Below are positions 1-64,000 of a stretch of DNA of 64,000 bases, piece by piece. The DNA comes from Opitutaceae bacterium. Lineage in GTDB: Bacteria > Verrucomicrobiota > Verrucomicrobiia > Opitutales > Opitutaceae. The position numbers were made by a program, and so were the translations under genes. Each line of letters starts with the position of its first letter. Position 1 is the first letter of the stretch. Where the stretch lies: contig JAIXQE010000086.1 in assembly GCA_027485815.1 (NCBI GenBank), forward strand, positions 1 through 64,000, in the 5' to 3' direction. The notes under the pieces are model-generated. The model saw only the letters and a list, made by a program, of their open reading frames with translations, was not told where the DNA came from and made no database searches.

Positions 1-1145
1 AGGCGCGCCTGCTGCTCCTCCCCCCGCTGCTCGCCGCGCTCGTCGCCGCGGGAGCCACTCCCTCCGATCCCGCGGCGGACGCGGAGGGGTTCGCGCTGCC
101 CCAACCCGGCCGGGTCTTCACGTTCCCTCGGGACCACGGCAGCCATCCGGACTTCCTCCTCGAATGGTGGTACGTCACCGGCCACCTCGCCGCCGCGGCG
201 GATCCGGAGCGACGCTTCGGTTTCCAGGCCACCTTCTTCCGCCAGGCCGCACCGCGGCCGCACGCGGGCGTGCCGGCGGGCACCTTCGGCCGCGATCAGT
301 TGTTCCTCGCTCACATGGCGCTACTCGATGTCCGCACGGGCGCCTTCCGCCACGAGGAGCGCCTCCACCGCGAGGGCTGGGCCGCGGGCGCCGCCCCCGA
401 AACCCTCGACGTGCGCAACGGCGACTGGAGCCTGCGCCTGCGGCCCGCGGGCGGCCCGGGCGAACCCGAGCGCATCGACCTCCGCGGCGGCGTCCGGGCC
501 GAGGTCGCGCTGCGGCTGCTCCTTGAGGCCCGCAAACCCCTCGTGGTCTTTGGCGAGGACGGTGTGTCCCGCAAGGGCGCGGAAACCGCGGCGGCCAGCC
601 ATTACCTCACCTTCACCCGACTCGCGGCGAGCGGCGTCCTGCGCCTGGCCGGCGCGAACGGCCCGGAGGAAGTGGCCGTCACCGGCGAGGCCTGGCTCGA
701 CCACGAGTTCAGCAGCAGCCAACTCGGCTCCGGGCAGGTGGGGTGGGACTGGCTCAGCGTGCACCTGCGCGACGGGCGCGAGGTGATGCTCTACCGGCTG
801 CGGCGCGCCGACGGCACGGCAGACTCGGCCTCGCGCCTCACGTGGGTCGACGCCGCCGGCCGGACCAGCATCCAGCCGTTCACCTGGGAAGTCCGGCGGG
901 CCTGGCGCAGTCCCGCCACCGGCGCGGCCTACCCCACCCGCGTTCGCGTGCGGACGACCGACCCGGCGACCGGAGCTGAGGTGGTCCTCGACGTCGAACC
1001 GTTGGCCGAGGACCAGGAACTCACCGGCGCGCTGGGCGGCATCCCGTACTGGGAAGGCGCGTGCCGGATCCAGGGCGCGGACGGCGCGGAACTCGGGCGC
1101 GGCTACCTCGAGTTGACCGGCCACGCGCGGCCCCTGCGCCTGTGA
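1..1145 (+). CDS. Lipocalin-like carotenoid 1,2-hydratase (CrtC/AttH) family protein, 5' partial
   Basis: The gene is already open at the first base; the reading frame begins at position 3 and continues to TGA at 1143-1145, so about 381 codons are visible and the start lies upstream. The first visible residues are a hydrophobic, leucine/alanine-rich stretch that looks like the end of a signal peptide. It is followed by the family hallmark EWWYVTGHL, and near the C-terminus by YWEGACRI and GYLELTG. These motifs define the secreted two-lipocalin-domain AttH/CrtC family. Characterised relatives hydrate carotenoid intermediates, but most exported members are of unknown substrate, so a carotenoid role here is only an inference. 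It is convergent with the haem protein that ends at 1165. Confidence 0.85.
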   Translation, partial: ARLLLLPPLLAALVAAGATPSDPAADAEGFALPQPGRVFTFPRDHGSHPDFLLEWWYVTGHLAAAADPERRFGFQATFFRQAAPRPHAGVPAGTFGRDQLFLAHMALLDVRTGAFRHEERLHREGWAAGAAPETLDVRNGDWSLRLRPAGGPGEPERIDLRGGVRAEVALRLLLEARKPLVVFGEDGVSRKGAETAAASHYLTFTRLAASGVLRLAGANGPEEVAVTGEAWLDHEFSSSQLGSGQVGWDWLSVHLRDGREVMLYRLRRADGTADSASRLTWVDAAGRTSIQPFTWEVRRAWRSPATGAAYPTRVRVRTTDPATGAEVVLDVEPLAEDQELTGALGGIPYWEGACRIQGADGAELGRGYLELTGHARPLRL

Positions 1146-1164
1146 CGCCGGCGCACGCGGGGGC

Positions 1165-4100
1165 TCATTCGCCCGGTCCGCGCGGCGCTCCGGAACGTCC
1201 GCCACGCCCGCCCTTGAGGCTGGCGAGGTAGGCGACGAGGTCGCGCAGCTCCCGTGGCTGCAGCACCCCTTCCATCGGCGGCATGATGGAGACCGGCGGG
1301 GTCCGCGCGGCCACCTCGGCGAGCGGCAGGCGGCGTCGCTGGCCGTCGAACAGGCGCACCGTGAGCTCCGTCGCGGACTCGGCCGCGAGCGTGCCGGTGA
1401 CCTCGGTGCCATCGCGCAGCGTGACGTTCACGATGCCGTAGCCCTCGGCGATCCGCGCGGAGGGCTGCAGGAGGGACTCCAGCAGGTAGGCGGCGTCGCG
1501 CTGGCTGCCGATGGCGCGCAGCGAGGGCCCGACCTCGGAACCGGCCGACGACTCGAAGTTGTGGCAGGCGGTGCAGTTGGCTGCGAGGTGGTTGGCGGCC
1601 AGGTCCCGGCCGCGCGCGACGTCGCCACCGGCCAGCAGTTCCCGGCGCGCGCGGGCCGCCGGGGACGCCGCATGGGTTTCGAGGCTCGCCGCGAGGGCGG
1701 GCCGGGCGGCGGCGCGCGCGCGCAACGCCTCGAGCAACTCGAGCCGCACGCCGTCGTCGACCCGATCGGCAGCGAGCTCCCGGGCCCACTCCTCGAGTTG
1801 CGCGTCAGCCGCGGGCGTCGCCACGGCCGCCAAGGCAGCGATCGCGGGCTGGCGCTCGGGAACCGGGCGCCCGGTCCAGGCCTCGCGGGCGACCGGCACG
1901 AGACGTTCCGGAGCGAGGCGCGGGAGCAGTTCGAGGGCGGCCTGGAACAGCGGGCCCGGGGACCCGGCCGCCAACGCGAGGTCGAGGGCGCGGCGGGCGT
2001 CGGGTCCCGAGTCGCCCTCCCCGGCCAGCAGGCGCAGCGCCTGGGCGCGCAGCGCGGGGGCCGCGCCGGCGTCGGCCACCATCGCCGCGACCCCGGCCGC
2101 GCCGGGACGCAGGCCGTGGGCGATGACGATCTCGATCGCGCGCGTGCGGAGCGCGGCGTCTCCGAGCCCGAGGAGCGCATCGAGCCGTGCGGTCAGGACC
2201 GCGGCGATCGGCTCGGGCCGCAGCGTGCGGGCCCAGCCGTCGAAAGGATCGAGGCGCGGGGGCGTCGCCCAGAGCCGCAGGGCCCCGAGGGCCTCGCTCC
2301 GGGCGGCAGCCGGCGCAGACGGCGCGAGGGCGAAGGCCAGCAGCCGTTCCGCCGCCGCGGGCGTGCCGACGCGGAGGTTGGCGTAGAGGGCGCGGCGCAG
2401 CGTGGGCTCGTCCCGGGGCGGCGTCGCGAGTAGCGCGGCCAGGCGCGGCAGGGCGGCCGGGAGCGACTCGTCGTCGTAGATCGCGCGCGCGGCCTCCGCC
2501 ACCACGAGCGGGTCCGCGTCCGCGAGGAAGTCGGCCACCCCGGCGTCGGCACGGCGGCGCAGCGCGACGACCGCCGCGAGGCGCACCCGGGGGGAAGGGT
2601 GCAGCACGCGCGCCAGCAGGTCCGCGCGGTCGGCGCACCCGGCAAGGCCCATCACCGCCGCGTGGCGGAGTACCGGGTCATCCCCGGCGGCCTCGGCGAG
2701 GGCGAACAGCGGCTCGACCGCGGGGCGCAGGGCAAACTTGCCCACCGCGATCGCGGCCTGGAGGCGCACGCGCGGCGAGACGTCCGCCAGCAGCGGAAGC
2801 AGCGCGGCGCCGTGGCCGCGGGCGGCCGCGGTGGCGGCGTCCCCGAGGACCTTCGCGGCCTGCGCGCGGACCTCGTCCTCCGGATCGCGCAGGAGCGCGA
2901 GCACGCCGGCCGGTTCCGCCGCCCCGCGGCGGAGCAGTTGGCCGTAGCCCCAGAGCGCGTGGTACCGTGCGAGCGGCGCCGTGCGGGCGGCGGTGGCGAC
3001 GGCGAGCAGTTCCCCGTGGCGACCGCGGCGGGCCAGCTCCAGCTGGGCCCCTTGGCGCACGCGCTGGTCGGGGTTACCCAGGTGACCGGCCAGCTCGAGG
3101 TGGGAGCGGTCCGCGAAGCCCGCGCGCAACAGCTCCGCCGTCCGCGCGCGGAGCGGGTTCCGCACGTCCTCGCGCGCGTCGACCCGCCAGAGGGCGCCGA
3201 GCCCGTCGAGCGGATACCCACCCATCCAGTCGACCATCATGAGCGCGCCATCAGGGTGCCACGCCATCCCGATCCCCATCACGCCGTCGTTGAGGATGCG
3301 CGCGCCGGTCATCCGGTAGGTCGCACCGGCCGGCTCGGCGTGGAACCCGCGCAGCTTGCCGGAAGGAAACTCGTTGAGCAGGAACAGTCCCGCCTGCGGG
3401 GCGCCGAGCGCCGTGCCGGGATTGAAGCGGAAGCCGGCGGGACCGTCGGAATAGCTCAGCAGCGGCGGCAGCAGGTAGGCCGCCTGCCCCGGGAACCGCG
3501 GCTGCCACAGTCCCTCGCGCATCCACGGGCTGTCGGTCCGCAGGTACTGGTAATTGCAGCGCCAGCCGCTGTCGCTGCCCTCGACCAGGTGCACGAAGCG
3601 TTCCCGCTCGCCGGGCTGGTCCGCATCGTTGTCGACACCGATGAGGTCCCCGACCTCGTTGAACGCCGGCTCCTGCACGTTGCGGTTGCCGCGCGTGAAC
3701 ACCTCGAACCCGGAGCCGTCGAGCTCCATCCGCAGGGTGGCGCCCTCGTTGGGGAAGGCGAAGCGCCGGCCCTCGCGGGAGACCACGTTGCCGCCCTTGT
3801 CCCCGATGCTCCAGTAGAGACGGCCGTCCGGGCCGACGACGAGGCCGTGCATGTCGTGACCCGCGTAGGCGATGTGCACGCCGAAGCCGGTGGCGACCAC
3901 CTCGCGCTCGTCGGCCACGCCGTCGTCGTCCGTGTCGCGGAAGCGCCAGACGTCGGGCGCGATGGTCGCATAGAGCCAGCCGTCGTGCCAGAGGACGCCC
4001 GCGGCGATGCCGGTGACCTCGGTGTTGAAACCCTCGGCGAAGACGGTGATGCGGTCCGCGGTGCCGTCGCCGTCGGTGTCGCGCAGCTGGTAGATCCGCT

Positions 4101-4506
4101 CGGAGTGATGGGTGAGGTCGCGCCAGTCGATGGAGCCGTCGCCGTTGTGGTCCGCGAGCATCCCGCGGGGGGCGCGGAGGCGGCCCGGGGCCAGCTCCCG
4201 CTGGTAGAACTCGCGCTTGGCCTCGACCGAGGTGAAGCCGACGTCGTCCGGGATCCACTGGGTGTGCTCGCGGATGTCGAGGTCCCCGACCTTGCGGCGG
4301 GTGGTGGCGGCCACGTAGACGCGGCCCGCGGGGTCCACGGCGCAGGCGACGGGATCAGGGACGTTGAGGGCGCCGGACCACTTGTGGAGCACGAGTTCGC
4401 CGGTGGCGGGCGCGGCGCGGTCGGGGCTGCGGGTCTGACGGTCCTCGGCGGCGCCCGAGGGGAGCGCGCCAAGCAGGAGGAGGAGCAGGGAGAAGGGCCG
4501 GGGCAT
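1165..4506 (-). CDS. Secreted PVC-type haem c / HEAT-repeat dehydrogenase-like protein
   Basis: A protein of 1113 aa starting MPRPFSLLLLLLGALP, a clear signal peptide, which fixes the start at 4506; the open frame runs far upstream through the neighbouring sulfatases but without meaning. The first ~400 residues resemble the beta-propeller 'membrane-bound dehydrogenase' domain of Planctomycetes and Verrucomicrobia, including Asp-rich DHNGDGSIDWRD and DTDGDGTADR stretches that look like calcium loops. The middle is a long run of alanine/leucine HEAT-like repeats. The C-terminus has one CTACH haem c motif near residue 977 followed by a conserved cytochrome tail with SIMPPMEG. Such proteins are thought to transfer electrons from periplasmic oxidation of sugars or sugar alcohols, but substrates are generally unknown. 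It is the last of three genes running from 7501 to 1165 together with two sulfatases, suggesting a shared glycan-related role. Confidence 0.85.
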   Translation of the reverse strand: MPRPFSLLLLLLGALPSGAAEDRQTRSPDRAAPATGELVLHKWSGALNVPDPVACAVDPAGRVYVAATTRRKVGDLDIREHTQWIPDDVGFTSVEAKREFYQRELAPGRLRAPRGMLADHNGDGSIDWRDLTHHSERIYQLRDTDGDGTADRITVFAEGFNTEVTGIAAGVLWHDGWLYATIAPDVWRFRDTDDDGVADEREVVATGFGVHIAYAGHDMHGLVVGPDGRLYWSIGDKGGNVVSREGRRFAFPNEGATLRMELDGSGFEVFTRGNRNVQEPAFNEVGDLIGVDNDADQPGERERFVHLVEGSDSGWRCNYQYLRTDSPWMREGLWQPRFPGQAAYLLPPLLSYSDGPAGFRFNPGTALGAPQAGLFLLNEFPSGKLRGFHAEPAGATYRMTGARILNDGVMGIGMAWHPDGALMMVDWMGGYPLDGLGALWRVDAREDVRNPLRARTAELLRAGFADRSHLELAGHLGNPDQRVRQGAQLELARRGRHGELLAVATAARTAPLARYHALWGYGQLLRRGAAEPAGVLALLRDPEDEVRAQAAKVLGDAATAAARGHGAALLPLLADVSPRVRLQAAIAVGKFALRPAVEPLFALAEAAGDDPVLRHAAVMGLAGCADRADLLARVLHPSPRVRLAAVVALRRRADAGVADFLADADPLVVAEAARAIYDDESLPAALPRLAALLATPPRDEPTLRRALYANLRVGTPAAAERLLAFALAPSAPAAARSEALGALRLWATPPRLDPFDGWARTLRPEPIAAVLTARLDALLGLGDAALRTRAIEIVIAHGLRPGAAGVAAMVADAGAAPALRAQALRLLAGEGDSGPDARRALDLALAAGSPGPLFQAALELLPRLAPERLVPVAREAWTGRPVPERQPAIAALAAVATPAADAQLEEWARELAADRVDDGVRLELLEALRARAAARPALAASLETHAASPAARARRELLAGGDVARGRDLAANHLAANCTACHNFESSAGSEVGPSLRAIGSQRDAAYLLESLLQPSARIAEGYGIVNVTLRDGTEVTGTLAAESATELTVRLFDGQRRRLPLAEVAARTPPVSIMPPMEGVLQPRELRDLVAYLASLKGGRGGRSGAPRGPGE

Positions 4507-4574
4507 CACGGCCGGAAACGTTGCCGGCCGGGCGCCGCCTTGTCGCGCCCGAAGTGCACCCGCCGCCCGCTCCT

Positions 4575-6050
4575 TCAGCGCCGGGCGGGAGCGGCCTTGC
4601 GGGCCCCGGTCTCGGGGCGCGCGGGCGGACCGAAGTACGGATACGTGTCCCACGCGTCGTGGGCCGGATCGGTCCGCGGGTCGCGGGTCTCGCGCATCCA
4701 GCGCTCCACGCGGTCGCGGAGTTCGCGGCGCGCCTCGGCGTGCGCGGGGTCGGCGGCCAGGTTGCGCAATTGGTGCGGGTCGGTACGGAGATCGTAAAGT
4801 TCCTCGGCGGGCCGGCGGTCGAGCGCCCAGGCGCGGAACGACGCGAGGTCGGGGCGGGCGGCGCCCTGGACGAGGAGGTCCTTCAAAGGCGAGAGATCGA
4901 CGTCCCCATACGGGCCCACCGAGTGGTACAGGTCCGGATCGCCGGCGGGCCAGCGGTCCGGCCGCAGGTTCCAGAGGTACAGGTGATCGCGGGTGCGGAT
5001 GCCGCGCACGGGGTAGCTGAGGTCGCCGCGGCGGACGTTCGCGTGCCGCTCCCGCTCGAGGAAGACCGCGTCGCGCCGCACGGCATCGGGGCGGTTGAGG
5101 ATGAGGTCGGCGAAGCCGCGCCCGGTCATCTCCGGCTGCACGGGCAGGCCGGCGAGCTCGAGGAAGGTGGGGGCGAGGTCGGTGAGGCTGATGAATTCCG
5201 GCCGCACCTTGCCCGCGGCCAGCCGCCGGCCCCAGCGGACCGCGAAGGGCACGCGCGTCCCCGTGTCGTAGCAGTTGGCGAGGCCACGCGGCATCTGCCA
5301 GCCATTGTCGCTGGTGTAGATCACGACGGTGTCCTCCAGCAGGCCGGCCGCCTCGAGGCGGGCGAGATCCGCGCCGACCGCCGCGTCCATCCGCCCCACG
5401 CTGGCGTAGTAGGCGAGCAGGGTGGAGCGGGTGACCGGATCGTCGGGAAACTGGGGCGGGACCACCAGGCGGGACGCATCGAGGCCGGCGTGGTCGGCGG
5501 GGTCGTAGCGCCAGCGGTGGCGGGCAGTGTCGGTGTTGCCCAGCCAGAAGAAGAAGGGGCGGGAGCGATCGCGTCCGCGGAGGAAGGCGGCGAGGTCCGC
5601 GTGCTCGGGGCCGGCGGGGTTGGTCGGCCACCCGGAGTCGCGGAAATTGCCGGGGCTCCAGCCCTTGCCGGTGAAGCCCACCTCGTAGCCGCCGCGGGCG
5701 AGGAGGTCGGTGAAGACGACGAGGCTCCGGTCGAAGCGGCTCCAGAGGTTCGCAGCGTCGGCCAGCTGGTGGGCGGCGCGGCCGGTGAGCAGGCTGGCGC
5801 GGGTCGGCGAGCAGGACGGGACGGGGCAGAAGGCGTGTTCGAACACGACGCCCTCGCGGGCCAGACGGTCGAAGACCGGGGTGCGGGCGACCGGGTCGCC
5901 GAGGGCGCCGGCGTGGGGCCAGCCCCAGTTGTCCGCCAACACGAGGAGGATGTTTGGGCGCGCCGGGTCGGCGGCGGCGAGCGGCGCGGCGGCCGCGAGG
6001 CACAGGGCGAACAGCGCGGGGGCGAGGAGCGGGAGCAGCGGGCGGGTCAT
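4575..6050 (-). CDS. Exported sulfatase (S1 family)
   Basis: A 491-aa type I sulfatase. The start is placed at MTRPLLPLLAPALFALCL because this gives a good signal peptide (cleavage near AAADPA) and begins only 5 bp after the stop of the upstream sulfatase. The formylglycine motif is C80-S-P-T-R84 within CSPTRASLLTG, and the N-terminal metal site reads LADNWG (D40, N41), the common DN variant. A second conserved block YTSDNGWQ lies mid-protein. The enzyme should hydrolyse a sulfate ester in the periplasm after Cys80 is converted to formylglycine by a maturase not present in this window. The substrate cannot be assigned from sequence alone; the neighbouring receptor and second sulfatase suggest a sulfated polysaccharide. 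Confidence 0.92.
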   Translation of the reverse strand: MTRPLLPLLAPALFALCLAAAAPLAAADPARPNILLVLADNWGWPHAGALGDPVARTPVFDRLAREGVVFEHAFCPVPSCSPTRASLLTGRAAHQLADAANLWSRFDRSLVVFTDLLARGGYEVGFTGKGWSPGNFRDSGWPTNPAGPEHADLAAFLRGRDRSRPFFFWLGNTDTARHRWRYDPADHAGLDASRLVVPPQFPDDPVTRSTLLAYYASVGRMDAAVGADLARLEAAGLLEDTVVIYTSDNGWQMPRGLANCYDTGTRVPFAVRWGRRLAAGKVRPEFISLTDLAPTFLELAGLPVQPEMTGRGFADLILNRPDAVRRDAVFLERERHANVRRGDLSYPVRGIRTRDHLYLWNLRPDRWPAGDPDLYHSVGPYGDVDLSPLKDLLVQGAARPDLASFRAWALDRRPAEELYDLRTDPHQLRNLAADPAHAEARRELRDRVERWMRETRDPRTDPAHDAWDTYPYFGPPARPETGARKAAPARR

Positions 6051-6055
6051 TTGGA

Positions 6056-7501
6056 TCAAGGGGCGGGCGTCGCGCGGCGGGCGAGCTCGGCGGCGAAGGC
6101 GGCGACGACGGGGGCAAGCGTCGGGTCGTCGGCCAAGTTGCGGGTCTCGGCCGGATCGACGGCGTGGTCGTACAACTCCCGCGCAACGAGGGCCCCGGAA
6201 TCGAGCTCGCGCCACTCGACGTAACGGTGGCGCTCGTCGCGGAGCGCGCGACCCATCTGGGCGGCCTGGCCGTACGAGGGGCGCGGGTGCTGGGTGGCGG
6301 CGAAGCGCGCGCCAGGAGCGGCGGGATCCCGCAGCTGGGGTACGAGGCTGCGGCCCTCGGTGCCCGCCGGGGCGGGCAGTCCGCCGAGTTCGGCGAGCGT
6401 CGGGTAGAGGTCGAGGAGTTCAGCGAGGCCCGGCGCGGCGCCGCCGGCGCGGGCGACCCCGGGGGCAGCGATCAGCAGCGGCACGCGGGCATCGAGCTCG
6501 TAATTGCTGGTCTTGCCCCAGAGCGCGTGTTCCCCGAGGTGGAAGCCGTGGTCGCTCCAGAAGACCACGATCGTCCGTTCGGCGAGCCCGAGGCGCTCCA
6601 GCTCGTCAAGCACGCGCCCCACCTGCGCATCGAGGAAGCTCACGCAGGCGAGGTAACCGTGGCGGAGCTCGGCCACCAGCTCGGGGGCGAGCGGCCCCGC
6701 CTTGGGGATGCCGGCGTAGCCGCGGAGCTCCGTGCCGGGATGGGCGGCGAGGGCGGGGGCACCGGCGGGCGCGGCGGGCGGCGCGGGCGGGGCGAGGCGG
6801 GCGCGGTCGTAGAGGTCCCAGTAGCGGCGGGGCGCGTTGAACGGCAGGTGCGGCTTCCAGAAACCGACCCCGAGGAAGAACGGTTCGGGCCGCGCGGCGA
6901 GCTCGCGCAGGCGCGCGACCGCGGCGGCGGCGATGCGGCCGTCGAGGTAGGCCTCGTCGGGCACGTCGAGGCACTGCACGGCCGCGCCCTTGGCCCGGGG
7001 CGCGGCCGCGTCGGCGGGCCAGACCCAATCCGCCCAATGGGGGCCGTCGGCGAAGCGGGGCGGCTCGGACCACGAGGGCGGGTCGCTGAACGGGAACGGC
7101 GGCTTCGCGCCCGACTCGTTATGGAAGAGCTTGCCGAGGCCCACCGTGGTGTAGCCATGGAGCCGGAAGTGCTGCGGCAGGGTGACCACGTCCGGGAGCG
7201 TCTCGCGGAAGTGCCGGCGCAGGTCCCAGACGCGGAGGGTGTCGGGCCGTCGTCCGGTGAGGACGGAGGCGCGGGACGGGTTGCAGACCGCCTGCTGGCA
7301 GTAGGCGCGGGTGAAGCGGACGCCGCGCCGCGCGAGGGCGTCGAGGTGGGGCGTGCGGGCCTCCGGGTGCCCGTAGGCGCCGAGATCCGTCCGCAGGTCG
7401 TCCGCGGCGAGGAACAGGACGTTGGGCCGCGGCGCGGGGGCAGCCGGCACGGCCACGGCCAACAGGGCGGGCCAGAGGGCGGGGAACAGGCGGCGGAGCA
7501 T
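6056..7501 (-). CDS. Exported sulfatase, iduronate-2-sulfatase-like
   Basis: A 481-aa protein with signal peptide (MLRRLFPALWPALLAVAVPA) and sulfatase fold. PNVLFLAADDLRTDLGAYG supplies the metal aspartates D34/D35, and the formylglycine motif is C73-N-P-S-R77 (CNPSRASVLTGRRPDT). The DDLR-D-LGAYG and TGRRPDT combination, and the later VGFWKPHLPF and FWSDHGFHLGEH, are typical of the iduronate-2-sulfatase branch, which acts on 2-O-sulfated uronic acids in glycosaminoglycans; exact specificity is an inference. The gene lies 44 bp downstream of a TonB-dependent receptor gene on the same strand and is followed after 5 bp by another sulfatase, so receptor, two sulfatases and the haem protein probably form one transcription unit. 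Confidence 0.92.
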   Translation of the reverse strand: MLRRLFPALWPALLAVAVPAAPAPRPNVLFLAADDLRTDLGAYGHPEARTPHLDALARRGVRFTRAYCQQAVCNPSRASVLTGRRPDTLRVWDLRRHFRETLPDVVTLPQHFRLHGYTTVGLGKLFHNESGAKPPFPFSDPPSWSEPPRFADGPHWADWVWPADAAAPRAKGAAVQCLDVPDEAYLDGRIAAAAVARLRELAARPEPFFLGVGFWKPHLPFNAPRRYWDLYDRARLAPPAPPAAPAGAPALAAHPGTELRGYAGIPKAGPLAPELVAELRHGYLACVSFLDAQVGRVLDELERLGLAERTIVVFWSDHGFHLGEHALWGKTSNYELDARVPLLIAAPGVARAGGAAPGLAELLDLYPTLAELGGLPAPAGTEGRSLVPQLRDPAAPGARFAATQHPRPSYGQAAQMGRALRDERHRYVEWRELDSGALVARELYDHAVDPAETRNLADDPTLAPVVAAFAAELARRATPAP

Positions 7502-7545
7502 CGGGGCCTGGGGCACGACGCGCGGCAGAACCGGCGGCGGGCGGG

Positions 7546-10527
7546 TCAGAAGCGGCCGCGGAAGCCGAGGGTCCAGACGGCGCCGTAGTACATGTTGAGG
7601 CGCAGGTTGCCCGGCTGGTCGGCGTAGCCGCGGTTGGGCGCGTTGAGGATGTTGCGGCCGCTGAGGGTGATCTCGTAGGTCGAGCCGAGCTTGAGGCCGC
7701 CGCTCACGTCGAACATCAGGCGCTCGTACTGCCACTGGACCTGGTTCACGCCGATCGAGGTCGCCCGGGCGGAGGACCACGTGGAGCGGAGCTGGAGGTT
7801 GAAGCGGTGGTTGGAGAAGCGGATCCCGCCGTTGGCGGCCTTGGGCACGACGTTGACGAGCCGCAGGTCGGGGATGGCGCGGGAAACCGAGCCGAAGACG
7901 CTGAAGCCGCGGGCGAAACCGGGCAGGAAGACGAGCTGCTGGCTGTACTCGACCTCGACGCCCTTGATGCGCCGGACGCCGTCCAGGTTGCTGGGGCGGA
8001 GGAAGGTGTAGCCGATGTACTCCGGGTCGTCCGCGTAACCGGCCTCCTCGGCGGAGACCGGGCGGCTGGCGACGCCGAGGTTGCGGACGTCGAGGCGGTA
8101 GCCGGAGACGCTGAGCGTGCCGGCCGGCTCGATGGCGTACTGCACGCTGACGTAATACTTGTTGGAGGTCTCCGGCTTCAGGTCCGGGTTGGGCACCTGC
8201 ACGGTCTGGTTCGTGTCATTGACCGAGATCACGCCGGCGAGGTTGTTGTAGTCGGGCCGGCCGATGGACTGGTTGGCGGCGAGCTGGAGGACGAGGTTGC
8301 GGGTGAGCGCGTACTTGGCGCCGCCGCTCAGGAAGTCGTTCGCGTAGCCGCCGTACTTGTTGAAGCGGACGAAATTCCGGTACTGGTAGGCGAGGAACGG
8401 GATGGTGTTCGGCGTGTAGCCGGCGGCGCGGACGAGGGCGGGCGGCAAAATGTCGAACGTGCGCCCGACGGTGCGGGTCCGCTCGTGGCGCGCGCCGAGG
8501 TTGAGGCGCAGGTTGCGCCAGCGCGTGTTGAATTCCACGTAGCCCGCGTCGACCTGCTCCTTGAGCGCGCGGCCGGTGGTGTTCTCGATCTGGAAGTTCC
8601 CGTAGGTGTTCTCGACGAACTGGGACGGCTGCGACCGGTAGAGGTCGAGCATCGCGGTGGTGTTCGGGATCGGGATGTTGAGGGCGGCGACGTTGTCCCC
8701 CTGCTTCGGGTCGAAGATCCCCGGGGTGGTGTGCGCGATCATCACCGTGCGGGGATCAAGCTGGTTGCCCGCGGCGCCGACGAAGGTCCACGAGCGCGCG
8801 CCGGTCCGGTTGAGGTCGTAGGTGGTGAGGCGGGACTTGAGCCCGGCCTGCACGGTGATGGGCAGGCCGACCTGAACCACCCGCTTGGCGTCGAGGTACC
8901 CGAGGAAGACCTGGCTCTTCCCCGCGCGGTCCACCGTGTCGAGGTTGTTGGGATTCGCGTCGCCCCGGTTGTAGTTGGCGAGGTCGGACCAGGACGGACC
9001 CGAGAGCTGCGTGAGCTGCCAGTCGGTGTCGCGGGAGCTGGAGCGGCGGGCGCTCCAGCTCATGCGGGTGATCCGGTTGTTGGCCCCGGTGAAGTAGCCG
9101 CTGCGCCGGTCCTCGTAATGCGTGGTGCTGCGGGAGTAGCCGCCGCCCAGCGTGACCTGCACGTCATGGCGCCGGTACTCGAGCTTGGGCGTGTAGGTGA
9201 CGGTGTCGTTGAACTTGTGGCTGTGGCCGATGCTCTGCTCAAGGCGGGTGTTGGCGTTCGCCGTCGGGCGCGCCAGCAGGTAGGTGAGCGTGGAGGAGGG
9301 GTCGATGTCGGCGGTGTTGGCGCGGAAGGTGAGGGTGCGCGCGTTGATCTCGTCGTTGAAGTGGGACAGCGCGGTGCGGAGCGAGGCGACCAGGTGGGGG
9401 GTGAGGCGCGCGTCGAGGTTGAGCCCGAGCGCGGCCCGGGTGGTGATCTTCGGGTTGTCGCGGAAGATGAGCGCGTTGATCACCGGACCGCGCGCGGCGT
9501 TGTTGTCGATGGTGTGGGTGACGCCCGCCTGCTCGTTGTAGAGGCTGTTGGCGGAGAGGCTGAGCTGGACGCCGTAGCGGCCGTCGAAGGAGTCGGCGTA
9601 GGTGAAGACGAAGCCGGGGCGGATCTTCCGGTGCACGCCGTCGCCCGGACCCGGCGTGCGGCGCAGGGTGAGGTCGTAGGGCGAGGCGGTGAGGCTGGCC
9701 TGCGCGGTCACCTCGCGGCCCTTGCGCTCGAAGGCGTTCTTGCTCCGGAGGTTCATGCTGCCGGCCGGCGCGTCCGCATCCATGCTCGCGGTGAGCGTCT
9801 TGTTCAGCTCGATGGATTCGATGCTGGTGATGGAGGCCTGCTCGAACTCGAACTGGCGCGAGGTGCCGCCGAAGGAGGCCGAGGCCGCCGTGGCCATCCG
9901 CATGCCATCCACGCTCACGCCGGCGTACTTCGGGTCCAGGCCGCTGATCCGCACGGCCCGCGCGTCGGCGTCGACGTAATCCATCACCACCCCCGGAAGG
10001 TACTTCATGAACTCGCCGATGTTGCCGCCGGTCACGTCGCCAAAGTTATCCGACGCCACCACGCTCTTCATGTTCAACGCGGCGCGCTGCTCCATGATGG
10101 CCTTGGCGTTGCCCTCCCGCTCGTTGGAGACAACGAACTTGTCGAGGGTCACGACCGCGTCCCCCGCCCCCGGCCGCCCCCCCGGGCGGAAGGTGGCGCC
10201 GCGCAACTCGAAATCACGCGTGGCCGTGCCGCCCACGGGCACCGTCACCCGGGCGGTCGCGCGCTCGTAGCCGGTGTAGACGACGGCGACGCTGGCCTCC
10301 CCCGCCGGCACCCGCGACAACTGGTAACTGCCGTCGTCACCCGAAAAGGTGACAAGATCCGTGCCCTCCACCGTGACCTCCGCGTTGCGGACGTATTCCT
10401 GGGTCGCCGGGTTGAAGATGCGGCCGGCGATCCGGCCGGTGGCGCTCCCCTGGGCGGAAAGGACCGGCGACAGCAGGCAGGCCAGGACGAGCAGGCGGAC
10501 GAGAAACGAGCGGGGTGGAGTAACCAT
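7546..10527 (-). CDS. TonB-dependent receptor with N-terminal carboxypeptidase-regulatory-like domain
   Basis: A 993-aa outer membrane receptor. It starts at MVTPPRSFLVRLLVLACLL (signal peptide), continues with a carboxypeptidase-D regulatory-like beta-sandwich (about residues 30-110, GRIAGRIFNPATQEYVRNAEVTVEG), then a V-x-L-x-x-F-x-V-S box (V126-TLDKFVVS134). The plug domain follows (GEFMKYLPGVVMDYV, ISGLDPKYAGVSVDGMRM) and then a long beta-barrel ending in the aromatic-terminated strand WTLGFRGRF. This architecture resembles SusC-like/oligosaccharide receptors more than classical siderophore receptors. The position immediately upstream of two sulfatases supports uptake of a sulfated oligosaccharide, which is an inference. 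The start at 10527 is chosen for the signal peptide; the frame stays open further upstream without coding character. Confidence 0.9.
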   Translation of the reverse strand: MVTPPRSFLVRLLVLACLLSPVLSAQGSATGRIAGRIFNPATQEYVRNAEVTVEGTDLVTFSGDDGSYQLSRVPAGEASVAVVYTGYERATARVTVPVGGTATRDFELRGATFRPGGRPGAGDAVVTLDKFVVSNEREGNAKAIMEQRAALNMKSVVASDNFGDVTGGNIGEFMKYLPGVVMDYVDADARAVRISGLDPKYAGVSVDGMRMATAASASFGGTSRQFEFEQASITSIESIELNKTLTASMDADAPAGSMNLRSKNAFERKGREVTAQASLTASPYDLTLRRTPGPGDGVHRKIRPGFVFTYADSFDGRYGVQLSLSANSLYNEQAGVTHTIDNNAARGPVINALIFRDNPKITTRAALGLNLDARLTPHLVASLRTALSHFNDEINARTLTFRANTADIDPSSTLTYLLARPTANANTRLEQSIGHSHKFNDTVTYTPKLEYRRHDVQVTLGGGYSRSTTHYEDRRSGYFTGANNRITRMSWSARRSSSRDTDWQLTQLSGPSWSDLANYNRGDANPNNLDTVDRAGKSQVFLGYLDAKRVVQVGLPITVQAGLKSRLTTYDLNRTGARSWTFVGAAGNQLDPRTVMIAHTTPGIFDPKQGDNVAALNIPIPNTTAMLDLYRSQPSQFVENTYGNFQIENTTGRALKEQVDAGYVEFNTRWRNLRLNLGARHERTRTVGRTFDILPPALVRAAGYTPNTIPFLAYQYRNFVRFNKYGGYANDFLSGGAKYALTRNLVLQLAANQSIGRPDYNNLAGVISVNDTNQTVQVPNPDLKPETSNKYYVSVQYAIEPAGTLSVSGYRLDVRNLGVASRPVSAEEAGYADDPEYIGYTFLRPSNLDGVRRIKGVEVEYSQQLVFLPGFARGFSVFGSVSRAIPDLRLVNVVPKAANGGIRFSNHRFNLQLRSTWSSARATSIGVNQVQWQYERLMFDVSGGLKLGSTYEITLSGRNILNAPNRGYADQPGNLRLNMYYGAVWTLGFRGRF

Positions 10528-10606
10528 GGGACCTTGGGGGATCAACCCAGCCTTGGGGTAACGGGGGCGTGCGCCCAGCCGAAAAGGCCGGCGGGCGCCG
10601 CGCGGC

Positions 10607-11953
10607 TCAAGGGACGGCGACGACGAAAACCTGCGCGTGCGTCCCGGCGGGGCCCGCGACCGGCCGCGTGTACGCGATCCGCCGGCCCTCCGGGGAGAAC
10701 ACGCACGCGAGCGCCTCCGGCCCGCCCTCGCCCTCCACCCGCGGGGTGAGGCGGGTTGTCGCGCCGGTCGCCGCATCCGTCACGCACACGCTGCCATCCA
10801 TCACGTGCGCCAGCCGCCGGCCGTCGGGGCTCCAGGTGAAGGCCGAGCTGACGCCCTTGGACCCGCGGGTGAGCGCCCGCGGCGCACCGCCGTCGGGGGA
10901 GACGGTCCAGAGCTGCGCGTGGCCCGCCGCGTCCGCCCGCAGGAACGCGATGGTGCCGTCCGCCGGCGAGGCGCGCAGCCAGTGGCGCGGCACCGGCGAC
11001 ACACCCCGCGGGGCCGCGTCGCCGAGGAAGGTGAGGCGGCGCTGCACCGTGCCGGCCGGAGGCGCCGGCCGGCGCGTCGCGGTGCCCTCGAGGGGCTCCG
11101 GGCCCGCCCGCGTCAGGTCCGGGGGCAGTTCGACGACGAAGACCTCGGCGTGCTCGCGGCCGTCGGGCGCGGTGACGTTCCCGAGGCACGCGAGGCGCCG
11201 CCGCCCGTCGCGGTCCGGCAGCCAGCCCTCCTCGTAGGCCCGGCTGATCTCGTCGGAACCCGGGCGCGGGCGGTTCACGGTGCGGGTCACGACCACCGAG
11301 AACCAGTCACCGTCGTGGCTGCGCGGGTGGGCGCGCGGCACGCGGACGCCACCCGGGACGGGGACGGCGATGGCGACGTTGCGCTGGTTGTGGTCGTGGT
11401 CCCCGGCGTCGCCGAGGCGCACCAGCACCTCGTCGTCGTAGGTAAAGCTGAGGGCGTCGCCGGCGGGGTGGAAGACGTGCACGTGCGAGCCACCGCGCAG
11501 GGCGCCGGGGACGAAGGGCGGCGCGTAGGTCATCGCGTCGAGTCCCCTGCCCTCCCCCGGGCGTCCCGGGTCGACCAGGAAGCCGCGGCGGCGGCTGAGG
11601 CCGTAAGTCCACTCGGGCGTCGGGTGTTGGGGACCAAGGATGAAGACGACTTGATCGCGCTGCGGATGGTGCGTGACCACCCCGCAACGGGCGCCGTGCC
11701 CGGCCTGGTACAGGATCTCCACGCGGCCCGTCGCGACCTCGACCCGCTCGATGCGCGCGCCGTCGAACTCGCCCCCCGGGCCGCGGACGTCGTAAACGAT
11801 CCAGCGGCCGTCGGGGGACCAGACGTTGACGTTGGTCAGCACGTGCCCGTGGGGAGCAAAAGTCAGCTGGGTCTCGGCGGCGGCGGCGCCCGACCCGGCG
11901 GAGGCGAGGAGCGCGGCGGCGCAGACACGGGCGGAGGGACGCGGGAGGGGCAC
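10607..11953 (-). CDS. yidR: Exported DUF3748 (YidR-like) beta-propeller protein
   Basis: A ~448-aa protein closely matching the E. coli YidR/DUF3748 family: the blocks THHPQRDQVVFILGP, GALRGGSHVHVF, PGSDEINRAYEEGW-like (PGSDEISRAYEEGW), TVQRRLTFLG and LWTVSPDGGAPRALTRG are all present. The repeated WSPDGR/SPDG motifs show a TolB-type propeller. The family has no established biochemical role. I place the start at GTG 11953 because it gives a compact signal peptide (two arginines, then VCAAALLASAGSG, then AAAAE). TTG or ATG starts further upstream (up to 12145) are open but would overlap the divergent receptor gene. E. coli YidR has no such leader, so export is an unusual but visible feature. 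It sits head-to-head with the receptor at 12063. Confidence 0.8.
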   Translation of the reverse strand: MPLPRPSARVCAAALLASAGSGAAAAETQLTFAPHGHVLTNVNVWSPDGRWIVYDVRGPGGEFDGARIERVEVATGRVEILYQAGHGARCGVVTHHPQRDQVVFILGPQHPTPEWTYGLSRRRGFLVDPGRPGEGRGLDAMTYAPPFVPGALRGGSHVHVFHPAGDALSFTYDDEVLVRLGDAGDHDHNQRNVAIAVPVPGGVRVPRAHPRSHDGDWFSVVVTRTVNRPRPGSDEISRAYEEGWLPDRDGRRRLACLGNVTAPDGREHAEVFVVELPPDLTRAGPEPLEGTATRRPAPPAGTVQRRLTFLGDAAPRGVSPVPRHWLRASPADGTIAFLRADAAGHAQLWTVSPDGGAPRALTRGSKGVSSAFTWSPDGRRLAHVMDGSVCVTDAATGATTRLTPRVEGEGGPEALACVFSPEGRRIAYTRPVAGPAGTHAQVFVVAVP

Positions 11954-12062
11954 GAGAGGGAAGCCTGCGACGGCACGCGCAGCAGGAAGCCAACGGCGGG
12001 GGACTGACAAACAAAACCTCGCGACCCACCGGGGCGCGCCCTTGCCTTTCGCCCTCACCCCG

Positions 12063-14141
12063 ATGCCCTCCCCCACGCGCCTGACCCTGTTCGCGGTCGC
12101 CTCGACCGCTGCCGCCCTCGGCCAACTCACCCCGCCCCCGGCCAATCCGTCGCCCGCCAGCGAGGCCGTGCAGCTTTCGCCCTTCGAGGTTAGCAGCCTC
12201 CGGGACGAGGGCTACCGCTCGGGCAATTCCGCGTCGGGCAACAAAATTGACACGCCGATCCGCGAGACCCCGCAGTCGATCCAGATTGTCAACCGGAGTT
12301 TCCTCGACGATCTGCAGGCGCGCTCGGTAGCGGACGCGCTCGCGTACACCAGCGGCCTGACCGAGGGCCAGAACCCGCGCGGCGACCGTTTTGAGATCCG
12401 CGGCTTCACCACCGGCGTACCGTTCAAGAACGGGTTCCGCGATTCCGGCCGCGCGCCGCGCGACACCGCGAACTTCGACCGCCTTGAGGTGGCGAAGGGG
12501 CCCGCCTCCGTGATCTTCAGCCGCACGTCCGCCGGCGGCGCCGTCAACATCCTCACCAAGCTGCCGCAGCCGCGCGCCGCCCGGGAGTTCGGGGTGGTGC
12601 TCGGCGGCTATGACTATTACCGCGCGACCTTCGACGCGACCGGCCCACTCGCCGGCGACCGCCTCCTCTACCGATTGAACGCGGCCTGGCAGGATTCCGG
12701 CAGCTTCCGCGACCACGGCTGGGCCCACCGTGTGTTCCTCAGTCCGGTGCTCAGCTGGCGCGCCGGCCCGCGCACGCGCGTCAACGTCGAGTTCGAGTTC
12801 CTCCGCGACCGCCGGGTGAACGACGCCGGCATCGTGGCCGTCGGCAACCGCGCCGCCCGCGTCCCCGCCCGCACGTTCTACGGGGATCCCGACGACGTGA
12901 ACTCCACCGAGCAGTACGCCGGCCGCTACGAGGTGCTCCACACCTTCGCCTCCGGCCTCGCCCTGCGCCACGCCTTCCGGCTGAACTCCACCAACGAGAA
13001 GGGCTTCGACACCCAGTTCAACGCCGTCAACGCCACCACCCTGCTCCTCACCCGCAGCCGCCGCTGGCTGAAGTCGGAGGGCGTCGACAACTACTACACC
13101 CAGACGGAACTCAGCCGCGAGTTCCGCACCGCCGGCGTCCGCCACAAACTGCTCGCTGGGATCGAGGTCGGCTACAACTTCGACGGCGGCATCACCAACC
13201 AGGCCCCGCTCACCGCCACCCCGGCGCTGAACCCCGTCCGCGGTACCACCGGCACCTTCGTCAACAACAGCTGGGTCGACTCGACCATCTGGTACGACGA
13301 GTACTTCGTGCAGGACCAGATCTTCCTCCTGCAGGACAGGCTGACGCTGCTGGCCGGCGCCCGGCTCGCGCGCTTCAGCTCCTACAACACCAACAAGCGC
13401 ACCGGGGTGAAGACCGACACGACCGGCACCAAGCCGAACCCGCGGCTCGGCGCCGTCTGGCTGCCGACCGACACCCTTTCGGTGTTCCTCAACTACTCCG
13501 ACATCTTCGCCAACGCGACCGCGGTGAACCCGAACGGCCAGCCCCTCAAGCCCGTGCAATCCAGCCTGCTCGAACTCGGCGCCCGCGCGGAGCTCCTCCA
13601 GCGCCGGATCACCGTGACGGCCGGCCTTTACGAGCTGACCAACCGCAACACGCTCAACCCAGACCCGGCGCGGCCCGGCTACCGCATCGAGACCGGGGAA
13701 CAGCGCGCCCGCGGTCTCGAGCTCGACGTTGCCGGGCGCCTGCTCCCGGGCTGGCAGATCATCGGCTCGAGCAACTTCACGCGCGGGGAAGTGACGCGGG
13801 ACCTGGTGAACCCGCGCGGCAACCGCCTCGCGAACACCCCCACCCGCACCTACAGCCTCTGGAACCGTTTCCAGCTGGACGGCGGGGCCGCGCGCGGGTT
13901 TTCCACGGGGCTCGGCGTCGTGGCCGTGGGCGGCCGCTTCGGCGACGTCGCCAACACCTACTACATCCCGGCCTACGTCCGGCTCGACGGCTCCCTCAGC
14001 TACCGGGGCCGCACGTGGGACGCCTCGCTCAACGTGCAGAACCTGGCCGACGAGGAGTACATCCGGACCGCGAACGGCCGGCTCTCCATCCGCCCGGGCA
14101 GCCCGCGCGACTACTCGCTGCGGCTCCGTCGCCGCTACTGA
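12063..14141 (+). CDS. TonB-dependent receptor, siderophore-receptor type
   Basis: A 692-aa outer membrane receptor with signal peptide MPSPTRLTLFAVASTAAALG, a V36-x-L-x-x-F-x-V43-S box, and a plug domain. The plug carries the FhuA/FecA-like sequence TPIRETPQSIQIVNRSFLDD, a RFEIRGF segment and RLEVAKGPASVIFSRTSAGGAVNILTK. The beta-barrel ends LRLRRRY with a terminal aromatic residue. PQSIQIVNRSFLDD and GPASV are characteristic of TonB-dependent siderophore receptors, but in Verrucomicrobia this type also accompanies carbohydrate and other organic ligands, so the ligand is uncertain. The divergent YidR-like exported protein could be co-regulated through the ~109-bp shared intergenic region. 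No cognate TonB/ExbBD genes are in the window. Confidence 0.9.
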   Translation: MPSPTRLTLFAVASTAAALGQLTPPPANPSPASEAVQLSPFEVSSLRDEGYRSGNSASGNKIDTPIRETPQSIQIVNRSFLDDLQARSVADALAYTSGLTEGQNPRGDRFEIRGFTTGVPFKNGFRDSGRAPRDTANFDRLEVAKGPASVIFSRTSAGGAVNILTKLPQPRAAREFGVVLGGYDYYRATFDATGPLAGDRLLYRLNAAWQDSGSFRDHGWAHRVFLSPVLSWRAGPRTRVNVEFEFLRDRRVNDAGIVAVGNRAARVPARTFYGDPDDVNSTEQYAGRYEVLHTFASGLALRHAFRLNSTNEKGFDTQFNAVNATTLLLTRSRRWLKSEGVDNYYTQTELSREFRTAGVRHKLLAGIEVGYNFDGGITNQAPLTATPALNPVRGTTGTFVNNSWVDSTIWYDEYFVQDQIFLLQDRLTLLAGARLARFSSYNTNKRTGVKTDTTGTKPNPRLGAVWLPTDTLSVFLNYSDIFANATAVNPNGQPLKPVQSSLLELGARAELLQRRITVTAGLYELTNRNTLNPDPARPGYRIETGEQRARGLELDVAGRLLPGWQIIGSSNFTRGEVTRDLVNPRGNRLANTPTRTYSLWNRFQLDGGAARGFSTGLGVVAVGGRFGDVANTYYIPAYVRLDGSLSYRGRTWDASLNVQNLADEEYIRTANGRLSIRPGSPRDYSLRLRRRY

Positions 14142-14168
14142 GCGCCGCGCCGGGCCCGGTCGATCCCG

Positions 14169-15680
14169 TCACCGCCCCTCGGCCGCCCAGCGCTTCATCA
14201 GCGCGATGTTCTCGGTCAGGACGGTGCGCGAGCCCTCCTTGCCTCCGCGCTCCCCGGCGTAGACCCGCATGTCACTGTCGTACATCGCGTCCGCCTCCGG
14301 GCCGCGGTCGCCGGTCTCGCGCATCCACTGGTCGAGCCGCGCGCGCAACCTTTCCAGCTCGGCCCGGTGCGCGGGGTCGCCCGCCAGGTTGCGCACCTGC
14401 CAGCGGTCGGTGGTCCACTCGTAGAGCTCCTCCGCCGGGCGCACGGGACGGAACAGCAGCTCGGCGGCCAGCGGCTCGAGGCGGCCGGCCGCGTGCAGGG
14501 CGCGCAGCGTCTGGACGATGCTCTTGCCGTCCTTGTACGCGTTGGGCTGCAGGTGCGGGCGCTGCGGGAGGAAGTTGCGGATGTAGAGGTAGCGCTCGGT
14601 GCGCACGCTGCGGAGGCGCTCGACCGTCTCGTCGCAGCGGTCCCGCGCGGCGAAGGCGAACGCGCGCGGCTGGTATCCGGCGGCCAGGACGTTCCGCCCC
14701 TGCAGGCCCGCGGGCAGCGGCAGCCCAGCGGCGGCGAGGGAGATCGGGACGAGGTCGATGAGCTCCACGAGGTCGTCGCGCACGGCGCCGCGGGGCACGC
14801 CGGGGCCGCGGACGATGAACGGCACGTGCGTGCCCTCATCGTAGAGGAACTGCTTGCCGCGCGCATGGCTGATGCCGTGGTCGGTGGTGAAGATGACGAG
14901 CGTGCGCTCCAGCTCGCCCTCGGCCTCCAGCCGCGCGAGCACGCGGCCCACGTGCTGGTCGGTGAAGCGCACCGCGTCGAGGTACGCCGCCCAGTCGCGC
15001 AGGAGCACCGGGTCGCGCGGGTAGTACGGCGGAAGGATGACGCGCTCCGGGTCGGTGGCCCCGCCGAGTTCCGCCGCCGCCCGCTCGGCCAGGCGCCGCG
15101 CCGCCTCGTCGGTGCCGCCCCGCAGCTTCCCGCCCGCGAGCTGCACCTGCATGAAGAAGGGCTGGCCCGGCCGGCGGGTCGACCAGTCGGGGCCGTCGTA
15201 CATCGCCGGGTCCCACTCGAAGTTGTAATCGGTCTTGCCCAGCGCGGCGGCCGCCTTGCGCCCCGCCTTCGCCTGGCCGCCACGGCCGGCGTCCGGCAGG
15301 CCGGAGCCGATCGCGGTGTGGTAGCCCGCGCGCCGCAGCCGCACCGGGAGCGGTTCGACGCCCGCCGGCAGCGTGATCTTCAGTTCGCCGCGGCCGCTGC
15401 GATGGTGGTGCGCGCCGATGCTCGTCTGGTACATCCCCGTGATGAACCCAGAGCGGCACGGGGAGCAGACCGGCGCCGTGGTGAAGGCGCGGCTGAACCG
15501 GGTCCCCTCGCGCGCCAGCCGGTCGAGGTGCGGCGTCTGGATGAGCTGCTCGCCGTAGCACGAGAGGTTGGCGGACATGTCGTCCACGATGAACCAGAGG
15601 ACGTTGGGCCGACCGGACTCCGCGGCGCGGACGAGGCCGGCGGCGGCGAGCAGGGTTAACAGGAGGACGGGGAGGCGCAT
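14169..15680 (-). CDS. Exported sulfatase, heparan N-sulfatase (sulfamidase)-like
   Basis: A 503-aa sulfatase with signal peptide MRLPVLLLTLLAAAGLVRA. The formylglycine motif is C72-S-P-C-R76 in CSPCRSGFITGMYQTSIGAHHHRSGRG, and the metal pair is D33/D34 (IVDDMS). The CSPCRS variant with the following MYQTSIGAHHHR is typical of the sulfamidase-like branch common in Planctomycetes and Verrucomicrobia. Later blocks FTTDHGISHARGKQF and the C-terminal PAEELYEWTTDRWQVRNLAGDPAH match the family. Likely substrates are N- or O-sulfated glucosamine residues, but that is inference. It is convergent with the receptor gene ending at 14141 and divergent from the haem protein starting at 15778. Confidence 0.92.
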   Translation of the reverse strand: MRLPVLLLTLLAAAGLVRAAESGRPNVLWFIVDDMSANLSCYGEQLIQTPHLDRLAREGTRFSRAFTTAPVCSPCRSGFITGMYQTSIGAHHHRSGRGELKITLPAGVEPLPVRLRRAGYHTAIGSGLPDAGRGGQAKAGRKAAAALGKTDYNFEWDPAMYDGPDWSTRRPGQPFFMQVQLAGGKLRGGTDEAARRLAERAAAELGGATDPERVILPPYYPRDPVLLRDWAAYLDAVRFTDQHVGRVLARLEAEGELERTLVIFTTDHGISHARGKQFLYDEGTHVPFIVRGPGVPRGAVRDDLVELIDLVPISLAAAGLPLPAGLQGRNVLAAGYQPRAFAFAARDRCDETVERLRSVRTERYLYIRNFLPQRPHLQPNAYKDGKSIVQTLRALHAAGRLEPLAAELLFRPVRPAEELYEWTTDRWQVRNLAGDPAHRAELERLRARLDQWMRETGDRGPEADAMYDSDMRVYAGERGGKEGSRTVLTENIALMKRWAAEGR

Positions 15681-15777
15681 GGGGAGGGTAAGGTGCGGCG
15701 GCGGACGCCGTGACGGGAGAATTGTGTTGGGCCGCGCACGCCGGGCCGCAAGGTTCAACGCGCCGCCCGTTCCCCCG

Positions 15778-18477
15778 ATGCCCGTCCTCCGCCGCCCTGC
15801 CCTGTCCCGCATCCCGGCCCTGCTGCCGCTGCTCGCCCTCGCGGCTCTCCTGCCCCCGCCGGCTCCCGCCGCCGCCCCCAAGGCCGCGAAGAAGGCCGCG
15901 CCCCCCAAGGTCGCCGCCTCGACAGCGCCGTGGGTCGAGACCGATTTCCCGTTCTTCTCGTCCATTCTCGACGCCCGCGCGGCGGGACCCGGGCTGCCCA
16001 CGGACAACCTCGCGCCGCGCGGCCTCGTGCTGAACCTCGGCGGCGGCCTCTGGGCGGGCTTCGACCCCGACCTGCTGCGGCTCGTGGCCCTGTGGCGCGG
16101 GGAGGGCGTCACCGCGGCCGCGCTCGCCCCCGGTTCCTACCACGACATCGCCCGGAAGACGCCCGGCGGACAGGAGAAGCTCCCGCAACCCGCCGGCAAC
16201 GTGTGGCTCGCCACGGGGGTGCACCCTGGCTGGCAGCGGGCGGGCGCGCTGGACCTGGCGGATCCGCGTTCGCCGGCGCCAAGCCCCGAGGAGCCGGGCC
16301 GCGGACCGCTGCCGCCGGAACGCGGGCGCTTCCGCGCGATCCACCTGCTGCCGGACGGCGCCGTCCTCGAGTCCGAGGTCGCGGGGGCGGCGGTGCGCGA
16401 GCGGTTCTTCGCCGCGGGCACCGCCGCGGAACCGGCGATCGGCCGCACGTTGGAGATCGGACCCGGCCCCGCCCTGCGCCTGCTCGCCGGCCGCGCCGCG
16501 GCGGGCGTGGGAATCCGCCTCGCCCCCCCCACGACCCCCAGCGGGGCCGCCCTCACGGTGGAACAGGGGATGCACATCGTGGACGTGCCCGCGCGCACCG
16601 CACCGCTGCGATTTACCCTGCTGACGGGTCCGGGATCCGCGGCGGCGGCCCCGGCCGGAGAACCGCCGGCGCTCGCCGGGCGCAACCGGGCGCGCTGGCC
16701 GGAGGAGTTGGCGACCGCCGTGACCGCGGCCGCCGCGACCGCCGCGTTCGTCATCGATCCCATCGGCCTCCCCGACCCGAATCCGCGACGCCGCGCCGTG
16801 CGGCCCAGCGATATCCAGTTCCTCCCGGACGGCACCGGCGCGGTCGTCACGATCGACGGCGATGTCTGGCTGGTGCGGGGCCTGCACGAGCCGGCCGGAG
16901 CGGTGCGCTGGCGCCGATTCGCCTCCGGGCTGCACGAGCCAATGTCCCTCGCGGTGCGCGGCGAGGAGCTGATGGCCTTCGATCGCAACGGCGTCTGGCG
17001 CCTGCGCGACCTCGACGGGGACGGCGAGGCGGACGTGCACGAGCTCTTCTCGAACGCCTTCGGCCAGACGGCGGACCTGCGCGAGTTCCCCTCCCAGATT
17101 CGCCCCGCGCCGGGCGGCGAATTCGTGATCGCCAAGGGCGGGCAGCAAGCGACCACCCAGGGCAAGCACAACGGCAGCGTGCTGCGCCTCTCCGCCGACG
17201 GGCGCACGGCCACCGTCCTCGGCTACGGCTTCCGCCAGCCCAACATCGGCGTCGACCCGCGGACCGGGCTCGTCACCTCCAGCGACCAACAGGGCCACTA
17301 CATCCCTTCGACCCCGCTGCATATCGTGCGCGACGGCCGTTTCCATGGCTTCCTGCCCCCCTTCGCGCCCATCGAGCAGTATCCGGAGCCGGTCGTGGAA
17401 CCGCTGTTGTGGATCCCGCACCCGGTGAACGCGTCCGCGCTCTCGCAGGTGTGGCTGCACGACGCCCGGCTCGGCCCGCTCAACGGCAGCCTCGTCCACA
17501 TCGGCTACAACCGCCCCGAACTGTTTCAGGTGCTGCTGAACCGCCGCGGCGCGGAACCGCAGGCCGCCGTCGTGAGCATCACGCGCGGCTTCGCGTTTCC
17601 CCCGCTGAACGGCGCCGTCAACCCGCGCGACGGCCTGCTCTACGTCGCCGGTTTCCAGGTCCTCGGCTGGGGCAACGTGATCGACGTGCCCGCGGGCTTC
17701 GGGCGCCTGCGCCACACCGGGAGGCCGGACCCGCTGCCCCGGGAACTCGCGGTGCTCGACCGCGGCGTGCTGCTGCGCTTCGGGTCCGAGCTGGACCCGC
17801 GGCGTGCGACCGACCCGGCGAGCTACTCCCTGCAGTCGTGGTCCTACCGCCGGACCCACAAGTACGGCTCCGCCCAGTACAAGGCGGACGGCTCCCCGGG
17901 CCAGGATGCCCTCACGTCCAGCGCCGCCTACCTGTCACGCGATGGGCGCTCCGTGTTCGTTGCCGTGCCCGGGCTCCGGCCGGTGTCGCAGCTGCGCGTG
18001 GGCTGGTCGCTTGCGACGGCCGCGGGCGAACGTCTCGAGGAGAATGCCTACACCACTCCACGCGAACTGACGCCCTTCGATCCGGAGCGGGAGGGCTTCG
18101 GACCGCTGACGATCGACCTCACCCCGCGGACGGCGGTCGTCGCCTCCGCGCCCGGGATCGCGAGCGCGGAGGAAGGCGCGCGCCTCGCGCAGCTGTTCGC
18201 CTGCACTGCCTGCCACGGCGCGGGCCAGGACCTCGCGGTCGCGCGCTCCGGTCCGCCCTGGCAGGGGCTGTACGGGAGCGAGCGCACCGTCTACGTGGGC
18301 GGCAAGGCGGTGACGGTGAAGGTCGACGAGGCGTACCTGCGCGAGTCGATCCTCGACCCCACCGCGAAACTCGCGGCGGGCTTCGAGAAGGGGGAGTACG
18401 CGATGGCCAGCTTTGCGGGCGTGCTCTCGGACACGCAGGTCGAGTCGCTCATCCTGCACCTCAAGACGCTGCGCTGA
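15778..18477 (+). CDS. Secreted DUF6797-type protein with C-terminal haem c domain
   Basis: An 899-aa protein with signal peptide MPVLRRPALSRIPALLPLLALAALL and a low-complexity Ala/Pro/Lys linker (APKAAKKAAPPKVAAS). The next ~350 residues carry the conserved start WVETDFPFFSSILDAR and resemble the DUF6797 module found in Verrucomicrobia. A propeller-like region follows (DIQFLPDGTGAVVTIDGDVW, LRDLDGDGEADVHELFSN), with a calcium-loop-like DLDGDGEAD. At the end is a cytochrome c-like domain with one CTACH motif near residue 809 and a downstream YLRESILDPTAKLAAGF. It probably functions as a periplasmic electron-transfer dehydrogenase subunit; the substrate is unknown. It shares the overall plan of the two other haem proteins here but differs in its N-terminal half. 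Confidence 0.82.
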   Translation: MPVLRRPALSRIPALLPLLALAALLPPPAPAAAPKAAKKAAPPKVAASTAPWVETDFPFFSSILDARAAGPGLPTDNLAPRGLVLNLGGGLWAGFDPDLLRLVALWRGEGVTAAALAPGSYHDIARKTPGGQEKLPQPAGNVWLATGVHPGWQRAGALDLADPRSPAPSPEEPGRGPLPPERGRFRAIHLLPDGAVLESEVAGAAVRERFFAAGTAAEPAIGRTLEIGPGPALRLLAGRAAAGVGIRLAPPTTPSGAALTVEQGMHIVDVPARTAPLRFTLLTGPGSAAAAPAGEPPALAGRNRARWPEELATAVTAAAATAAFVIDPIGLPDPNPRRRAVRPSDIQFLPDGTGAVVTIDGDVWLVRGLHEPAGAVRWRRFASGLHEPMSLAVRGEELMAFDRNGVWRLRDLDGDGEADVHELFSNAFGQTADLREFPSQIRPAPGGEFVIAKGGQQATTQGKHNGSVLRLSADGRTATVLGYGFRQPNIGVDPRTGLVTSSDQQGHYIPSTPLHIVRDGRFHGFLPPFAPIEQYPEPVVEPLLWIPHPVNASALSQVWLHDARLGPLNGSLVHIGYNRPELFQVLLNRRGAEPQAAVVSITRGFAFPPLNGAVNPRDGLLYVAGFQVLGWGNVIDVPAGFGRLRHTGRPDPLPRELAVLDRGVLLRFGSELDPRRATDPASYSLQSWSYRRTHKYGSAQYKADGSPGQDALTSSAAYLSRDGRSVFVAVPGLRPVSQLRVGWSLATAAGERLEENAYTTPRELTPFDPEREGFGPLTIDLTPRTAVVASAPGIASAEEGARLAQLFACTACHGAGQDLAVARSGPPWQGLYGSERTVYVGGKAVTVKVDEAYLRESILDPTAKLAAGFEKGEYAMASFAGVLSDTQVESLILHLKTLR

Positions 18478-18495
18478 CGCGCGGCCCGGAGACCT

Positions 18496-19884
18496 TCAGC
18501 GCGGCGCCGCGGCCGGGGCCGGCGGGTCCTCGTTTGGCGTGCCGCGCCAGCGCGGGGCGGCGTTGTCCCGGTCCCACGCCTCCCAGCGGGCGCGCAACTC
18601 CGCCGCCACCGCGGGCTGGGCGGCGGCCAGGTCGCGGGTCTCCCCCGGATCGGCCGCGAGGTCGTACAATTGCCAGCCGCTGTTCGTCCGGGCCTCGAAG
18701 TCGCGCCAATCGACCAGCTTCCAGCGCCCCTGGCGCACCGCCCGCTGCGGCCCGAAGCGCCAGAAGAGCGCGTCCCGGGCGGGCGCCGCCGCCTGGCCGG
18801 CCAGCACCGGGAGCAGGTTGACGCCGTCCAGCGAGCCTTCGGGCGCGACGCCCGCCGCAGCGAGGGCGGTGGGCGCGAGGTCGAGCGCCGAGACGGGGAC
18901 CGCGCACGTCGTGCCCGCCGGGAGGCGGCCGGGCCAGGCAGCGAGGAAGGGCACGCGGATGCCGCCCTCGAACATCTGCCCCTTGTCGCCCCGCAGCGGC
19001 GCGTTGCGGCCCGTGTTGTAGGCGAAGAACGGCTTGCGCCCGGCGCCGCCATTGTCGCTGAGGAAGAAGATCAGGGTGTCGCGGTCGCGCCCCGTCGCGC
19101 GCAGGTGCGCCGTGAGGCGGCCGACGGCGTCATCGAGGCCGAGGAGGAGCGAGAGGTAGCCGCGGCGGGCCGGGTCCTGCACCGCGGCCGGGAGGCGGGC
19201 GAGGGTGTCGGGGGCGATCTCCAGCGGGGTATGGACGGCGTTGTAGGCTAGGAACAGGAACCAGGGCCGGCCCGCGTGGCGGTCGATGAAGCGCACGGCC
19301 TCGGTGGTGAACAGGTCCGTGGCGTGTCCCTCCACGCGCTGCGGCTCGCGGCCGCGGTGGATGAGGTTCAGCGACTGCGCGGTCCCGAACTTGGGCGCGG
19401 CGTCGGCCCGGAGCTGGAAGTTGTGCGCGCCGACCAGGAAGCCGTAGAACTCGTCGAAGCCGCGGGCCTGCGGGTGATGCCGCGGACTGAAGCCCAGGTG
19501 CCATTTACCCACCAGGCCCGTGGCATAGCCGGCGTCACGGAGGCGGTCGGCCAGGGTCCGCTCGCCCAGGGGCAGGCCGAGGTCCTCGGGCGCGCCGACG
19601 TGCGGGTTGAACTCGTGGCCGAAGCGCGTCTGGTACCGCCCGGTCAGGAACCCGGCGCGGGACGGGCTGCAATAGGGCGCCGACACGTAGCCGTCGGTGC
19701 AGCGCACGCCCGAGCGCGCCAGGGCGTCGAGGTGCGGAGTCGGGACCTCGGCGCCGCCCTGCACGCCCAGGTCCGCGTAGCCGAGGTCGTCGGCCATGAT
19801 GACGAGGACGTTGGGCCGGGGGGCCGGCGCGGCGAGGAGCGGGGCGGCCCACAAGGCCAGGAAGAGCAGGCGGGGGCGGGGCAT
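18496..19884 (-). CDS. Exported sulfatase, arylsulfatase A / GALNS-like
   Basis: A 462-aa sulfatase. The start at 19884 (MPRPRLLFLALWAAPLLAAP) is preferred over one ten codons earlier because it gives a clean signal peptide. It has PNVLVIMADDLGYADLG with metal aspartates D32/D33 and the formylglycine motif C72-S-P-S-R76 (CSPSRAGFLTGRYQ). GKWHLGFSPRHHPQARGFDEFYGF and FFLSDNGGAGRK are typical of the arylsulfatase A/N-acetylgalactosamine-6-sulfatase branch. The acting compartment is the periplasm or outside. Tail-to-tail with the haem protein ending at 18477, and 26 bp downstream of a rhomboid-like gene on the same strand. Confidence 0.92.
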   Translation of the reverse strand: MPRPRLLFLALWAAPLLAAPAPRPNVLVIMADDLGYADLGVQGGAEVPTPHLDALARSGVRCTDGYVSAPYCSPSRAGFLTGRYQTRFGHEFNPHVGAPEDLGLPLGERTLADRLRDAGYATGLVGKWHLGFSPRHHPQARGFDEFYGFLVGAHNFQLRADAAPKFGTAQSLNLIHRGREPQRVEGHATDLFTTEAVRFIDRHAGRPWFLFLAYNAVHTPLEIAPDTLARLPAAVQDPARRGYLSLLLGLDDAVGRLTAHLRATGRDRDTLIFFLSDNGGAGRKPFFAYNTGRNAPLRGDKGQMFEGGIRVPFLAAWPGRLPAGTTCAVPVSALDLAPTALAAAGVAPEGSLDGVNLLPVLAGQAAAPARDALFWRFGPQRAVRQGRWKLVDWRDFEARTNSGWQLYDLAADPGETRDLAAAQPAVAAELRARWEAWDRDNAAPRWRGTPNEDPPAPAAAPR

Positions 19885-19910
19885 GGATTCGGGGGCACCG
19901 CCCGGCCGGA

Positions 19911-20792
19911 TCACGCCCTGGGCCGGCGACGCTGCAGGTCCTCGCGGGCGGCCTCCAGCCGGGCGCGCTCGGCGGGGGTGAGGCTGTGGAGGCCGGACTG
20001 GGCGATCTTGTCGAGCAGCGCGTCGACCTCAGCCATCGGCGCGGCGACCGGCGGCGTGGTTCCGGCGCTTCGGCTGGCGCCGGCGCGGGCGGCCACCGGC
20101 ACGGGCGCGCCCCGGGGTACGGGCGCCGGCGCCGGGGTGGGCCGCGCCCAGCGGAAACGGGGGAGCCGGGGCCAGTTCCAGCGGCCCTGGTGATGCCGGA
20201 TGAACGCGAACGCGAAGCCCGAGGTGGCGGCGAGCTCGAGCAGGCGGACCCCGTCGCGGGCGCCGAGCGCCATCAGCGCGCCGAGGGCCAGCAGGCCCCA
20301 CGCGACCCAGCGGGCCAGCAGGTTGAACAGCAGTGCCGCGTCCGGAAACAGGGTCGCGAAGGCGATGAACACCGCGAAGGCCCCGGTGCCGCCGGCGAAG
20401 CTGGCGGGCAGTACGGGCGCGAGCGCGGTGAAGACCAAAGGCCGGACCAGGTAAAGGCCGGCGAAGAGCCGCAGGAAATCCCGGCGCCCGAGGGAACGTT
20501 CCACCTCGCGCCCGAACCACGCCAGCATCAGCAGCTCGATCGCCAAGCCCAGCGAGGGCGGGTTCATCAGCCCGTAGGTCAGCACCCGCCACACCTCGCC
20601 CCGCCACACCGCCTCCCCGTGGAACGACAGCACCGAGATCACCCCGTCCGCCCGCGCGAACTGGAGCCCGGTCGTGACCAGCATCGACGCCACCAGGGCG
20701 GCCACGAGCAGGTGCACCGCGTACACGGGGTGGCCGCGCCACCAGGTGACGGGACCGTGCTCCTCCGGGCTTTCGAAGTCGTAACGACTCAT
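19911..20792 (-). CDS. Rhomboid-fold membrane protein, probably catalytically inactive
   Basis: A 293-aa protein with about six hydrophobic segments. Rhomboid hallmarks are visible: the WR motif after TM1 (GEVWRVLTYGLMNP), the E-x-x-x-G-R segment (GREVERSLGRRDFLRLF) and a Gly-rich TM4 start (FAGGTGAFAV). The position of the catalytic Ser in the usual GxSG reads GGTG, and the last membrane helix (LAATSGFAFAFIRHHQG) lacks the catalytic His, so proteolysis is unlikely. The C-terminus (VDALLDKIAQSGLHSLTPAERARLEAARE) matches the short helical DUF6576-type tail found on many rhomboid-like proteins of Bacteroidetes/PVC bacteria. A role as a membrane adaptor is possible but unproven. Confidence 0.8.
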   Translation of the reverse strand: MSRYDFESPEEHGPVTWWRGHPVYAVHLLVAALVASMLVTTGLQFARADGVISVLSFHGEAVWRGEVWRVLTYGLMNPPSLGLAIELLMLAWFGREVERSLGRRDFLRLFAGLYLVRPLVFTALAPVLPASFAGGTGAFAVFIAFATLFPDAALLFNLLARWVAWGLLALGALMALGARDGVRLLELAATSGFAFAFIRHHQGRWNWPRLPRFRWARPTPAPAPVPRGAPVPVAARAGASRSAGTTPPVAAPMAEVDALLDKIAQSGLHSLTPAERARLEAAREDLQRRRPRA

Positions 20793-20858
20793 CGCGCTGC
20801 TGGAACGATGGGTGGCGTGCAGGGGCTGGCAAGCCGCGATGACGCCGGCCCCCGCCGC

Positions 20859-22196
20859 TCACACCCCGAAGCCGGGCCGGTAGTCCTTGGTGAGGAAGGC
20901 GTTGGCCGCCGGGACGTTCGTGACCTCGTGCCGGACGCCGTCCCATTCGAGGCGGCGGCGCGCGCGGATCGCCACGTTGCTGAGCAGCACCATCTCGGTG
21001 AGGCGCGCGGAATACTCGAAGTTGGCGCCCGCGGCCGGCCCATCCTTGCAGGCCCGGACCCATTCGGCGAAGTGGTTTCCACCCGGGATGCGCGGCACGG
21101 TCTTGGGCGGCAGCGCCGCGGCCTGCGCCTGCATCCGCGACTCGGGCAGCAGCCGGAGGGTGAAGTAATTCGGATCCGCGATCGCCGCGGCCCGCGTGCC
21201 GAGGATCAGCGTCGCGTTCTCCGGCAACTTGCGTCCCGCCTCGAACTCCGGCGGGAGCGGCGGCGTCAGGCGCCCGTCGTACCAGCACCACTTCAGCGGC
21301 GGCCGCGTGCCCCGCGCGGGGAACTCGTAGGTCACCACCGAGGCGGTGGGCGCGCTCAGCTCGGTCTGGCCCGCGGCGACGGCCTCGATCGCGGCGGGCG
21401 CCGGCAGGTCGAGCGCCCAAAAGCCGCCATCCATCATGTGGCACCCCATGTCTCCCAGCGCCCCGGTGCCAAAATCCCAGAAGCCGCGCCACGCGAACGG
21501 CAGGTACATCGGATCGTAGGGCCGGGCGGGCGCGACCCCGAGCCAGAGGTCCCAGTCGAGCCCCGCCGGCACCACGGGCCGCAGCTTGCTGTGATCGGGG
21601 GCCTTCACCCCCTGCGGCCAGATCGGCCGGTCCGTCCACGAATGGATCTCCCGCACCTCGCCCAAAATGCCCGCGTCGTACCACTCCTTCAGCAGCCGCA
21701 TCCCCTCGCCCGCGTGACCCTGGTTGCCCATCTGGGTCGCAACCTTCCGCTCCCGCGCCACCCGGGCCAGCTCGTGCACCTCGCGGACGGTGTGCGCCAT
21801 CGGCTTCTCGACGAACACGTGCTTGCCCAGCGCCATCGCCGCCAGCGCGATCGGATAGTGCATGTGGTCCGGCGTCGAGATCGTGACCGCATCGATCCGC
21901 GACCCGAGCCGGTCGAGCATCACCCGGTAATCCTGGAAGAACGGCACGCCCGGGTGCGCCTTGACCGTGCGCGCCGCGCGCGCCTCGTCGACGTCGCACA
22001 GGGCGACCAGATTCTCCTCCTTCATCGCGGCCACCGCCGCGGCGCCGCGGCCGCCCACGCCCACGCAGGCCACGTTCAGGCGCGCGCCGGGCGAGGCTCC
22101 ACCCTGGCTCCGCAGGACGGCGGGGAAGGCGAGCGCGCCGGAGGCGGTGGCGAGGAAGGAACGGCGCGCGAGCGGGGCGGCGGGGTGGTGGGGCAT
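20859..22196 (-). CDS. Tat-exported Gfo/Idh/MocA family oxidoreductase
   Basis: A 445-aa protein with a twin-arginine signal (RRSFLATASGALAFPAVL, arginines 11-12), so it should be exported folded, presumably with bound cofactor. The Rossmann nucleotide site is GVGGRG (46-51) and the catalytic-site EKP lies at 130-132 (KHVFVEKPMAHT). The C-terminal GFO/IDH-like domain contains FWDFGTGALGDMGCHMMD and GGNHFAEWVRACKDG. This secreted branch is highly expanded in PVC bacteria and is presumed to oxidise or isomerise sugars; related Tat-exported members act on glycosides with recycled NAD. The substrate is unknown. It lies between the rhomboid-like gene and two small hypothetical genes with no obvious operon partner. 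Confidence 0.9.
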   Translation of the reverse strand: MPHHPAAPLARRSFLATASGALAFPAVLRSQGGASPGARLNVACVGVGGRGAAAVAAMKEENLVALCDVDEARAARTVKAHPGVPFFQDYRVMLDRLGSRIDAVTISTPDHMHYPIALAAMALGKHVFVEKPMAHTVREVHELARVARERKVATQMGNQGHAGEGMRLLKEWYDAGILGEVREIHSWTDRPIWPQGVKAPDHSKLRPVVPAGLDWDLWLGVAPARPYDPMYLPFAWRGFWDFGTGALGDMGCHMMDGGFWALDLPAPAAIEAVAAGQTELSAPTASVVTYEFPARGTRPPLKWCWYDGRLTPPLPPEFEAGRKLPENATLILGTRAAAIADPNYFTLRLLPESRMQAQAAALPPKTVPRIPGGNHFAEWVRACKDGPAAGANFEYSARLTEMVLLSNVAIRARRRLEWDGVRHEVTNVPAANAFLTKDYRPGFGV

Positions 22197-22264
22197 CCCC
22201 GCAGCCTGCCCCGCGGGCGGGCACGCGTCCAGCCCCGCGCGCCCCTCCGCCCGGGACCGCGCGC

Positions 22265-22453
22265 TCAGGCGGCGAGCGGCCGACGCTCCGTGCGCCACGC
22301 CAGCCCGCGCCGGGCGAGCCGCACCCGCAGCTCCGCCGCGACCGCGTCCCAACGCGCCGGCGTCTCCACCACCCGCCACTCGTCCCGCATCCGGCGCACC
22401 AGCGCCTCCGGCAGGACCATCACCCCGTAGCACCGACGATTGTTCGAGTTCAT
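22265..22453 (-). CDS. Small hypothetical protein (62 aa)
   Basis: A 62-aa basic protein beginning MNSNNRRCYGVMVLPEALVRR. I recognise no family. It has a predicted helical, Arg/Leu/Ala-rich C-terminal half (VAAELRVRLARRGLAWRTERR) and no signal peptide or membrane segment. The gene is divergent from the small gene at 22567, with a striking palindrome between them. In GC-rich DNA a frame of this size could be open by chance. In favour of it being real is the N-terminal Met-Asn-Ser-Asn-Asn, encoded by AT-richer codons than the surrounding sequence. Confidence 0.45.
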   Translation of the reverse strand: MNSNNRRCYGVMVLPEALVRRMRDEWRVVETPARWDAVAAELRVRLARRGLAWRTERRPLAA

Positions 22454-22496
22454 AAGGGCAGCTTAGCAGGGGGGTGGGCCACGGGCTGTCCCACGC

Positions 22497-22516
22497 TGTC
22501 CCCGATTTTGGGGACA
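22497..22516. promoter_or_regulatory. Perfect inverted repeat between two small divergent genes
   Basis: TGTCCCC, six bases, then GGGGACA. A related half-site, CTGTCCC, occurs about 11 bp to the left, giving a repeated CTGTCCC pattern. It lies between the 62-aa gene (start 22453) and the 105-aa gene (start 22567). It could be an operator for a dimeric regulator, or a REP-like hairpin; the sequence does not decide between them. Confidence 0.45.
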
Positions 22517-22566
22517 AGCGGGTCTCGGCGCGCGTCCGCTCCCCCGCAGGCTCGCCGTCGCAACCG

Positions 22567-22884
22567 ATGAAAAACACACATTCCTCCCGCTTCTCCGCCC
22601 CCTCCGGCGGCCACCACCGCGCCGGCGGCTCCGGCCAGGCACCCTGCAAGGTGCTCCGCTTGGGCCGCGTCAAGGCCAGCATCTGGGAAAACGCCGCCGA
22701 AGACCGGCCCTTCTACAACGTGAAGTTCACGCGCACCTACGTCGACGAGCAGAAGCAGTTCAAGGACAGCGACAGCTTCGGCCGCGACGAACTGCTCCTC
22801 CTCGCCAAGCTCGCCGACCTTGCCCACACCTTCGTCTGCGACCAGGCCGCCGCCCAGGCACGGCCCACGGAGTCCGCCGCCTAA
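22567..22884 (+). CDS. Conserved hypothetical protein (105 aa)
   Basis: A 105-aa soluble protein with a disordered, Ser/Gly/His-rich first 25 residues followed by a compact domain: VLRLGRVKASIWENAAEDRPFYNVKFTRTY, then KDSDSFGRDELLLLAKLADLAHTFV. I recall a widespread family of small uncharacterised proteins with the same plan (R-V-K-A-x-I-W-x-N ... F-Y-N-V ... S-F-G-R-D-x-L-L-x-L-A-K), often in planctomycetes, proteobacteria and mobile elements; its function is unknown. The start at 22567 is the first methionine that precedes the domain without an atypical leader. The next gene is convergent at 22906. Confidence 0.75.
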   Translation: MKNTHSSRFSAPSGGHHRAGGSGQAPCKVLRLGRVKASIWENAAEDRPFYNVKFTRTYVDEQKQFKDSDSFGRDELLLLAKLADLAHTFVCDQAAAQARPTESAA

Positions 22885-22905
22885 CCCCGGGGCCGCGTCG
22901 CGCGC

Positions 22906-25881
22906 TCAGCCGCCGGCGGCGCCACCCTTCAGGTAGGCCAGCAACGCGGACAACTCGGCCGGGGTCATCGCCTGCTCGAGGCCGTCGGGCATCAGCGACA
23001 CGCCCGAGGCCGAGAGACCCGCGAGGGTGCGCCGCAGGACGATCTCCTCCGCCCCGGCCGCGGTGCGGAGGGTCACGCTGGCCTCGGTCTCCGCCACCAC
23101 CCATCCGGTCACGCTCCGTTCGTCGGTGGTGGTGACGGTCACCGCCTGATAGGCCGGCGCCACCTCGTAGTTCGGCACCAGGATGTGCAGGAGCAGGGCG
23201 TCGGCCGGCTGGTTGCCGACGCCGGTCAGGTCCGGCCCGACCTTGCCGCCGACGCCGTTGAAGGTGTGGCACGCCGAGCACGCGCGCGCGAACGGCGCCG
23301 CGCCGGCCGCCGCCGGGGCCCGCGGATCGAGGGCCGCCTTGGCCTTCCGGTACACCTCCATCCGGTCGCCGCCCTCCAGGCTGGCGAACAGCCGCTGCGC
23401 CTCCGCCCGCAGCTCGGCGTTGCCCTGCTTGAGCAGCGCGGCGCGGCGCACCGAGGAGATCTCCGGCGCCCGGACCGTGCCGCGGTCGATCGCCGCGAAC
23501 AGGACGCGCGTCATCGCGGGCTTGGCCGCCAGGGCCGCCACCGCCGCCTCCCGCACCTGCGGGGTGAACCGGCTCCACGTCTCCGTCCGGACGAGGAGTT
23601 CCGCGCCCCGGGCATCCCCGAGCCGCTCCAACGCGCGGACGAACTGCAACTGCAACTCGGGGGCCTGCCGCGCGTCGAGCAGCGCCGCGGCCCGCCCGAG
23701 GCCCGCCGCGAAATCGGTCAAGGCCAGCAGGGCGACGGCCCGCGACCGTTGTGCCGGCTCCGCGGCCGGATCCAGCGCGACTACGGCGGCTCGGCTGAAC
23801 ACCGTCTCCAGCGCGGATCCGCCCGCGGATCCGGCGAGCGCCGAAAGGACCTCGGCCGCGGGCCGCCCCTTGAGCTCGGGCCGCGTCCGCCGCCCCTCCG
23901 CAAGGCCCAGAATCGCCGGCACCCGCCAGCCGGCGTCGACCGGGGCCGCGAGGGCCACCCGCAGGAATTCCCCCGCCGCCTCGGCCGAGCCGCCCGCGCC
24001 GACCAGCCGGCCCACGTCTTCCTGCAGCGCCGCCGCCACCGGCGGAGCCGCGGTCCCGATCCGGGAGGCGAGCGCCGCCTGAAAGGCCTCCAACCGCCCG
24101 CCCACCCCGCTCAGCACGGCCGCCCGGGCCCAGCGCTCCGCGCCATCCCGCACCGCGACCGCCACCAAGCCTTCCACCGCCCGTAAATCCGACCAGGACC
24201 CCAGGGCCAGGGCCGCCAAAAACCGCACCCGGGCATCCTCGTCCCCCGCCGCGGCCAGCAGCAGCCCACCCATCGCGGGCTCCACCGCGAGCCGCGCGCC
24301 CGCGAGGGTCACCGCCTGCTCGCGCACCCCCGCCACCGCGTCGCGCGCGGCCGTCTCCAGCACCGCGGACGGCAACCGGCCCAGCCCGGCGAGGGTCCAC
24401 AGCGCCCGCACCCGCGCCTCCGGCCGGGACCCGGAGCGGACGATTTCCTCCACGCGCGGTGCGAGTGAGCCGTCGCCCCGCTCCACCAGCAGGCGCTGCG
24501 CGCGCGCCCGCTGCCACGGCTCCGGCGCATCAAGAGCCGCCACCAGCGCGGCCGGATCCGCGGCAAGCCGGGGCGGCGCGACCGCGGGCGCCTCCGCGCG
24601 GACCAAGCGGTAGATCCGCCCGTGCTCCCGGCCCGAGGTGAAATCCAGCCCGCCGCGCGACTCCTCCGGCACGTACGCCGGGTGGTCGATCTCGCGGCGG
24701 TACATATCCGCCACGTAGAGGGCCCCGTCCGGACCGTCGGCGGCGAAGACCGGCCGGAACCACGAATCCGTCGAGGCGAGGAACTCCGCGCCGCGCGTCG
24801 CGGGTTCGGCCCGGAAGGTCGGGCCCTCGGCCCGCAGCACCTGCCGTTGCACGAGGTTCTGCGCCGGCTCGCAGATGTACGCGCTGCCCGCGCGCTCGGC
24901 GCCCAGCGCCGGACCCGCGTGCAGCACGAGGCCGCAGGCGGAGGTGAAGGTGCCGGTGTGCGGCTTGCTCAGCAGCGCCGGGATGAAATCCGCCGTCACC
25001 CGCGCGCGCGCCGCCGGCCAGACCACCGCCTCGGCCTCCACGCGCGACACCGCCTGCACCGTCTCCGAGAAGGCGAGGAGCGGGTTGCGCCGCAGTTGGG
25101 CCGGCTCGAGCACGATCTGCTGGACGGGATGGCGGTTGGAGGTGTTGAACCGCCGCCCGAACTCATCGAACGCCAGGCCGAACTGCCCGCGCCCGCCCAC
25201 CACTTCGAACTCCAGGGTCTCCGGGTGGAAGCGCGCGTCCGCCGGCGCATAGTTCACTTCCGGACGCTCCGGATGCCGCGGCGAACGCACCTTGCCGCCG
25301 TTGAGCCCGCTGGTGACGTACACCCAGCCGTCGAGGCCCAGCGTGGGATGACTGGTCCGGATCTGCGTGGTGCGCGAGGTGCTGAAGCCGGTGAGCACGA
25401 CGGTCCGCTCCTCCGCCACGCCGTCGCCGTCGTGGTCCTTGAGGTAGAGGATGTCGGGCGCGCAGGTGACGAACACGCCCCCGCGCCAAGGTAGGATCCC
25501 GTTGGGGTAACCTAGGCCGGTGGCGTACTCGTGCCGGCGGTCCGGCCGCCCATCGCCATCGGTGTCCTCGAGGAGGGCGATCCGGCCCTCGGCCGCCGCC
25601 GGGGCGTCCTCGCGCGTCTGGTCCCGCTTCACCTCCCCGGGGTAGCCGCGGTTCTCGACGACGAGGAGCCGGCCGCGCTCGTCAAAGGCGAAGGCGACCG
25701 GATCGACCACCAGCGGCTCAGCGGCAAACACCTCGACGCGCACGCCGGGCTCCGTGCGGAACGCGCGCAGTGCCTCCGCCGGCTCGAGCGGGCCGCCCCC
25801 GCCGGCGGCCGCCCCTGAAACGAGCGCGGGAACCAGAGCCGGCAGGGTGCGGAGCAGGCGGCGAAGCGGGGCGGGAAACAT
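22906..25881 (-). CDS. Secreted PVC-type haem c / HEAT-repeat dehydrogenase-like protein
   Basis: A 991-aa protein with signal peptide MFPAPLRRLLRTLPALVPALVSGAAA. The N-terminal propeller domain starts FRTEPGVRVEVFAAEPLVVDPVAFAFDERGRLLVVENRGYP, the canonical opening of the planctomycete/verrucomicrobial membrane-bound dehydrogenase domain, with DTDGDGRPD and DHDGDG calcium-like loops. HEAT-like repeats fill about residues 430-800. The C-terminal cytochrome module has a CSACH motif near residue 868 (FARACSACHTFNGVGGKVGPDLTG) and later VSLMPDGLEQAMTPAEL. It is the closest in plan to the protein at 1165-4506. The electron donor is unknown. It is divergent from the ceramidase-fold pair at 25969, with 87 bp between. 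Confidence 0.87.
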   Translation of the reverse strand: MFPAPLRRLLRTLPALVPALVSGAAAGGGGPLEPAEALRAFRTEPGVRVEVFAAEPLVVDPVAFAFDERGRLLVVENRGYPGEVKRDQTREDAPAAAEGRIALLEDTDGDGRPDRRHEYATGLGYPNGILPWRGGVFVTCAPDILYLKDHDGDGVAEERTVVLTGFSTSRTTQIRTSHPTLGLDGWVYVTSGLNGGKVRSPRHPERPEVNYAPADARFHPETLEFEVVGGRGQFGLAFDEFGRRFNTSNRHPVQQIVLEPAQLRRNPLLAFSETVQAVSRVEAEAVVWPAARARVTADFIPALLSKPHTGTFTSACGLVLHAGPALGAERAGSAYICEPAQNLVQRQVLRAEGPTFRAEPATRGAEFLASTDSWFRPVFAADGPDGALYVADMYRREIDHPAYVPEESRGGLDFTSGREHGRIYRLVRAEAPAVAPPRLAADPAALVAALDAPEPWQRARAQRLLVERGDGSLAPRVEEIVRSGSRPEARVRALWTLAGLGRLPSAVLETAARDAVAGVREQAVTLAGARLAVEPAMGGLLLAAAGDEDARVRFLAALALGSWSDLRAVEGLVAVAVRDGAERWARAAVLSGVGGRLEAFQAALASRIGTAAPPVAAALQEDVGRLVGAGGSAEAAGEFLRVALAAPVDAGWRVPAILGLAEGRRTRPELKGRPAAEVLSALAGSAGGSALETVFSRAAVVALDPAAEPAQRSRAVALLALTDFAAGLGRAAALLDARQAPELQLQFVRALERLGDARGAELLVRTETWSRFTPQVREAAVAALAAKPAMTRVLFAAIDRGTVRAPEISSVRRAALLKQGNAELRAEAQRLFASLEGGDRMEVYRKAKAALDPRAPAAAGAAPFARACSACHTFNGVGGKVGPDLTGVGNQPADALLLHILVPNYEVAPAYQAVTVTTTDERSVTGWVVAETEASVTLRTAAGAEEIVLRRTLAGLSASGVSLMPDGLEQAMTPAELSALLAYLKGGAAGG

Positions 25882-25968
25882 CGGCGGAAAGGACGGGGTG
25901 TTGGCACTTGAAGCCCGGTCTCCCGGTGGCTCAACCTCAAACCCGATCCCGGACCGCCCCGACCCCCG

Positions 25969-27387
25969 ATGACCCGGACCCGCCCTCCCCTGCCCGGCCG
26001 CCTCCTCCTGCTCGCGTGCCTGCTGCTCCCGTTGGCCGGCCACGCTGCCGCCCCCGCCCCCACGCCCTGGCGCGCCGGCACGGCGGTGCGGAAGTTGACC
26101 CCTCCGGGCCCGGTCTGGCTCGCCGGCTACGCGAACCGTACCGCACCCTCCGCCGGGGTTGACCTCGACCTGCACGCGAAGGCGCTGAGCCTCGACGACG
26201 GCGCCGGCGGGCGCCTGGTGCTCGTGACCCTCGACCTGATCGGCATCACCGGGGAGCTGCGCGCCCACGTGGAGCGCGAGGGCGCGGCCCGCTTCGGCCT
26301 GCGCCCGTACGAGATCCTGCTCAACGCGTCCCACACCCACAGCGGGCCACTGATCGATCCGGCGCGGATGGTCGTCGAGCAGATCTTCCGCCGTTCCGCC
26401 CGGCCGGAGGACGTGGCGGCGACCGAGGCGTTCGCGGCGGGCCTGCGGACGACGGTGGTGGAGCTGCTCGGCGCGAGCCTCGCGGCGGCGGCGCCCGCCC
26501 GCCTCGAGTTCGCCACGGCCCGGGCCGGGTTCGCGATGAACCGGCGGCGCCCCGAGGCGGGCGGCGCCATCTCCAACAATCCGCACCCCGCGGGCCCGGT
26601 CGACCACGACGTGCCCGTGCTGCGGGTCGCGGACGCCGACGGGAAGACCCGCGCCCTCGTCTTCGGCTACGCCTGCCACAACACGACGCTCAGCGGCAAT
26701 CTGCTCAGCGGCGATTACGCCGGCCACGCGCAGCGTGACCTCGAGGAGGCGTACCCCGGCGCGACGGCGCTGTTCGTCACCGGCGCCGGCGGCGACCAGA
26801 ATCCTTATCCCCGTCGGGGCGTCCCCGGGCAGAACTCCGAGCAGCTCGCTCGCCAGCACGGCCGCGCCCTCGCCAATGCCGTGCACACCGCGCTCGCCGC
26901 CCGTCCGCGCGCCGTGACGGGTCCCTTGCGCGCCGCCCTCGCCCCCGCGCTCCTCGCGTACGATCCCCTGCCCCCGGCGGCCCTCGCCGCCTTCACGCCG
27001 GCAACCCACACGCCCGAGGTCGTCGCGCGCGCGCGGGCCCTCGCCGCCGCGCAGGCCCGCGGGGAAATCTCCCCGCCCCTCCCCTGCGCCGTCCACGTCG
27101 TGCGCCTCGGCGCCGACGTGACCCTCGTGGCGATCGCCGGCGAGGTGGTCGTCGACTACGCCCTGCGCCTGAAGCGGGAACTCGCGGGCCCCGCGGCCGT
27201 GTGGATCGCCGGCTACAGCAACGAGGTCTTCGGCTACCTGCCCAGCCGGCGCGTCCTTGCCGAGGGCGGATACGAGGCGGTTGGCGCCAACACCCGCCTG
27301 CTCACCCATCCCGGCCCCTTCGCGGCCGACGCGGAGGACCGCGTCGTCGCCCGCGTCCACGAGCTCCTGCGCACCCTTTCCCCCTGA
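25969..27387 (+). CDS. Secreted neutral/alkaline ceramidase-fold protein
   Basis: A 472-aa protein with signal peptide MTRTRPPLPGRLLLLACLLLPLAGHA. It covers the N-terminal catalytic-type domain of the neutral/alkaline non-lysosomal ceramidase family: the zinc-site motif LNASHTHSGP (H122, H124) and a second His in YACHNTTL (H237). At the position of the family's nucleophile motif G-D-V-S-P-N this protein has G-G-D-Q-N-P (274-279), with no serine. The separate C-terminal immunoglobulin-like domain of true ceramidases is also absent. It is therefore probably a metal-dependent hydrolase of other specificity; ceramide cleavage should not be assumed. It is followed after 7 bp by a paralogous gene. 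Confidence 0.82.
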   Translation: MTRTRPPLPGRLLLLACLLLPLAGHAAAPAPTPWRAGTAVRKLTPPGPVWLAGYANRTAPSAGVDLDLHAKALSLDDGAGGRLVLVTLDLIGITGELRAHVEREGAARFGLRPYEILLNASHTHSGPLIDPARMVVEQIFRRSARPEDVAATEAFAAGLRTTVVELLGASLAAAAPARLEFATARAGFAMNRRRPEAGGAISNNPHPAGPVDHDVPVLRVADADGKTRALVFGYACHNTTLSGNLLSGDYAGHAQRDLEEAYPGATALFVTGAGGDQNPYPRRGVPGQNSEQLARQHGRALANAVHTALAARPRAVTGPLRAALAPALLAYDPLPPAALAAFTPATHTPEVVARARALAAAQARGEISPPLPCAVHVVRLGADVTLVAIAGEVVVDYALRLKRELAGPAAVWIAGYSNEVFGYLPSRRVLAEGGYEAVGANTRLLTHPGPFAADAEDRVVARVHELLRTLSP

Positions 27388-27394
27388 TCCTCCG

Positions 27395-29485
27395 ATGCGC
27401 CCCCAACTGCTGCTCCTCGCCCTCTTCGCCCTGCCCGCCGCAGTCCTCGCCGACTTCCGGGCGGGAACCGCCCTCGTCGACGTGACCCCGGAAACCTTGC
27501 CCGTCCTCGTCAACGGCGGGATGGTGAGCCGCTCGGTGGACAAGGTGAAGAGCCGCCTGCACGCGCGTGCCTTCGCCTTCAGCGACGGCCGCGAGCGCCT
27601 GGCGATCGTGATCGTCGACACCTGCATGCTCCCGCGGACGCTGGTCGACGAGGCCAAGGCCCTCGCGGCGGAGCGGACCGGCATCCCGCGGGACCGGATC
27701 CTCATCTCCGCCACCCACACCCACACCGCGCCCTCGGCAATGGGCTGCCTCGGGACGGACGCCGACCCCGCCTACGTCCCCTTCATCCGCGGGAAACTGG
27801 TCGAGGCGGTCGCGCAGGCCCTCGCCGCCCTGGCCCCCGCGCGGATCGGCTTCGCCCGCGCTGACGCGGCGGATTTCACCGCACTGCGCCACTGGATCCG
27901 GCGCCCCGACCGCCTGGCGGCCGACCCCTTCGGCAACCCCACCGTGCGCGCCAACATGCACGCGGCCCGCAACTGGGACGACGTCACCGGCGAGGGCGGC
28001 CCGGAGGACCCGGAGCTGAGCCTCATCTCCATCCAGACGCGCGACGGCCGCCCCCTCGGCGTGCTGGCCAACTTCTCCATGCACTACTTCGGGGACAGCC
28101 TGCTGAGCGCCGACTACTTCGGCCTCTTCGCGGAGGGGCTCGCGCAGCGCCTCGCGCCCGGGGGAGGCTGCCTCGCCGCGATGTCGCACGGCTGCAGCGG
28201 GGACATCTGGCGGGTCGACTACCGCGTGCCGGAGAAGGACCGGCCGAAGCCGACCCTCGAGCAGTACGCGGCCGGGCTGGTGGCGATCGCGGCCCAAGCG
28301 CTGGCCCGGGTCGAACACCGCGCGGACGCGACCCTGGCGATGGCCGAGCGACGGATGACCCTGCGCTACCGGACGCCCGACGCGCAGCGCCTCGAGTGGG
28401 CGCAGCGGGTGGTCGCAGCGATGGGTAACCGCCTGCCGGTGACCCAGCCGGAGATCTACGCGCGCGAGCAGCTCTACCTGCACGAGCGGAAGCAGACCGA
28501 GATCGTGGTGCAGGCCTTGCGCCTCGGCGACATCGCGATCGCGACCACGCCGTGCGAGACGTACGCCATCACCGGCCTGAAGCTGAAGGCCGCGAGCCCC
28601 CGGGAGAAGACGATGGTGATCGAGCTCGCGAACGGCGGCGACGGCTACATCCCGCCCCCGGAGCACCACCTTTTCGGCGGCTACAACACGTGGGCCGCGC
28701 GCTCGGCCGGCCTCGAGGTCTCGGCGGAACCCCGCATCACCCAGGCCGCGATCGAACTGCTGGAACAAGTGACCGGCCAGCCCCGGCGCAGCTGGGAACT
28801 GCCCCCGGGACCGGCCGCCGCGGTGCTCCGGCAAACCGGCCCGACTGCCTGGTGGCGGCTCGACGAATTCGCCGGCCCGATCGCGGTCGACGCGAGCGGC
28901 CGGCACCGCGATGCCTTTTACGAGCCGGCAGTGACGTTTTACCTCGAGGGCCCGCACTCCGGGAAGCTGACCGCGGCGGGCGCCGTGAACCGGGCCGCGC
29001 ACTTCGCCGGCGGACGCCTGCGGGCGCGCCTGCCCGACCTCGGCCCGCAGCACACCGTCTCCCTCTGGATCTGGAACGGGATGCCGGACGGCGCGCGGGA
29101 GGTGGCCGGCTGGTTCTATTCGCGCGACCACGACCACGGGCTAAGCGGCGCGGGCGAGCACCTCGGCCTGGCCGGCCAGGGCCCGCACGCCGGCCGGCTC
29201 GTGTTCCAGCGCGGCCCCGCCGCGACCGCGCGGCTCACTGGCCGCACCGCGGTCCCGCGGTGGACCTGGCGGCACGTGGCGCTGGTGCGCGACGCCGGCA
29301 CCGTCCGCGTGTACCTGGACGGCGAGCTCGAACTCGAGGACGCGGCCGCCGCCGGCAGCGTTGCCGACACGATGTTCGGCGGACGCTCGGACAACGATTC
29401 GAACTGGGAGGGAAGGCTGGACGAGGTGGCGGTGTTTCCGCGCGTGCTGGACGTCAGCGAAATCCGGCGGCTCGCGCTGCGCTGA
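27395..29485 (+). CDS. Secreted ceramidase-fold protein with C-terminal LamG-like domain
   Basis: A 696-aa protein with signal peptide MRPQLLLLALFALPAAVLA. Residues ~20-460 form a neutral-ceramidase-like domain with ISATHTHTAP (H108, H110). Where the ceramidase serine motif is expected it reads GCSGDIWRVDY (about 265-275), again without the canonical nucleophile. From ~485 onward there is a concanavalin/LamG-like jelly-roll: TAWWRLDEFAGPIAVDASGRHRDAF, TVSLWIWNGMP, WTWRHVALVRDAGTVRVYLDGELE, GRLDEVAVFPRVLDVSEI. Such modules bind carbohydrates or glycoproteins, so the fusion suggests action on a surface glycan or glycolipid. It is 7 bp downstream of the previous gene, so both are probably co-transcribed. 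Confidence 0.85.
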   Translation: MRPQLLLLALFALPAAVLADFRAGTALVDVTPETLPVLVNGGMVSRSVDKVKSRLHARAFAFSDGRERLAIVIVDTCMLPRTLVDEAKALAAERTGIPRDRILISATHTHTAPSAMGCLGTDADPAYVPFIRGKLVEAVAQALAALAPARIGFARADAADFTALRHWIRRPDRLAADPFGNPTVRANMHAARNWDDVTGEGGPEDPELSLISIQTRDGRPLGVLANFSMHYFGDSLLSADYFGLFAEGLAQRLAPGGGCLAAMSHGCSGDIWRVDYRVPEKDRPKPTLEQYAAGLVAIAAQALARVEHRADATLAMAERRMTLRYRTPDAQRLEWAQRVVAAMGNRLPVTQPEIYAREQLYLHERKQTEIVVQALRLGDIAIATTPCETYAITGLKLKAASPREKTMVIELANGGDGYIPPPEHHLFGGYNTWAARSAGLEVSAEPRITQAAIELLEQVTGQPRRSWELPPGPAAAVLRQTGPTAWWRLDEFAGPIAVDASGRHRDAFYEPAVTFYLEGPHSGKLTAAGAVNRAAHFAGGRLRARLPDLGPQHTVSLWIWNGMPDGAREVAGWFYSRDHDHGLSGAGEHLGLAGQGPHAGRLVFQRGPAATARLTGRTAVPRWTWRHVALVRDAGTVRVYLDGELELEDAAAAGSVADTMFGGRSDNDSNWEGRLDEVAVFPRVLDVSEIRRLALR

Positions 29486-29493
29486 GCCGGGGT

Positions 29494-29586
29494 GTGGCCG
29501 CGGCAGCGGCCGCGGATGCCCGCCGGACGCTGGTGCCTGCCGGCACTGGAATGCCTTTCCGTCCGAATCCGCGGCAACTGCCGCGG
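29494..29586. repeat. Noncoding stretch with GC-rich inverted repeats
   Basis: The 250-bp gap after the ceramidase-fold pair contains CCGCGG four times. One arrangement is a perfect 7-bp hairpin CCGCGGC-AACT-GCCGCGG at 29569-29586, and another is a looser CCGCGG/CCGCGG pair at 29498-29515. No T-tract follows on the plus strand, so an intrinsic terminator is doubtful; a REP-like or rho-independent-without-U structure is possible. I see no gene here. Confidence 0.35.
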
Positions 29587-29682
29587 CCTCCTCGAAACTC
29601 AGAATTCCGCGACCACCGTGAGGCCGACGACGCACGGGGCGGACCTCGACCGCACGCCTCGGCGGGAGCGTCGGCCGATAAC

Positions 29683-29709
29683 AAAAAGGCCCTCCGCGGA
29701 GGGAGGGCC
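29683..29709 (-). terminator. Intrinsic terminator of the transporter operon
   Basis: Read on the minus strand: a perfect 8-bp stem GGCCCTCC/GGAGGGCC (29688-29695 with 29702-29709), 6-base loop, then five U residues. It lies 26 bp past the stop of the transporter gene at 29736 and should end the whole four-gene operon. Confidence 0.85.
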
Positions 29710-29735
29710 CGGGCTCAGGCGGAACCGGGGGCGGT

Positions 29736-30968
29736 TCAGGCCTCCTTCTTCGCCGGATTGCGGAAGAAGATCACGAAGATCACGAGCACCGCGAGGGCGC
29801 CCCAGGCGGGCGTCAGCCAGATGGCCTTCCAGTCGTGGGCGAGGCCGGCGGCGGTGGGCGTCTTCAGGGCGTGCTGCGCGAGGACCTGGCCGGCGAGCAG
29901 CGTGCCGACGAAGGCGCCCACCCCCCAGAGGATGAAGGCGATGAGCCCCTGCGCCGCGCCGCGGATGCGCGGGTTGGCCTCCTCGTCGACGTAGAGCTGG
30001 CCGGCGATGAAGAGGAAGTCGTAGCAGGCCCCGTGCAGCAGGATCGCGGTGAAGATCAGCGCCGTCTGCGCGGCGCCGCCGTCGGCGCTGTGACCCAGGG
30101 CAAAGTAGCGGGCCACCCAGCACGCCAGCCCGAGGAAGATCGTCACCTTGTAGCCGAAGCGCCGCAGGAAGATCGGGAGCAGCAGGAAGAAGATCACGTC
30201 CGAGACCTGCGCGAGGGAGGTCTTCTCCAGCATGTTCGTCCACTTCAGCTCGGAGAGGTACACCCCGAGGTTCACGAAGTAGAAGTAGAGCGGGATGCAG
30301 ATCAGGAACATGCAGAGGATGAAGATCGCGAAGGACGGCTTGCGCAGCAGCGCGAGGGCGTCGAGGCCGAGGATTTCACCGAGGCTGACGTTGGCGCCGG
30401 TCTTGTGCGGCGGGGTGTGCGGCAGCGCGAGGGAGAACAGGCCGAAGACGATCGAGGCTCCGCCCGCGAGGTAGAACTGCACCGGCGATTCCGCGCTCGC
30501 GATCAGGCCCAGGCCGAAGAGGCCCGCGATCCAGCCGACGGCGGACAGCATCTTCACCCGCGGGAAGTCGACCTTCGGGTTCGCGAGGTGCGAGAGGGAG
30601 AGCGAGTTGCCCAGCGCGAGGGTCGGGACGTACAGCGCGCAGTAGAGGATCAGCATCGGGTAGAACGACGAGAACGTCGTGCACCGCGGGATCAGGCAGA
30701 GCACCACACCGCCCGCCAGGCCGAGGACGGCGAGGATCTTCTCCGAGGCGAAGTAGCGGTCGGCGATCAGGCCGACGAGGAACGGCGAGATCATCGCGCC
30801 GATGGCGAAGGCGCCGTAGGCCAGGCCGATCTGCGCCCCCTCGAACTTGAGGGTGACGGCGAGGTACGGCCCCATGCTCACGTACCAGGCTCCCCAGATG
30901 AAGTACTGGAGGAACATGAAGACGCAGAGCTTGAACTTGAGGGCGGATTGGTCCGCTGAGGTGGACAT
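29736..30968 (-). CDS. MFS transporter, NupG-like (nucleoside:H+ symporter family)
   Basis: A 410-aa integral membrane protein with about twelve hydrophobic segments. The N-terminus FLQYFIWGAWYVSMGPYLAVTLKFEGAQIGLAYG and the C-terminal half ACYDFLFIAGQLYVDEEANPRIRGAAQG match E. coli NupG/XapB block by block. Members carry nucleosides, but homologues in PVC bacteria and Bacteroidetes sit in sugar operons. Here it is the last gene after a Gfo/Idh oxidoreductase, a PIG-L deacetylase and a NagB-like isomerase, so an amino sugar or N-glycoside is a better guess than a nucleoside. 38 bp separate it from the isomerase gene, and a terminator follows. Confidence 0.88.
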   Translation of the reverse strand: MSTSADQSALKFKLCVFMFLQYFIWGAWYVSMGPYLAVTLKFEGAQIGLAYGAFAIGAMISPFLVGLIADRYFASEKILAVLGLAGGVVLCLIPRCTTFSSFYPMLILYCALYVPTLALGNSLSLSHLANPKVDFPRVKMLSAVGWIAGLFGLGLIASAESPVQFYLAGGASIVFGLFSLALPHTPPHKTGANVSLGEILGLDALALLRKPSFAIFILCMFLICIPLYFYFVNLGVYLSELKWTNMLEKTSLAQVSDVIFFLLLPIFLRRFGYKVTIFLGLACWVARYFALGHSADGGAAQTALIFTAILLHGACYDFLFIAGQLYVDEEANPRIRGAAQGLIAFILWGVGAFVGTLLAGQVLAQHALKTPTAAGLAHDWKAIWLTPAWGALAVLVIFVIFFRNPAKKEA

Positions 30969-31006
30969 AAGGGTTGGGGGTGGATTCCGGGGCGAAAAAA
31001 AGGGGC

Positions 31007-31936
31007 TCAGTGCATCTCGACCGCGCAGGTGCCGAGGCCCCCGCGGAAGAAGTTGAACTGCACGTTGGGGTGCTCGGCGAGCAAAGACATCGGCACCGCG
31101 CTGTCGGCGATCCCCCGGCTGATCATCAGGGTCGTCAGGCGCTGGCCGAGCGGGTTGTCGTGGGTGCCCGCCTGCCAGATGGAGACCTTCTCCGCCCGCC
31201 AGGTCTCGACGGGGCCGACCGTGATCGCCTGCGTGGGGACCATCGTGATGTTGCCGCCGCCGGAAGTGCGGGCGTTCTGGGCCAGGGTCACCGGGTGCAG
31301 CTCAACCACGCGCGTGGCGAGGCGGCGGTACTCGGCCGGCGTCGGCGGCGCGTCCTTGTAGCGGCCGCGGCGGCGCACGGGGTCGTTGAAGGCCCAGTGC
31401 TTGATGTCGCCCTGGCCGCCCTGCATCACCGCGCAGCGCACGCCGTCCCAGCTGCGGCGGTAGGGCGCGAGGTCGGCCTTCGGGAAGTGCAGGTTCGCCT
31501 CGGGCATCGCGAACTCGCGGCGGATGCGGTTGAAGCACAGCTCACGGTCGGCCCGCTCGAAGGACAACGGGTGCGTCACCGGCACCTCGCGGCCGTTCTC
31601 GTACCACTCGTCCATCCCCCAGAAGTGGGCGTGGCGGAGGGAAAGGCCGAGCTCGTTGACGAGCCGCGCGACGAGTGGCAGCTGCTCCGTCGGCCCGATC
31701 GGGCCGCAGATGCCCACCGGGTTGTCCGCCGTGGCCTGGCGCCAGGCGGTGATGTATTCCAGCGCCTCGGCGAGGTAGAAGTCCTCCAGCGAGTCGTAGA
31801 GCACGACGCGGAAGCCGTCGCGGGAGAGCCGCACGAGCTGCGCCGGCGTCAGCCGGGCGGCCTCGGCGATGAGCTCGGAATCGAGGGTGGTGTAATCCCA
31901 CCAATCGGGGGCGATGGTGCTGAGCTTGCGGGGCAT
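31007..31936 (-). CDS. Glucosamine-6-phosphate deaminase/isomerase-like protein
   Basis: A 309-aa cytosolic protein of the NagB/6-phosphogluconolactonase fold. Visible blocks are [18 protein letters not shown] (substrate loop), HFWGMDEWY (counterpart of the NagB LDEY with its catalytic Asp) and [18 protein letters not shown]. The second catalytic segment, DGHIAFNEP in NagB, reads [11 protein letters not shown], so Asp and His are kept but spaced one residue further apart; the substrate is probably not plain glucosamine-6-phosphate. The start at 31936 is preferred to 31981 because it lies 4 bp after the stop of the PIG-L gene at 31941. The operon context suggests it acts on the deacetylated amino sugar released by that enzyme. 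Confidence 0.8.
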
Positions 31937-31940
31937 AGGA

Positions 31941-32747
31941 TCAGGGGGCGCCGCGCCGGAGCGCACGCTCGTAGGCGGCATTGATTCGGCACCGCGGGCC
32001 GAGGGCGGCGCGCAACGGGTCGGCGTCCGCCGCGCTGAAGCCGGGGTGCGCGTGCCTGCGCCACCCCTCCGCGTGGCGGAACCGGCCGGACTGGCGGCCG
32101 ACGGTGCGGCTCATCCGCTCCATGTCGCGCAGATAGGAATTCATGCCCTGCGACGCCCGCAGCCAAGCGTGCTGGCTCTCGTGGCAGGCGAGGGCCTCCA
32201 GCTTGCGGGCGTGGACGGCGGTGGTGTCGACCCAGGCGCCCGCGACCACGCGGCGCCGCAGGGGATCGTGCAGGCCGTGGGGCATCGCGTGGTAGACCAC
32301 GGCGTCACCCGCCCAGGCCGCGCGGCGCGGAACCGAGGCGAAGTTCGGGATCCCGCGGACGAAGGCGGCGGACACCGCGAGCCGGCACGTCTCCGTGTGG
32401 TCCTCCATGTAATCCTGCGGCGGATGCGTGAGGATGATCGCGGGCCGCACCTCCCGGATGACGGCCGCGAGGCGGCGCAGCAGCGGGAGCCCGTAGAGGA
32501 TCTGGATGTCGTCCGTCAGGCTGGGATGGTGGACGGCCCCGAGGACGGCGGCGGCGCGGCGGGCCTCCGCGGCGCGGATCCGGCGCAGCGCGGCGGGGCG
32601 GTGCACGAGGCTCCCGCAATCGCCCGAGGACAGGTTCAGGCAATGGATCCGCCAACCCGCCTCCCGCAGGTGCAGGAGCGTGCCGGCCATCGTGAACTCG
32701 ATGTCGTCCGGGTGCGCCGCGATGGCGATGGCTGCCCGCTCAGCCAT
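31941..32747 (-). CDS. PIG-L family deacetylase
   Basis: A 268-aa enzyme of the PIG-L/MshB/LmbE family. The N-terminal AHPDD signature is at 11-15 and the zinc-site [10 protein letters not shown] at 108-117, the pattern H-x-x-x-D-x-x-x-D-H expected for N-acetylglucosaminyl-type deacetylases. There is no signal peptide, so it acts in the cytoplasm. Its start overlaps the end of the Gfo/Idh gene by 8 bp (32740-32747), and its stop lies 4 bp before the NagB-like gene, arguing for translational coupling. The probable reaction is removal of an N-acetyl group from a small GlcNAc-containing compound, followed by the isomerase; the actual substrate is not shown by the sequence. Confidence 0.9.
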
Positions 32748-33777
32748 GCAGCTCGGCCAGCGCGACGGTCCGGTTCTCGGCGGCCGAACGGTCGGCGGCC
32801 AGGCAGGCGAGGTGCGAGCGCATCGCGTCTTCGAGCGAGGTCAGCGGCATCTCCCGGCCGGCATCGAGGGCGTCGAAGAAGGCCTGGAACTGGGTCTGGT
32901 AGGGGTGATCCGAGACGTCGCCCGAATCGAGCAGCTTCATCGAGAGCTCGCTCCAGCGGTGCTTGTCGGTGGCGAGCTTGGCCGAGTGGAACCGGTGGTC
33001 GAGGAGGCTCCCCTCGCTGCCCACCAGGTGCGTGTGGAAGTAGTAGGGCTGGAGGCAGTCGATCACCGAGGCGACCTTGCCCACCGCGCCGTGGCGGAAG
33101 CGGACGAGGGTGACCGTGGTGGTCGGGTACTCGTAGGGCGCGAAGGTCGGGCTGCTGGAGCGCGTGGCGACGCTGGTCACGCTCTCGACTTCGCCGCCGA
33201 GGCAGAGCAGGAGCGCGTCCATCGCGTGGCAGCCGGCGGAGAGCAGGCTGGTGCCGCCGCCGTCGCGGCGGACGTTCCAGCGGAACTGGCCGTACCACGG
33301 GCCGATGCCATGGTAATAGTCGACCTCCCCGTAGTGGAGCTGGCCGAGGAGGCCGGCGTCGAGGACGGCCTTGGTGGCGAGGAACTGGCTGGAGAAGCGG
33401 CACTCGAAGCAGACGCAGACCCGGACCCCGGCGGCCTTCACCGCGGCGGCGACCGCCCGCGCGTCCTCGAGGGTGAGGCTGATCGGCTTCTCGAGGATGA
33501 TGTCCTTGCCGGCGCGGGCGGCGGCGATCGCGTGGGCCGCGTGCTCGCGCGGGTAGCTGCAGATGGAGACCGCGTGGATGTCCGGCCGGCGCAGCACCTC
33601 CTCGTAATTGGTGTACGTCGCGATCGGCCCGCCGTGCTGGGCGGAGAGCGCCGCGGCGTCGAGCGGGCGGGAGGAGCAGATGGCGGTGACGCGCGCCTGC
33701 CGGGTCGCGTTGATCGCCGGGATGTGGGCGGTCGCGACCCAGCCGTAGCCGATGACCGCGACGTTGTACTTCTTCAT
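32740..33777 (-). CDS. Gfo/Idh/MocA family oxidoreductase (cytoplasmic)
   Basis: A 345-aa NAD(P)-dependent dehydrogenase without export signal. The Rossmann motif is VIGYGWVATAH (8-18) and EKP lies at 96-98 (DIILEKPISLT). The catalytic-domain block GGGTSLLSAGCHAMDALLLCLGGEVESV includes the conserved C-H-x-x-D. It is the first gene of a four-gene minus-strand operon and overlaps the PIG-L gene by 8 bp. In this context it probably oxidises or reduces a sugar, for example at C3, before deacetylation and isomerisation. The start at 33777 (MKKYNVAVIGYG) is unambiguous; the longer open frame upstream has no coding character. Confidence 0.9.
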   Translation of the reverse strand: MKKYNVAVIGYGWVATAHIPAINATRQARVTAICSSRPLDAAALSAQHGGPIATYTNYEEVLRRPDIHAVSICSYPREHAAHAIAAARAGKDIILEKPISLTLEDARAVAAAVKAAGVRVCVCFECRFSSQFLATKAVLDAGLLGQLHYGEVDYYHGIGPWYGQFRWNVRRDGGGTSLLSAGCHAMDALLLCLGGEVESVTSVATRSSSPTFAPYEYPTTTVTLVRFRHGAVGKVASVIDCLQPYYFHTHLVGSEGSLLDHRFHSAKLATDKHRWSELSMKLLDSGDVSDHPYQTQFQAFFDALDAGREMPLTSLEDAMRSHLACLAADRSAAENRTVALAELHG

Positions 33778-33922
33778 GGGGCGGAAGGAGGGAAAGTAAG
33801 GGGCCGGCCACGGAGGTGCGGCGGCCACGGCACGTTTGAACCGCGCCACCCGGGGCAAGTCAATGCGCGAGCCCCGCCTCCGGGCTCGCCAGCGCCACGC
33901 GGTCCGCCCAGCGTGCCGCGCC

Positions 33923-34867
33923 ATGCCCCGCCTGCTCAACACGCTCACCAACGCCTTCCCCGTCTGGGTCGCCGCCTGCAGCGGCCTCGCGCTGCTGGAG
34001 CCGCGCGCCTTCACCTGGTTCAGCGGCCCGTGGATCGTCTGGGGCCTCGCGGTGGTGATGCTCGGGATGGGACTCACCCTCACGCCGGAGGATTTCCGGA
34101 GCGTGGCGCGGATGCCCGCCGCGGTCGCCGCCGGCTTCGTCGGACAATACACCATCATGCCGCTGCTCGGCTGGGCCGCCGGCCGCGCGTTCGGGCTCGA
34201 GCCCGCCTTCGCGGTCGGGCTGATCCTCGTCGCCTGCTGCCCGGGCGGCACCGCCTCCAACGTCGTCACCTACCTCGCCGGCGCCAACGTCTGCCTCTCC
34301 GTGGTGATGACGATGTGCTCCACCTTCGCGGCCGTCTTCATGACCCCGCTGCTCACCGCGTGGCTGGCCGGCACGCTGGTGCAGGTGGACGCGTGGGGCC
34401 TGTTCCTGAGCACGTTCCAAGTCGTGGTCCTGCCCGTGGTGCTCGGAGTCTGGCTGAACCGGCGGGCGCCGCGGGCGGTCGCGCGGGCCCAAGGGGTGCT
34501 GCCGCTGCTCTCGGTGGTGGTGATCGCGCTGATCTGCGCGAGTGTGATCGGCGGCAGCGCCGCGGCGATCCGGGAGGCGGCCGCCCCGCTGCTCGCCGCG
34601 GTCTTCACGCTCCACGCCGGCGGCTTCGCGCTCGGTTATGCCTTCGCCCGGGTCCTCGGCTTCGACCGCGCGGCGGTGCGCACGATCTCGATCGAGGTGG
34701 GGATGCAGAACTCCGGCCTCGGGGTGGTCCTCGCGCGCAAGCACTTCGCCGATCCGCTCACGGCGGTGCCCTGCGCGATCTCGAGCGTCTTCCACTCGGT
34801 GATCGGCAGCGTGCTCGCCGGCTGGTGGCGCTGGCGCGACCGCCGCGCCGCCGGTCAGGCCGGTTAG
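33923..34867 (+). CDS. Bile acid:sodium symporter (BASS) family transporter
   Basis: A 314-aa membrane protein with nine to ten hydrophobic segments. It carries the family motifs MLGMGLTLTPEDF, CCPGGTASNVVTYLAGANVCLSV and the EVGMQNSGLG sequence that forms the sodium/substrate crossover region. Relatives import bile acids, pantoate, pyruvate or other organic anions with Na+; the substrate here is unknown. The start at 33923 (MPRLLNTLTNAFPVWV) fits the family N-terminus. It is divergent from the Gfo/Idh operon, and its stop codon overlaps that of the convergent DUF362 gene within the four bases TTAG (34864-34867). Confidence 0.9.
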   Translation: MPRLLNTLTNAFPVWVAACSGLALLEPRAFTWFSGPWIVWGLAVVMLGMGLTLTPEDFRSVARMPAAVAAGFVGQYTIMPLLGWAAGRAFGLEPAFAVGLILVACCPGGTASNVVTYLAGANVCLSVVMTMCSTFAAVFMTPLLTAWLAGTLVQVDAWGLFLSTFQVVVLPVVLGVWLNRRAPRAVARAQGVLPLLSVVVIALICASVIGGSAAAIREAAAPLLAAVFTLHAGGFALGYAFARVLGFDRAAVRTISIEVGMQNSGLGVVLARKHFADPLTAVPCAISSVFHSVIGSVLAGWWRWRDRRAAGQAG

Positions 34868-36030
34868 GCCGGGAACTCGCGGCTGCGCACCTTCGCGATC
34901 GGCTCGCCGGCGACGTCGATCCGCGCGAGGTCCGCGGTGCCGAGGCCGGCCCGCTCCGCCATCACGAGGTGGTTGTCGCCGGGCTTGAACGGGATCGTGC
35001 CCCGCTCCGCCCGCACGTTCTCAAACCCCATCACCGCCGTCCCGACGGTGTCGGTCGCCACCGGGTCGAGGCCCGCGATGATGACGCCGGGACGCGCCAT
35101 CTTCTGCTCGCGGCCCTTCACCCACGGGCCCTCGGACCAGTTGAGGGTCGTGATGCCGTCAATGATGCCGAGGTGGATCGGGCGGGCCGCGCAGACGTCG
35201 GTCACGATCCGCGGGATGCGGTAGCCGGCGTCCTTCGGCTCGAAGAAGTCGCGCTTGCTCCCCGGGGGGTCGAAGACCGCCTGGTTCTGCCCGTCCCAGC
35301 CCTTCAGGTTGTGCAGCCGCCCGCGCCCGCGCACGCCGTCCTCGGAGGGCGCGTCGTCGCCGTAGAGCGCGTTGGGGGTGATGCCGAAGAGGTTCTTCAT
35401 CGTGAGCGTGATGCCCGTCGTGATGTGGGTCTTCAGCTTGCAGAGGGAGACGAACACGTCCGTGTCCACGTAGGAGCGGTTGAGCTCGAACTGCTCGAAC
35501 AGGTGGCCGCCGAAGCCGACCTTGAGGCTCGCGTAGGTCCGGCTGAGCCCGAGGTTGCGGGTGTCCTCGGCCTCGACCCGGCCCAGCGCCGAGAGCGCGC
35601 GCCAGTCGAAGCCGGCGTCGACCAGGGTCTGCTCGAGCGGCTGCCGGAGGCTGGTGGACTCGACGAGGCGGACGCGCCGCGCGCCGGCGGTGAACAGCGA
35701 GGCGGTGAGCGCCATCACCGTCGCGGGGTGCGTGATGTAGCTTTCGCCGACGGGACGCCCGAAGAGCGGGGTGAAGTTGGAGCCGGTGAGGTTGAGCTTG
35801 ATCGTGACCGTCTTGCCGCCGACGAGCGGGCCGAGGCCGCCCAGCTGGTCGAAGCTGCGGTCGAGGGCCGCCTTCACCTCGGGCCCGTAGCCGCGGCAGG
35901 TGACGATGGCGACCCGGGCGTTGCGCGCGGGGGCGGCGGCGCGGGCAGGCGGCAGGCCGGCGGCGAGGAGGGCGCCGGCGCCGGCCCGGAGGAAGTCGCG
36001 ACGCGCGGGGTGGCGGGGCGGGCAGCTCAT
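34864..36030 (-). CDS. Tat-exported DUF362 domain protein
   Basis: A 388-aa protein with a twin-arginine leader (ARRDFLRAGAGALLAAG, arginines 10-11). The body is a DUF362 domain: VTIKLNLTGSN, SLCKLKTHITTGITLTMKNLFGITP and GIIDGITTLNWSEGPWVKG, ending VIIAGLDPVATDTVG. The family is uncharacterised; some members carry iron-sulfur clusters, but the cysteine pattern of ferredoxins is not seen here (only isolated Cys). The leader implies folded export to the periplasm. The gene is convergent with the BASS transporter, sharing overlapping stop codons, and divergent from the OppA-like gene at 36139. Confidence 0.85.
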   Translation of the reverse strand: MSCPPRHPARRDFLRAGAGALLAAGLPPARAAAPARNARVAIVTCRGYGPEVKAALDRSFDQLGGLGPLVGGKTVTIKLNLTGSNFTPLFGRPVGESYITHPATVMALTASLFTAGARRVRLVESTSLRQPLEQTLVDAGFDWRALSALGRVEAEDTRNLGLSRTYASLKVGFGGHLFEQFELNRSYVDTDVFVSLCKLKTHITTGITLTMKNLFGITPNALYGDDAPSEDGVRGRGRLHNLKGWDGQNQAVFDPPGSKRDFFEPKDAGYRIPRIVTDVCAARPIHLGIIDGITTLNWSEGPWVKGREQKMARPGVIIAGLDPVATDTVGTAVMGFENVRAERGTIPFKPGDNHLVMAERAGLGTADLARIDVAGEPIAKVRSREFPA

Positions 36031-36138
36031 GCCCGTTTCTAGGCCCGTCGCCCGGCCCGACGCCATCCCGATTTTGCGCGCGCGGCGGCCTCCGGAAATG
36101 CCTTGGCCCCGCCGGCGGCGGGACGTTGCATCCGGGGG

Positions 36139-37752
36139 ATGCGGACGATCCCTGCGTTCTGGGCGGCGGCGGTGCTCCTGGTCCTCCTCGCCGGCTGCGG
36201 CGGGAGGGAAACTCCGGCGGAAGCCGGACGGCGCACGGGCACGCTGCTGGTGGGCAACCAGGCGGAACCGGCGGACCTCGATCCCCACACCGTCGATGCG
36301 TTCACGGAGATGATCGTGGTCAGCGCGCTCTTCGAGGGCCTGACCGTGCTCGAGGAACGCACCTCGCGGGGGCTGCCCGGCGCCGCCGCCCGCTGGGAGA
36401 CCTCCCCCGACGGACGCGCGTGGACGTTCCACCTGCGGCCCGAGGCGCGCTGGTCGAATGGCGACCTGGTCACGGCCGGCGACTTCGCGTACGCCTTCCG
36501 CCGCGTCCTGACCCCCGCGCTCGGCTCGCCCTCGGCCCACCTGCTCTGGGTGCTGCGGGGCGCGCGGGACTTCCACGAGGGGCGCTCCCTGGACTTTGGA
36601 CGCGTCGGGGTGGAGGTGGCGGACGACCGCACCCTCCGCCTGCACCTCGCCCACCCCGTGCCCTACCTGCCCACCCTCGTGGCCCACCCGGCCTGGTATC
36701 CGGTCCACCGGGGGACCCTCGAGCGCTTCGACGCGACCGCCCGGCGCGGCACCGCCTGGACGCGCCCGGGCAACCTCGTGGGTAACGGCGCCTTCACCCT
36801 CGCCGAGTGGCGCCCCCAGGCGCGGATCGCCGTCGCGCGCAACCCTTCGTACTGGGATGCGCCGCGCACCCGCCTGCAACGGGTGGAATTCCTGCCCCTC
36901 GAGCAGCCCGGCGCCGAGGAACACGCCTTCCGCGCCGGCCAGCTTCACGTCACCTTCGACCTGCCCGCGAGCCGCCTCGGCGCCTACCGCGAAGCCGCGG
37001 ATCCGCGCCTCCGCGTCGATCCGCTGCTCAACACCTGGTACCTCAACCTCAACGTCCGGCGCCCGCCGCTGGACCGCCCCGCGGTCCGCCGCGCGCTCGC
37101 CCTTGCGATCGACCGCCCCGCCCTGTCCCGCGCCGTCTACTCCGGCGCCCGCGCCCCCGCCGGCGGCTTCGTGCCGCCGGGCTGCGGCGAGTACGCGCCC
37201 GTCGCCGGCACCCGCACCGACCCGGAGGCCGCGCGCCGGTTGCTCGCCGAGGCAGGGTTCCCGGAGGGCCGCGGCCTGCCCGCGATCCCCCTCCTCGCCC
37301 GCAACGACGGCCACCTGCCCAAGGTCGCCGAAGCCCTGCAGGAAATGTGGCGGCGGATCGGCGTGACGACGACGATCGAGGTCGTTGAGCAGAAGACCTG
37401 GCTCGAACAGCAGCAGCAGGGCGCCCACACCGCGGCGCTCCTCGGCTGGGTGGCGGACTACGCCGATCCCCTCACCTTCCTGGGCCTCTTCGTGACCGGG
37501 GGCGGCAACAACTGGACCGGCTGGGCGGACGCCACCTACGACGGACTGCTGGCGGAGGCGCGCGAGACGGCCGACCCGGCCGCGCGGGTGGCCCTGCTCC
37601 GGCGCGCGGAGGCGCGCCTGCTCGACGAGGCGCCGGTCACCCCGCTGGTGCACGGGGCGCAGACCTACCTCTTGGATCCCGACGTGCGCGGGTGGGAGCC
37701 CGCCCCGCTGGGCCTGCACCGTTTCCAGCACGTCGAATTGGCGGCGCCCTGA
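36139..37752 (+). CDS. Oligopeptide ABC transporter substrate-binding lipoprotein (OppA-like)
   Basis: A 537-aa extracytoplasmic solute-binding protein (SBP family 5). A lipoprotein signal peptide, FWAAAVLLVLLAGCGG, has a good lipobox L-A-G-C. The mature part begins GTLLVGNQAEPADLDPHTVDAFTEMIVVSALFEGL and shows the family's WTFHLRPEARWSNGDLVTAGDFAYAFRR and LNTWYLNLNVRRPPLDRPAVRRALALAIDRPAL blocks. It should bind peptides at the membrane. No permease or ATPase genes are adjacent; it is either an orphan binding protein or works with a transporter elsewhere. The start 36139 is chosen because the lipoprotein leader begins there. Confidence 0.9.
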   Translation: MRTIPAFWAAAVLLVLLAGCGGRETPAEAGRRTGTLLVGNQAEPADLDPHTVDAFTEMIVVSALFEGLTVLEERTSRGLPGAAARWETSPDGRAWTFHLRPEARWSNGDLVTAGDFAYAFRRVLTPALGSPSAHLLWVLRGARDFHEGRSLDFGRVGVEVADDRTLRLHLAHPVPYLPTLVAHPAWYPVHRGTLERFDATARRGTAWTRPGNLVGNGAFTLAEWRPQARIAVARNPSYWDAPRTRLQRVEFLPLEQPGAEEHAFRAGQLHVTFDLPASRLGAYREAADPRLRVDPLLNTWYLNLNVRRPPLDRPAVRRALALAIDRPALSRAVYSGARAPAGGFVPPGCGEYAPVAGTRTDPEAARRLLAEAGFPEGRGLPAIPLLARNDGHLPKVAEALQEMWRRIGVTTTIEVVEQKTWLEQQQQGAHTAALLGWVADYADPLTFLGLFVTGGGNNWTGWADATYDGLLAEARETADPAARVALLRRAEARLLDEAPVTPLVHGAQTYLLDPDVRGWEPAPLGLHRFQHVELAAP

Positions 37753-37801
37753 CGTGCCCGCGGCTTGCGGCGCGCGCGTGCGCCGCCCACCGTCCTTCCC
37801 G

Positions 37802-38275
37802 ATGTTTCCGCTCCGCCTCCTTTTCCTGCTCTGCGTCGCCGGCCCCGGCTTCGCCGCGACCGCGCCGGAGCTCGCCCTCGTGCGCGTCTGGCCGGGCTGG
37901 AAGGACGCGGAGGACTTCACCCGGCTGCGGGAGTACTTCGGCGCCGCGCCGGACTCAGGCCCGCGGCGCGTGCTCCGGACCGCGCCAGAACAGCGCGCGG
38001 GCTTCTACTTCCTCGTGCGCACCCGCGGCGCCGCGGTGCCGGCGGCGGTGCTCGAGCTGGCGGTCCTCCGGCCCGACGGGCCCGAGCCGGTGACGCACCG
38101 TTTTCCGGCCGCGCTGCGGGCCGGCGAGGAGGTCGTTGAGCTCGGCCTGACCGGGGCCGCTTGGCCGGGCGGGCAGCGGGCGCAGCCGGTCGCGTGGCGG
38201 CTGCGGGTGCTCGCCGAAGATGGGCGCGAACTCGCGGCGCAGCGGAGTTTCCTTTGGGTGGATCCCGCGCCCTGA
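37802..38275 (+). CDS. Small secreted hypothetical protein
   Basis: A 157-aa protein with a clear signal peptide (MFPLRLLFLLCVAGPGFAATA). The mature part is predicted all-beta (YFLVRTRGAAVPAAVLELAVLRPDG ... WRLRVLAEDGRELAAQRSFLWVDP), resembling a single immunoglobulin-like sandwich. I recognise no named family. It is 49 bp after the OppA-like gene and 3 bp before the DNA glycosylase gene, all on the same strand, so co-transcription is likely, but a functional link is not evident. Confidence 0.75.
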   Translation: MFPLRLLFLLCVAGPGFAATAPELALVRVWPGWKDAEDFTRLREYFGAAPDSGPRRVLRTAPEQRAGFYFLVRTRGAAVPAAVLELAVLRPDGPEPVTHRFPAALRAGEEVVELGLTGAAWPGGQRAQPVAWRLRVLAEDGRELAAQRSFLWVDPAP

Positions 38276-38278
38276 GCG

Positions 38279-39214
38279 ATGGCCACTGCCGCCTGGTCGC
38301 CGCTCCCCGGTCTGCCGCCCCTGACGCCGGCCGTCCTCGCCGAGATCCTCGATCGCGGGCAGGCGTTCCGTTGGAACCCGGATCCGGCCGCCGGTCCCGG
38401 GGTCTTCACCGGCTGCTGGGGCCGCCACGCCGTGCACGTGCGCCTCGGCGCGGCGGGCCAGCCGGAGTGGAGCCCGGCGGGAACGGCCACCGGACTGGCC
38501 GACCTTGCGGCTTATTTCGCAACCGGCACGGACTTCGCCGCCGCAACCGACTGCCTGCCTTGGCGGAGCGACCCTCACCTCGCGCGGTGCGTCGCCGCGT
38601 TCCCCGGCCTGCGCCTGCTGCGCCAGCCCTTCGGCGAGACGCTCCTCGCCTTCCTCTGCAGCGCGACCAAGCAGATCGTGCAGATCAAGCAGATGCTCGA
38701 GCTGCTCGCGACGCGGCTCGGCCGGCCGCTGTTCCCCGGGGGTCCGCACGCCCTGCCCGACTGGACCACGCTCGCGACGGTGCCGGAGGCGGAGCTCCGG
38801 CGCTGCCTGCTGGGATTCCGCGCCCGCCACGTCGCCGGGACCGCGCGGTTCCTCGCGGAGCGCCCCGGCTGGCTGGAGGAGACCGAGGCCCTGCCCTACC
38901 CCGCGGCGCACGCCCGCCTGCTCGAGTTGCCCGGTGTCGGCGCGAAGGTCGCGGACTGCGTGCTCCTCTTCGGTGCCGGCCGGCTCGAGGCCTTTCCGGT
39001 GGACACCTGGATTCTACAGGCGCTGACCCGCCACTACGGTCTGGACGGCTGGGCGCCGGCCCAAGTGGCGCACTTCGGCCGCGCGCACTTCGGGCCGCAC
39101 GCGGGCCTCGCGCAGCAGTTCCTCTTCGCGTGGGAACGCGGCCAGCGCCGCCCGCTCAGCCCCGTCGTGCCCGCTGGATCAGCTCCACCTCGTAACCCTC
39201 GGGCGCGTCGATGA
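38279..39214 (+). CDS. OGG1-type 8-oxoguanine DNA glycosylase / AP lyase
   Basis: A 311-aa DNA repair enzyme of the HhH-GPD superfamily. The N-terminal OGG1-type domain is marked by GQAFRW (27-32), and the core has FLCSATKQIVQIKQML, the counterpart of human OGG1 FLCSSNNNIARI. The helix-hairpin-helix LLELPGVGAKVADC (214-227) contains the catalytic lysine K223, and FPVDTW supplies the catalytic aspartate D242. It should excise 8-oxoguanine opposite C and nick the abasic site. OGG1-like enzymes are less usual in bacteria than Fpg/MutM. The last 20 codons, rich in Pro/Arg, overlap the convergent glyoxalase-like gene by 59 bp. Confidence 0.9.
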   Translation: MATAAWSPLPGLPPLTPAVLAEILDRGQAFRWNPDPAAGPGVFTGCWGRHAVHVRLGAAGQPEWSPAGTATGLADLAAYFATGTDFAAATDCLPWRSDPHLARCVAAFPGLRLLRQPFGETLLAFLCSATKQIVQIKQMLELLATRLGRPLFPGGPHALPDWTTLATVPEAELRRCLLGFRARHVAGTARFLAERPGWLEETEALPYPAAHARLLELPGVGAKVADCVLLFGAGRLEAFPVDTWILQALTRHYGLDGWAPAQVAHFGRAHFGPHAGLAQQFLFAWERGQRRPLSPVVPAGSAPPRNPRARR

Positions 39215-39542
39215 ACGCGATCGTCGAGCCGCTGCCCGTGAGCGTCGGCCCGTCCGACAGCGGGTAACCCTTGCGCGCCAGTTCGGCGGCGAACGCGGCG
39301 AGGTCCTCCACCTCGAAGGCGAGATGCATCAGGTCCGGCTGGACCTGCACCGGCGGGCTGGCCGGCAGCTGGCACAGCTCGATCTCCTCCTCGCTGCCCG
39401 GCGTGGCGAGGAAGGCGACCTGCGCGCCGCGCGGCGAGACGCTGCGGCGGGCGACCGTCAGCCCGAGCGCGTCCTGGTAGAACCGGACGGAGCGCTCGAG
39501 GTCGTTCACGCGGAGGCGGGTATGGAGGAGCTTCTTGACCAT
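39156..39542 (-). CDS. VOC family protein, lactoylglutathione lyase (glyoxalase I)-like
   Basis: A 128-aa one-domain vicinal-oxygen-chelate protein starting KLLHTRLRVNDLERSVRFYQDALGL, the glyoxalase I opening. The four metal ligands are recognisable: H7, E55 (EEEIELCQ), H73 (DLMHLAFEV) and E120 (GYEVELIQ). It would convert the methylglyoxal-glutathione hemithioacetal to lactoylglutathione, or use another thiol; Verrucomicrobia do not always make glutathione, so the natural cofactor is open. Its 3' end overlaps the DNA glycosylase gene on the opposite strand. It is divergent from the threonine dehydratase-like gene at 39587, with 44 bp between. Confidence 0.88.
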   Translation of the reverse strand: MVKKLLHTRLRVNDLERSVRFYQDALGLTVARRSVSPRGAQVAFLATPGSEEEIELCQLPASPPVQVQPDLMHLAFEVEDLAAFAAELARKGYPLSDGPTLTGSGSTIAFIDAPEGYEVELIQRARRG

Positions 39543-39586
39543 CCCCGGAGGTTGCAGCCGGGGCGCGCCGCCGGCAAGCTGCGCCG

Positions 39587-40552
39587 ATGACCCTCGACCT
39601 CGCCGCGATCCGGGACGCGCACGAGCGCATCCGACCCCACGTCACGCGGACGCCGGTCCTGGCGGGCGGCTCCCTCGACGCGGCCTGCGGGGGTCGGCTG
39701 TTCTTCAAGTGCGACAACCTGCAGCAAGGCGGCGCCTTCAAGGCCCGCGGGGCCGCCAATGCGGTGTTCTCCCTGTCCGCGGCGGACGCCGCGCGGGGCG
39801 TCGCCACCCACTCCTCCGGCAACCACGCCGCGGCCCTCGCCCGCGCCGCCCAGCTGCGCGGCATCCCCGCGCACATCGTGATGCCGCGCAACGCCGCCCG
39901 CCCGAAGGTTCGGCTCGTCGAGGCCTACGGCGGCCGCCTCACCTTCTGTGATTCCACCCAGGAGGCCCGCGAACGCACCTGCGCCGCCCTCCTCGCGGAG
40001 ACGGGCGCGAACCTCGTCCATCCCTTCGAGGACGAGCGCGTGATGGCGGGCCAGGGCACCGCCGCGGTCGAGTTCCTCGAGGACCTGCCCGACCTCGACG
40101 TCGTCCTGTGCCCGGTCGGCGGCGGCGGGCTCCTCGCGGGCACGGCGGTGGCGGTCCGCGCGCTGCGCCCGGCCGCGCGGGTGATCGGCACCGAGCCCGC
40201 GGGCGCGGATGACGCCGCCCGCTCGTTCCACGGGACGACGCGGGTGCCGATGACCGATCCGCGGACGATCGCCGACGGCCTGCGCACGACGATCGGGGAA
40301 CCCAACCTCGCGCTCGCCCGCCGCCACGTGGACGACCTCGTGACCGTCAGCGAGGCGGGCATCATCGCGGCGATGCGCCTGCTGTGGGAGACGCTCCGGG
40401 TCGTGGTGGAGCCCTCCGCCGCCGTGCCCTACGCCGCCGTGCTGGAGGGCCGGGTCGCGGCCGCCGGCCGCCGGGTCGGGATCATCCTCAGCGGCGGCAA
40501 CATGGACCTCGACGCCCCGCTGCCCTGGACCCGCACCCAACCCTCCCCGTGA
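39587..40552 (+). CDS. Threonine ammonia-lyase / serine racemase-like PLP enzyme
   Basis: A 321-aa fold-type II PLP enzyme. The PLP lysine is K52 in GGAFKARGA, SSGNHAAALARAAQ binds substrate, and the glycine-rich phosphate loop is CPVGGGGLLAG. There is no C-terminal ACT regulatory domain, so it is the short, catabolic type. That class includes threonine dehydratase TdcB-like, serine racemase and threo-3-hydroxyaspartate dehydratase, which sequence reading cannot separate. It should act in the cytoplasm on threonine, serine or a hydroxy-aspartate. Its stop codon overlaps the GTG start of the following esterase in a GTGA arrangement, implying translational coupling although a metabolic connection is not obvious. 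Confidence 0.88.
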   Translation: MTLDLAAIRDAHERIRPHVTRTPVLAGGSLDAACGGRLFFKCDNLQQGGAFKARGAANAVFSLSAADAARGVATHSSGNHAAALARAAQLRGIPAHIVMPRNAARPKVRLVEAYGGRLTFCDSTQEARERTCAALLAETGANLVHPFEDERVMAGQGTAAVEFLEDLPDLDVVLCPVGGGGLLAGTAVAVRALRPAARVIGTEPAGADDAARSFHGTTRVPMTDPRTIADGLRTTIGEPNLALARRHVDDLVTVSEAGIIAAMRLLWETLRVVVEPSAAVPYAAVLEGRVAAAGRRVGIILSGGNMDLDAPLPWTRTQPSP

Positions 40553-41286
40553 AACCGCTCCTCGCCCTCCTCCTCGCCCTCGCCGCGCTGGTGCTCGCCC
40601 GTGCCGCGGAAACGCCCCGCGTCTTTCTCGCCGGGGACTCCACGATGGCCGACAAGCCGCTCGACCTGCCGGAGCGCGGCTGGGGGATGGCCCTCGGGCC
40701 GCTCCTCCGCGAGGGCGTCGCCGTGCGCAACCACGCGATGAACGGCCGGAGCACGAAGAGCTTCCTCGACGAGGGGCGCTGGGCGAAGCTCGCCGCGGAG
40801 CTGCGACCGGGGGACTTCGTCCTCATCCAGTTCGCGCACAACGACGAGAAGCGCGAGGATCCGAAGCGGTTCACGGATCCGGCCACCACCTTCCGGGAGA
40901 ATCTCCGGCGATTCGTGCGCGAGGCCCGGGCGCGTGGGGCAGTGCCGCTGCTCGCGACGCCGGTGTGCCGCCGCAAGTTCGACGCTGCGGGCAAGTTGCG
41001 CGACACCCACGGAGATTATCCCGCCGCGGTCCGCGCGGTGGCGCAGGAGGAGCAGGTCCCGCTGCTCGACCTCCAGCGGGCGACGGCGGCCTGGCTGCAG
41101 CGGGAGGGGGACATCCCCTCGCGCCGTTTCTTCATGTGGCTCGCGCCGGGAGCGCACCCGCGGATCCCGGAAGGGCGCCAGGACGACACCCATTTCGTGG
41201 CGGCCGGGGCGGAGGCGGTCGCGGCGCTCGCGGTCGCGGCGATCCGGGAACAGAACCTGCCGCTCGCCCCTTGGCTGCGGCCGTAG
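40549..41286 (+). CDS. Secreted SGNH esterase, rhamnogalacturonan acetylesterase-like
   Basis: A 245-aa protein starting at GTG 40549, which overlaps the previous stop (GTGA) and begins a signal peptide VKPLLALLLALAALVLARA. SGNH blocks are all present: GDST with nucleophile S31, the Gly/Asn region NHAMNGRSTKSFLDEG, FAHND in block III, and the D212-D-T-H215 dyad (QDDTHFVAAG). GDSTMAD, GRSTKSF and FAHND are characteristic of the rhamnogalacturonan acetylesterase branch. That branch removes acetyl groups from galacturonate residues of the pectin backbone. Position next to L-rhamnose mutarotase supports a role with rhamnose-containing pectin. The longer frame upstream lies inside the preceding gene. 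Confidence 0.88.
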   Translation: MKPLLALLLALAALVLARAAETPRVFLAGDSTMADKPLDLPERGWGMALGPLLREGVAVRNHAMNGRSTKSFLDEGRWAKLAAELRPGDFVLIQFAHNDEKREDPKRFTDPATTFRENLRRFVREARARGAVPLLATPVCRRKFDAAGKLRDTHGDYPAAVRAVAQEEQVPLLDLQRATAAWLQREGDIPSRRFFMWLAPGAHPRIPEGRQDDTHFVAAGAEAVAALAVAAIREQNLPLAPWLRP

Positions 41287-41302
41287 CCCGGACCGGAGCG
41301 CT

Positions 41303-41617
41303 TCAGTCGAGGTGGAATACCTCGCGCAACCCGCGGGACACCGGGCGCGCGTCGGGCGCGGCCGGCATCACGTCGGCCATCCGCCGCCACCAGCGGCGGC
41401 AGACGTCGGTCGCGGCAATCGCGGCCCAGCGCTCCTCGCTCTCGATCTCCGCATAGGCGAAGAGCTGCCGCGTCTCCTCGTGCAGGAAGATCGAATAGTT
41501 GTGGACGCCATGCGCGCGGAGCACCGCCTCGAGCTCCGGCCAGATCGGCTGGTGGCGGCGGGCGTACTCGGCCTCGGCACCGGGGTGGACGCTCATCACG
41601 AAGGCCTTGCGGATCAT
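41303..41617 (-). CDS. rhaM: L-rhamnose mutarotase
   Basis: A 104-aa protein, exactly the length of E. coli RhaM and nearly collinear with it: [71 protein letters not shown] and the [11 protein letters not shown] end. The catalytic Tyr18 and His22 are present. It interconverts alpha- and beta-L-rhamnopyranose, delivering the beta form for rhamnose isomerase. The start overlaps the stop of the upstream secreted-protein gene in an ATGA junction (41614-41617), so it is probably translationally coupled. RhaA/RhaB/RhaD are not in this window, but the neighbouring pectin acetylesterase and the sugar symporter fit a rhamnose pathway. Confidence 0.95.
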
Positions 41618-43368
41618 TTGCGGGGGGCGGGAGGCGGCGGTGGTTGCGGGGCGGGCGCGGCCGGACGTTCGAGGGTGGTCAACCCGTCGAGGAACGACTC
41701 CCGGGCGGGCGCGGACGCCGCGGGCGCGGGGGCGCCGGCGGGCGGCGGGGCGTCGAGGGAGGACCGGAGCAGTTGGAAGCGTTCCCGGTCGGCGGGTTCG
41801 CGGGCCAGCTTGATTCCGCGCTCGGCCATCGCCCTCGCCTCGGTCGGGAAGCCGCGGCGGTGGGCGAGCAGCGCGGCCTGCTGCAGCAGCGCCAGGTCGC
41901 GGGGGAAGCGGTTGAGCCCCTCGATCACCACGGCGAGGTGTTCCGCCTGCGGAGACACCACGGACTGCATCCAGGTTTCCGCGATCAGTCCGTACGTCGC
42001 CGCGAGCGGCGGCGGCTGCTTCAGCGCGGTGAACAGCGGGGTCAGCACGGCGGTAACCTGCGCCTCGCTCAGGCGGCCGTCCGGCGCGCCCGGCCGCCCG
42101 CGGGCCTCGTCCAGCCGCAGGCGGGCCAGCTCGACGTGGGCGCGGGCGCGGATCGCCCCGGATTGGGCGGCCGCCTCGAGGAAACGCCGTGCGCGGTCGC
42201 GGCGACCCGCCTCCAGCTCGTCGAGCCCCAGTGCCGCCAGCAGCCGCGGGTCGCGCTCGCCGCGCACGTAGGGCGCGATGAGCGCGTTGCGCGCGGAGTC
42301 GCCGTGGCCGCCGAGCCGCAGCACCTCGCCCTTGATGCGCCCGACGTCCGCGTCCGGGGCCGCCCGCAGCTCGACCGGCGGCGGCGGCGGCAGCGCCTCG
42401 CCCTTCTTGGCCTGGAAGCGCATCGCGTTGTAGACCGTGAACTCGCAGTGGCTCCGGATCTCGAGGGCCATCTGCCGGTAGGTGCGGTTGAAGCACTCCT
42501 TGAAGAGCTGCTCGCTCAGCGGCTCGCTGCCGAGCCGCGTCACGAACTGCAGGAACGGTTTCTGGTACTTCCGGTTGTTGCCGTAGAGGCAAAGGTGGAC
42601 GAACGCGTAGCACTGGGCCTTCCAGTAGCGCGTGCGCTGGCGCGGACCCTCCGTCCGCAGCATTTCCCCGAGGGGGACGAGGGCCTTGCGCGAGAGCACC
42701 TGGTTGAAGTCCCCGAGCTTCTCCGCGCCGAACCCGTCCCCGATCTGCCCGAAGGTGATCGTCTCGCGCGAGAAATCGATCGCGCCGAACAGCTGGACGA
42801 GGCCCTCCTCGAACCACGCCGGGGGCGGCGCCGCGAGCTGGCGCCGGATCAGGTGGCGGAAGTACTCGATGTAGAACGAGCGGTACGGGTCGCTCTCGAC
42901 CGTTTCCGCGTCGCTGAAGCGGAGCTCCTGCAGGGCGAAGTCGACGACGATCGCGGCGCGCTCCGGGTTCTGGAAGAACAGGCTGTTCATCGCGAACCGC
43001 TCCGCGCGGTCGCGCACGGGCAGGAACTCGTCGAACCCGCGCCCGCGGCCGCAGAGGATCAGCGCGGTCGGCACGGCGACCTGCCCGCGGGTCAGGCCCG
43101 GCATGATGATCTCGATCACCTGCTGCAGCAGCAGGAAGTCGGCGACGAAGCGCCGCGTCTCCCGCTCCGAGAGGCGCGAGAGGATCTCGAAGCCCGGGAT
43201 CTCCGCGTACCGCCACTCCTCGGGGGGCGGCAACACGCGCGAGTCAGTGACCTCGAACACGGGCAGCTCGACGACCGGGCCGGGCGCGGCCGGCGCCGCC
43301 GCCGGAGGCGTGGCAGCGGCCGCGGGAAGGGCCGCGAGGGTAGCCCAGAGAAGAAAACGGGAACGCAT
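41614..43368 (-). CDS. Secreted protein with degenerate gluzincin-peptidase fold (paralogue A)
   Basis: A 584-aa exported protein (signal peptide [19 protein letters not shown]). After a short linker comes V33-x-L-x-x-F-x-V-T-x-x-R44, then [20 protein letters not shown]. Residues ~70-340 resemble the peptidase-MA/DUF1570-like gluzincin fold. The PAWFEEGL block (183-190) is the usual W-x-x-E-G-x after the zinc site, but the HExxH position reads E168-Y-F-R-H172, losing the first His and catalytic Glu. A conserved [19 protein letters not shown] lies further on, then alanine/arginine-rich helical repeats resembling TPRs, and a Pro/Ala tail. It is probably non-proteolytic. No named family is recognised. 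6 bp separate it from its paralogue; its stop overlaps rhaM. Confidence 0.75.
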
Positions 43369-43374
43369 CGGGAT

Positions 43375-45162
43375 TCAGGGCCGGGGGGCCCCCGGGGCCG
43401 CCGCGGCGGGCGGCGGCGCGGCGGGGGGCGCGGGCGGAAGGGATTCCTTAAGGCCGGTGAAGCGCTGCCGTGCCTCGGGGGTAGGCGCGTACTTCACGCC
43501 ATGGTCGGCGAGGGCGTGGGCCGACTGGAGGTCGCCGGCGTCACGGGCCAGCACGCCGGCCTGGAAGACCGTCCGCAGTCGCGTCGGGAACAGCATCGCG
43601 CCCTCGACCATCAGCTTGGCCTCCTCGCGCGTCGGCGCGGTCGCGCTGCGCGCCCAGGTATCGCCGGCGACGTCGTAGACCGCCGGGAGCAGCGGCGGCT
43701 TCCCGTGCGCCAGCTGGAGCGGCGCGAGCACGGCGCGGGTTTGGGCCGGCGTCAGCTGGGTGCCCGCGCCGGGGGCCGCGAGCGCCTCGGCGAGCCGCAG
43801 GCGGGCAAGATCCAGGTTCGCCTCGGAGCGCCGCGCCCCCGCGGCGAAGGCGCCCTCGAGGAAACTGCGCGCCCGGGCCGCGTCGCCGTGGCGCTGCTCG
43901 TACAGGCCGAGCGCGGCCAGCAGGTACGGATCGCGCTCCCCGCGGGTGTAGGGGGCGACCAGCTCCGCCCGGGCCGGCTTCACCCGCCCGGCCAACACCA
44001 TCGCCTCGCCCTTGATGCGCCCCACCTCGGCCTGGGTCGCGTCGCGCAGCTCGACCGGCGCTGGCGGGACGATCACGTCCTCCTTCGACCGGTACTCGCG
44101 GTGCTGGTAGACCGTGAAGTCGATGTAGCCCCGGAGCTCCAGGAGCATCTGCTTGTAGGTGCGGTTGAAGACCTGACGGAACATTTCCTCGCTGGCGGGC
44201 TCGCGCGCCAGCCGCTGGAGGAAGGTGGCGAACGGCTTCTGGTACTTCCCGTTCAGGCCGTAGAGGCACATGTGGACGAACGCGTAGGCCTGCTTCGCCC
44301 AGCGGTTGTTGCCGAGCACGTTCGTCGCCTCCGAGGAGTCGTGCGCGACGGCGAAGAATTTATCCAGCGGCACGAGCGCCTTGCGCTGCAGCGCGGCGTT
44401 GAAATCACGGTCCTCCGCCGGCGCACCCGGCAGCGCCATCGACTCCGCGCCCTCTTCCCCTGCGCCCAGCGCGTTGAGCTGCTGCACCATCGCCGCCTGC
44501 GCCGAGATGGTGTTGGGGTCCTCCAGCTTGGCGAAGGAGATCCAGCGGCGGTCGAACTCCATCCGCATGATGATCTGCGACAGCCCCTCCTCGACCCACG
44601 CCGGCAGCCGCGGCTCGCTGCTGCTCAGTAGGTAGCGCACGTACTCGCGGTACAGCTGCTTGTCGTGGTCGACGGAGACCATCCCGGAGTCCGTGCCCGT
44701 GGCCGCGTCGTTCAGGCCGTCGACGTTGAGGACGTTCAGGGTCGTGGCCTGCAGGTCGATGACGATCGCGGTCTGCGCCCCCTGCTTGAGGAAGACGCTG
44801 GCGAAGCCCGCGTCGGGCACGTAGCGGCCCGCGGGGATGAAATCCTGGAACTTGCCCCGCTTCGCGCAGAGGATCAGCGACGTGGTCTGCGGATGCCGCC
44901 CCGGCTGGGGCCAGACGTGGCCCAGCGCCTGCCGGAACATCGCGAAGTCCCTCAGCAGCCGCTGGGTCGCGCGGTCCGACGCGTTGCTCAGGACCTCGAA
45001 GCCGGGGATCGCCGCGTAGCGCCACGCCTCCGGGGGCGGCAGCTCGCGGTTGTCGGTCACCACGAAGCGGGGCAGTTCGACAACGGGTTCCGCGGCGGGG
45101 GCGGTTTCCGCGGCGGCCAGCGGGCCGGCGAGCGCCAGCAGGGCGGCGAGGGGCAGTCTCAT
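43375..45162 (-). CDS. Secreted protein with degenerate gluzincin-peptidase fold (paralogue B)
   Basis: A 595-aa exported protein, paralogous to the next gene downstream. Signal peptide MRLPLAALLALAGPLAAAE, then V28-x-L-x-x-F-x-V-T-x-x-R39 and ELPPPEAWRYAAIPGFEVLSNASDRATQ. In the peptidase-like domain, LPAWVEEGL (187-194) is intact, but the HExxH slot is E173-Y-V-R-Y177, with neither histidine. The strongly conserved middle block is QAYAFVHMCLYGLNGKYQKPFATFLQRLA and FNRTYKQMLLELRGYIDFTVYQ. The C-terminal third is helical with TPR-like spacing and a Pro/Ala tail. Function is unknown; a non-catalytic, outer-membrane or periplasmic binding role is plausible. It follows the SSS symporter gene after 86 bp and precedes paralogue A by 6 bp. 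Confidence 0.75.
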   Translation of the reverse strand: MRLPLAALLALAGPLAAAETAPAAEPVVELPRFVVTDNRELPPPEAWRYAAIPGFEVLSNASDRATQRLLRDFAMFRQALGHVWPQPGRHPQTTSLILCAKRGKFQDFIPAGRYVPDAGFASVFLKQGAQTAIVIDLQATTLNVLNVDGLNDAATGTDSGMVSVDHDKQLYREYVRYLLSSSEPRLPAWVEEGLSQIIMRMEFDRRWISFAKLEDPNTISAQAAMVQQLNALGAGEEGAESMALPGAPAEDRDFNAALQRKALVPLDKFFAVAHDSSEATNVLGNNRWAKQAYAFVHMCLYGLNGKYQKPFATFLQRLAREPASEEMFRQVFNRTYKQMLLELRGYIDFTVYQHREYRSKEDVIVPPAPVELRDATQAEVGRIKGEAMVLAGRVKPARAELVAPYTRGERDPYLLAALGLYEQRHGDAARARSFLEGAFAAGARRSEANLDLARLRLAEALAAPGAGTQLTPAQTRAVLAPLQLAHGKPPLLPAVYDVAGDTWARSATAPTREEAKLMVEGAMLFPTRLRTVFQAGVLARDAGDLQSAHALADHGVKYAPTPEARQRFTGLKESLPPAPPAAPPPAAAAPGAPRP

Positions 45163-45248
45163 GCAAGGGCGAGACGAACGCGGCGGCCCGAAGTTGCCGA
45201 GCCCAAAGCGGGGCCACCGGGAACCGAGCCCCCGCGCCGGGCCCGCCC

Positions 45249-47285
45249 TCAGGGCGCCGCCCAGCGCAGCAGGACGACGAACAGCAGCACGATGGCACCC
45301 GAGAGCGCGCAGCAGGCGAGGAAACCGACGGTGTCGACGCGGTCCCAGCGGCAGAACTCCCAGTTGGAACGCGGCCACAGCTTGGTGTGGTCGAAGCGGT
45401 CCGGCCGCCGCTCCGTCTCCGCGAGGGCCACCTGCTCCAGTTCGGGGGTCGCCCCCACCGGGGTCTTCATCCGGCCATAGAAGCGGGCCACCCGCACCGG
45501 ATCGGTCGGACGCGTCACCAGGCTCACGCCCAGCAGCACGAGGAACGGGAATGCGGCGTCGAAGAGGAACTGAAGCGTGACCCGCTCGGTCCGGGACCGG
45601 CCGGCCAGGTCGATGCCGCATTGGGAAAGCAACCAGCCCTCGAAGTTGAAGCGGTTCAGGCCGGGGCCGGCCACCCACGGGCTGGTCGGGTCCCCGGGTC
45701 GGGCACGCACCAACTGGTTGAAGTACACCGGGGCCGGGGCGGCCCCCGGGGCGCCCGCGGCGACCGTCAGCGCCGGGTGATCCCGCAGTCCGGGCACGTG
45801 CGCGGCCGTCCACGGCACCACCAGCACCACCAGTGTCGTCAAGAGGACACACCACCAGACGGCGGCGGCCGTGACGCGCCGCCAGAAGAACGTCACCAGC
45901 ACCGCCGCGCCGAAGGGCAGGTTCACCGTGAGCACCAAATTGATGATCGAGAAGAAGTCCCGCATCAGCCAACCGGCGACGGTGCCGAGGACGAGCACCG
46001 CCACGATGGTGCAGCGGGCGAGAAAGACCCCCTGGGCCTCCGAGAGGTCGGGCCAGACCTGGCGGAACACGTTGCGGACGAAGAGCGAGGAGATGGCGAG
46101 CGCCTTGGCCGCGAGGGTCGACATCGTGCCCGCGATGACCCCGGCGAGCATCAGGCCGGCCAGGCCCGGGCCGAGCAGGCGGTTGGACATCGCGCCCCAC
46201 GCGGTGTCCGGGTCGGACAGCCCGCCGGGACCGAACAGGGCCACCGCGATCAGGCCCGCGAAGGCCCAGAGGATGATCATCAGCCGCTTCAGGTAGGTGC
46301 CCGACACCCCCGAGCGGGCGGCGAACTCGTCCCGCGCCGAACCGCAGATGCCCATGTTGTGGCTCAGGCCGGCGTTCTGGACCACGCTGACCAGCAAAAT
46401 GGCGGCGAGGCCCAGCACCGAGAACTGGCCCGCGCCCCCGGAGCCGAACAGGTCGAAGAAATGGGCGGGGACCTTTCGCCCCAGCTCGGCCCAGCCGCCG
46501 ATCGCCGCGAGCCCGGTCGGAATCAGGATCACGGAGAACGCGATGATCAGGATGCTCTGCAGCCCCTCGTTGGCCGCGGCCGCCGCCATCCCCCCCATCA
46601 CGATGTAGGTTCCCACCACCAGCGTGAACACCGCGTAGAACAGGACATCATTCAACAGGGTCACCTGGCTGCTGAGCTCCCCGTGCGCCGCGCGGTCGCG
46701 CAACTGCTCCAGGCGGGACTGGGCGGCGGGCGCGAGCCGACCCTCGCGCTGCTCCCGCTCGAGGGACTTCCACTCGCGGTAGCCCTCGACCCCGGCGCGC
46801 TCGCCCGCCGTCCACGCCGACTCCGGCTTCACCACCAAGGAGGAGGCGATCTTGTACGCCGTGACGTTGCCGAACCCGAGGAAGACGCAGGCGACCAGGA
46901 TCTGGAAAGTCGCGTAGAAGAGGCTCAGCCCACGGCTGGCGAAGCGGTCCTCGAACAGGTCCGAGAGCGTGGTCAGCCGCACCCGGCGGAACCAGACGTT
47001 CATGAACCAGAAGTAGGGGTTCATGAAGACGGTCTGGAACGAGAGCCAAGAACCCGGCGCCCCCTGCTGGTAGACGAAGCTCGCGGTGCTGACCGCCCCC
47101 TGCGGTTCGGTGGAGTTCCCGAAGTTGAGGAAAAACTGGTACAATTTCCCCAGCCCCCGCCCGGCCAGGAAGAACCCCTCCTCCGACTTCGCCGCCCGCG
47201 AGGCCCGGTAGCCCAGGTAGAGGACGGCGAGGAGGTACGCGGCGATGATCGCCACGTCGAGGACGTGCAGGGAGCCGAGGAGCAT
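45249..47285 (-). CDS. Sodium:solute symporter (SSS family)
   Basis: A 678-aa membrane protein with about 13-14 hydrophobic segments. The start MLLGSLHVLDVAIIAAYLLAVLYLGYRAS gives the usual first helix; SEEGFFLAGRGLGKLYQFFLNFGNSTEPQGAVSTASF and TTLSDLFEDRF follow the SSS/SLC5 pattern. A cytoplasmic or periplasmic insert of ~60 residues (KPESAWTAGERAGVEGYREWKSLEREQ) and a hydrophilic C-terminal extension (FYGRMKTPVG...FDHTKLWPRSNWEF) are typical of large PVC-type members. It should import a sugar or related solute with Na+. Divergence from a LacI-type regulator and position before rhaM make rhamnose or a rhamnoside a reasonable guess, not a demonstrated substrate. Confidence 0.9.
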   Translation of the reverse strand: MLLGSLHVLDVAIIAAYLLAVLYLGYRASRAAKSEEGFFLAGRGLGKLYQFFLNFGNSTEPQGAVSTASFVYQQGAPGSWLSFQTVFMNPYFWFMNVWFRRVRLTTLSDLFEDRFASRGLSLFYATFQILVACVFLGFGNVTAYKIASSLVVKPESAWTAGERAGVEGYREWKSLEREQREGRLAPAAQSRLEQLRDRAAHGELSSQVTLLNDVLFYAVFTLVVGTYIVMGGMAAAAANEGLQSILIIAFSVILIPTGLAAIGGWAELGRKVPAHFFDLFGSGGAGQFSVLGLAAILLVSVVQNAGLSHNMGICGSARDEFAARSGVSGTYLKRLMIILWAFAGLIAVALFGPGGLSDPDTAWGAMSNRLLGPGLAGLMLAGVIAGTMSTLAAKALAISSLFVRNVFRQVWPDLSEAQGVFLARCTIVAVLVLGTVAGWLMRDFFSIINLVLTVNLPFGAAVLVTFFWRRVTAAAVWWCVLLTTLVVLVVPWTAAHVPGLRDHPALTVAAGAPGAAPAPVYFNQLVRARPGDPTSPWVAGPGLNRFNFEGWLLSQCGIDLAGRSRTERVTLQFLFDAAFPFLVLLGVSLVTRPTDPVRVARFYGRMKTPVGATPELEQVALAETERRPDRFDHTKLWPRSNWEFCRWDRVDTVGFLACCALSGAIVLLFVVLLRWAAP

Positions 47286-47386
47286 CAGGGTGGGGTGGCG
47301 GGGCGGACGGCCCCCGGGGGGTGGAACGGAAGCGAGGTCGGCCCCCGGGCCGCCGCAAGCAGAAACACGTTGCCATCCGCGGCGAC

Positions 47387-47412
47387 CGTTGGACTGTGCG
47401 GACAGTCCGACG
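47387..47412. promoter_or_regulatory. LacI-type operator palindrome
   Basis: CGTTGGACTGT, four bases GCGG, then ACAGTCCGACG: 10 of 11 base pairs in the two arms are complementary (7 of 7 in the inner arms), and the centre carries CG, as in most LacI-family operators. It ends one base before the ATG of the LacI-family gene and lies in the 127-bp gap shared with the SSS symporter, so it could mediate autorepression and control of the divergent operon. Confidence 0.7.
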
Positions 47413-48444
47413 ATGCCGCCCGTCACCCCCACCCTGCGCACGCTCGCGAAGGAGCTCGGCCTCTCACGCACCACCGTCTCCGACGCGCTGCGCGGGTCGG
47501 CGCGCGTGGATCCCCGGACCGCGGAGCGGGTGCGGCGGGCGGCGGAGGCGGCCGGCTACCGGCGCAATCCGCTCGCGGGCGCGCTGATGTCCGAACTGCG
47601 GCGCTCACGCGGCGGCGAATTCCGCGGGGTGCTCGCGGCGGTGGACTTCCATGAGGCCCGGCGGCCGGAGGGGGCGGCCGCGTACCACGGCAAGCTGGCG
47701 GAGGGGCTGGGCGAGCGCGCCGCCGCGCTCGGCTTCAAGGTGGAACGCTTCACCGCGGGCACCGAGGGTCTGAGCGTGCCCCGCCTGGGCTCCATCCTGC
47801 AGTCGCGGGGCATCGGGGCCGTCGCGCTGCTGCCCTCCTGGGTGCCCCCGGACCTCTCCGCGCTCGACTGGACCCACTTCACCGGCGTGTACACGGATTA
47901 CCTGATCGAGCGCCCCCGGCTGCACGCCGTCTGCTCGGACCAGTACCGCTCGCTCCTCGGGGCCCTGCGCCTGCTCCACGCCCGGGGCTACCGCCGGCCG
48001 GGGCTATACCTGCAGCGGCGGCAGGACGAGCGCCTGCAGTTCCGCTGGAGCGCGGCCTTCCGCGCTTTCCAGGAGTCGCTGCCCAAGGCTGATCGCACGC
48101 GTCCCCTGGTGGTCGAGGCCTACGCGCAGCCGGCCTTCACCGCATGGTTCCGCCGGGAGCAGCCGGACGTCGTCCTCAGCCACCACGCGCCGGCGATCGG
48201 GTGGATGGAGGCGGACGGCGCCCGCCTGCCTCGGACCCACGGCTTCGCCTGCCTGAACCTCGACATGGCCGCGCGCCCCGCCGCGGGCCTCGACCTGCAG
48301 CCACGCCTGCTCGGCGCCCGCGCCGCCGAGCTCCTGATCGCCCAGTTACAGCGCAACGAGACCGGCATCCCCGAATGGCCCTCGACCACGATGATCTCGG
48401 CCCGCTGGACCGAGGGCCCGACCCTGCGCCCGCCCGCCGGCTGA
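47413..48444 (+). CDS. LacI/GalR family transcriptional regulator
   Basis: A 343-aa protein. The N-terminal helix-turn-helix is TLRTLAKELGLSRTTVSDALRGSARVDPRTAERVRRAAEAAGYRRNPLAGALMSELR (about 8-64), complete with the hinge-helix region. The effector-binding domain follows (GVLAAVDFHEARRP ... GVYTDYLIERPRLHAVCSDQYRSLLGALRLLHARGYRRPGLYL). The R-x-N-P-L-A-x-x-L-M-x-E-x-R pattern after the HTH is the variant common in Verrucomicrobia. The start at 47413 is fixed by the HTH and by a palindromic operator directly before it; a longer frame upstream would run through that operator. It probably represses the divergent symporter/rhaM operon. Confidence 0.92.
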   Translation: MPPVTPTLRTLAKELGLSRTTVSDALRGSARVDPRTAERVRRAAEAAGYRRNPLAGALMSELRRSRGGEFRGVLAAVDFHEARRPEGAAAYHGKLAEGLGERAAALGFKVERFTAGTEGLSVPRLGSILQSRGIGAVALLPSWVPPDLSALDWTHFTGVYTDYLIERPRLHAVCSDQYRSLLGALRLLHARGYRRPGLYLQRRQDERLQFRWSAAFRAFQESLPKADRTRPLVVEAYAQPAFTAWFRREQPDVVLSHHAPAIGWMEADGARLPRTHGFACLNLDMAARPAAGLDLQPRLLGARAAELLIAQLQRNETGIPEWPSTTMISARWTEGPTLRPPAG

Positions 48445-48499
48445 TCCGCCGGATTTTGCAGCTGGCGCCCCGCTCCTCTGCCCGCCTCTCTCGAACCTG

Positions 48500-49501
48500 A
48501 TGCCCGCTCCGTCCCGCCGCGCCCGCGTCTACTCCGGCACCGCCCGCAACCTTGCCCGCCTCGCGGGCGTGCTGCGCCGCGGCGGCCTCGTGGCGGTGCC
48601 CACGGAGACGGTCTACGGCCTCGCCGCGGACGCCTTCGACGCGCGGGCCTGCGCCCGCATCTACCGGGCCAAGGGTCGGCCGGCCACGGACCCGCTGATC
48701 GTCCACCTCGCCGCGGCGGCCGACCTCGAGACCGTCGCGGAGGGCAACGACGCCGCGCGGCGGTTGGCGGACGCCTTCTGGCCGGGGCCCCTCACCCTCG
48801 TGCTGCCGCGACGACCCGCGGTGCCCGCGCTCGTTTCCGCCGGCCTGCCCAGCATCGCCGTGCGCGTGCCCGCCCACCCGCTGTTCCGGCGGCTCCTGCG
48901 TCGCGTCGGCCGCCCCCTCGCGGCCCCGAGCGCCAATCCCTTCGGCTACGTCAGCCCGACCACCGCGGAGCACGTCCGCGCCGGCCTCGGCCGGCGGATC
49001 GGGCACATCCTCGACGGCGGTCCCTGCGCGGTCGGGGTCGAGTCCACTATCGTGGACCTGCGGGCCCCGGGCCGCCCCACCCTGCTGCGGCCGGGCGCCA
49101 TCTCCAGGGCGCAGTTGGCCGCCGTGCTCGGCGTGCCGGTCGTGACGGGTTCGCCCGTCGGCAGCGCCCGGCGGGCCCAGGTCGCGCCCGGTCAGTTGGC
49201 CCGGCATTACAGTCCCCGCACCCCGGCTACGCTGCACGCGCGGCTCGATCCCGCCGCGGCCGCCCGCGGACCGGCGGACGAGGCCTGGCTCTTCCTCGCC
49301 CGCCCCCCGGGCCCCGCGCGGCCGAACCTCCACTGGCTCGACGCCCGCGGCGACCTGCGCGGCGCGGCGCGGCGGCTGTTCGCCCGCCTGCGCGAGCTCG
49401 ACGCGGCCGGCTACCGTCACCTCCACCTCGAGGCGGCCCCGGGGGAGGACGGCTTCGCGCTGGCGATCAATGACCGGCTGCGCCGCGCCGCGGCGCGCTG
49501 A
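48500..49501 (+). CDS. sua5: L-threonylcarbamoyladenylate synthase (Sua5 type)
   Basis: A 333-aa protein with the YrdC domain in its first ~205 residues: PTETVYGLAADA (34-45), KGRPATDPLIVHL, FWPGPLTLVLPRR, SANPFGYVSPTTAEHV and ESTIVDLRAPGRPTLLRPGAI. The C-terminal Sua5-specific domain follows the conserved linker APGQLARHYSPRTP. It makes threonylcarbamoyl-AMP from threonine, bicarbonate and ATP, the precursor for t6A at position 37 of ANN-decoding tRNAs, in the cytoplasm. The two-domain length distinguishes it from the short TsaC. The start at 48500 precedes the domain with a short basic segment. Convergent with the gene at 49520. Confidence 0.93.
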   Translation: MPAPSRRARVYSGTARNLARLAGVLRRGGLVAVPTETVYGLAADAFDARACARIYRAKGRPATDPLIVHLAAAADLETVAEGNDAARRLADAFWPGPLTLVLPRRPAVPALVSAGLPSIAVRVPAHPLFRRLLRRVGRPLAAPSANPFGYVSPTTAEHVRAGLGRRIGHILDGGPCAVGVESTIVDLRAPGRPTLLRPGAISRAQLAAVLGVPVVTGSPVGSARRAQVAPGQLARHYSPRTPATLHARLDPAAAARGPADEAWLFLARPPGPARPNLHWLDARGDLRGAARRLFARLRELDAAGYRHLHLEAAPGEDGFALAINDRLRRAAAR

Positions 49502-49519
49502 GCCGCGGGCAACGCACGC

Positions 49520-50923
49520 TCAAACCGCCAGCCGGCACGGCAGCAGGGCGGCGTCCTGCATCCCGTGGATGATCTTCTTGTCCGCCGGGCAGAAGGTCGC
49601 GAGCGCCCCCGCGAGCCGCGTCTCGCCGCCGGCGACCGTATAGTAGGGGCAGAGCCGGAGCCGGCCCGGCTGCGGGCGCGCTTCGGCGACGGTGGTCGCA
49701 TCCGCGGGGTAGACCGGGTGCTCCAGCAGGCGCGGCTTGCGGAACACCTGCAACACGCGGGGATGGTGCGCCGCCTCCGCGAGGGCCTGCTCGAGGGCGG
49801 CCTGCCAGACGTCGCGCGGGACGTCGCTCCCGAGGATGACGCCGCGCGCGCCCCAGGCGGACTCGTGAAACCCGCTGATCTTGAGGATCAGGTCGCGCTC
49901 CCGCTGCGTGGCGGAGGCCAGCTCCCGCCAGTCGTGCAGCGGGCGCCCGCCCACCAGCGGGCCGTCGAGCACGGCCCCGGGCGGCAGGGGTGCCGGGTCC
50001 ACGATCCACGTGGGCGGGATCAGCCCGGACAGGATCCGGCGCGCCCCGGGGCTGAGCGCCTCCGCCCAGTAGTCCCGCAGCCGGGGGTGGTGGAACAGCG
50101 CGAGGGCGAGCTTCTCCTCCTGAAAGGCGCGCAGGGGCGGGGCGATCGCCACCTCCCCGGCGGTCCACGCCTCCAGGATGAAGCGGTGCGCGGGGATGTT
50201 CGGCAGGTCGAAGAGCTCGAAGAAGCGGTAGACGACATCGATGCGCTCGGGATTGCCGTCGACTGCGAAGCACAGCGTCGCGCCCAGCGGGAACAGGTCC
50301 TCGGGGCGCACGCAATGCACGCGCCGCCCCTGGAGCTGCAGCTGCTGCGCCAGCCACTCGAGCTCGGGCCGGTAGGTCTCCGCCTCAGCGCTGACCACGA
50401 GCGCGATGACCGGATTGCGCGCCGCCGGCCGGAGCGCGGCGAGGGCCGCGTGGAACCGCGTCACCAACGCATCCCCCGCGCCGAGGATCTCGCCCGTCCC
50501 GGCGTAAAGGCGGTTCAGGAAGGCGGTCAGCCCGACGCCGCCCGGGACGGAATCCAGCTCGGTCAGCGCCCAGCCCTCCGACGTCAGCAGCAGGTCCGGT
50601 CGGAGCAGGGTCGGCAGCGCGCCGCGATTGGCGGGGTGCCGGCCGTGGGCGACGAGCTCCGGCGGCTTGCCGCGATCGAGGTACTCCGCGACCCACGGGG
50701 CCACGAGCGCGCGGTTGCGCAGGAGGTTGCGGCCCGCGGCGGAACGCAGGTAGAGGGTCTCCAGCGCCTGATGGAACTCGAGGCAGGCCGCCCCGATCGC
50801 CTCCAGCTCGGCGACCTGGGCGGGCGTCAGCGGCCAGGCTTCCGGGGAGAGGCGCCAGGTCTTGGCCTCGAAGAGGGTCTGCGCGGCGAAGGCGCCGCGG
50901 AGTTCCGCGGGGGACAGGGGCAT
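49520..50923 (-). CDS. ATP-grasp-like protein of unknown function
   Basis: A 467-aa soluble protein. The pattern LRPDLLLTSEGWALTELDSVPGGVGLTAFLNRLY near residue 105-140 and DLILKISGFHESAWGARGVILGSD (about 345-370) resembles the circularly permuted ATP-grasp fold. The first would carry acidic metal-binding residues and the second the nucleotide-binding lysine and Gly-rich loop. IDVVYRFFELFDLPNIPAHRF in the middle is another conserved block of such proteins. If so it ligates a carboxylate to an amine, thiol or amino acid. I cannot name substrate or family; it is not glutathione or carbamoyl-phosphate synthetase. It is 43 bp after prfB on the same strand and probably co-transcribed. Confidence 0.6.
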   Translation of the reverse strand: MPLSPAELRGAFAAQTLFEAKTWRLSPEAWPLTPAQVAELEAIGAACLEFHQALETLYLRSAAGRNLLRNRALVAPWVAEYLDRGKPPELVAHGRHPANRGALPTLLRPDLLLTSEGWALTELDSVPGGVGLTAFLNRLYAGTGEILGAGDALVTRFHAALAALRPAARNPVIALVVSAEAETYRPELEWLAQQLQLQGRRVHCVRPEDLFPLGATLCFAVDGNPERIDVVYRFFELFDLPNIPAHRFILEAWTAGEVAIAPPLRAFQEEKLALALFHHPRLRDYWAEALSPGARRILSGLIPPTWIVDPAPLPPGAVLDGPLVGGRPLHDWRELASATQRERDLILKISGFHESAWGARGVILGSDVPRDVWQAALEQALAEAAHHPRVLQVFRKPRLLEHPVYPADATTVAEARPQPGRLRLCPYYTVAGGETRLAGALATFCPADKKIIHGMQDAALLPCRLAV

Positions 50924-50966
50924 CGCCGGGAGGAGGCGGACGGGCGGGAGCCGGCGCGGGCCGGGC

Positions 50967-52113
50967 TCACTCGTCGTCCATCTGGATCTCCTTGTTGCGG
51001 TGCCGCGGGCAGCCGGCGCGGAGCCACGCGTTGATAAAGCGGTCGAGGTCGCCGTCGAGCACGCCCTGGGTGTCGCTGGTGCTGACGCCCGTGCGCAGGT
51101 CCTTCACCATCTGGTACGGCTGGAGGACGTAGCTGCGGATCTGGCTGCCCCAGCCGATCTCGCCCTTCTCGCCGTAGAACTTGTCCATCTCCGCGCGCTG
51201 CTCGTCCTGGCGCTTCTCGTAGAGTCGCGCCTTGAGGACGTTCATCGCGCTCGCGCGATTCTTGATCTGGGAACGTTCGTTCTGGCAGACCACGACGATG
51301 CCGGAGGGCAGGTGCGTGATGCGCACGGCGGAGTCGGTGGTGTTGACGCCCTGGCCGCCCTTGCCGGAGGAGCGGTAGACGTCGACCCGGATCTCCGCGT
51401 CGGGGATCTCGATGTTGATCTCCTCGTTGATCTCCGCGATCACGTCGACCGCGCAGAACGAGGTGTGCCGGCGCTTATTGGCGTCGAACGGACTGATGCG
51501 GACGAGGCGGTGCACGCCGCGTTCCGCCTTCACGTAGCCGTAGGCGTTCTCGCCCTTCACCAGCACCGTCGCGCGGCTGATGCCCGCCTGGTCTCCGGGC
51601 TGGACGTCCTGCAACTCGACGGTGAAGCCACGGCGCTCGGCCCAGCGGTTGTACATCCGGAAGAGGATGTCGGCCCAGTCGTTGGACTCCGTGCCGCCGG
51701 CGCCGGACTGGATCGAGAGGATGGCGTTGTTGCGGTCGAACTGGCCGGTGAGGAAGGCCCCGATCTCGATCGCATCGAGCTCGCGGACCATCCCGGAAAC
51801 CTGCTCGCTGAGCTCGGCGGCATACATCTCCTGCTCCGCGCCGGAGGCGGCCTCCACGAGTTCCACCATCACGCCCACGTCGTCGACCTTCTTGCGGAAG
51901 GCGACCACGGGGAGCACGGCCTTCTTCAGGCCGTTGAGCTTGGCGATGTGGCGTTGGGCGCGGTCGCTGTGATCCCAGAACGTGGGCGCGCCCATCTCGC
52001 CCTCCATCGCCTCGATCTCGCGCAGCTTTTGTTCGCCGTCAAAGAAACCTCCACAGGTGACCGGCGCGCTTCTTGATGTTCTCGATGTGGTTGAAGGTCT
52101 CGGGGGAGATCAT
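50967..52113 (-). CDS. prfB: Peptide chain release factor 2, with programmed +1 frameshift
   Basis: Translation starts at ATG 52113, reads 24 codons ([24 protein letters not shown]) and meets an in-frame TGA at 52039-52041. The rest of RF2 is in the +1 frame from the GAC at 52038-52040 to the stop at 50967. The full product is about 381 aa. It has SPF (in [16 protein letters not shown]), the tripeptide that reads UGA/UAA stops in RF2, and the GGQ motif ([20 protein letters not shown]) that triggers peptidyl-tRNA hydrolysis. A gene caller that ignores frameshifting would start it at ATG 52007. It is the fifth gene of a minus-strand series after argB, argD, argF and argG. Confidence 0.96.
52038..52052 (-). 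promoter_or_regulatory. prfB programmed +1 frameshift site
   Basis: On the minus strand the sequence is GGAGG-TTT-CTT-TGA-C: a Shine-Dalgarno-like GGAGG, 3-nt spacer, slippery CUU and the in-frame UGA followed by C. Spacing is the same as in the E. coli prfB site. Low RF2 lets the ribosome slip to GAC, so RF2 controls its own synthesis. Confidence 0.95.
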
Positions 52114-52184
52114 ACGGGCGAGGAGGCAGGCAACCGCGCCGGGCGGAAAGCACAAGCGCGCATTCCGCCCGGCCGCGCGGCGCG

Positions 52185-53411
52185 TCAGGTCCGCGGTCCG
52201 CCCTGGGCCAGGTGGCGCGCGCGCAGGCGCAGGCCGTTCAGGCGGATGAAACCCGTCGCGTCGCTCTGGTTGTACCAGCTCTTGACCCCTTCCATCGAGG
52301 CGACGTTGAGGTCGTAGAGCGAGTAGCGCGACTTCCGGCCGCAGGTGATGATGTTCCCCTTGTAGAGCTTCAGGCGCACGGTGCCCGTGACGTACCGCTG
52401 GCTCTCGTCGATGAGGGCCTGCAGCGCCTCGCGCTCGGGGGCGAACCAGAACCCGTAGTAGACCAGCTCGGCGTACTTCGGGATCAGCGAGTCGCGCAGG
52501 TGCATCACCTCGCGGTCCAGCGTGAGCGACTCCACCTGGCGGTGCGCCTGCATCAGGATCGTGCCGCCGGGGGTCTCGTAGACGCCGCGGGACTTCATGC
52601 CGACGAAGCGGTTCTCGACCAGGTCGACGCGACCGATGCCGTGCTTGCCGCCGAGGCGGTTGAGGGCGCGGAGGACGCCCGCGGGGGAGAGCTTGCGGCC
52701 GTTGACCGCGACGCAGTCGCCGCGCACGAAGTCCAGTTCCACGTACTCGGCGCGGTCCGGCGCGTCCTCCGGGGAGACCGAGAGCTTGAACATCTCCTTG
52801 TTCTCCTTGGTGGTCGGGTCGAACCACGGATCCTCGAGGATGCCGGCCTCGTAGGAAATGTGGAGGAGGTTGCGGTCCATCGAGTACGGCTTCTTCAGCG
52901 AGGCCTCCACCGGGATGCGGTGCTCGGCGCAGTACGCGATCATCTCCGCGCGGCCCGGGAAGCGGTCGCGGAAGGTCTCCAGCTTCCACGGGGCGAGGAT
53001 CTGCAGGCGCGGGTTGAGCGCCATGTAGGTGAGCTCGAAGCGGCACTGGTCGTTGCCCTTGCCGGTGGCCCCGTGGGCGACGGTGTCGGCCTTCTCCCGG
53101 CGCGCGATCTCCACCTGCGCCTTCGCGATCAGCGGCCGCGCGATCGAGGTGCCCAGGTAGTACTGGCCCTCGTACACCGCGTTGGCCCGGATCATCGGGA
53201 AGATGAAGTCGCGCGCGAACTCCTCGGTCAGGTCGAGGGTGTAGTGACGGGCGGCGCCGGTCGCGCGGGCCTTGCGCGGCAGCCCCTTCAGTTCCTCCTC
53301 CTGGCCGATGTCCGCGGCGAAGGTGACGATCTCGGCGTCGTAGGTTTCACGGAGCCACTTGACGATGACGGACGTGTCGAGTCCGCCCGAGTAGGCGAGG
53401 ACGATTTTCAT
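52185..53411 (-). CDS. argG: Argininosuccinate synthase
   Basis: A 408-aa cytosolic enzyme joining citrulline and aspartate with ATP to argininosuccinate. The N-terminal PP-loop is AYSGGLDTS (6-14), followed by [12 protein letters not shown] and, further on, [16 protein letters not shown] and [13 protein letters not shown], all as in ArgG type 1. Length is normal for the family. It follows argF after 22 bp and is 71 bp upstream of prfB. The partner enzyme ArgH is not encoded in the window. Confidence 0.97.
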
Positions 53412-53433
53412 GGGAAGGGGAAAGGGGCCGGGC

Positions 53434-54384
53434 TCAGCGGCGCCGGCCGGCGAGGCGGGTGAGGATCGCCTTCTGGATGTGGAGGCGGTTCTCGGCCTCG
53501 TCGAAGATCAGGGAACGCGGGTTCGCGAGCACCTCGGGCGAAACCTCCTCGCCGGGATGCGCGGGGAGGCAGTGCAGGAAGAACGCATCGGGGCGGGCGG
53601 CGGCGAAGAGCTGGGGCGTGACGGCGTAGGGCGCCATCTGCCGGCGGCGGGCGCGGGTCTCCTCCTCCTTGCCCATGCTCACCCAGACGTCGGTGTAGAC
53701 CACATCGGCGTCGCGCACCGCCTCGTACGGGTCGGTGGTGAAGGTGTAGCCGCCGGTGAGGCCGTGCTCCCGCAGGAGGGCGTCGATCGCGGGGGTGGGC
53801 GCGAAGGCCTTGGGGCCCGCGAGGGCGACCTTCATCCCGAAGAGGTTGCCGCCGAGGATCCAGGAATTGGCCACGTTGCAGGCCGCGTCGCCGAGGAAGG
53901 CGAGCTTGCGCCCGCGGAGGGAATTGAACAGCGCCGGGCCGGACGTGCCGCGCGTCCAGCGCTCCGCCAGGGTGAAGGCGTCCGCGTAGATCTGGCAGGG
54001 GTGCAGCAGGTCGGTGAGCGCGTTGATCACCGGCACGGAGCCCGCGGCGGCCAGCCGCACGACGTCCTCGTGGTCGAAGGTGCGGACGATCAGGCCGTGG
54101 ACGAAGCGGGAGAGGACGCGCGCGGTGTCCTCGATCGACTCGCCGCGGCCGAGTTGGATGTCATTGCGGTTGAGGAAGAGCGGGCGGGCGCCGAGCTCGT
54201 GGAGGCCGACCTCGAAGGAGACGCGGGTGCGGGTGGACGACTTGGAGAAGATGAGGGCCCACGTTTGTCCCTCAAGGGGGCGGGCACCCTTCCGGCCGCG
54301 GCCGCGCTTCAGGTCGCGGGCCAGGGCGAACAGCCCGGGCAACGCGGAGCGCGGGAAGTCGGTCTCTTGGAGGAAGTGCGGCAT
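53434..54384 (-). CDS. argF: Ornithine carbamoyltransferase
   Basis: A 316-aa enzyme making citrulline from ornithine and carbamoyl phosphate. It has the carbamoyl-phosphate motif SKSSTRTR (47-54, STRTR), HPCQIYAD and the ornithine-loop [11 protein letters not shown] near the C-terminus. The N-acetylornithine variant would normally differ in the 80s loop and in HCLP; the intact HCLPAHPGE favours a plain ornithine transcarbamylase, and argJ in the same cluster supplies free ornithine. A short Arg/Lys-rich insert ([11 protein letters not shown]) occurs near residue 30. It lies between argD and argG on one strand with short gaps. Confidence 0.95.
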
Positions 54385-54441
54385 CGGAAAGGGTCGGACC
54401 CTAGGCGGCGGCGGCGCGGCGAACGAGGAAAAAACCGCCGC

Positions 54442-55662
54442 TCAGGCCGCCGCGCCGAGCACCGCGCGGAGGATCGCCACGGACTCCGCCAGCTCGGCGG
54501 GGGTGACGTTCAGCGGGGGCAGCAGGCGGATGACGTTGCCGCCGGCCGCAGCGGCGAGCAGACCGCGTTCGCGCAGGGCCGCCAGCACGGGCGCGGGATC
54601 CGCGGCAAACTGGAGCCCGACGAGGTAACCCTGGCCGCGCACCGCCAGGACCTTCGCCGGATGCGCGGCCGCGAGGGCCCGCAGCTCGGCGAGCCACGGG
54701 GCGCTGCGCGCGCGGACGGCCGCGAGCAGATCCTCGCGCTCCAGCACGTCGAGCACGGCCAGCGCGGCGGCGCAGGCGAGCGGGGTGCCCCCGAAGGTCG
54801 TGCCGTGGTTGCCGGGCTGGAACAGGTCCGCGTGCGGCTCGCTGATCCAGATCGCGCCGATGGGGAAGCCGCCGCCCAGGCCCTTCGCCATCCCGATCGC
54901 ATCCGGCCGGACGCCCGCGTGCTCGAAGGCGAAGAAGCGTCCGGTCCGCCCGATGCCACACTGGACCTCATCGAGGAGCAGCAGCAGGTTGCGCTCGGAG
55001 CACAGGCGGCGCAGGCCCAGCAGGAACTCAGGGGTGCACGGCTGGATGCCGCCCTCGCCCTGGATCGTCTCCACGAAGATCGCGGCCGTCTCGTCGTCGA
55101 CCAGCCGCGTGAAGCCCTCGAGGTCGTTCAGGTCCGCGAAGGCGAAGCCCGGCACGAGGGGGCGGAAGCCGCCCTGGATCTTCTCCTGCGGGGTTGCGCT
55201 CATGCCGCCGAACGTCCGGCCGTGGAAGGCGTTCCGCGCACAGATCACCTTGTAACACTTGCCCTCGACGCCACCGGCCTTCCGGCGCCCGTGGAGGCGG
55301 GCCAGCTTCAGCAGGCCCTCGTTCGCCTCGGCGCCGCTATTGCAGAAGAACACGCGGCCCGGCCCGGCGTGGCCGACGAGCCGACGGGCCAGTTCGCCCT
55401 GCCCCGGGTTGCGGAACAGGTTGCTCACGTGCACCAGCTCCGCGGCCTGCCGCTGCACGGCGGCGACCCAATGCGGGTGACAGTGGCCCAGCGCCGACAC
55501 CGCGATGCCCGAGGTGAAGTCGAGGAAGCCGCGCCCGGCGTCGTCCCACACGCGGGTACCCGCGCCGCGCACCAGCGTCAGCGGGGCGCGCGCGTAATTG
55601 CGCATCACGTGGGCGTCATAGAGGTCGGCGGTGGAGGCGCGGACGACCGGGGAGGTTTCCAT
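54442..55662 (-). CDS. argD: Acetylornithine aminotransferase
   Basis: A 406-aa class III PLP aminotransferase. Blocks are FCNSGAEANEGLLKLARLHG (cofactor phosphate), HGRTFGGMSATPQ, LLLLDEVQCGIGRTGRFFAFEH and GMAKGLGGGFPIGA, whose lysine carries PLP. It transfers an amino group from glutamate to N-acetylglutamate semialdehyde to give N-acetylornithine. The start METSPVVRASTADLYDAHVMRNYAR fits the family; the longer open frame reaching 55887 overlaps argB and is a shadow. It sits between argB and argF on the same strand (56- and 57-bp gaps), consistent with one transcript. Confidence 0.95.
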   Translation of the reverse strand: METSPVVRASTADLYDAHVMRNYARAPLTLVRGAGTRVWDDAGRGFLDFTSGIAVSALGHCHPHWVAAVQRQAAELVHVSNLFRNPGQGELARRLVGHAGPGRVFFCNSGAEANEGLLKLARLHGRRKAGGVEGKCYKVICARNAFHGRTFGGMSATPQEKIQGGFRPLVPGFAFADLNDLEGFTRLVDDETAAIFVETIQGEGGIQPCTPEFLLGLRRLCSERNLLLLLDEVQCGIGRTGRFFAFEHAGVRPDAIGMAKGLGGGFPIGAIWISEPHADLFQPGNHGTTFGGTPLACAAALAVLDVLEREDLLAAVRARSAPWLAELRALAAAHPAKVLAVRGQGYLVGLQFAADPAPVLAALRERGLLAAAAGGNVIRLLPPLNVTPAELAESVAILRAVLGAAA

Positions 55663-55718
55663 GGGAAAAAGGAGTGGGCCGGCCGGCCGTCGCAGGCCGC
55701 GGGCGGCCGGCGCGGCGC

Positions 55719-56600
55719 TCAGCCCAACACGATCTCGGTGCCGATGCCCCGGTCGGTGAAGATCTCGAGGAGCAGCGAATGGGCGAGCCGGCCGTCGATG
55801 AAGTGCACGCGCTGCACGCCCTCCTGCAGGGCCCGCACCGCGCTCTGAACCTTGGGCCGCATTCCCTTGTCGATCACGCCCCGGCACTTGAGCTCCTCCA
55901 CCTGGCCGGTCTTGAGGGTGGAAATCAGCGAGCCCGGGTCCGCGGGATTGGAGAGGAGGCCCGGGACGTCGCTCATGTACACCAACCGGCGGGCGCGCAG
56001 GGCGCTCGCGACCCGGCCCGCGGCGAGGTCGGCGTTGATGTTGTAGGGCTTGCCGTCGTACCCCTCGGCCACCGGCGAGATGATCGGGATGAAGCCCTCG
56101 CTGATCTCCTTCTTGATCAGCTTCACCTTCACCTCGGTGACGTCGCCCACGTAGCCCAGGTCCACCGGGTTGCCGTCATCGTCCGCGGCCAGCTTCTCGC
56201 ACACGAGCACGCTGTCGCCCGGGAGCCCCTTGGGCCGGGCCTTGGCCGAGGCGACCGCCTCGCAGACGTCGCGGTTGACGATCTCGTCGAGCGTCTTCTT
56301 GACCACCGCAATGGTCGCGGCGTCGGTCACCCGGAGGCCGTTGACGAACGACGCCTTGAGACCCGACTCCGCCATCGCCTTGGTGATCGCCTTGCCGCCG
56401 CCGTGCACCACGACGACGTTGATCCCGCAGGCGGCGAGGAACGCGATGTCGTGCGCGACCCGCGTGCGGGCCGCCGGATCGGGGTCATCCATGAAGCTGC
56501 CCCCGTACTTCACGACGAACGTGGAGCCCCGGAAATCCTGGATGTAAGGCAGCGCCTCGAGCAGCACCTTCGCCTTGGCGGTCACTTCGGCGACGTTCAT
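55719..56600 (-). CDS. argB: Acetylglutamate kinase
   Basis: A 293-aa amino acid kinase that phosphorylates N-acetylglutamate, the usual control step of arginine synthesis. Motifs: [12 protein letters not shown] (28-39; most homologues have KYGGNAM), [11 protein letters not shown] for the nucleotide, [29 protein letters not shown], and the C-terminal [27 protein letters not shown] three-residue lysine-rich segment before the end could carry arginine feedback, but the N-terminal helix typical of arginine-sensitive forms is short here; sensitivity is undecided. It is the first gene of the argBDFG series and is divergent from argJ with 198 bp between them. Confidence 0.95.
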
Positions 56601-56798
56601 CGGGCGGTCAGGACGCCCGGCCGGCGGCCGGGAGGGAGCGGGGGAAGGCGGAGCGCACGTTCACGGAATCAATCGAAGAGGGGCGACTAAGGCACACCCG
56701 GCCGGCATTTCCACCAAAAACTTCGCGCACCGGGCGCTGGCCGCGCCGCGTCCGGTTTTTGCCTTCACTCCTCGCCGCGGCGCGCACACTTGTCTCGC

Positions 56799-58115
56799 GT
56801 GCCCAGCACGCAACTCACCTTCGCCGACCGCGCCGCGCACCGCGCGTGGCTCGCCGCCCAATCCTCCCTGCCCGCCGGATTCCGCGTCGGCCGCACCAGC
56901 TTCGACTTCACGCCGCGCGAGGCGCCGAAGCCCTCCCGGATGAACCTCACGGTGATCGCGCTGGACCAGCCGACCCCCGCGTTCGCCGCGCTCTTCACGC
57001 GCAACGCCTTTCCCGGCGCGCCGGTGATCATCGGCCGCACCCGGCTCGCGGAGCCCACCCTCGGGGCCGTGGTGATCAACAACAAGATCTCCAACGTCTG
57101 CGCGCCCGACGGCGTCGCCACCGCCGAGCGCGTCTGCGCCGCCGCAGCCGCGCACCTCGGGCTCTCGCCGCGCCAGGTGCTCCCCTCCTCCACCGGCGTC
57201 ATCGGCTGGGCCCTCCCCGAGGAGGCGATGATCGGCGCCCTGCCGGCCGCGGTAGCCGCCCTCGCTCCCGGCTCCGTGCTCCCCGCCGCCGAGGGCATCG
57301 TCACCACCGACCTCTACCCGAAGGTCCGCCGCGCGGACCTCGGCGGCGGCAGCATCGTCGGCATCGCCAAGGGCGCCGGGATGATCGAGCCGAACCTCGC
57401 CACGATGCTCGTCTACCTGCTGACCGACATCGCCGTGCCCCGCGCGGAACTGCGCCAGATGCTCGCGCGCGCCACCGACGCCAGCTTCAACGCCATCAGC
57501 ATCGACAGCGACACCAGCACCTCGGACACCGTGGTCGCGCTGTCCTCGGGCCGCGTCCCCTTCACGGACTGGGCCGCGTTCGAGCGCGCGCTCCACCAGG
57601 TATGCCGGGACCTGGCCGAGGACGTCGTGCGCAACGGCGAGGGCGTGCGCCACGTGATCCGCGTCACGGTGCGCGAGGCGGCGAGCCTCGCGCTGGCCCG
57701 CGCCCTCGGCAAGGCGGTCGTCAACGGCCCGCTCTTCAAGTGCGCCGTCGCCGGCAACGACCCGAACGTGGGCCGCCTGATCCAGGCGATCGGCAAGCAC
57801 GTGGGCGCGCACGCCCCGGGGACCGACCTCTCGGGCCTGCGGGCCTCCCTGGGCGGCATCGAGATCTTCTCCGGCGGCGTGTTCCGCCTCAATCCGGAGA
57901 AGGAGGCCGCACTCGTGGCCCACCTCCGCGGGGCGGAGCTTTACGCCAGCCGCCCGGCAGCCGACGGGGTCTTCACCGCACCGATCGACTTCCCGCCCCA
58001 CGAGCGGGCGGTGGAGCTGGAGATCGCCCTCGGCAACGGCGCCGCGTCCGCGACCGTCATCGGCGGCGACCTCACCCACGAATACGTGAGCGAGAACGCG
58101 GACTACCGCTCCTGA
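56799..58115 (+). CDS. argJ: Bifunctional ornithine acetyltransferase / N-acetylglutamate synthase
   Basis: A 438-aa (GTG start) Ntn-type enzyme. The self-cleavage site is in GIAKGAGMIEPNLATML, where T202 (A-T bond) becomes the N-terminal nucleophile of the beta chain. Other blocks: PSSTGVIGW, SIDSDTSTSDTV and CAVAGNDPNVGRLIQAIGK, and the EYVSENADYRS end. It transfers acetyl from N-acetylornithine to glutamate, closing the acetyl cycle, and so replaces ArgE and possibly ArgA. No ATG precedes the domain: GTG 56799 is chosen; TTG 56790 would add three residues. It is convergent with argC, 13 bp apart. Confidence 0.95.
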   Translation: MPSTQLTFADRAAHRAWLAAQSSLPAGFRVGRTSFDFTPREAPKPSRMNLTVIALDQPTPAFAALFTRNAFPGAPVIIGRTRLAEPTLGAVVINNKISNVCAPDGVATAERVCAAAAAHLGLSPRQVLPSSTGVIGWALPEEAMIGALPAAVAALAPGSVLPAAEGIVTTDLYPKVRRADLGGGSIVGIAKGAGMIEPNLATMLVYLLTDIAVPRAELRQMLARATDASFNAISIDSDTSTSDTVVALSSGRVPFTDWAAFERALHQVCRDLAEDVVRNGEGVRHVIRVTVREAASLALARALGKAVVNGPLFKCAVAGNDPNVGRLIQAIGKHVGAHAPGTDLSGLRASLGGIEIFSGGVFRLNPEKEAALVAHLRGAELYASRPAADGVFTAPIDFPPHERAVELEIALGNGAASATVIGGDLTHEYVSENADYRS

Positions 58116-58128
58116 ACGGGGGACCGCC

Positions 58129-59154
58129 TCAGGCGAGGCCCGCCGTCTCCGGGAAGCCGCACCAGAGGTTCATGATCTGGACCGCCTGGCCGCTGGCCCC
58201 CTTCATCAGATTGTCCTCGGCCACGGTGAGCACGAAGTTCCCCGTCCGGGGATCGTGCGCCGCCGCGAGGTCGACGCGGTTGGTGCCGACGACGTGCGCC
58301 GTGTCGGGCGTCTCCCCGGTCGCCAGCAGCTGGACGAACGGCCGCCCCGCGTAGGCCGCCTGCCACGCGGCCTGGAGCGCCGGGAGATCCGCACCGGGGG
58401 CCGCCGGCACGGTGATGGTGGTGGCGATGCCGCGCCGCATTGGCGCCAGGTGCGGGTTGAACTGGATCACCGTCGGCGCGCCGGTGTGCAGCGCGAGCTG
58501 TTCCTCGATCTCCGCGAGGTGCCGGTGCTTCACCAGCCCGTAGGCCTTGATGCTCTCGGCGCGCTCGGCGAACAGGTACATCTCCTCCGCCTTCCGGCCG
58601 GCACCGCTCACCCCGCTGTAGGAATTCACAACGATGTGCTGCCGCGCGATGACGCCCGCGCGCAGCAGGGGCACCAGCGGAACGAGGATGCTCGTCGGGT
58701 AACACCCGGGCGCAGCCACCAGCCGGGCCTCCGTGCGCCACGCGGGCGCGGTGATCTCGGGGAGCACGAACCGGGCGGAGGGCAGGAGCTCCGGCGCGGG
58801 GTGCGGCCCATAGTAACGCTCGTAGGTCGCCTGATCCGCGATCCGGAAGTCCGCGCTCAGGTCGATGACCCGCTTGCCCGCGGCCACCAGGACCCGCGCG
58901 TAGGCGGCGGCGGCACCGTGGGGCAGGGCCAGGAACAGCAGGTCCAGATCGGAGGCCGCCAGCGCGGCCGCGTCGGAATCCGTGAACTGCAGGCCCCGGT
59001 CCACCCCGCGCAGGGCCGGGATCACCGCGGCCAGCCGCTTGCCCGCCTGACTGCGGGACGTGACCGCCGCCAACTGCACCTGCGGGTGCGCCAGGAGCAG
59101 TTTGACCAGGACTTCACCAGAGTAACCGGATGCACCGACAATGCCGACTTTCAT
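58129..59154 (-). CDS. argC: N-acetyl-gamma-glutamyl-phosphate reductase
   Basis: A 341-aa NADPH-dependent reductase. It opens VGIVGASGYSGEVLVKLLLAHP (nucleotide site GASGYSG, 7-13); the catalytic cysteine is C151 in APGCYPTS, and HRHLAEIEEQL carries the conserved acid/base histidine. It reduces acetylglutamyl phosphate to the semialdehyde used by ArgD. The start at 59154 (MKVGIVGASGYSG) is fixed by the Rossmann fold; the frame extends upstream to 59226 without reason. It lies outside the argBDFG series, convergent with argJ, and has its own upstream terminator region from the porin gene. Confidence 0.96.
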   Translation of the reverse strand: MKVGIVGASGYSGEVLVKLLLAHPQVQLAAVTSRSQAGKRLAAVIPALRGVDRGLQFTDSDAAALAASDLDLLFLALPHGAAAAYARVLVAAGKRVIDLSADFRIADQATYERYYGPHPAPELLPSARFVLPEITAPAWRTEARLVAAPGCYPTSILVPLVPLLRAGVIARQHIVVNSYSGVSGAGRKAEEMYLFAERAESIKAYGLVKHRHLAEIEEQLALHTGAPTVIQFNPHLAPMRRGIATTITVPAAPGADLPALQAAWQAAYAGRPFVQLLATGETPDTAHVVGTNRVDLAAAHDPRTGNFVLTVAEDNLMKGASGQAVQIMNLWCGFPETAGLA

Positions 59155-59224
59155 AGAGGAGGAATCCCGGAAGTTCGCCGGCCCTGCGACCCAAGGCCAG
59201 AGCGAAGTCGACCTGACCGGGCGC

Positions 59225-59258
59225 AAAAAAGCGGCGCCCGGATTTCCGGAGCGCCGCT
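59225..59258 (-). terminator. Intrinsic terminator of the TorF-like porin gene
   Basis: On the minus strand, stem AGCGGCGC/GCGCCGCT (59230-59237 with 59251-59258), extended by an inner CCGG/CCGG pair around an ATTT loop, followed by six U residues. It starts 20 bp after the porin stop codon. Confidence 0.88.
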
Positions 59259-59277
59259 CGGATTCCGTCGGGGGTCG

Positions 59278-60060
59278 TCAGAAGGAGACCGAGTAGCCCA
59301 GGGAGGCCACCCAGCGGCCGACGGCCAGGGTGTTCACGGCCTTGGGCGTGTTGCCCTGCTTGAGGAAGGCATCGCGACCCTCGGTATAGGCCACGCCCAG
59401 AATCACCTTCGACTCCTTATTCACCTGGACCGGCAGCGAAGCGCCAACCAGCCAGTAGTCACCCCAGGACTTGACCGCGGGCGAGCTGCCGTTGGCCGCG
59501 TCCTTGAGCAGGAAGGTGCCCAGCTGCGCCGTCAGGGCGAGCTCGGTACCCAGGTCCTTCAGCGCCACCGCGTAGGCGGCCGTGACCTCGTAGGTCGCGC
59601 CGCGCAGCGTGACATCGTAGTACACCTTGGGCGTGAACTTGATCCCCTCTACCGTGTAGTTCAGGGCGATGTTCGGCTCGAAGGTGGACTTGTAGAAACC
59701 CGCGCCCTTGTCCGCCTTGGGATAGGTGTAGAGCGTGAAGCCCGGGGCGAGCGAGAGGTCCTTGCCCAGGCTGGTCGTGTAAGATCCGTAGAGGTCCAGC
59801 TCCGGGTCCGAGCTGCCCGGCACCTGATCGTCGATGACGAAGTTGCCCCAGACCCCGGCGGTGAAGTCGCCCGCGGCGGCCTCGATGGTGGGCTGGAAGC
59901 CGCCGGCGTTCAGCCGCTGGCCGCGGAACATGTACTGCGTGGTCAGGGTGCCGGTGGCCGTGATCGCCACGGCGGGAGCCGCGGCCGGGGCCGGCGCCTG
60001 CCCCCGGGCGGGGAGGGCGACGGCAGCAGCAAGAAGAACAAGGGTGAGTTTATGGTTCAT
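59278..60060 (-). CDS. TorF-family outer membrane porin-like protein
   Basis: A 260-aa beta-barrel protein with signal peptide MNHKLTLVLLAAAVALPARGQA and an Ala/Pro linker. The mature part has the TorF/Gcw_chp opening ATGTLTTQYMFRGQRLNAGGFQPTIEAAAGDFTAGVWGNF and a C-terminal strand ending LGYSVSF with a terminal phenylalanine, as required for outer membrane insertion. Codons are less GC-extreme than neighbours, with more Lys and Tyr, suggesting strong expression. The family function is uncertain; members in related bacteria are often near ammonium transport genes. A sigma-54-type promoter upstream (60099-60114) supports nitrogen-linked expression. The start at 60060 is preferred over 60105 for the signal peptide. 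Confidence 0.85.
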   Translation of the reverse strand: MNHKLTLVLLAAAVALPARGQAPAPAAAPAVAITATGTLTTQYMFRGQRLNAGGFQPTIEAAAGDFTAGVWGNFVIDDQVPGSSDPELDLYGSYTTSLGKDLSLAPGFTLYTYPKADKGAGFYKSTFEPNIALNYTVEGIKFTPKVYYDVTLRGATYEVTAAYAVALKDLGTELALTAQLGTFLLKDAANGSSPAVKSWGDYWLVGASLPVQVNKESKVILGVAYTEGRDAFLKQGNTPKAVNTLAVGRWVASLGYSVSF

Positions 60061-60098
60061 GGTGGATGAGGGATTGGGAACAACGAGACGCTCCCTGA

Positions 60099-60114
60099 TA
60101 AGCAAACTTCAGGC
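60099..60114 (-). promoter_or_regulatory. Candidate sigma-54 (-24/-12) promoter
   Basis: Minus-strand TGGCCTGAAGTTTGCT matches the -24/-12 consensus TGGCACGNNNNTTGCW at all positions except two, with GG and GC 12 bp apart as required. Transcription would begin about 12 bp downstream, near 60088, giving a leader of roughly 28 nt to the porin start at 60060. No activator site is evident. Confidence 0.6.
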
Positions 60115-60230
60115 CAACGCATCCCAACGGACCATTTTTTTCAACTTTCGTTCCACCGGCCAAGCTCACCCGGCGCTTGGCGCGGCAAGCGGGTCTTGTG
60201 GTTCCCCCAGCCGACGGCTTCCCTTCGGCC

Positions 60231-60686
60231 ATGCAACTGATTTCGGGTCCATTGACCTCCTTCGATGCCGATCGACCGGCCGTGACGGTGCCGCTCGGCC
60301 GGCGGGATCTCGCCACGCCCACCTGGCAGGCCGTAGCCGCGGACGGCCGGGCGTTCCGCTGTGCGGCCCCGGCTCCCCTTCGTGCGGGGGATACGGTCTT
60401 CGAGACCGCCAACGCCCGTTACGTCCTTAGCCAGGAGGAAGAGCCCGTGGTCGAGGTCTCCCTCGCGCTCGCGCCGTCCGCCGCCGCGGGGGTAGGCTGG
60501 GCTTTCGGCAACGAGCACCTGCCGCTATGCGCCGAGCCCAACCGGCTGCTGGCGCCGGACGAACCGGCGGTGCGTCAACTGCTGGAACGCCTCCGTGTCC
60601 CGTATCGCACCAGCAACGCGGTGTTCCGGCCCGGAAGATTCAGCCGCGGTGGCTCACCGCCTGCCACCACGGCTTCGGATAAATAA
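60231..60686 (+). CDS. UreE-like urease accessory protein (nickel chaperone), orphan
   Basis: A 151-aa protein similar to UreE. The N-terminal beta-domain reads VTVPLGRRDLATPTWQAVAADGRAFRCAAPAPLRAGDTVFETANARYVL. The C-terminal metal-binding-type domain is VGWAFGNEHLPLCAEPNRLLAPDEPAVRQLLERLRVPYRTSNAVFRP, the counterpart of the UreE G-N-R-H motif with His in GNEH. The His-rich C-terminal tail of Klebsiella UreE is missing. UreE delivers Ni to urease with UreDFG; no urease genes are in this window, so it may serve a urease elsewhere or another nickel enzyme. It is divergent from the TorF-like porin and convergent with a small His-rich membrane protein. Confidence 0.78.
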   Translation: MQLISGPLTSFDADRPAVTVPLGRRDLATPTWQAVAADGRAFRCAAPAPLRAGDTVFETANARYVLSQEEEPVVEVSLALAPSAAAGVGWAFGNEHLPLCAEPNRLLAPDEPAVRQLLERLRVPYRTSNAVFRPGRFSRGGSPPATTASDK

Positions 60687-60711
60687 AAAGCCCCGGCGCA
60701 AGGACCGGGGC
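60685..60711 (-). terminator. Intrinsic terminator of the small His-rich membrane protein gene
   Basis: Stem GCCCCGG/CCGGGGC (60690-60696 with 60705-60711), 8-base loop, then five U residues on the minus strand. It overlaps the last codon of the UreE-like gene on the other strand. Confidence 0.8.
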
Positions 60712-60735
60712 GGTGCGGGACGCTCGCAGGGCAAC

Positions 60736-60972
60736 TTACTTCCGTCCCGTCACGCGGCTGGCGCGGCGGGTGCGGAGGAAATTGACTCCGGCCCAGAGCG
60801 CGGCGCCGACCATGAGCGCACAGGCTGCGGTGGCCAGCGGGTGGGACGCGAGGTGGGTGAAGTCCCAAGTGAAATCTCCGCCTTCGTGACCATCGTGACC
60901 GGGATGGGCCCGGGCAACGGCGGCGGAGAAGGCAAAAAAGATCGCGAACAAACGGGGGGAGAGACACTTCAT
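60736..60972 (-). CDS. Small His-rich secreted/membrane protein, HupE/UreJ-like N-terminus
   Basis: A 78-aa protein. MKCLSPRLFAIFFAFSAAVARA is a signal peptide; the mature N-terminus HPGHDGHEGGDFTWDFTHLASHP resembles the His-rich start of HupE/UreJ nickel-transport proteins. One hydrophobic segment follows (ATAACALMVGAALWAGVNF) and a basic tail RTRRASRVTGRK places the C-terminus inside. It is too short to be a complete HupE (six helices); it may be a reduced metal-binding membrane protein. Convergent with the UreE-like gene. The start at 60972 is chosen for the signal peptide; a longer start at 61014 is possible but would add a non-hydrophobic leader. Confidence 0.7.
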   Translation of the reverse strand: MKCLSPRLFAIFFAFSAAVARAHPGHDGHEGGDFTWDFTHLASHPLATAACALMVGAALWAGVNFLRTRRASRVTGRK

Positions 60973-61044
60973 CTTGGAATCGATAGAGGCCGAGCGCGTC
61001 AGGTTCGCCAACAAAAAAGTGATCCCCGCGCCGGCATCCCGCGC

Positions 61045-61077
61045 AAAAAAACCGCCGTCCCGAACGGGGACGGCGGT
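61045..61077 (-). terminator. Intrinsic terminator of the rplM-rpsI operon
   Basis: Perfect 11-bp stem ACCGCCGTCCC/GGGACGGCGGT (61051-61061 with 61067-61077), 5-base loop, then at least six U residues on the minus strand, 27 bp after the rpsI stop. Confidence 0.92.
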
Positions 61078-61104
61078 GAGAGTGGAGGGAATCCTCTGGG
61101 GCGC

Positions 61105-61509
61105 TCAGCGCTTCGAGAACTGGAAGCGCTTGCGGGCGCCCGGCTGACCGGCCTTCTTGCGCTCCTTCTCGCGCGGATCGCGCTTGAGGAAGCCGCCCTT
61201 CTTGAGCTTCGGCCGGTGCTCGGCGTTGAGCTTCTGCAGCGCCCGGGCGATGCCGTGCGCCACGGCGCCGGCCTGGCCGGCGACGCCGCCGCCGGAAACG
61301 TTCACGGCGACGTCGATCTTATCCTTGAGCTCCACCGTGAGCAGCGGCGCGTAGGCCTGCTTGGCGAAGTTCTCGTGGGAGAAATAGTCGTCGAACGTGC
61401 GGCCGTTGACGGTCAGCTTGCCGGAACCCTCGGTGAGGCGCACGCGGGCGGTCGAGGTCTTGCGGCGGCCGGTGCCGAGGAAAACGGTGGCGGGGGAGGC
61501 AGCGCTCAT
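61105..61509 (-). CDS. rpsI: 30S ribosomal protein S9
   Basis: A 134-aa protein with the S9 signature [14 protein letters not shown], the central [20 protein letters not shown] block and the basic C-terminal tail ending in KRFQFSKR, which reaches into the ribosomal P site. It is 19 bp after rplM on the same strand, the usual bacterial pair, and is followed by a strong terminator. Confidence 0.98.
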
Positions 61510-61528
61510 AGCGGTCGGTAGGAGGGGT

Positions 61529-61957
61529 TCAGACGGTGATCTTCTGCGGCGCGTTGGCCTCGTGGGTGTGGGCGGTGCCGGCGAACACGCGCAGCTTGCG
61601 CAGCATCTTGGCGGCGATCCGGTTCTTGGGGAGCATCCCCTTGACCGCGTGCTCGACGATGAACTCCGGGTGACGCTCGCGCATCAGGGAGACCTTGCGG
61701 TAGCTCTCGCCGCCGACGAAGCCGGAGAAGAACATGTACTCGTTCGCCTCCTCCTTGCGGCCGGTGAGGACGACCTTCTCGGCGTTGATCACCACCACGA
61801 AGTCACCCGTGTCCACGCTGGGGGTGTAGCTCGGCTTGTGGCGGCCGCGGATGATGTTGGCGGCCTTCACGGCGAGGCGTCCGAGCGGCACGCCGGCGGC
61901 ATCGATCAGATACCATTTCGGCTGCACTGCCTCCTTCTTGGCGAGGAACGTTTTCAT
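61529..61957 (-). CDS. rplM: 50S ribosomal protein L13
   Basis: A 142-aa protein starting [29 protein letters not shown], with [18 protein letters not shown] and [33 protein letters not shown] typical of L13. First gene of the rplM-rpsI operon. The start at 61957 is preferred over 61972, whose five extra residues are not found in other L13 proteins. The leader is pyrimidine-rich, without a Shine-Dalgarno sequence, even for this highly expressed gene. Confidence 0.98.
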
Positions 61958-62088
61958 GCGAAAAGAGGTCAAGGGCTAAGGTCCGCCCCGTGGGTGTCAA
62001 CCGAGTTTTGGGCCGAAATTCGCCCGCCCCCCGGCCGCGGGCCTCGTGCGGCCTTGTTTCCCGTCTCCCCCGAGCCCAACCTCCGCCG

Positions 62089-62496
62089 ATGTCCTCCCCT
62101 TCCCTGCCCGCCCGCCGCGCGCTCGGCGCCGCCGGCCTGCTCGGCCTCACCGGCGTGGCCCTCGGCGCCCTCGGCGCGCACGCGCTCAAGGGCACGCTCG
62201 CGGCCCGGGGAATGGAAGCGGTCTGGACGACCGCCGCCCACTACCACCTCGGACACGCCCTCGCCCTCGCCGCGCTCGCCGCCTGGTTGCGCGCCGAACC
62301 GGCGCCCGCCCCGGTGCTCCGCTGGGTGACCCGCTGCTGGACCACCGGCACGCTCCTCTTCTCCGGTTCGCTCTACGTCCTTGCCCTCGGCGGCCCCCGC
62401 TGGCTCGGACCCGTCACCCCGCTGGGCGGAGTCGCGCTGCTGGCCGGTTGGCTGCTCCTCGCGCTCGCCGCCCGGCGCGGCGGCCGGTCGGAATGA
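62089..62496 (+). CDS. DUF423 (YgdD/TMEM256) family membrane protein
   Basis: A 135-aa protein with four hydrophobic helices. The family hallmark G-A-x-G-A-H-A-L-K is seen in ALGALGAHALKGTL, and the later block LFSGSLYVLALGGPRWLGPVTPLGGVALLAGW is typical. DUF423 proteins are widely conserved in the inner membrane but have no established function. The ATG at 62089 gives the expected N-terminus. The stop codon overlaps the start of the cca gene in ATGA (62493-62496), so the two are translationally coupled. Confidence 0.9.
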   Translation: MSSPSLPARRALGAAGLLGLTGVALGALGAHALKGTLAARGMEAVWTTAAHYHLGHALALAALAAWLRAEPAPAPVLRWVTRCWTTGTLLFSGSLYVLALGGPRWLGPVTPLGGVALLAGWLLLALAARRGGRSE

Positions 62497-63911
62497 ACGC
62501 ACCCCTGCCGCTACCGCCTGACCTGCGGGCGATGCTCGAAGCGGTCCGCCGCGTGGGCCGGCCGCGCATCGTGGGCGGCGGCGTGCGCGACTGGCTGCTC
62601 GGCCTCGCGCCGAAGGACCTCGACGTCGAGGTGGGCGGCGTCGATTTCGAGACGCTGCACCGGGCGCTCGCGCCGTTCGGCTCCACGGATGTCGTGGGGC
62701 GGAGTTTCGGGGTGATCAAGGTGCGCAGCGCCGCCTCGGGCACGGAGTACGACTTCTCCCTGCCGCGCCGCGAGTCGAAGACCGGGGCGGGCCACCGCGG
62801 GTTCGCGGTGGCGCCGGAGCCCGGACTCGGGGACGCGGAGGCGGCGGCGCGGCGGGACTTCACGCTCAACGCGATCGCCTATGATCCGTTCGCCGACGCG
62901 ATCATCGATCCGCACGGGGGCCGCGACGACCTGGCCCGGCGCGTCCTGCGCCACACCAGCCCGGCCTTCACCGAGGACCCGCTGCGGGTGCTGCGGGGGT
63001 TCCAGTTGGCGGCGCGGTTCGACCTGACCCTCGCCCCGGAAACCGCCGCCGTGTGCCGCGCCATCGCGCCGGCCTATGCCGAGTTGCCCGTCGAGCGCGT
63101 CTGGGGCGAATGGGAGAAGTGGGCCGCCAAGGCGCTGCGGCCCTCGCGCGGCCTCGCCGTGCTCGAGGAGACCGGCTGGCTCGCGCATTTCCCGGAAGTC
63201 GCCGCCCTCCGCGGGACCCCGCAGGATCCGGCGTGGCACCCGGAGGGGGACGTGTTCGTGCACACGGGGCATTGCCTCGACGCGCTGGTACGCCTGCCCG
63301 GTTGGCAGGGGCGGGAGGCCGGGGACCGCGTGCTTCTCTCGCTGGCGGTCCTCGCGCACGATTTCGGCAAGCCCGCGACCACCGTGCGGGCGGAGCGGCC
63401 GGGTGGCTTACGCTGGACCAGTCCGGGGCACGAGGCGGCGGGCGGCCCCCCGGCCGAGGCGTTCCTCGCCCGCCTCGGCGCCCCGACGCGCTACGCCGCC
63501 CCGGTCCGCGCGCTGGTGGTGAACCACCTCGCGCACCATCACGGCCAGGGTGAGTTCTCCGATGCCTCGGTGCGGCGGCTCGCCCGCCGGCTGGCGCCGG
63601 CCACGGTCGACGAGTTGGCGCTGGTGATGCGCGCGGACGCGGAGGGCCGGCCCCCGCTGCCGGCCACGGACGTGCAGGCGCGCATCGACGCCCTCGTGGC
63701 GCGGGCCCGGGCGCTGGCGATCGAGCAACTCGCGCCCCGGCCGATCCTGCTCGGGAGGCACCTCATCCGACTGGGACTCCGTCCCGGTCCGGACTTCAGT
63801 CCGCTGCTCGAGGCCGCGTTTGAAGCCCAGCTCGACGGCGCCTTCCACGACGAGGCGAGCGCCCTGGCGTGGGCCGAGGCGCGTCTGGCCCGCCGCGACA
63901 CTCAACTCTAG
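62493..63911 (+). CDS. cca: tRNA nucleotidyltransferase / poly(A) polymerase family protein with HD domain
   Basis: A 472-aa class II nucleotidyltransferase. The nucleotidyltransferase site is RIVGGGVRDWLLGLAPKDLDVEV (metal aspartates D42 and D44), followed by RRDFTLNAIAYDP, DPLRVLRGFQLAARFDL and the substrate-binding helical domain. An HD phosphohydrolase domain has H289-D290 in LAVLAHDFGKP. It probably adds or repairs the CCA end of tRNA; a poly(A) polymerase or A-adding-only role cannot be excluded, because in some bacteria the task is split. ATGA overlap with the DUF423 gene; a hairpin follows at the window end. Confidence 0.92.
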   Translation: MNAPLPLPPDLRAMLEAVRRVGRPRIVGGGVRDWLLGLAPKDLDVEVGGVDFETLHRALAPFGSTDVVGRSFGVIKVRSAASGTEYDFSLPRRESKTGAGHRGFAVAPEPGLGDAEAAARRDFTLNAIAYDPFADAIIDPHGGRDDLARRVLRHTSPAFTEDPLRVLRGFQLAARFDLTLAPETAAVCRAIAPAYAELPVERVWGEWEKWAAKALRPSRGLAVLEETGWLAHFPEVAALRGTPQDPAWHPEGDVFVHTGHCLDALVRLPGWQGREAGDRVLLSLAVLAHDFGKPATTVRAERPGGLRWTSPGHEAAGGPPAEAFLARLGAPTRYAAPVRALVVNHLAHHHGQGEFSDASVRRLARRLAPATVDELALVMRADAEGRPPLPATDVQARIDALVARARALAIEQLAPRPILLGRHLIRLGLRPGPDFSPLLEAAFEAQLDGAFHDEASALAWAEARLARRDTQL

Positions 63912-63975
63912 GATCCTGCAGGCGAGGCCGCGGATGACGCACCCGCTCCGCCGAGAACAACCCTGAAACGAAACG

Positions 63976-64000
63976 GGGCGGCCGGTGGAACCGGCCGCCC
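63976..64000 (+). terminator. Hairpin after cca, cut by the window end
   Basis: Perfect 10-bp stem GGGCGGCCGG/CCGGCCGCCC with a 5-base loop (63976-63985 with 63991-64000), 64 bp after the cca stop. The following bases are outside the window, so a U-tract cannot be seen; an intrinsic terminator is likely. Confidence 0.6.

Follow-up and report, generated by a model that had tools for sequence, protein, structure and literature searches.

Discussions of TonB usually centre on the outer-membrane receptors that it serves and on the colicins that hijack it. TolB is a soluble periplasmic protein whose N-terminus is engaged by TolA (PMC8928145), and BepA of E. coli, an M48 metalloprotease in which TPR and protease contact each other, takes part in outer-membrane biogenesis (PMC7950410). 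Here, we analyze two adjacent genes, A and B, from a 64,000-nucleotide stretch of DNA of an Opitutaceae bacterium (the window), whose products share features with these systems and with gluzincin peptidases.

Like the gluzincins of the DUF1570 (PF07607), Peptidase_MA_2 (PF13485) and M9 collagenase (PF01752) families, A and B have the predicted fold, a slot that aligns with HExxH and a W-x-x-E-G block, but unlike these enzymes they lack HExxH itself and any Pfam match to these models, and they carry an additional N-terminal tag. With TonB-dependent receptors and transducers they share an N-terminal motif at the position of the TonB box, and the STN domain of such proteins also occurs in one relative (L011); in contrast to the receptors, A and B have no Pfam-detected plug or barrel, and their body is of the gluzincin-TPR type. 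A and B would resemble TolB in being soluble exported proteins that offer their N-terminus to a TonB/TolA-type transducer (PMC8928145), and BepA in their gluzincin-TPR architecture within the cell envelope (PMC7950410). They differ from TolB, which combines a beta-propeller with TolA, in combining a TonB-receptor motif with a pseudo-peptidase body, and from BepA in their peptidase family. BepA also retains its metal site, and we know of no tag of the A/B type on it. A literature search of open-licence papers, which included DUF1570, returned no soluble TonB-box protein of this kind among the matches listed.

The gene pair and its operon

Gene A (43375..45162, 595 aa) and gene B (41614..43368, 584 aa) lie on the minus strand and, according to gene calls and models, encode predicted exported pseudo-peptidases with a TPR domain. 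The coordinates, strand and 6-bp spacing given in the first-pass annotation were confirmed from the sequence, and its designation of the two as paralogues holds: in BLASTP they align over 556-557 residues at 41% identity (E 3e-121 to 5e-121). Both also carry the W-[FV]-E-E-G-L block and share the YAFVH-x-CLYG-x-N-x-KYQKPF block. The A/B family is an enlarged set of probably exported pseudo-peptidases, found mostly in Opitutaceae.

The first gene of the operon encodes an SSF-family symporter (45249..47285, minus strand; Pfam SSF, gene call and synteny), from which a LacI-type regulator diverges (47413..48444, plus strand; Pfam LacI and synteny). Downstream, the start of rhaM, encoding an L-rhamnose mutarotase (41303..41617, minus strand; Pfam rhaM and gene call), shares 4 bases with the end of B, and a GDSL hydrolase gene, acetylesterase-like by eye (40549..41286, plus strand; Pfam Lipase_GDSL_2), is convergent with rhaM. 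Genes at the loci were called with a codon log-odds caller for high-GC DNA. Related genomes show the same SSF symporter-A-B-RhaM order, and this bears out the earlier view that the pair is kept together inside a rhamnose operon. Another branch of the family is flanked by an epimerase and a GH3 glycosidase, and Amidase_2 comes next. The conserved A/B operon contains no receptor gene, which counts against the TonB-linked role proposed below. Sigma/anti-sigma signalling around A and B was considered and dropped, as no such gene was seen in the conserved operon.

Predicted fold and decay of the zinc site

Pfam and NCBIfam searches with A and B gave nothing above cut-off; neither protein matched DUF1570 (PF07607) or M9 collagenase (PF01752) in Pfam, and the Pfam TPR models stayed below cut-off for both. 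Relatives that carry HExxH score at or near the DUF1570, Peptidase_MA_2 and M9 models: for DUF1570, L012 reaches 22.5 bits against a cut-off of 22, with L014 and L016 below it, and for M9 collagenase L012, L013 and L014 are below cut-off. AlphaFold2 models of A and B have pLDDT values of 90.8 and 90.1, respectively, and M9 domains are their top VIA-align 2 matches. The M9-collagenase-like domain spans residues 45-369 of A (44056..45030, minus strand; Z 13.7, rmsd 3.9, 242 aligned) and residues 50-331 of B (42376..43221, minus strand; Z 14.0, rmsd 3.9, 246 aligned), so that the gluzincin core proposed in the first-pass annotation is present in both models. It is followed, according to the models and fold comparison, by a TPR-like helical domain at about residues 372-575 of A (43438..44049, minus strand) and about residues 337-545 of B (41734..42360, minus strand), and the helices suggested earlier are thus supported by the models as well as by Foldseek and VIA-align 2 matches. 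The gluzincin assignment comes from VIA-align 2 and not from Foldseek, which with B listed 50 matches containing only TPR-type helical-repeat proteins and no collagenase; a profile search of solved-structure sequences similarly gave TPR matches and no peptidase among 16 rows. The beta-propeller of TolB is absent from these models, which show M9-like and helical domains; Pfam detects no Plug or beta-barrel domain in either protein.

Among the relatives, some do keep HExxH, and their HEYIH, HEFIH and HELVH motifs align onto REYVR of A (residues 172-176; 44635..44649, minus strand) and IEYFR of B (residues 167-171; 42856..42870, minus strand). The HExxH of active gluzincins is thus found in neither protein, and the models, the fold comparison and the HExxH-bearing relatives together support the proposal of a gluzincin-type fold whose zinc site has decayed. 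The register given at first, EYFRH and EYVRY, does not stand: the true slot begins one residue earlier, and consequently the terminal histidine of EYFRH in B is not a zinc ligand. The accompanying claim that zinc-site loss is more complete in the EYVRY protein fails too, because both A and B lack both histidines and both retain the Glu; across orthologues, it is the B lineage that has the more eroded slot (e.g., AAYFR). Downstream, the AWVEEGL block of A (44581..44601, minus strand) and the AWFEEGL block of B (42799..42819, minus strand) each contain the Glu that is the putative third zinc ligand; in 58 rows, E192 of A is at least 90% conserved and G193 is invariant. From these alignments, an ancestral DUF1570/M9-like gluzincin-TPR enzyme appears to have lost its zinc histidines in the A/B clade.

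It could be argued that the old groove has acquired a new chemistry relying on REYVR and on the conserved Glu before Gly, given that REYVR-type slots are recurrent in the 110 alignment rows (REYVR 25, REYVH 14, REYIR 13). We consider this very improbable, since the slot drifts in a manner unlike an active site (KEYFR, AAYFR, RQYSR and RNYVT also occur) and even the first Glu is lost in some members of the B lineage.

An N-terminal tag shared with TonB-dependent receptors

Directly after the signal peptide, both proteins carry the motif VVELPxFxVTD, which is also found just before the plug, the position of the TonB box, in the TonB-dependent receptors of this genome. The TonB-box-like tag of A, PVVELPRFVVTDNR, covers residues 26-39 (45046..45087, minus strand) and scores 17.6 bits on the receptor matrix, and that of B covers residues 31-44 (43237..43278, minus strand) and scores 21.3 bits. 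This tag had been missed in the first-pass annotation, although it is the most informative feature of the pair. From its position before the plug, the receptor motif is probably the receptors' TonB box.

The scoring matrix was trained on receptors only, with a threshold of 12 bits; receptors score from a minimum of 11.0 bits with a median of 28.4, and A and B lie under this median. In the bacterium's own genome, 32 of 743 sampled genes reached the threshold, namely 29 with a Plug match, one whose Plug match is weak, and the A/B pair, and all four of the 652 non-family genes from related loci that did so have a Plug match. Within the family, 35 of 90 gene calls fell below 12 bits, partly owing to truncated starts. 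The genome has 99 Plug matches, and a frame-exact survey found the receptor motif in 58 of 60 Plug loci. An earlier survey of 30 other matches had found it in 9/30 by longest open frame, which was often antisense, and in 12/30 with called genes, several of these loci being off-centre with the upstream side of the plug uncovered; 9 of the 99 matches lay in neither survey.

In 58 rows, the linker before the tag varies whereas the tag, which leads into the domain, is conserved, with L30 at 98%, P31 at 97% and V35 at 100%. This conservation argues against A and B being periplasmic binders that pass an oligosaccharide or peptide to the SSF symporter and whose tag is a relic of fusion with the 5' end of a receptor gene, as a relic should erode. 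The co-transcription order with symporter and mutarotase, the branch lying between epimerase and glycosidase, and the signal peptide-STN-tag order of L011, a transducer-like front end that suggests descent from a receptor or transducer, would all fit such a binder; nevertheless, we regard it as unlikely.

Residues 39-50, just past the tag, are more conserved than the tag itself (0.79 vs 0.67), and the tag region has a pLDDT of about 72-87 in the models, by which the segment may be structural. An alternative is a BepA-type envelope chaperone: a pseudo-protease with TPR handling outer-membrane proteins such as receptors, its tag mimicking receptor N-termini or forming a structural strand, with no binding of TonB. 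Its precedent would be E. coli BepA (PMC7950410), the gluzincin-TPR architecture of the models agrees with it, and the Plug proteins of the genome could be its clients. However, A/B-type genes follow specific uptake/recycling operons and not outer-membrane assembly genes, and we likewise give this explanation a low probability.

Tag and zinc motif among relatives

Of 51 rows, four with truncated starts were left unscored. None of the 47 scorable relatives combines tag and HExxH; 32 have the tag only, nine HExxH only and six neither, and the last group indicates that loss of catalysis does not require the tag. Thus, a clade lacking catalysis bears a putative addressing tag that is absent from catalytic sister lineages of the same bacterial family. 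The tag-calling rule was adjusted after looser and stricter versions had misjudged known rows. Under the looser rule, 3/51 rows with both features (8 changes) were signal peptides mistaken for tags, and the stricter rule and its AU test are void since B itself was missed. Support for placing every tagged row in one clade is borderline (p 0.058), and tagged L234 lies outside the main clade; fragments L211, L215, L224 and L226 were left out of the trees, and the near-identical rows L006 and L069 were counted twice.

Proposed role

We propose, with a probability of roughly 45%, that A and B are TonB-linked envelope adaptors, members of a pseudo-peptidase clade in which catalysis was lost and a TolB-like, TonB-engaging role in uptake and recycling operons was gained. 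The binding, assembly or sensing role suggested at first is compatible with this, if vague. Most likely, the tag at the mature N-terminus would be engaged by the C-terminal domain of TonB via beta-strand addition, the soluble proteins being engaged as the TolB N-terminus is by TolA; two TonB_C proteins are encoded in this genome. The inactive groove of the peptidase domain, together with the TPR domain, may bind a peptide, a glycan or another protein as partner, and the pair might serve uptake of rhamnose-containing material handled by its own operon. Somewhat more tentatively, it can be speculated that pseudo-peptidases bearing the TonB boxes of receptors instead of a catalytic function form a class of soluble adaptors addressed by the proton-motive force, and that TonB in Opitutaceae would serve both receptors and dedicated, TolB-like soluble clients of single uptake/recycling operons (rhamnose, muropeptides and others). 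If true, a conserved, apparently soluble non-receptor family with the receptors' own motif would widen the cellular role of TonB.

Gene order and neighborhood

The two secreted paralogues lie on the minus strand, with A at 45162..43375 (595 aa) and B at 43368..41614 (584 aa) separated by 6 bp, which bears out their placement in the first-pass annotation; inspected by eye, each has an N-terminal signal peptide that lacks a lipobox cysteine. According to codon-based gene calls, with names supported by Pfam, they belong to an operon in the order SSF symporter (47285..45249), A, B and rhaM (41617..41303), whose first 4 bases lie within the end of B. A LacI-type regulator (47413..48444) is divergent, and a GDSL hydrolase (40549..41286) is convergent.

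Elsewhere in the window, 1165-19884 carries four sulfatase-like gene calls (by eye), two TonB-dependent receptors (Pfam) and other exported proteins, and is read on that footing as a sulfated-glycan-type locus. A tRNA-Ala called by ARAGORN at 19312-19388, within a sulfatase-like gene call of the opposite strand, is probably a spurious hit to GC-rich coding DNA. A gene run at 52185-59154 resembles arginine biosynthesis by eye (argG, argF, argD, argB, argJ, argC).

Predicted fold and decay of the zinc site

AlphaFold2 models computed with 58 family sequences reached a pLDDT of 90.8 for A and 90.1 for B, and for both the top VIA-align 2 matches were M9 collagenase peptidase domains (A residues 45-369, Z 13.7, 242 residues, rmsd 3.9; B residues 50-331, Z 14.0, 246 residues, rmsd 3.9), as the proposed gluzincin fold had led one to expect. 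The C-terminal part matches TPR proteins, whose helical rows score Z 12-13, values that the program warns can be commonplace; since these come so close, the gluzincin call is based on the series of collagenase rows combined with sequence homology. The predicted likeness to M9 is one of fold only, with no implication of collagenase activity.

The slot aligned with the zinc motif reads HEYIH, HEFIH or HELVH in the distant relatives L012, L013, L014 and L016; A has REYVR there, and B has IEYFR. Because relatives with HExxH align at these columns, the segment corresponds to that motif; the earlier reading of EYxR[HY] as a decayed HExxH thus stands as to homology, but its register does not, the true slot being one residue upstream. 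L012 is just over the DUF1570 cut-off, and L014 and L016 are just under it. Six relatives within the same family also keep HExxH (HEYVH twice, HEGVH, HEATH, HEGTH, HECAH), so that the homologue alignment suggested earlier did find retained motifs; none was found in the window's own genome. The commonest slots among 110 rows, 4 of them gapped, are REYVR (25), REYVH (14), REYIR (13), KEYFR (8), IEYFR (7) and AAYFR (7), and the REYVH form suggests a stepwise loss in which the first histidine went first. The glutamate preceding glycine in W-x-E-E-G is at least 90% conserved (58 rows). Pseudo-peptidases are already known as a kind (PMC11266112), and an enzyme with new chemistry is a rival explanation for this pair.

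A separate branch (L229, L230, L231, L232) has neither HExxH nor the N-terminal tag and carries W-[MI]-x-Q-G at the Glu-Gly position; judged from its sequences, it is a putative independent zinc-site loss.

A TonB-box-like N-terminal tag

In A, the signal peptide is followed by PVVELPRFVVTDNR. The pattern hydrophobic-x-[LM]-x-x-[FY]-x-V, present in A and B, also occurs in receptors of their own genome, there just before the plug. This genome has 99 Plug matches (98 above cut-off) and two TonB C-terminal domains, each adjoining an exbD-like gene by eye. The strict motif lies within 85 residues upstream of the plug, in its exact reading frame, in 58 of 60 receptors; as a control, the simple motif occurred in 1/560 mid-protein stretches and 5/729 non-family N-termini, at least three of these five being receptors.

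With a matrix trained on 57 of those receptors, A and B being left out, A scored 17.6 bits and B 21.3 bits, both under the receptor median of 28.4 (minimum 11.0); the third paralogue scored 9.6. Across the window and 40 own-genome stretches, together comprising 593 genes no shorter than 100 aa, 32 genes reached 12 bits, namely 29 Plug proteins, one sub-threshold Plug match, A and B. The 29 are drawn from 32 Plug proteins, of which the same number reach 8 bits, and some also belonged to the training set. None of 150 genes on own-genome contigs without Plug hits reached 12 bits, and only 4 of 652 non-family genes at related loci did (residues 12-95 scanned), all with Plug matches, two under Pfam's cut-off. 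Against the TonB-box reading count the position of A and B under the receptor median, the 35 of 90 family gene calls below 12 bits and the coverage of the own-genome matrix scans, about one quarter of the genome.

Over 58 rows, the majority residue in the tag columns has an average share of 0.67; the corresponding values are 0.28 in the preceding linker, 0.54 in the peptidase-like domain and 0.79 at residues 39-50, which follow the tag. A quick tree of 51 rows, with the tag region excluded from the alignment, comprised 32 rows with the tag and without HExxH, 9 with HExxH and no tag, 6 with neither, none with both and 4 unscorable. It needs two tag changes, one for a large clade and one for L234, on a very long branch; a constraint grouping all tagged rows was borderline (p 0.058), and the branch setting the 33-row A/B clade apart had an SH-aLRT of 96 in both trees. 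In L011 (73-2367; the same place as L217), a signal peptide (by eye) and an STN domain (28.6 bits against a cut-off of 28.4) precede the tag, an apparent TonB-dependent-transducer-like front end on a pseudo-peptidase gluzincin-TPR body.

TonB boxes, short stretches of sequence, are bound by TonB through beta-strand augmentation; TolA, a protein with a TonB-fold C-terminal domain, binds the disordered N-terminal end of soluble TolB in the same way (PMC8928145). Box sequences are flexible, with many receptors served by one TonB, and a box also occurs in colicins 5 and 10 (PMC11658791). The simplest mechanism for A and B would be that of a soluble TonB client: the tag would recruit TonB, the dead groove and TPR would hold a ligand or partner, with the substrate set by the operon. 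We infer that A or B may bind TonB, reside in the periplasm and aid rhamnose uptake. Rival explanations are a BepA-like envelope chaperone (PMC7950410) and a ligand binder whose tag is a relic. TolB and colicins are precedents for box-bearing partners of TonB/TolA that are not receptors. Searches of an open-licence literature collection found no soluble family with receptor-type TonB boxes, which is weak evidence of absence.

Distribution and synteny

A third, distant copy lies on another contig (C27) of the window's genome, an assembly of 4.08 Mb in 232 contigs with a completeness of 97%. With B as query, 12 of 132 genomes of the order matched (7/10 in the same family), and a family profile had hits in 20 of 288 phylum genomes: 17 of the 25 from the same family, and three others that matched by the TPR part alone. 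Scanning named genomes yielded 59 family loci, labelled Opitutaceae, its genera, Opitutia/Opitutae or unspecified Verrucomicrobia.

The complete order SSF-A-B-rhaM occurs in 16 of 60 loci (the 59 and the window), some of the others ending at contig ends and others being other branches. The 4-base B/rhaM overlap persists in 16 of the 22 loci having that junction, and 23 of the 26 loci that contain the symporter cluster contain the LacI cluster as well. Since gene order, overlap and LacI co-occurrence recur, the pair is a stable part of the SSF-rhaM operon, in agreement with the initial view of two proteins kept together in a sugar-uptake/rhamnose operon. For methyl pentose use, a marine Verrucomicrobiota study listed rhaM as well as symporters, and it reported no SusCD genes; proteins of the A/B type are not mentioned in the consulted part of its account (PMC8857213).

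In six loci (L069, L072, L075, L076, L087, L089), a member of another branch has on one side an enolase-superfamily epimerase (dipeptide-epimerase-like by eye) and on the other a GH3 glycosidase; in five of them Amidase_2 is the following gene. With one protein scanned per neighbor cluster, this setting looks like murein recycling. Further neighbors include NIPSNAP, GDSL, DHH-CBS and a sub-threshold chagasin-like protein. In a seven-locus branch (L058, L059, L061, L063, L064, L068, L081), a small sub-threshold match to a chagasin-type (I42) inhibitor lies downstream on the opposite strand, so that an inhibitor-like gene adjoins a dead peptidase.
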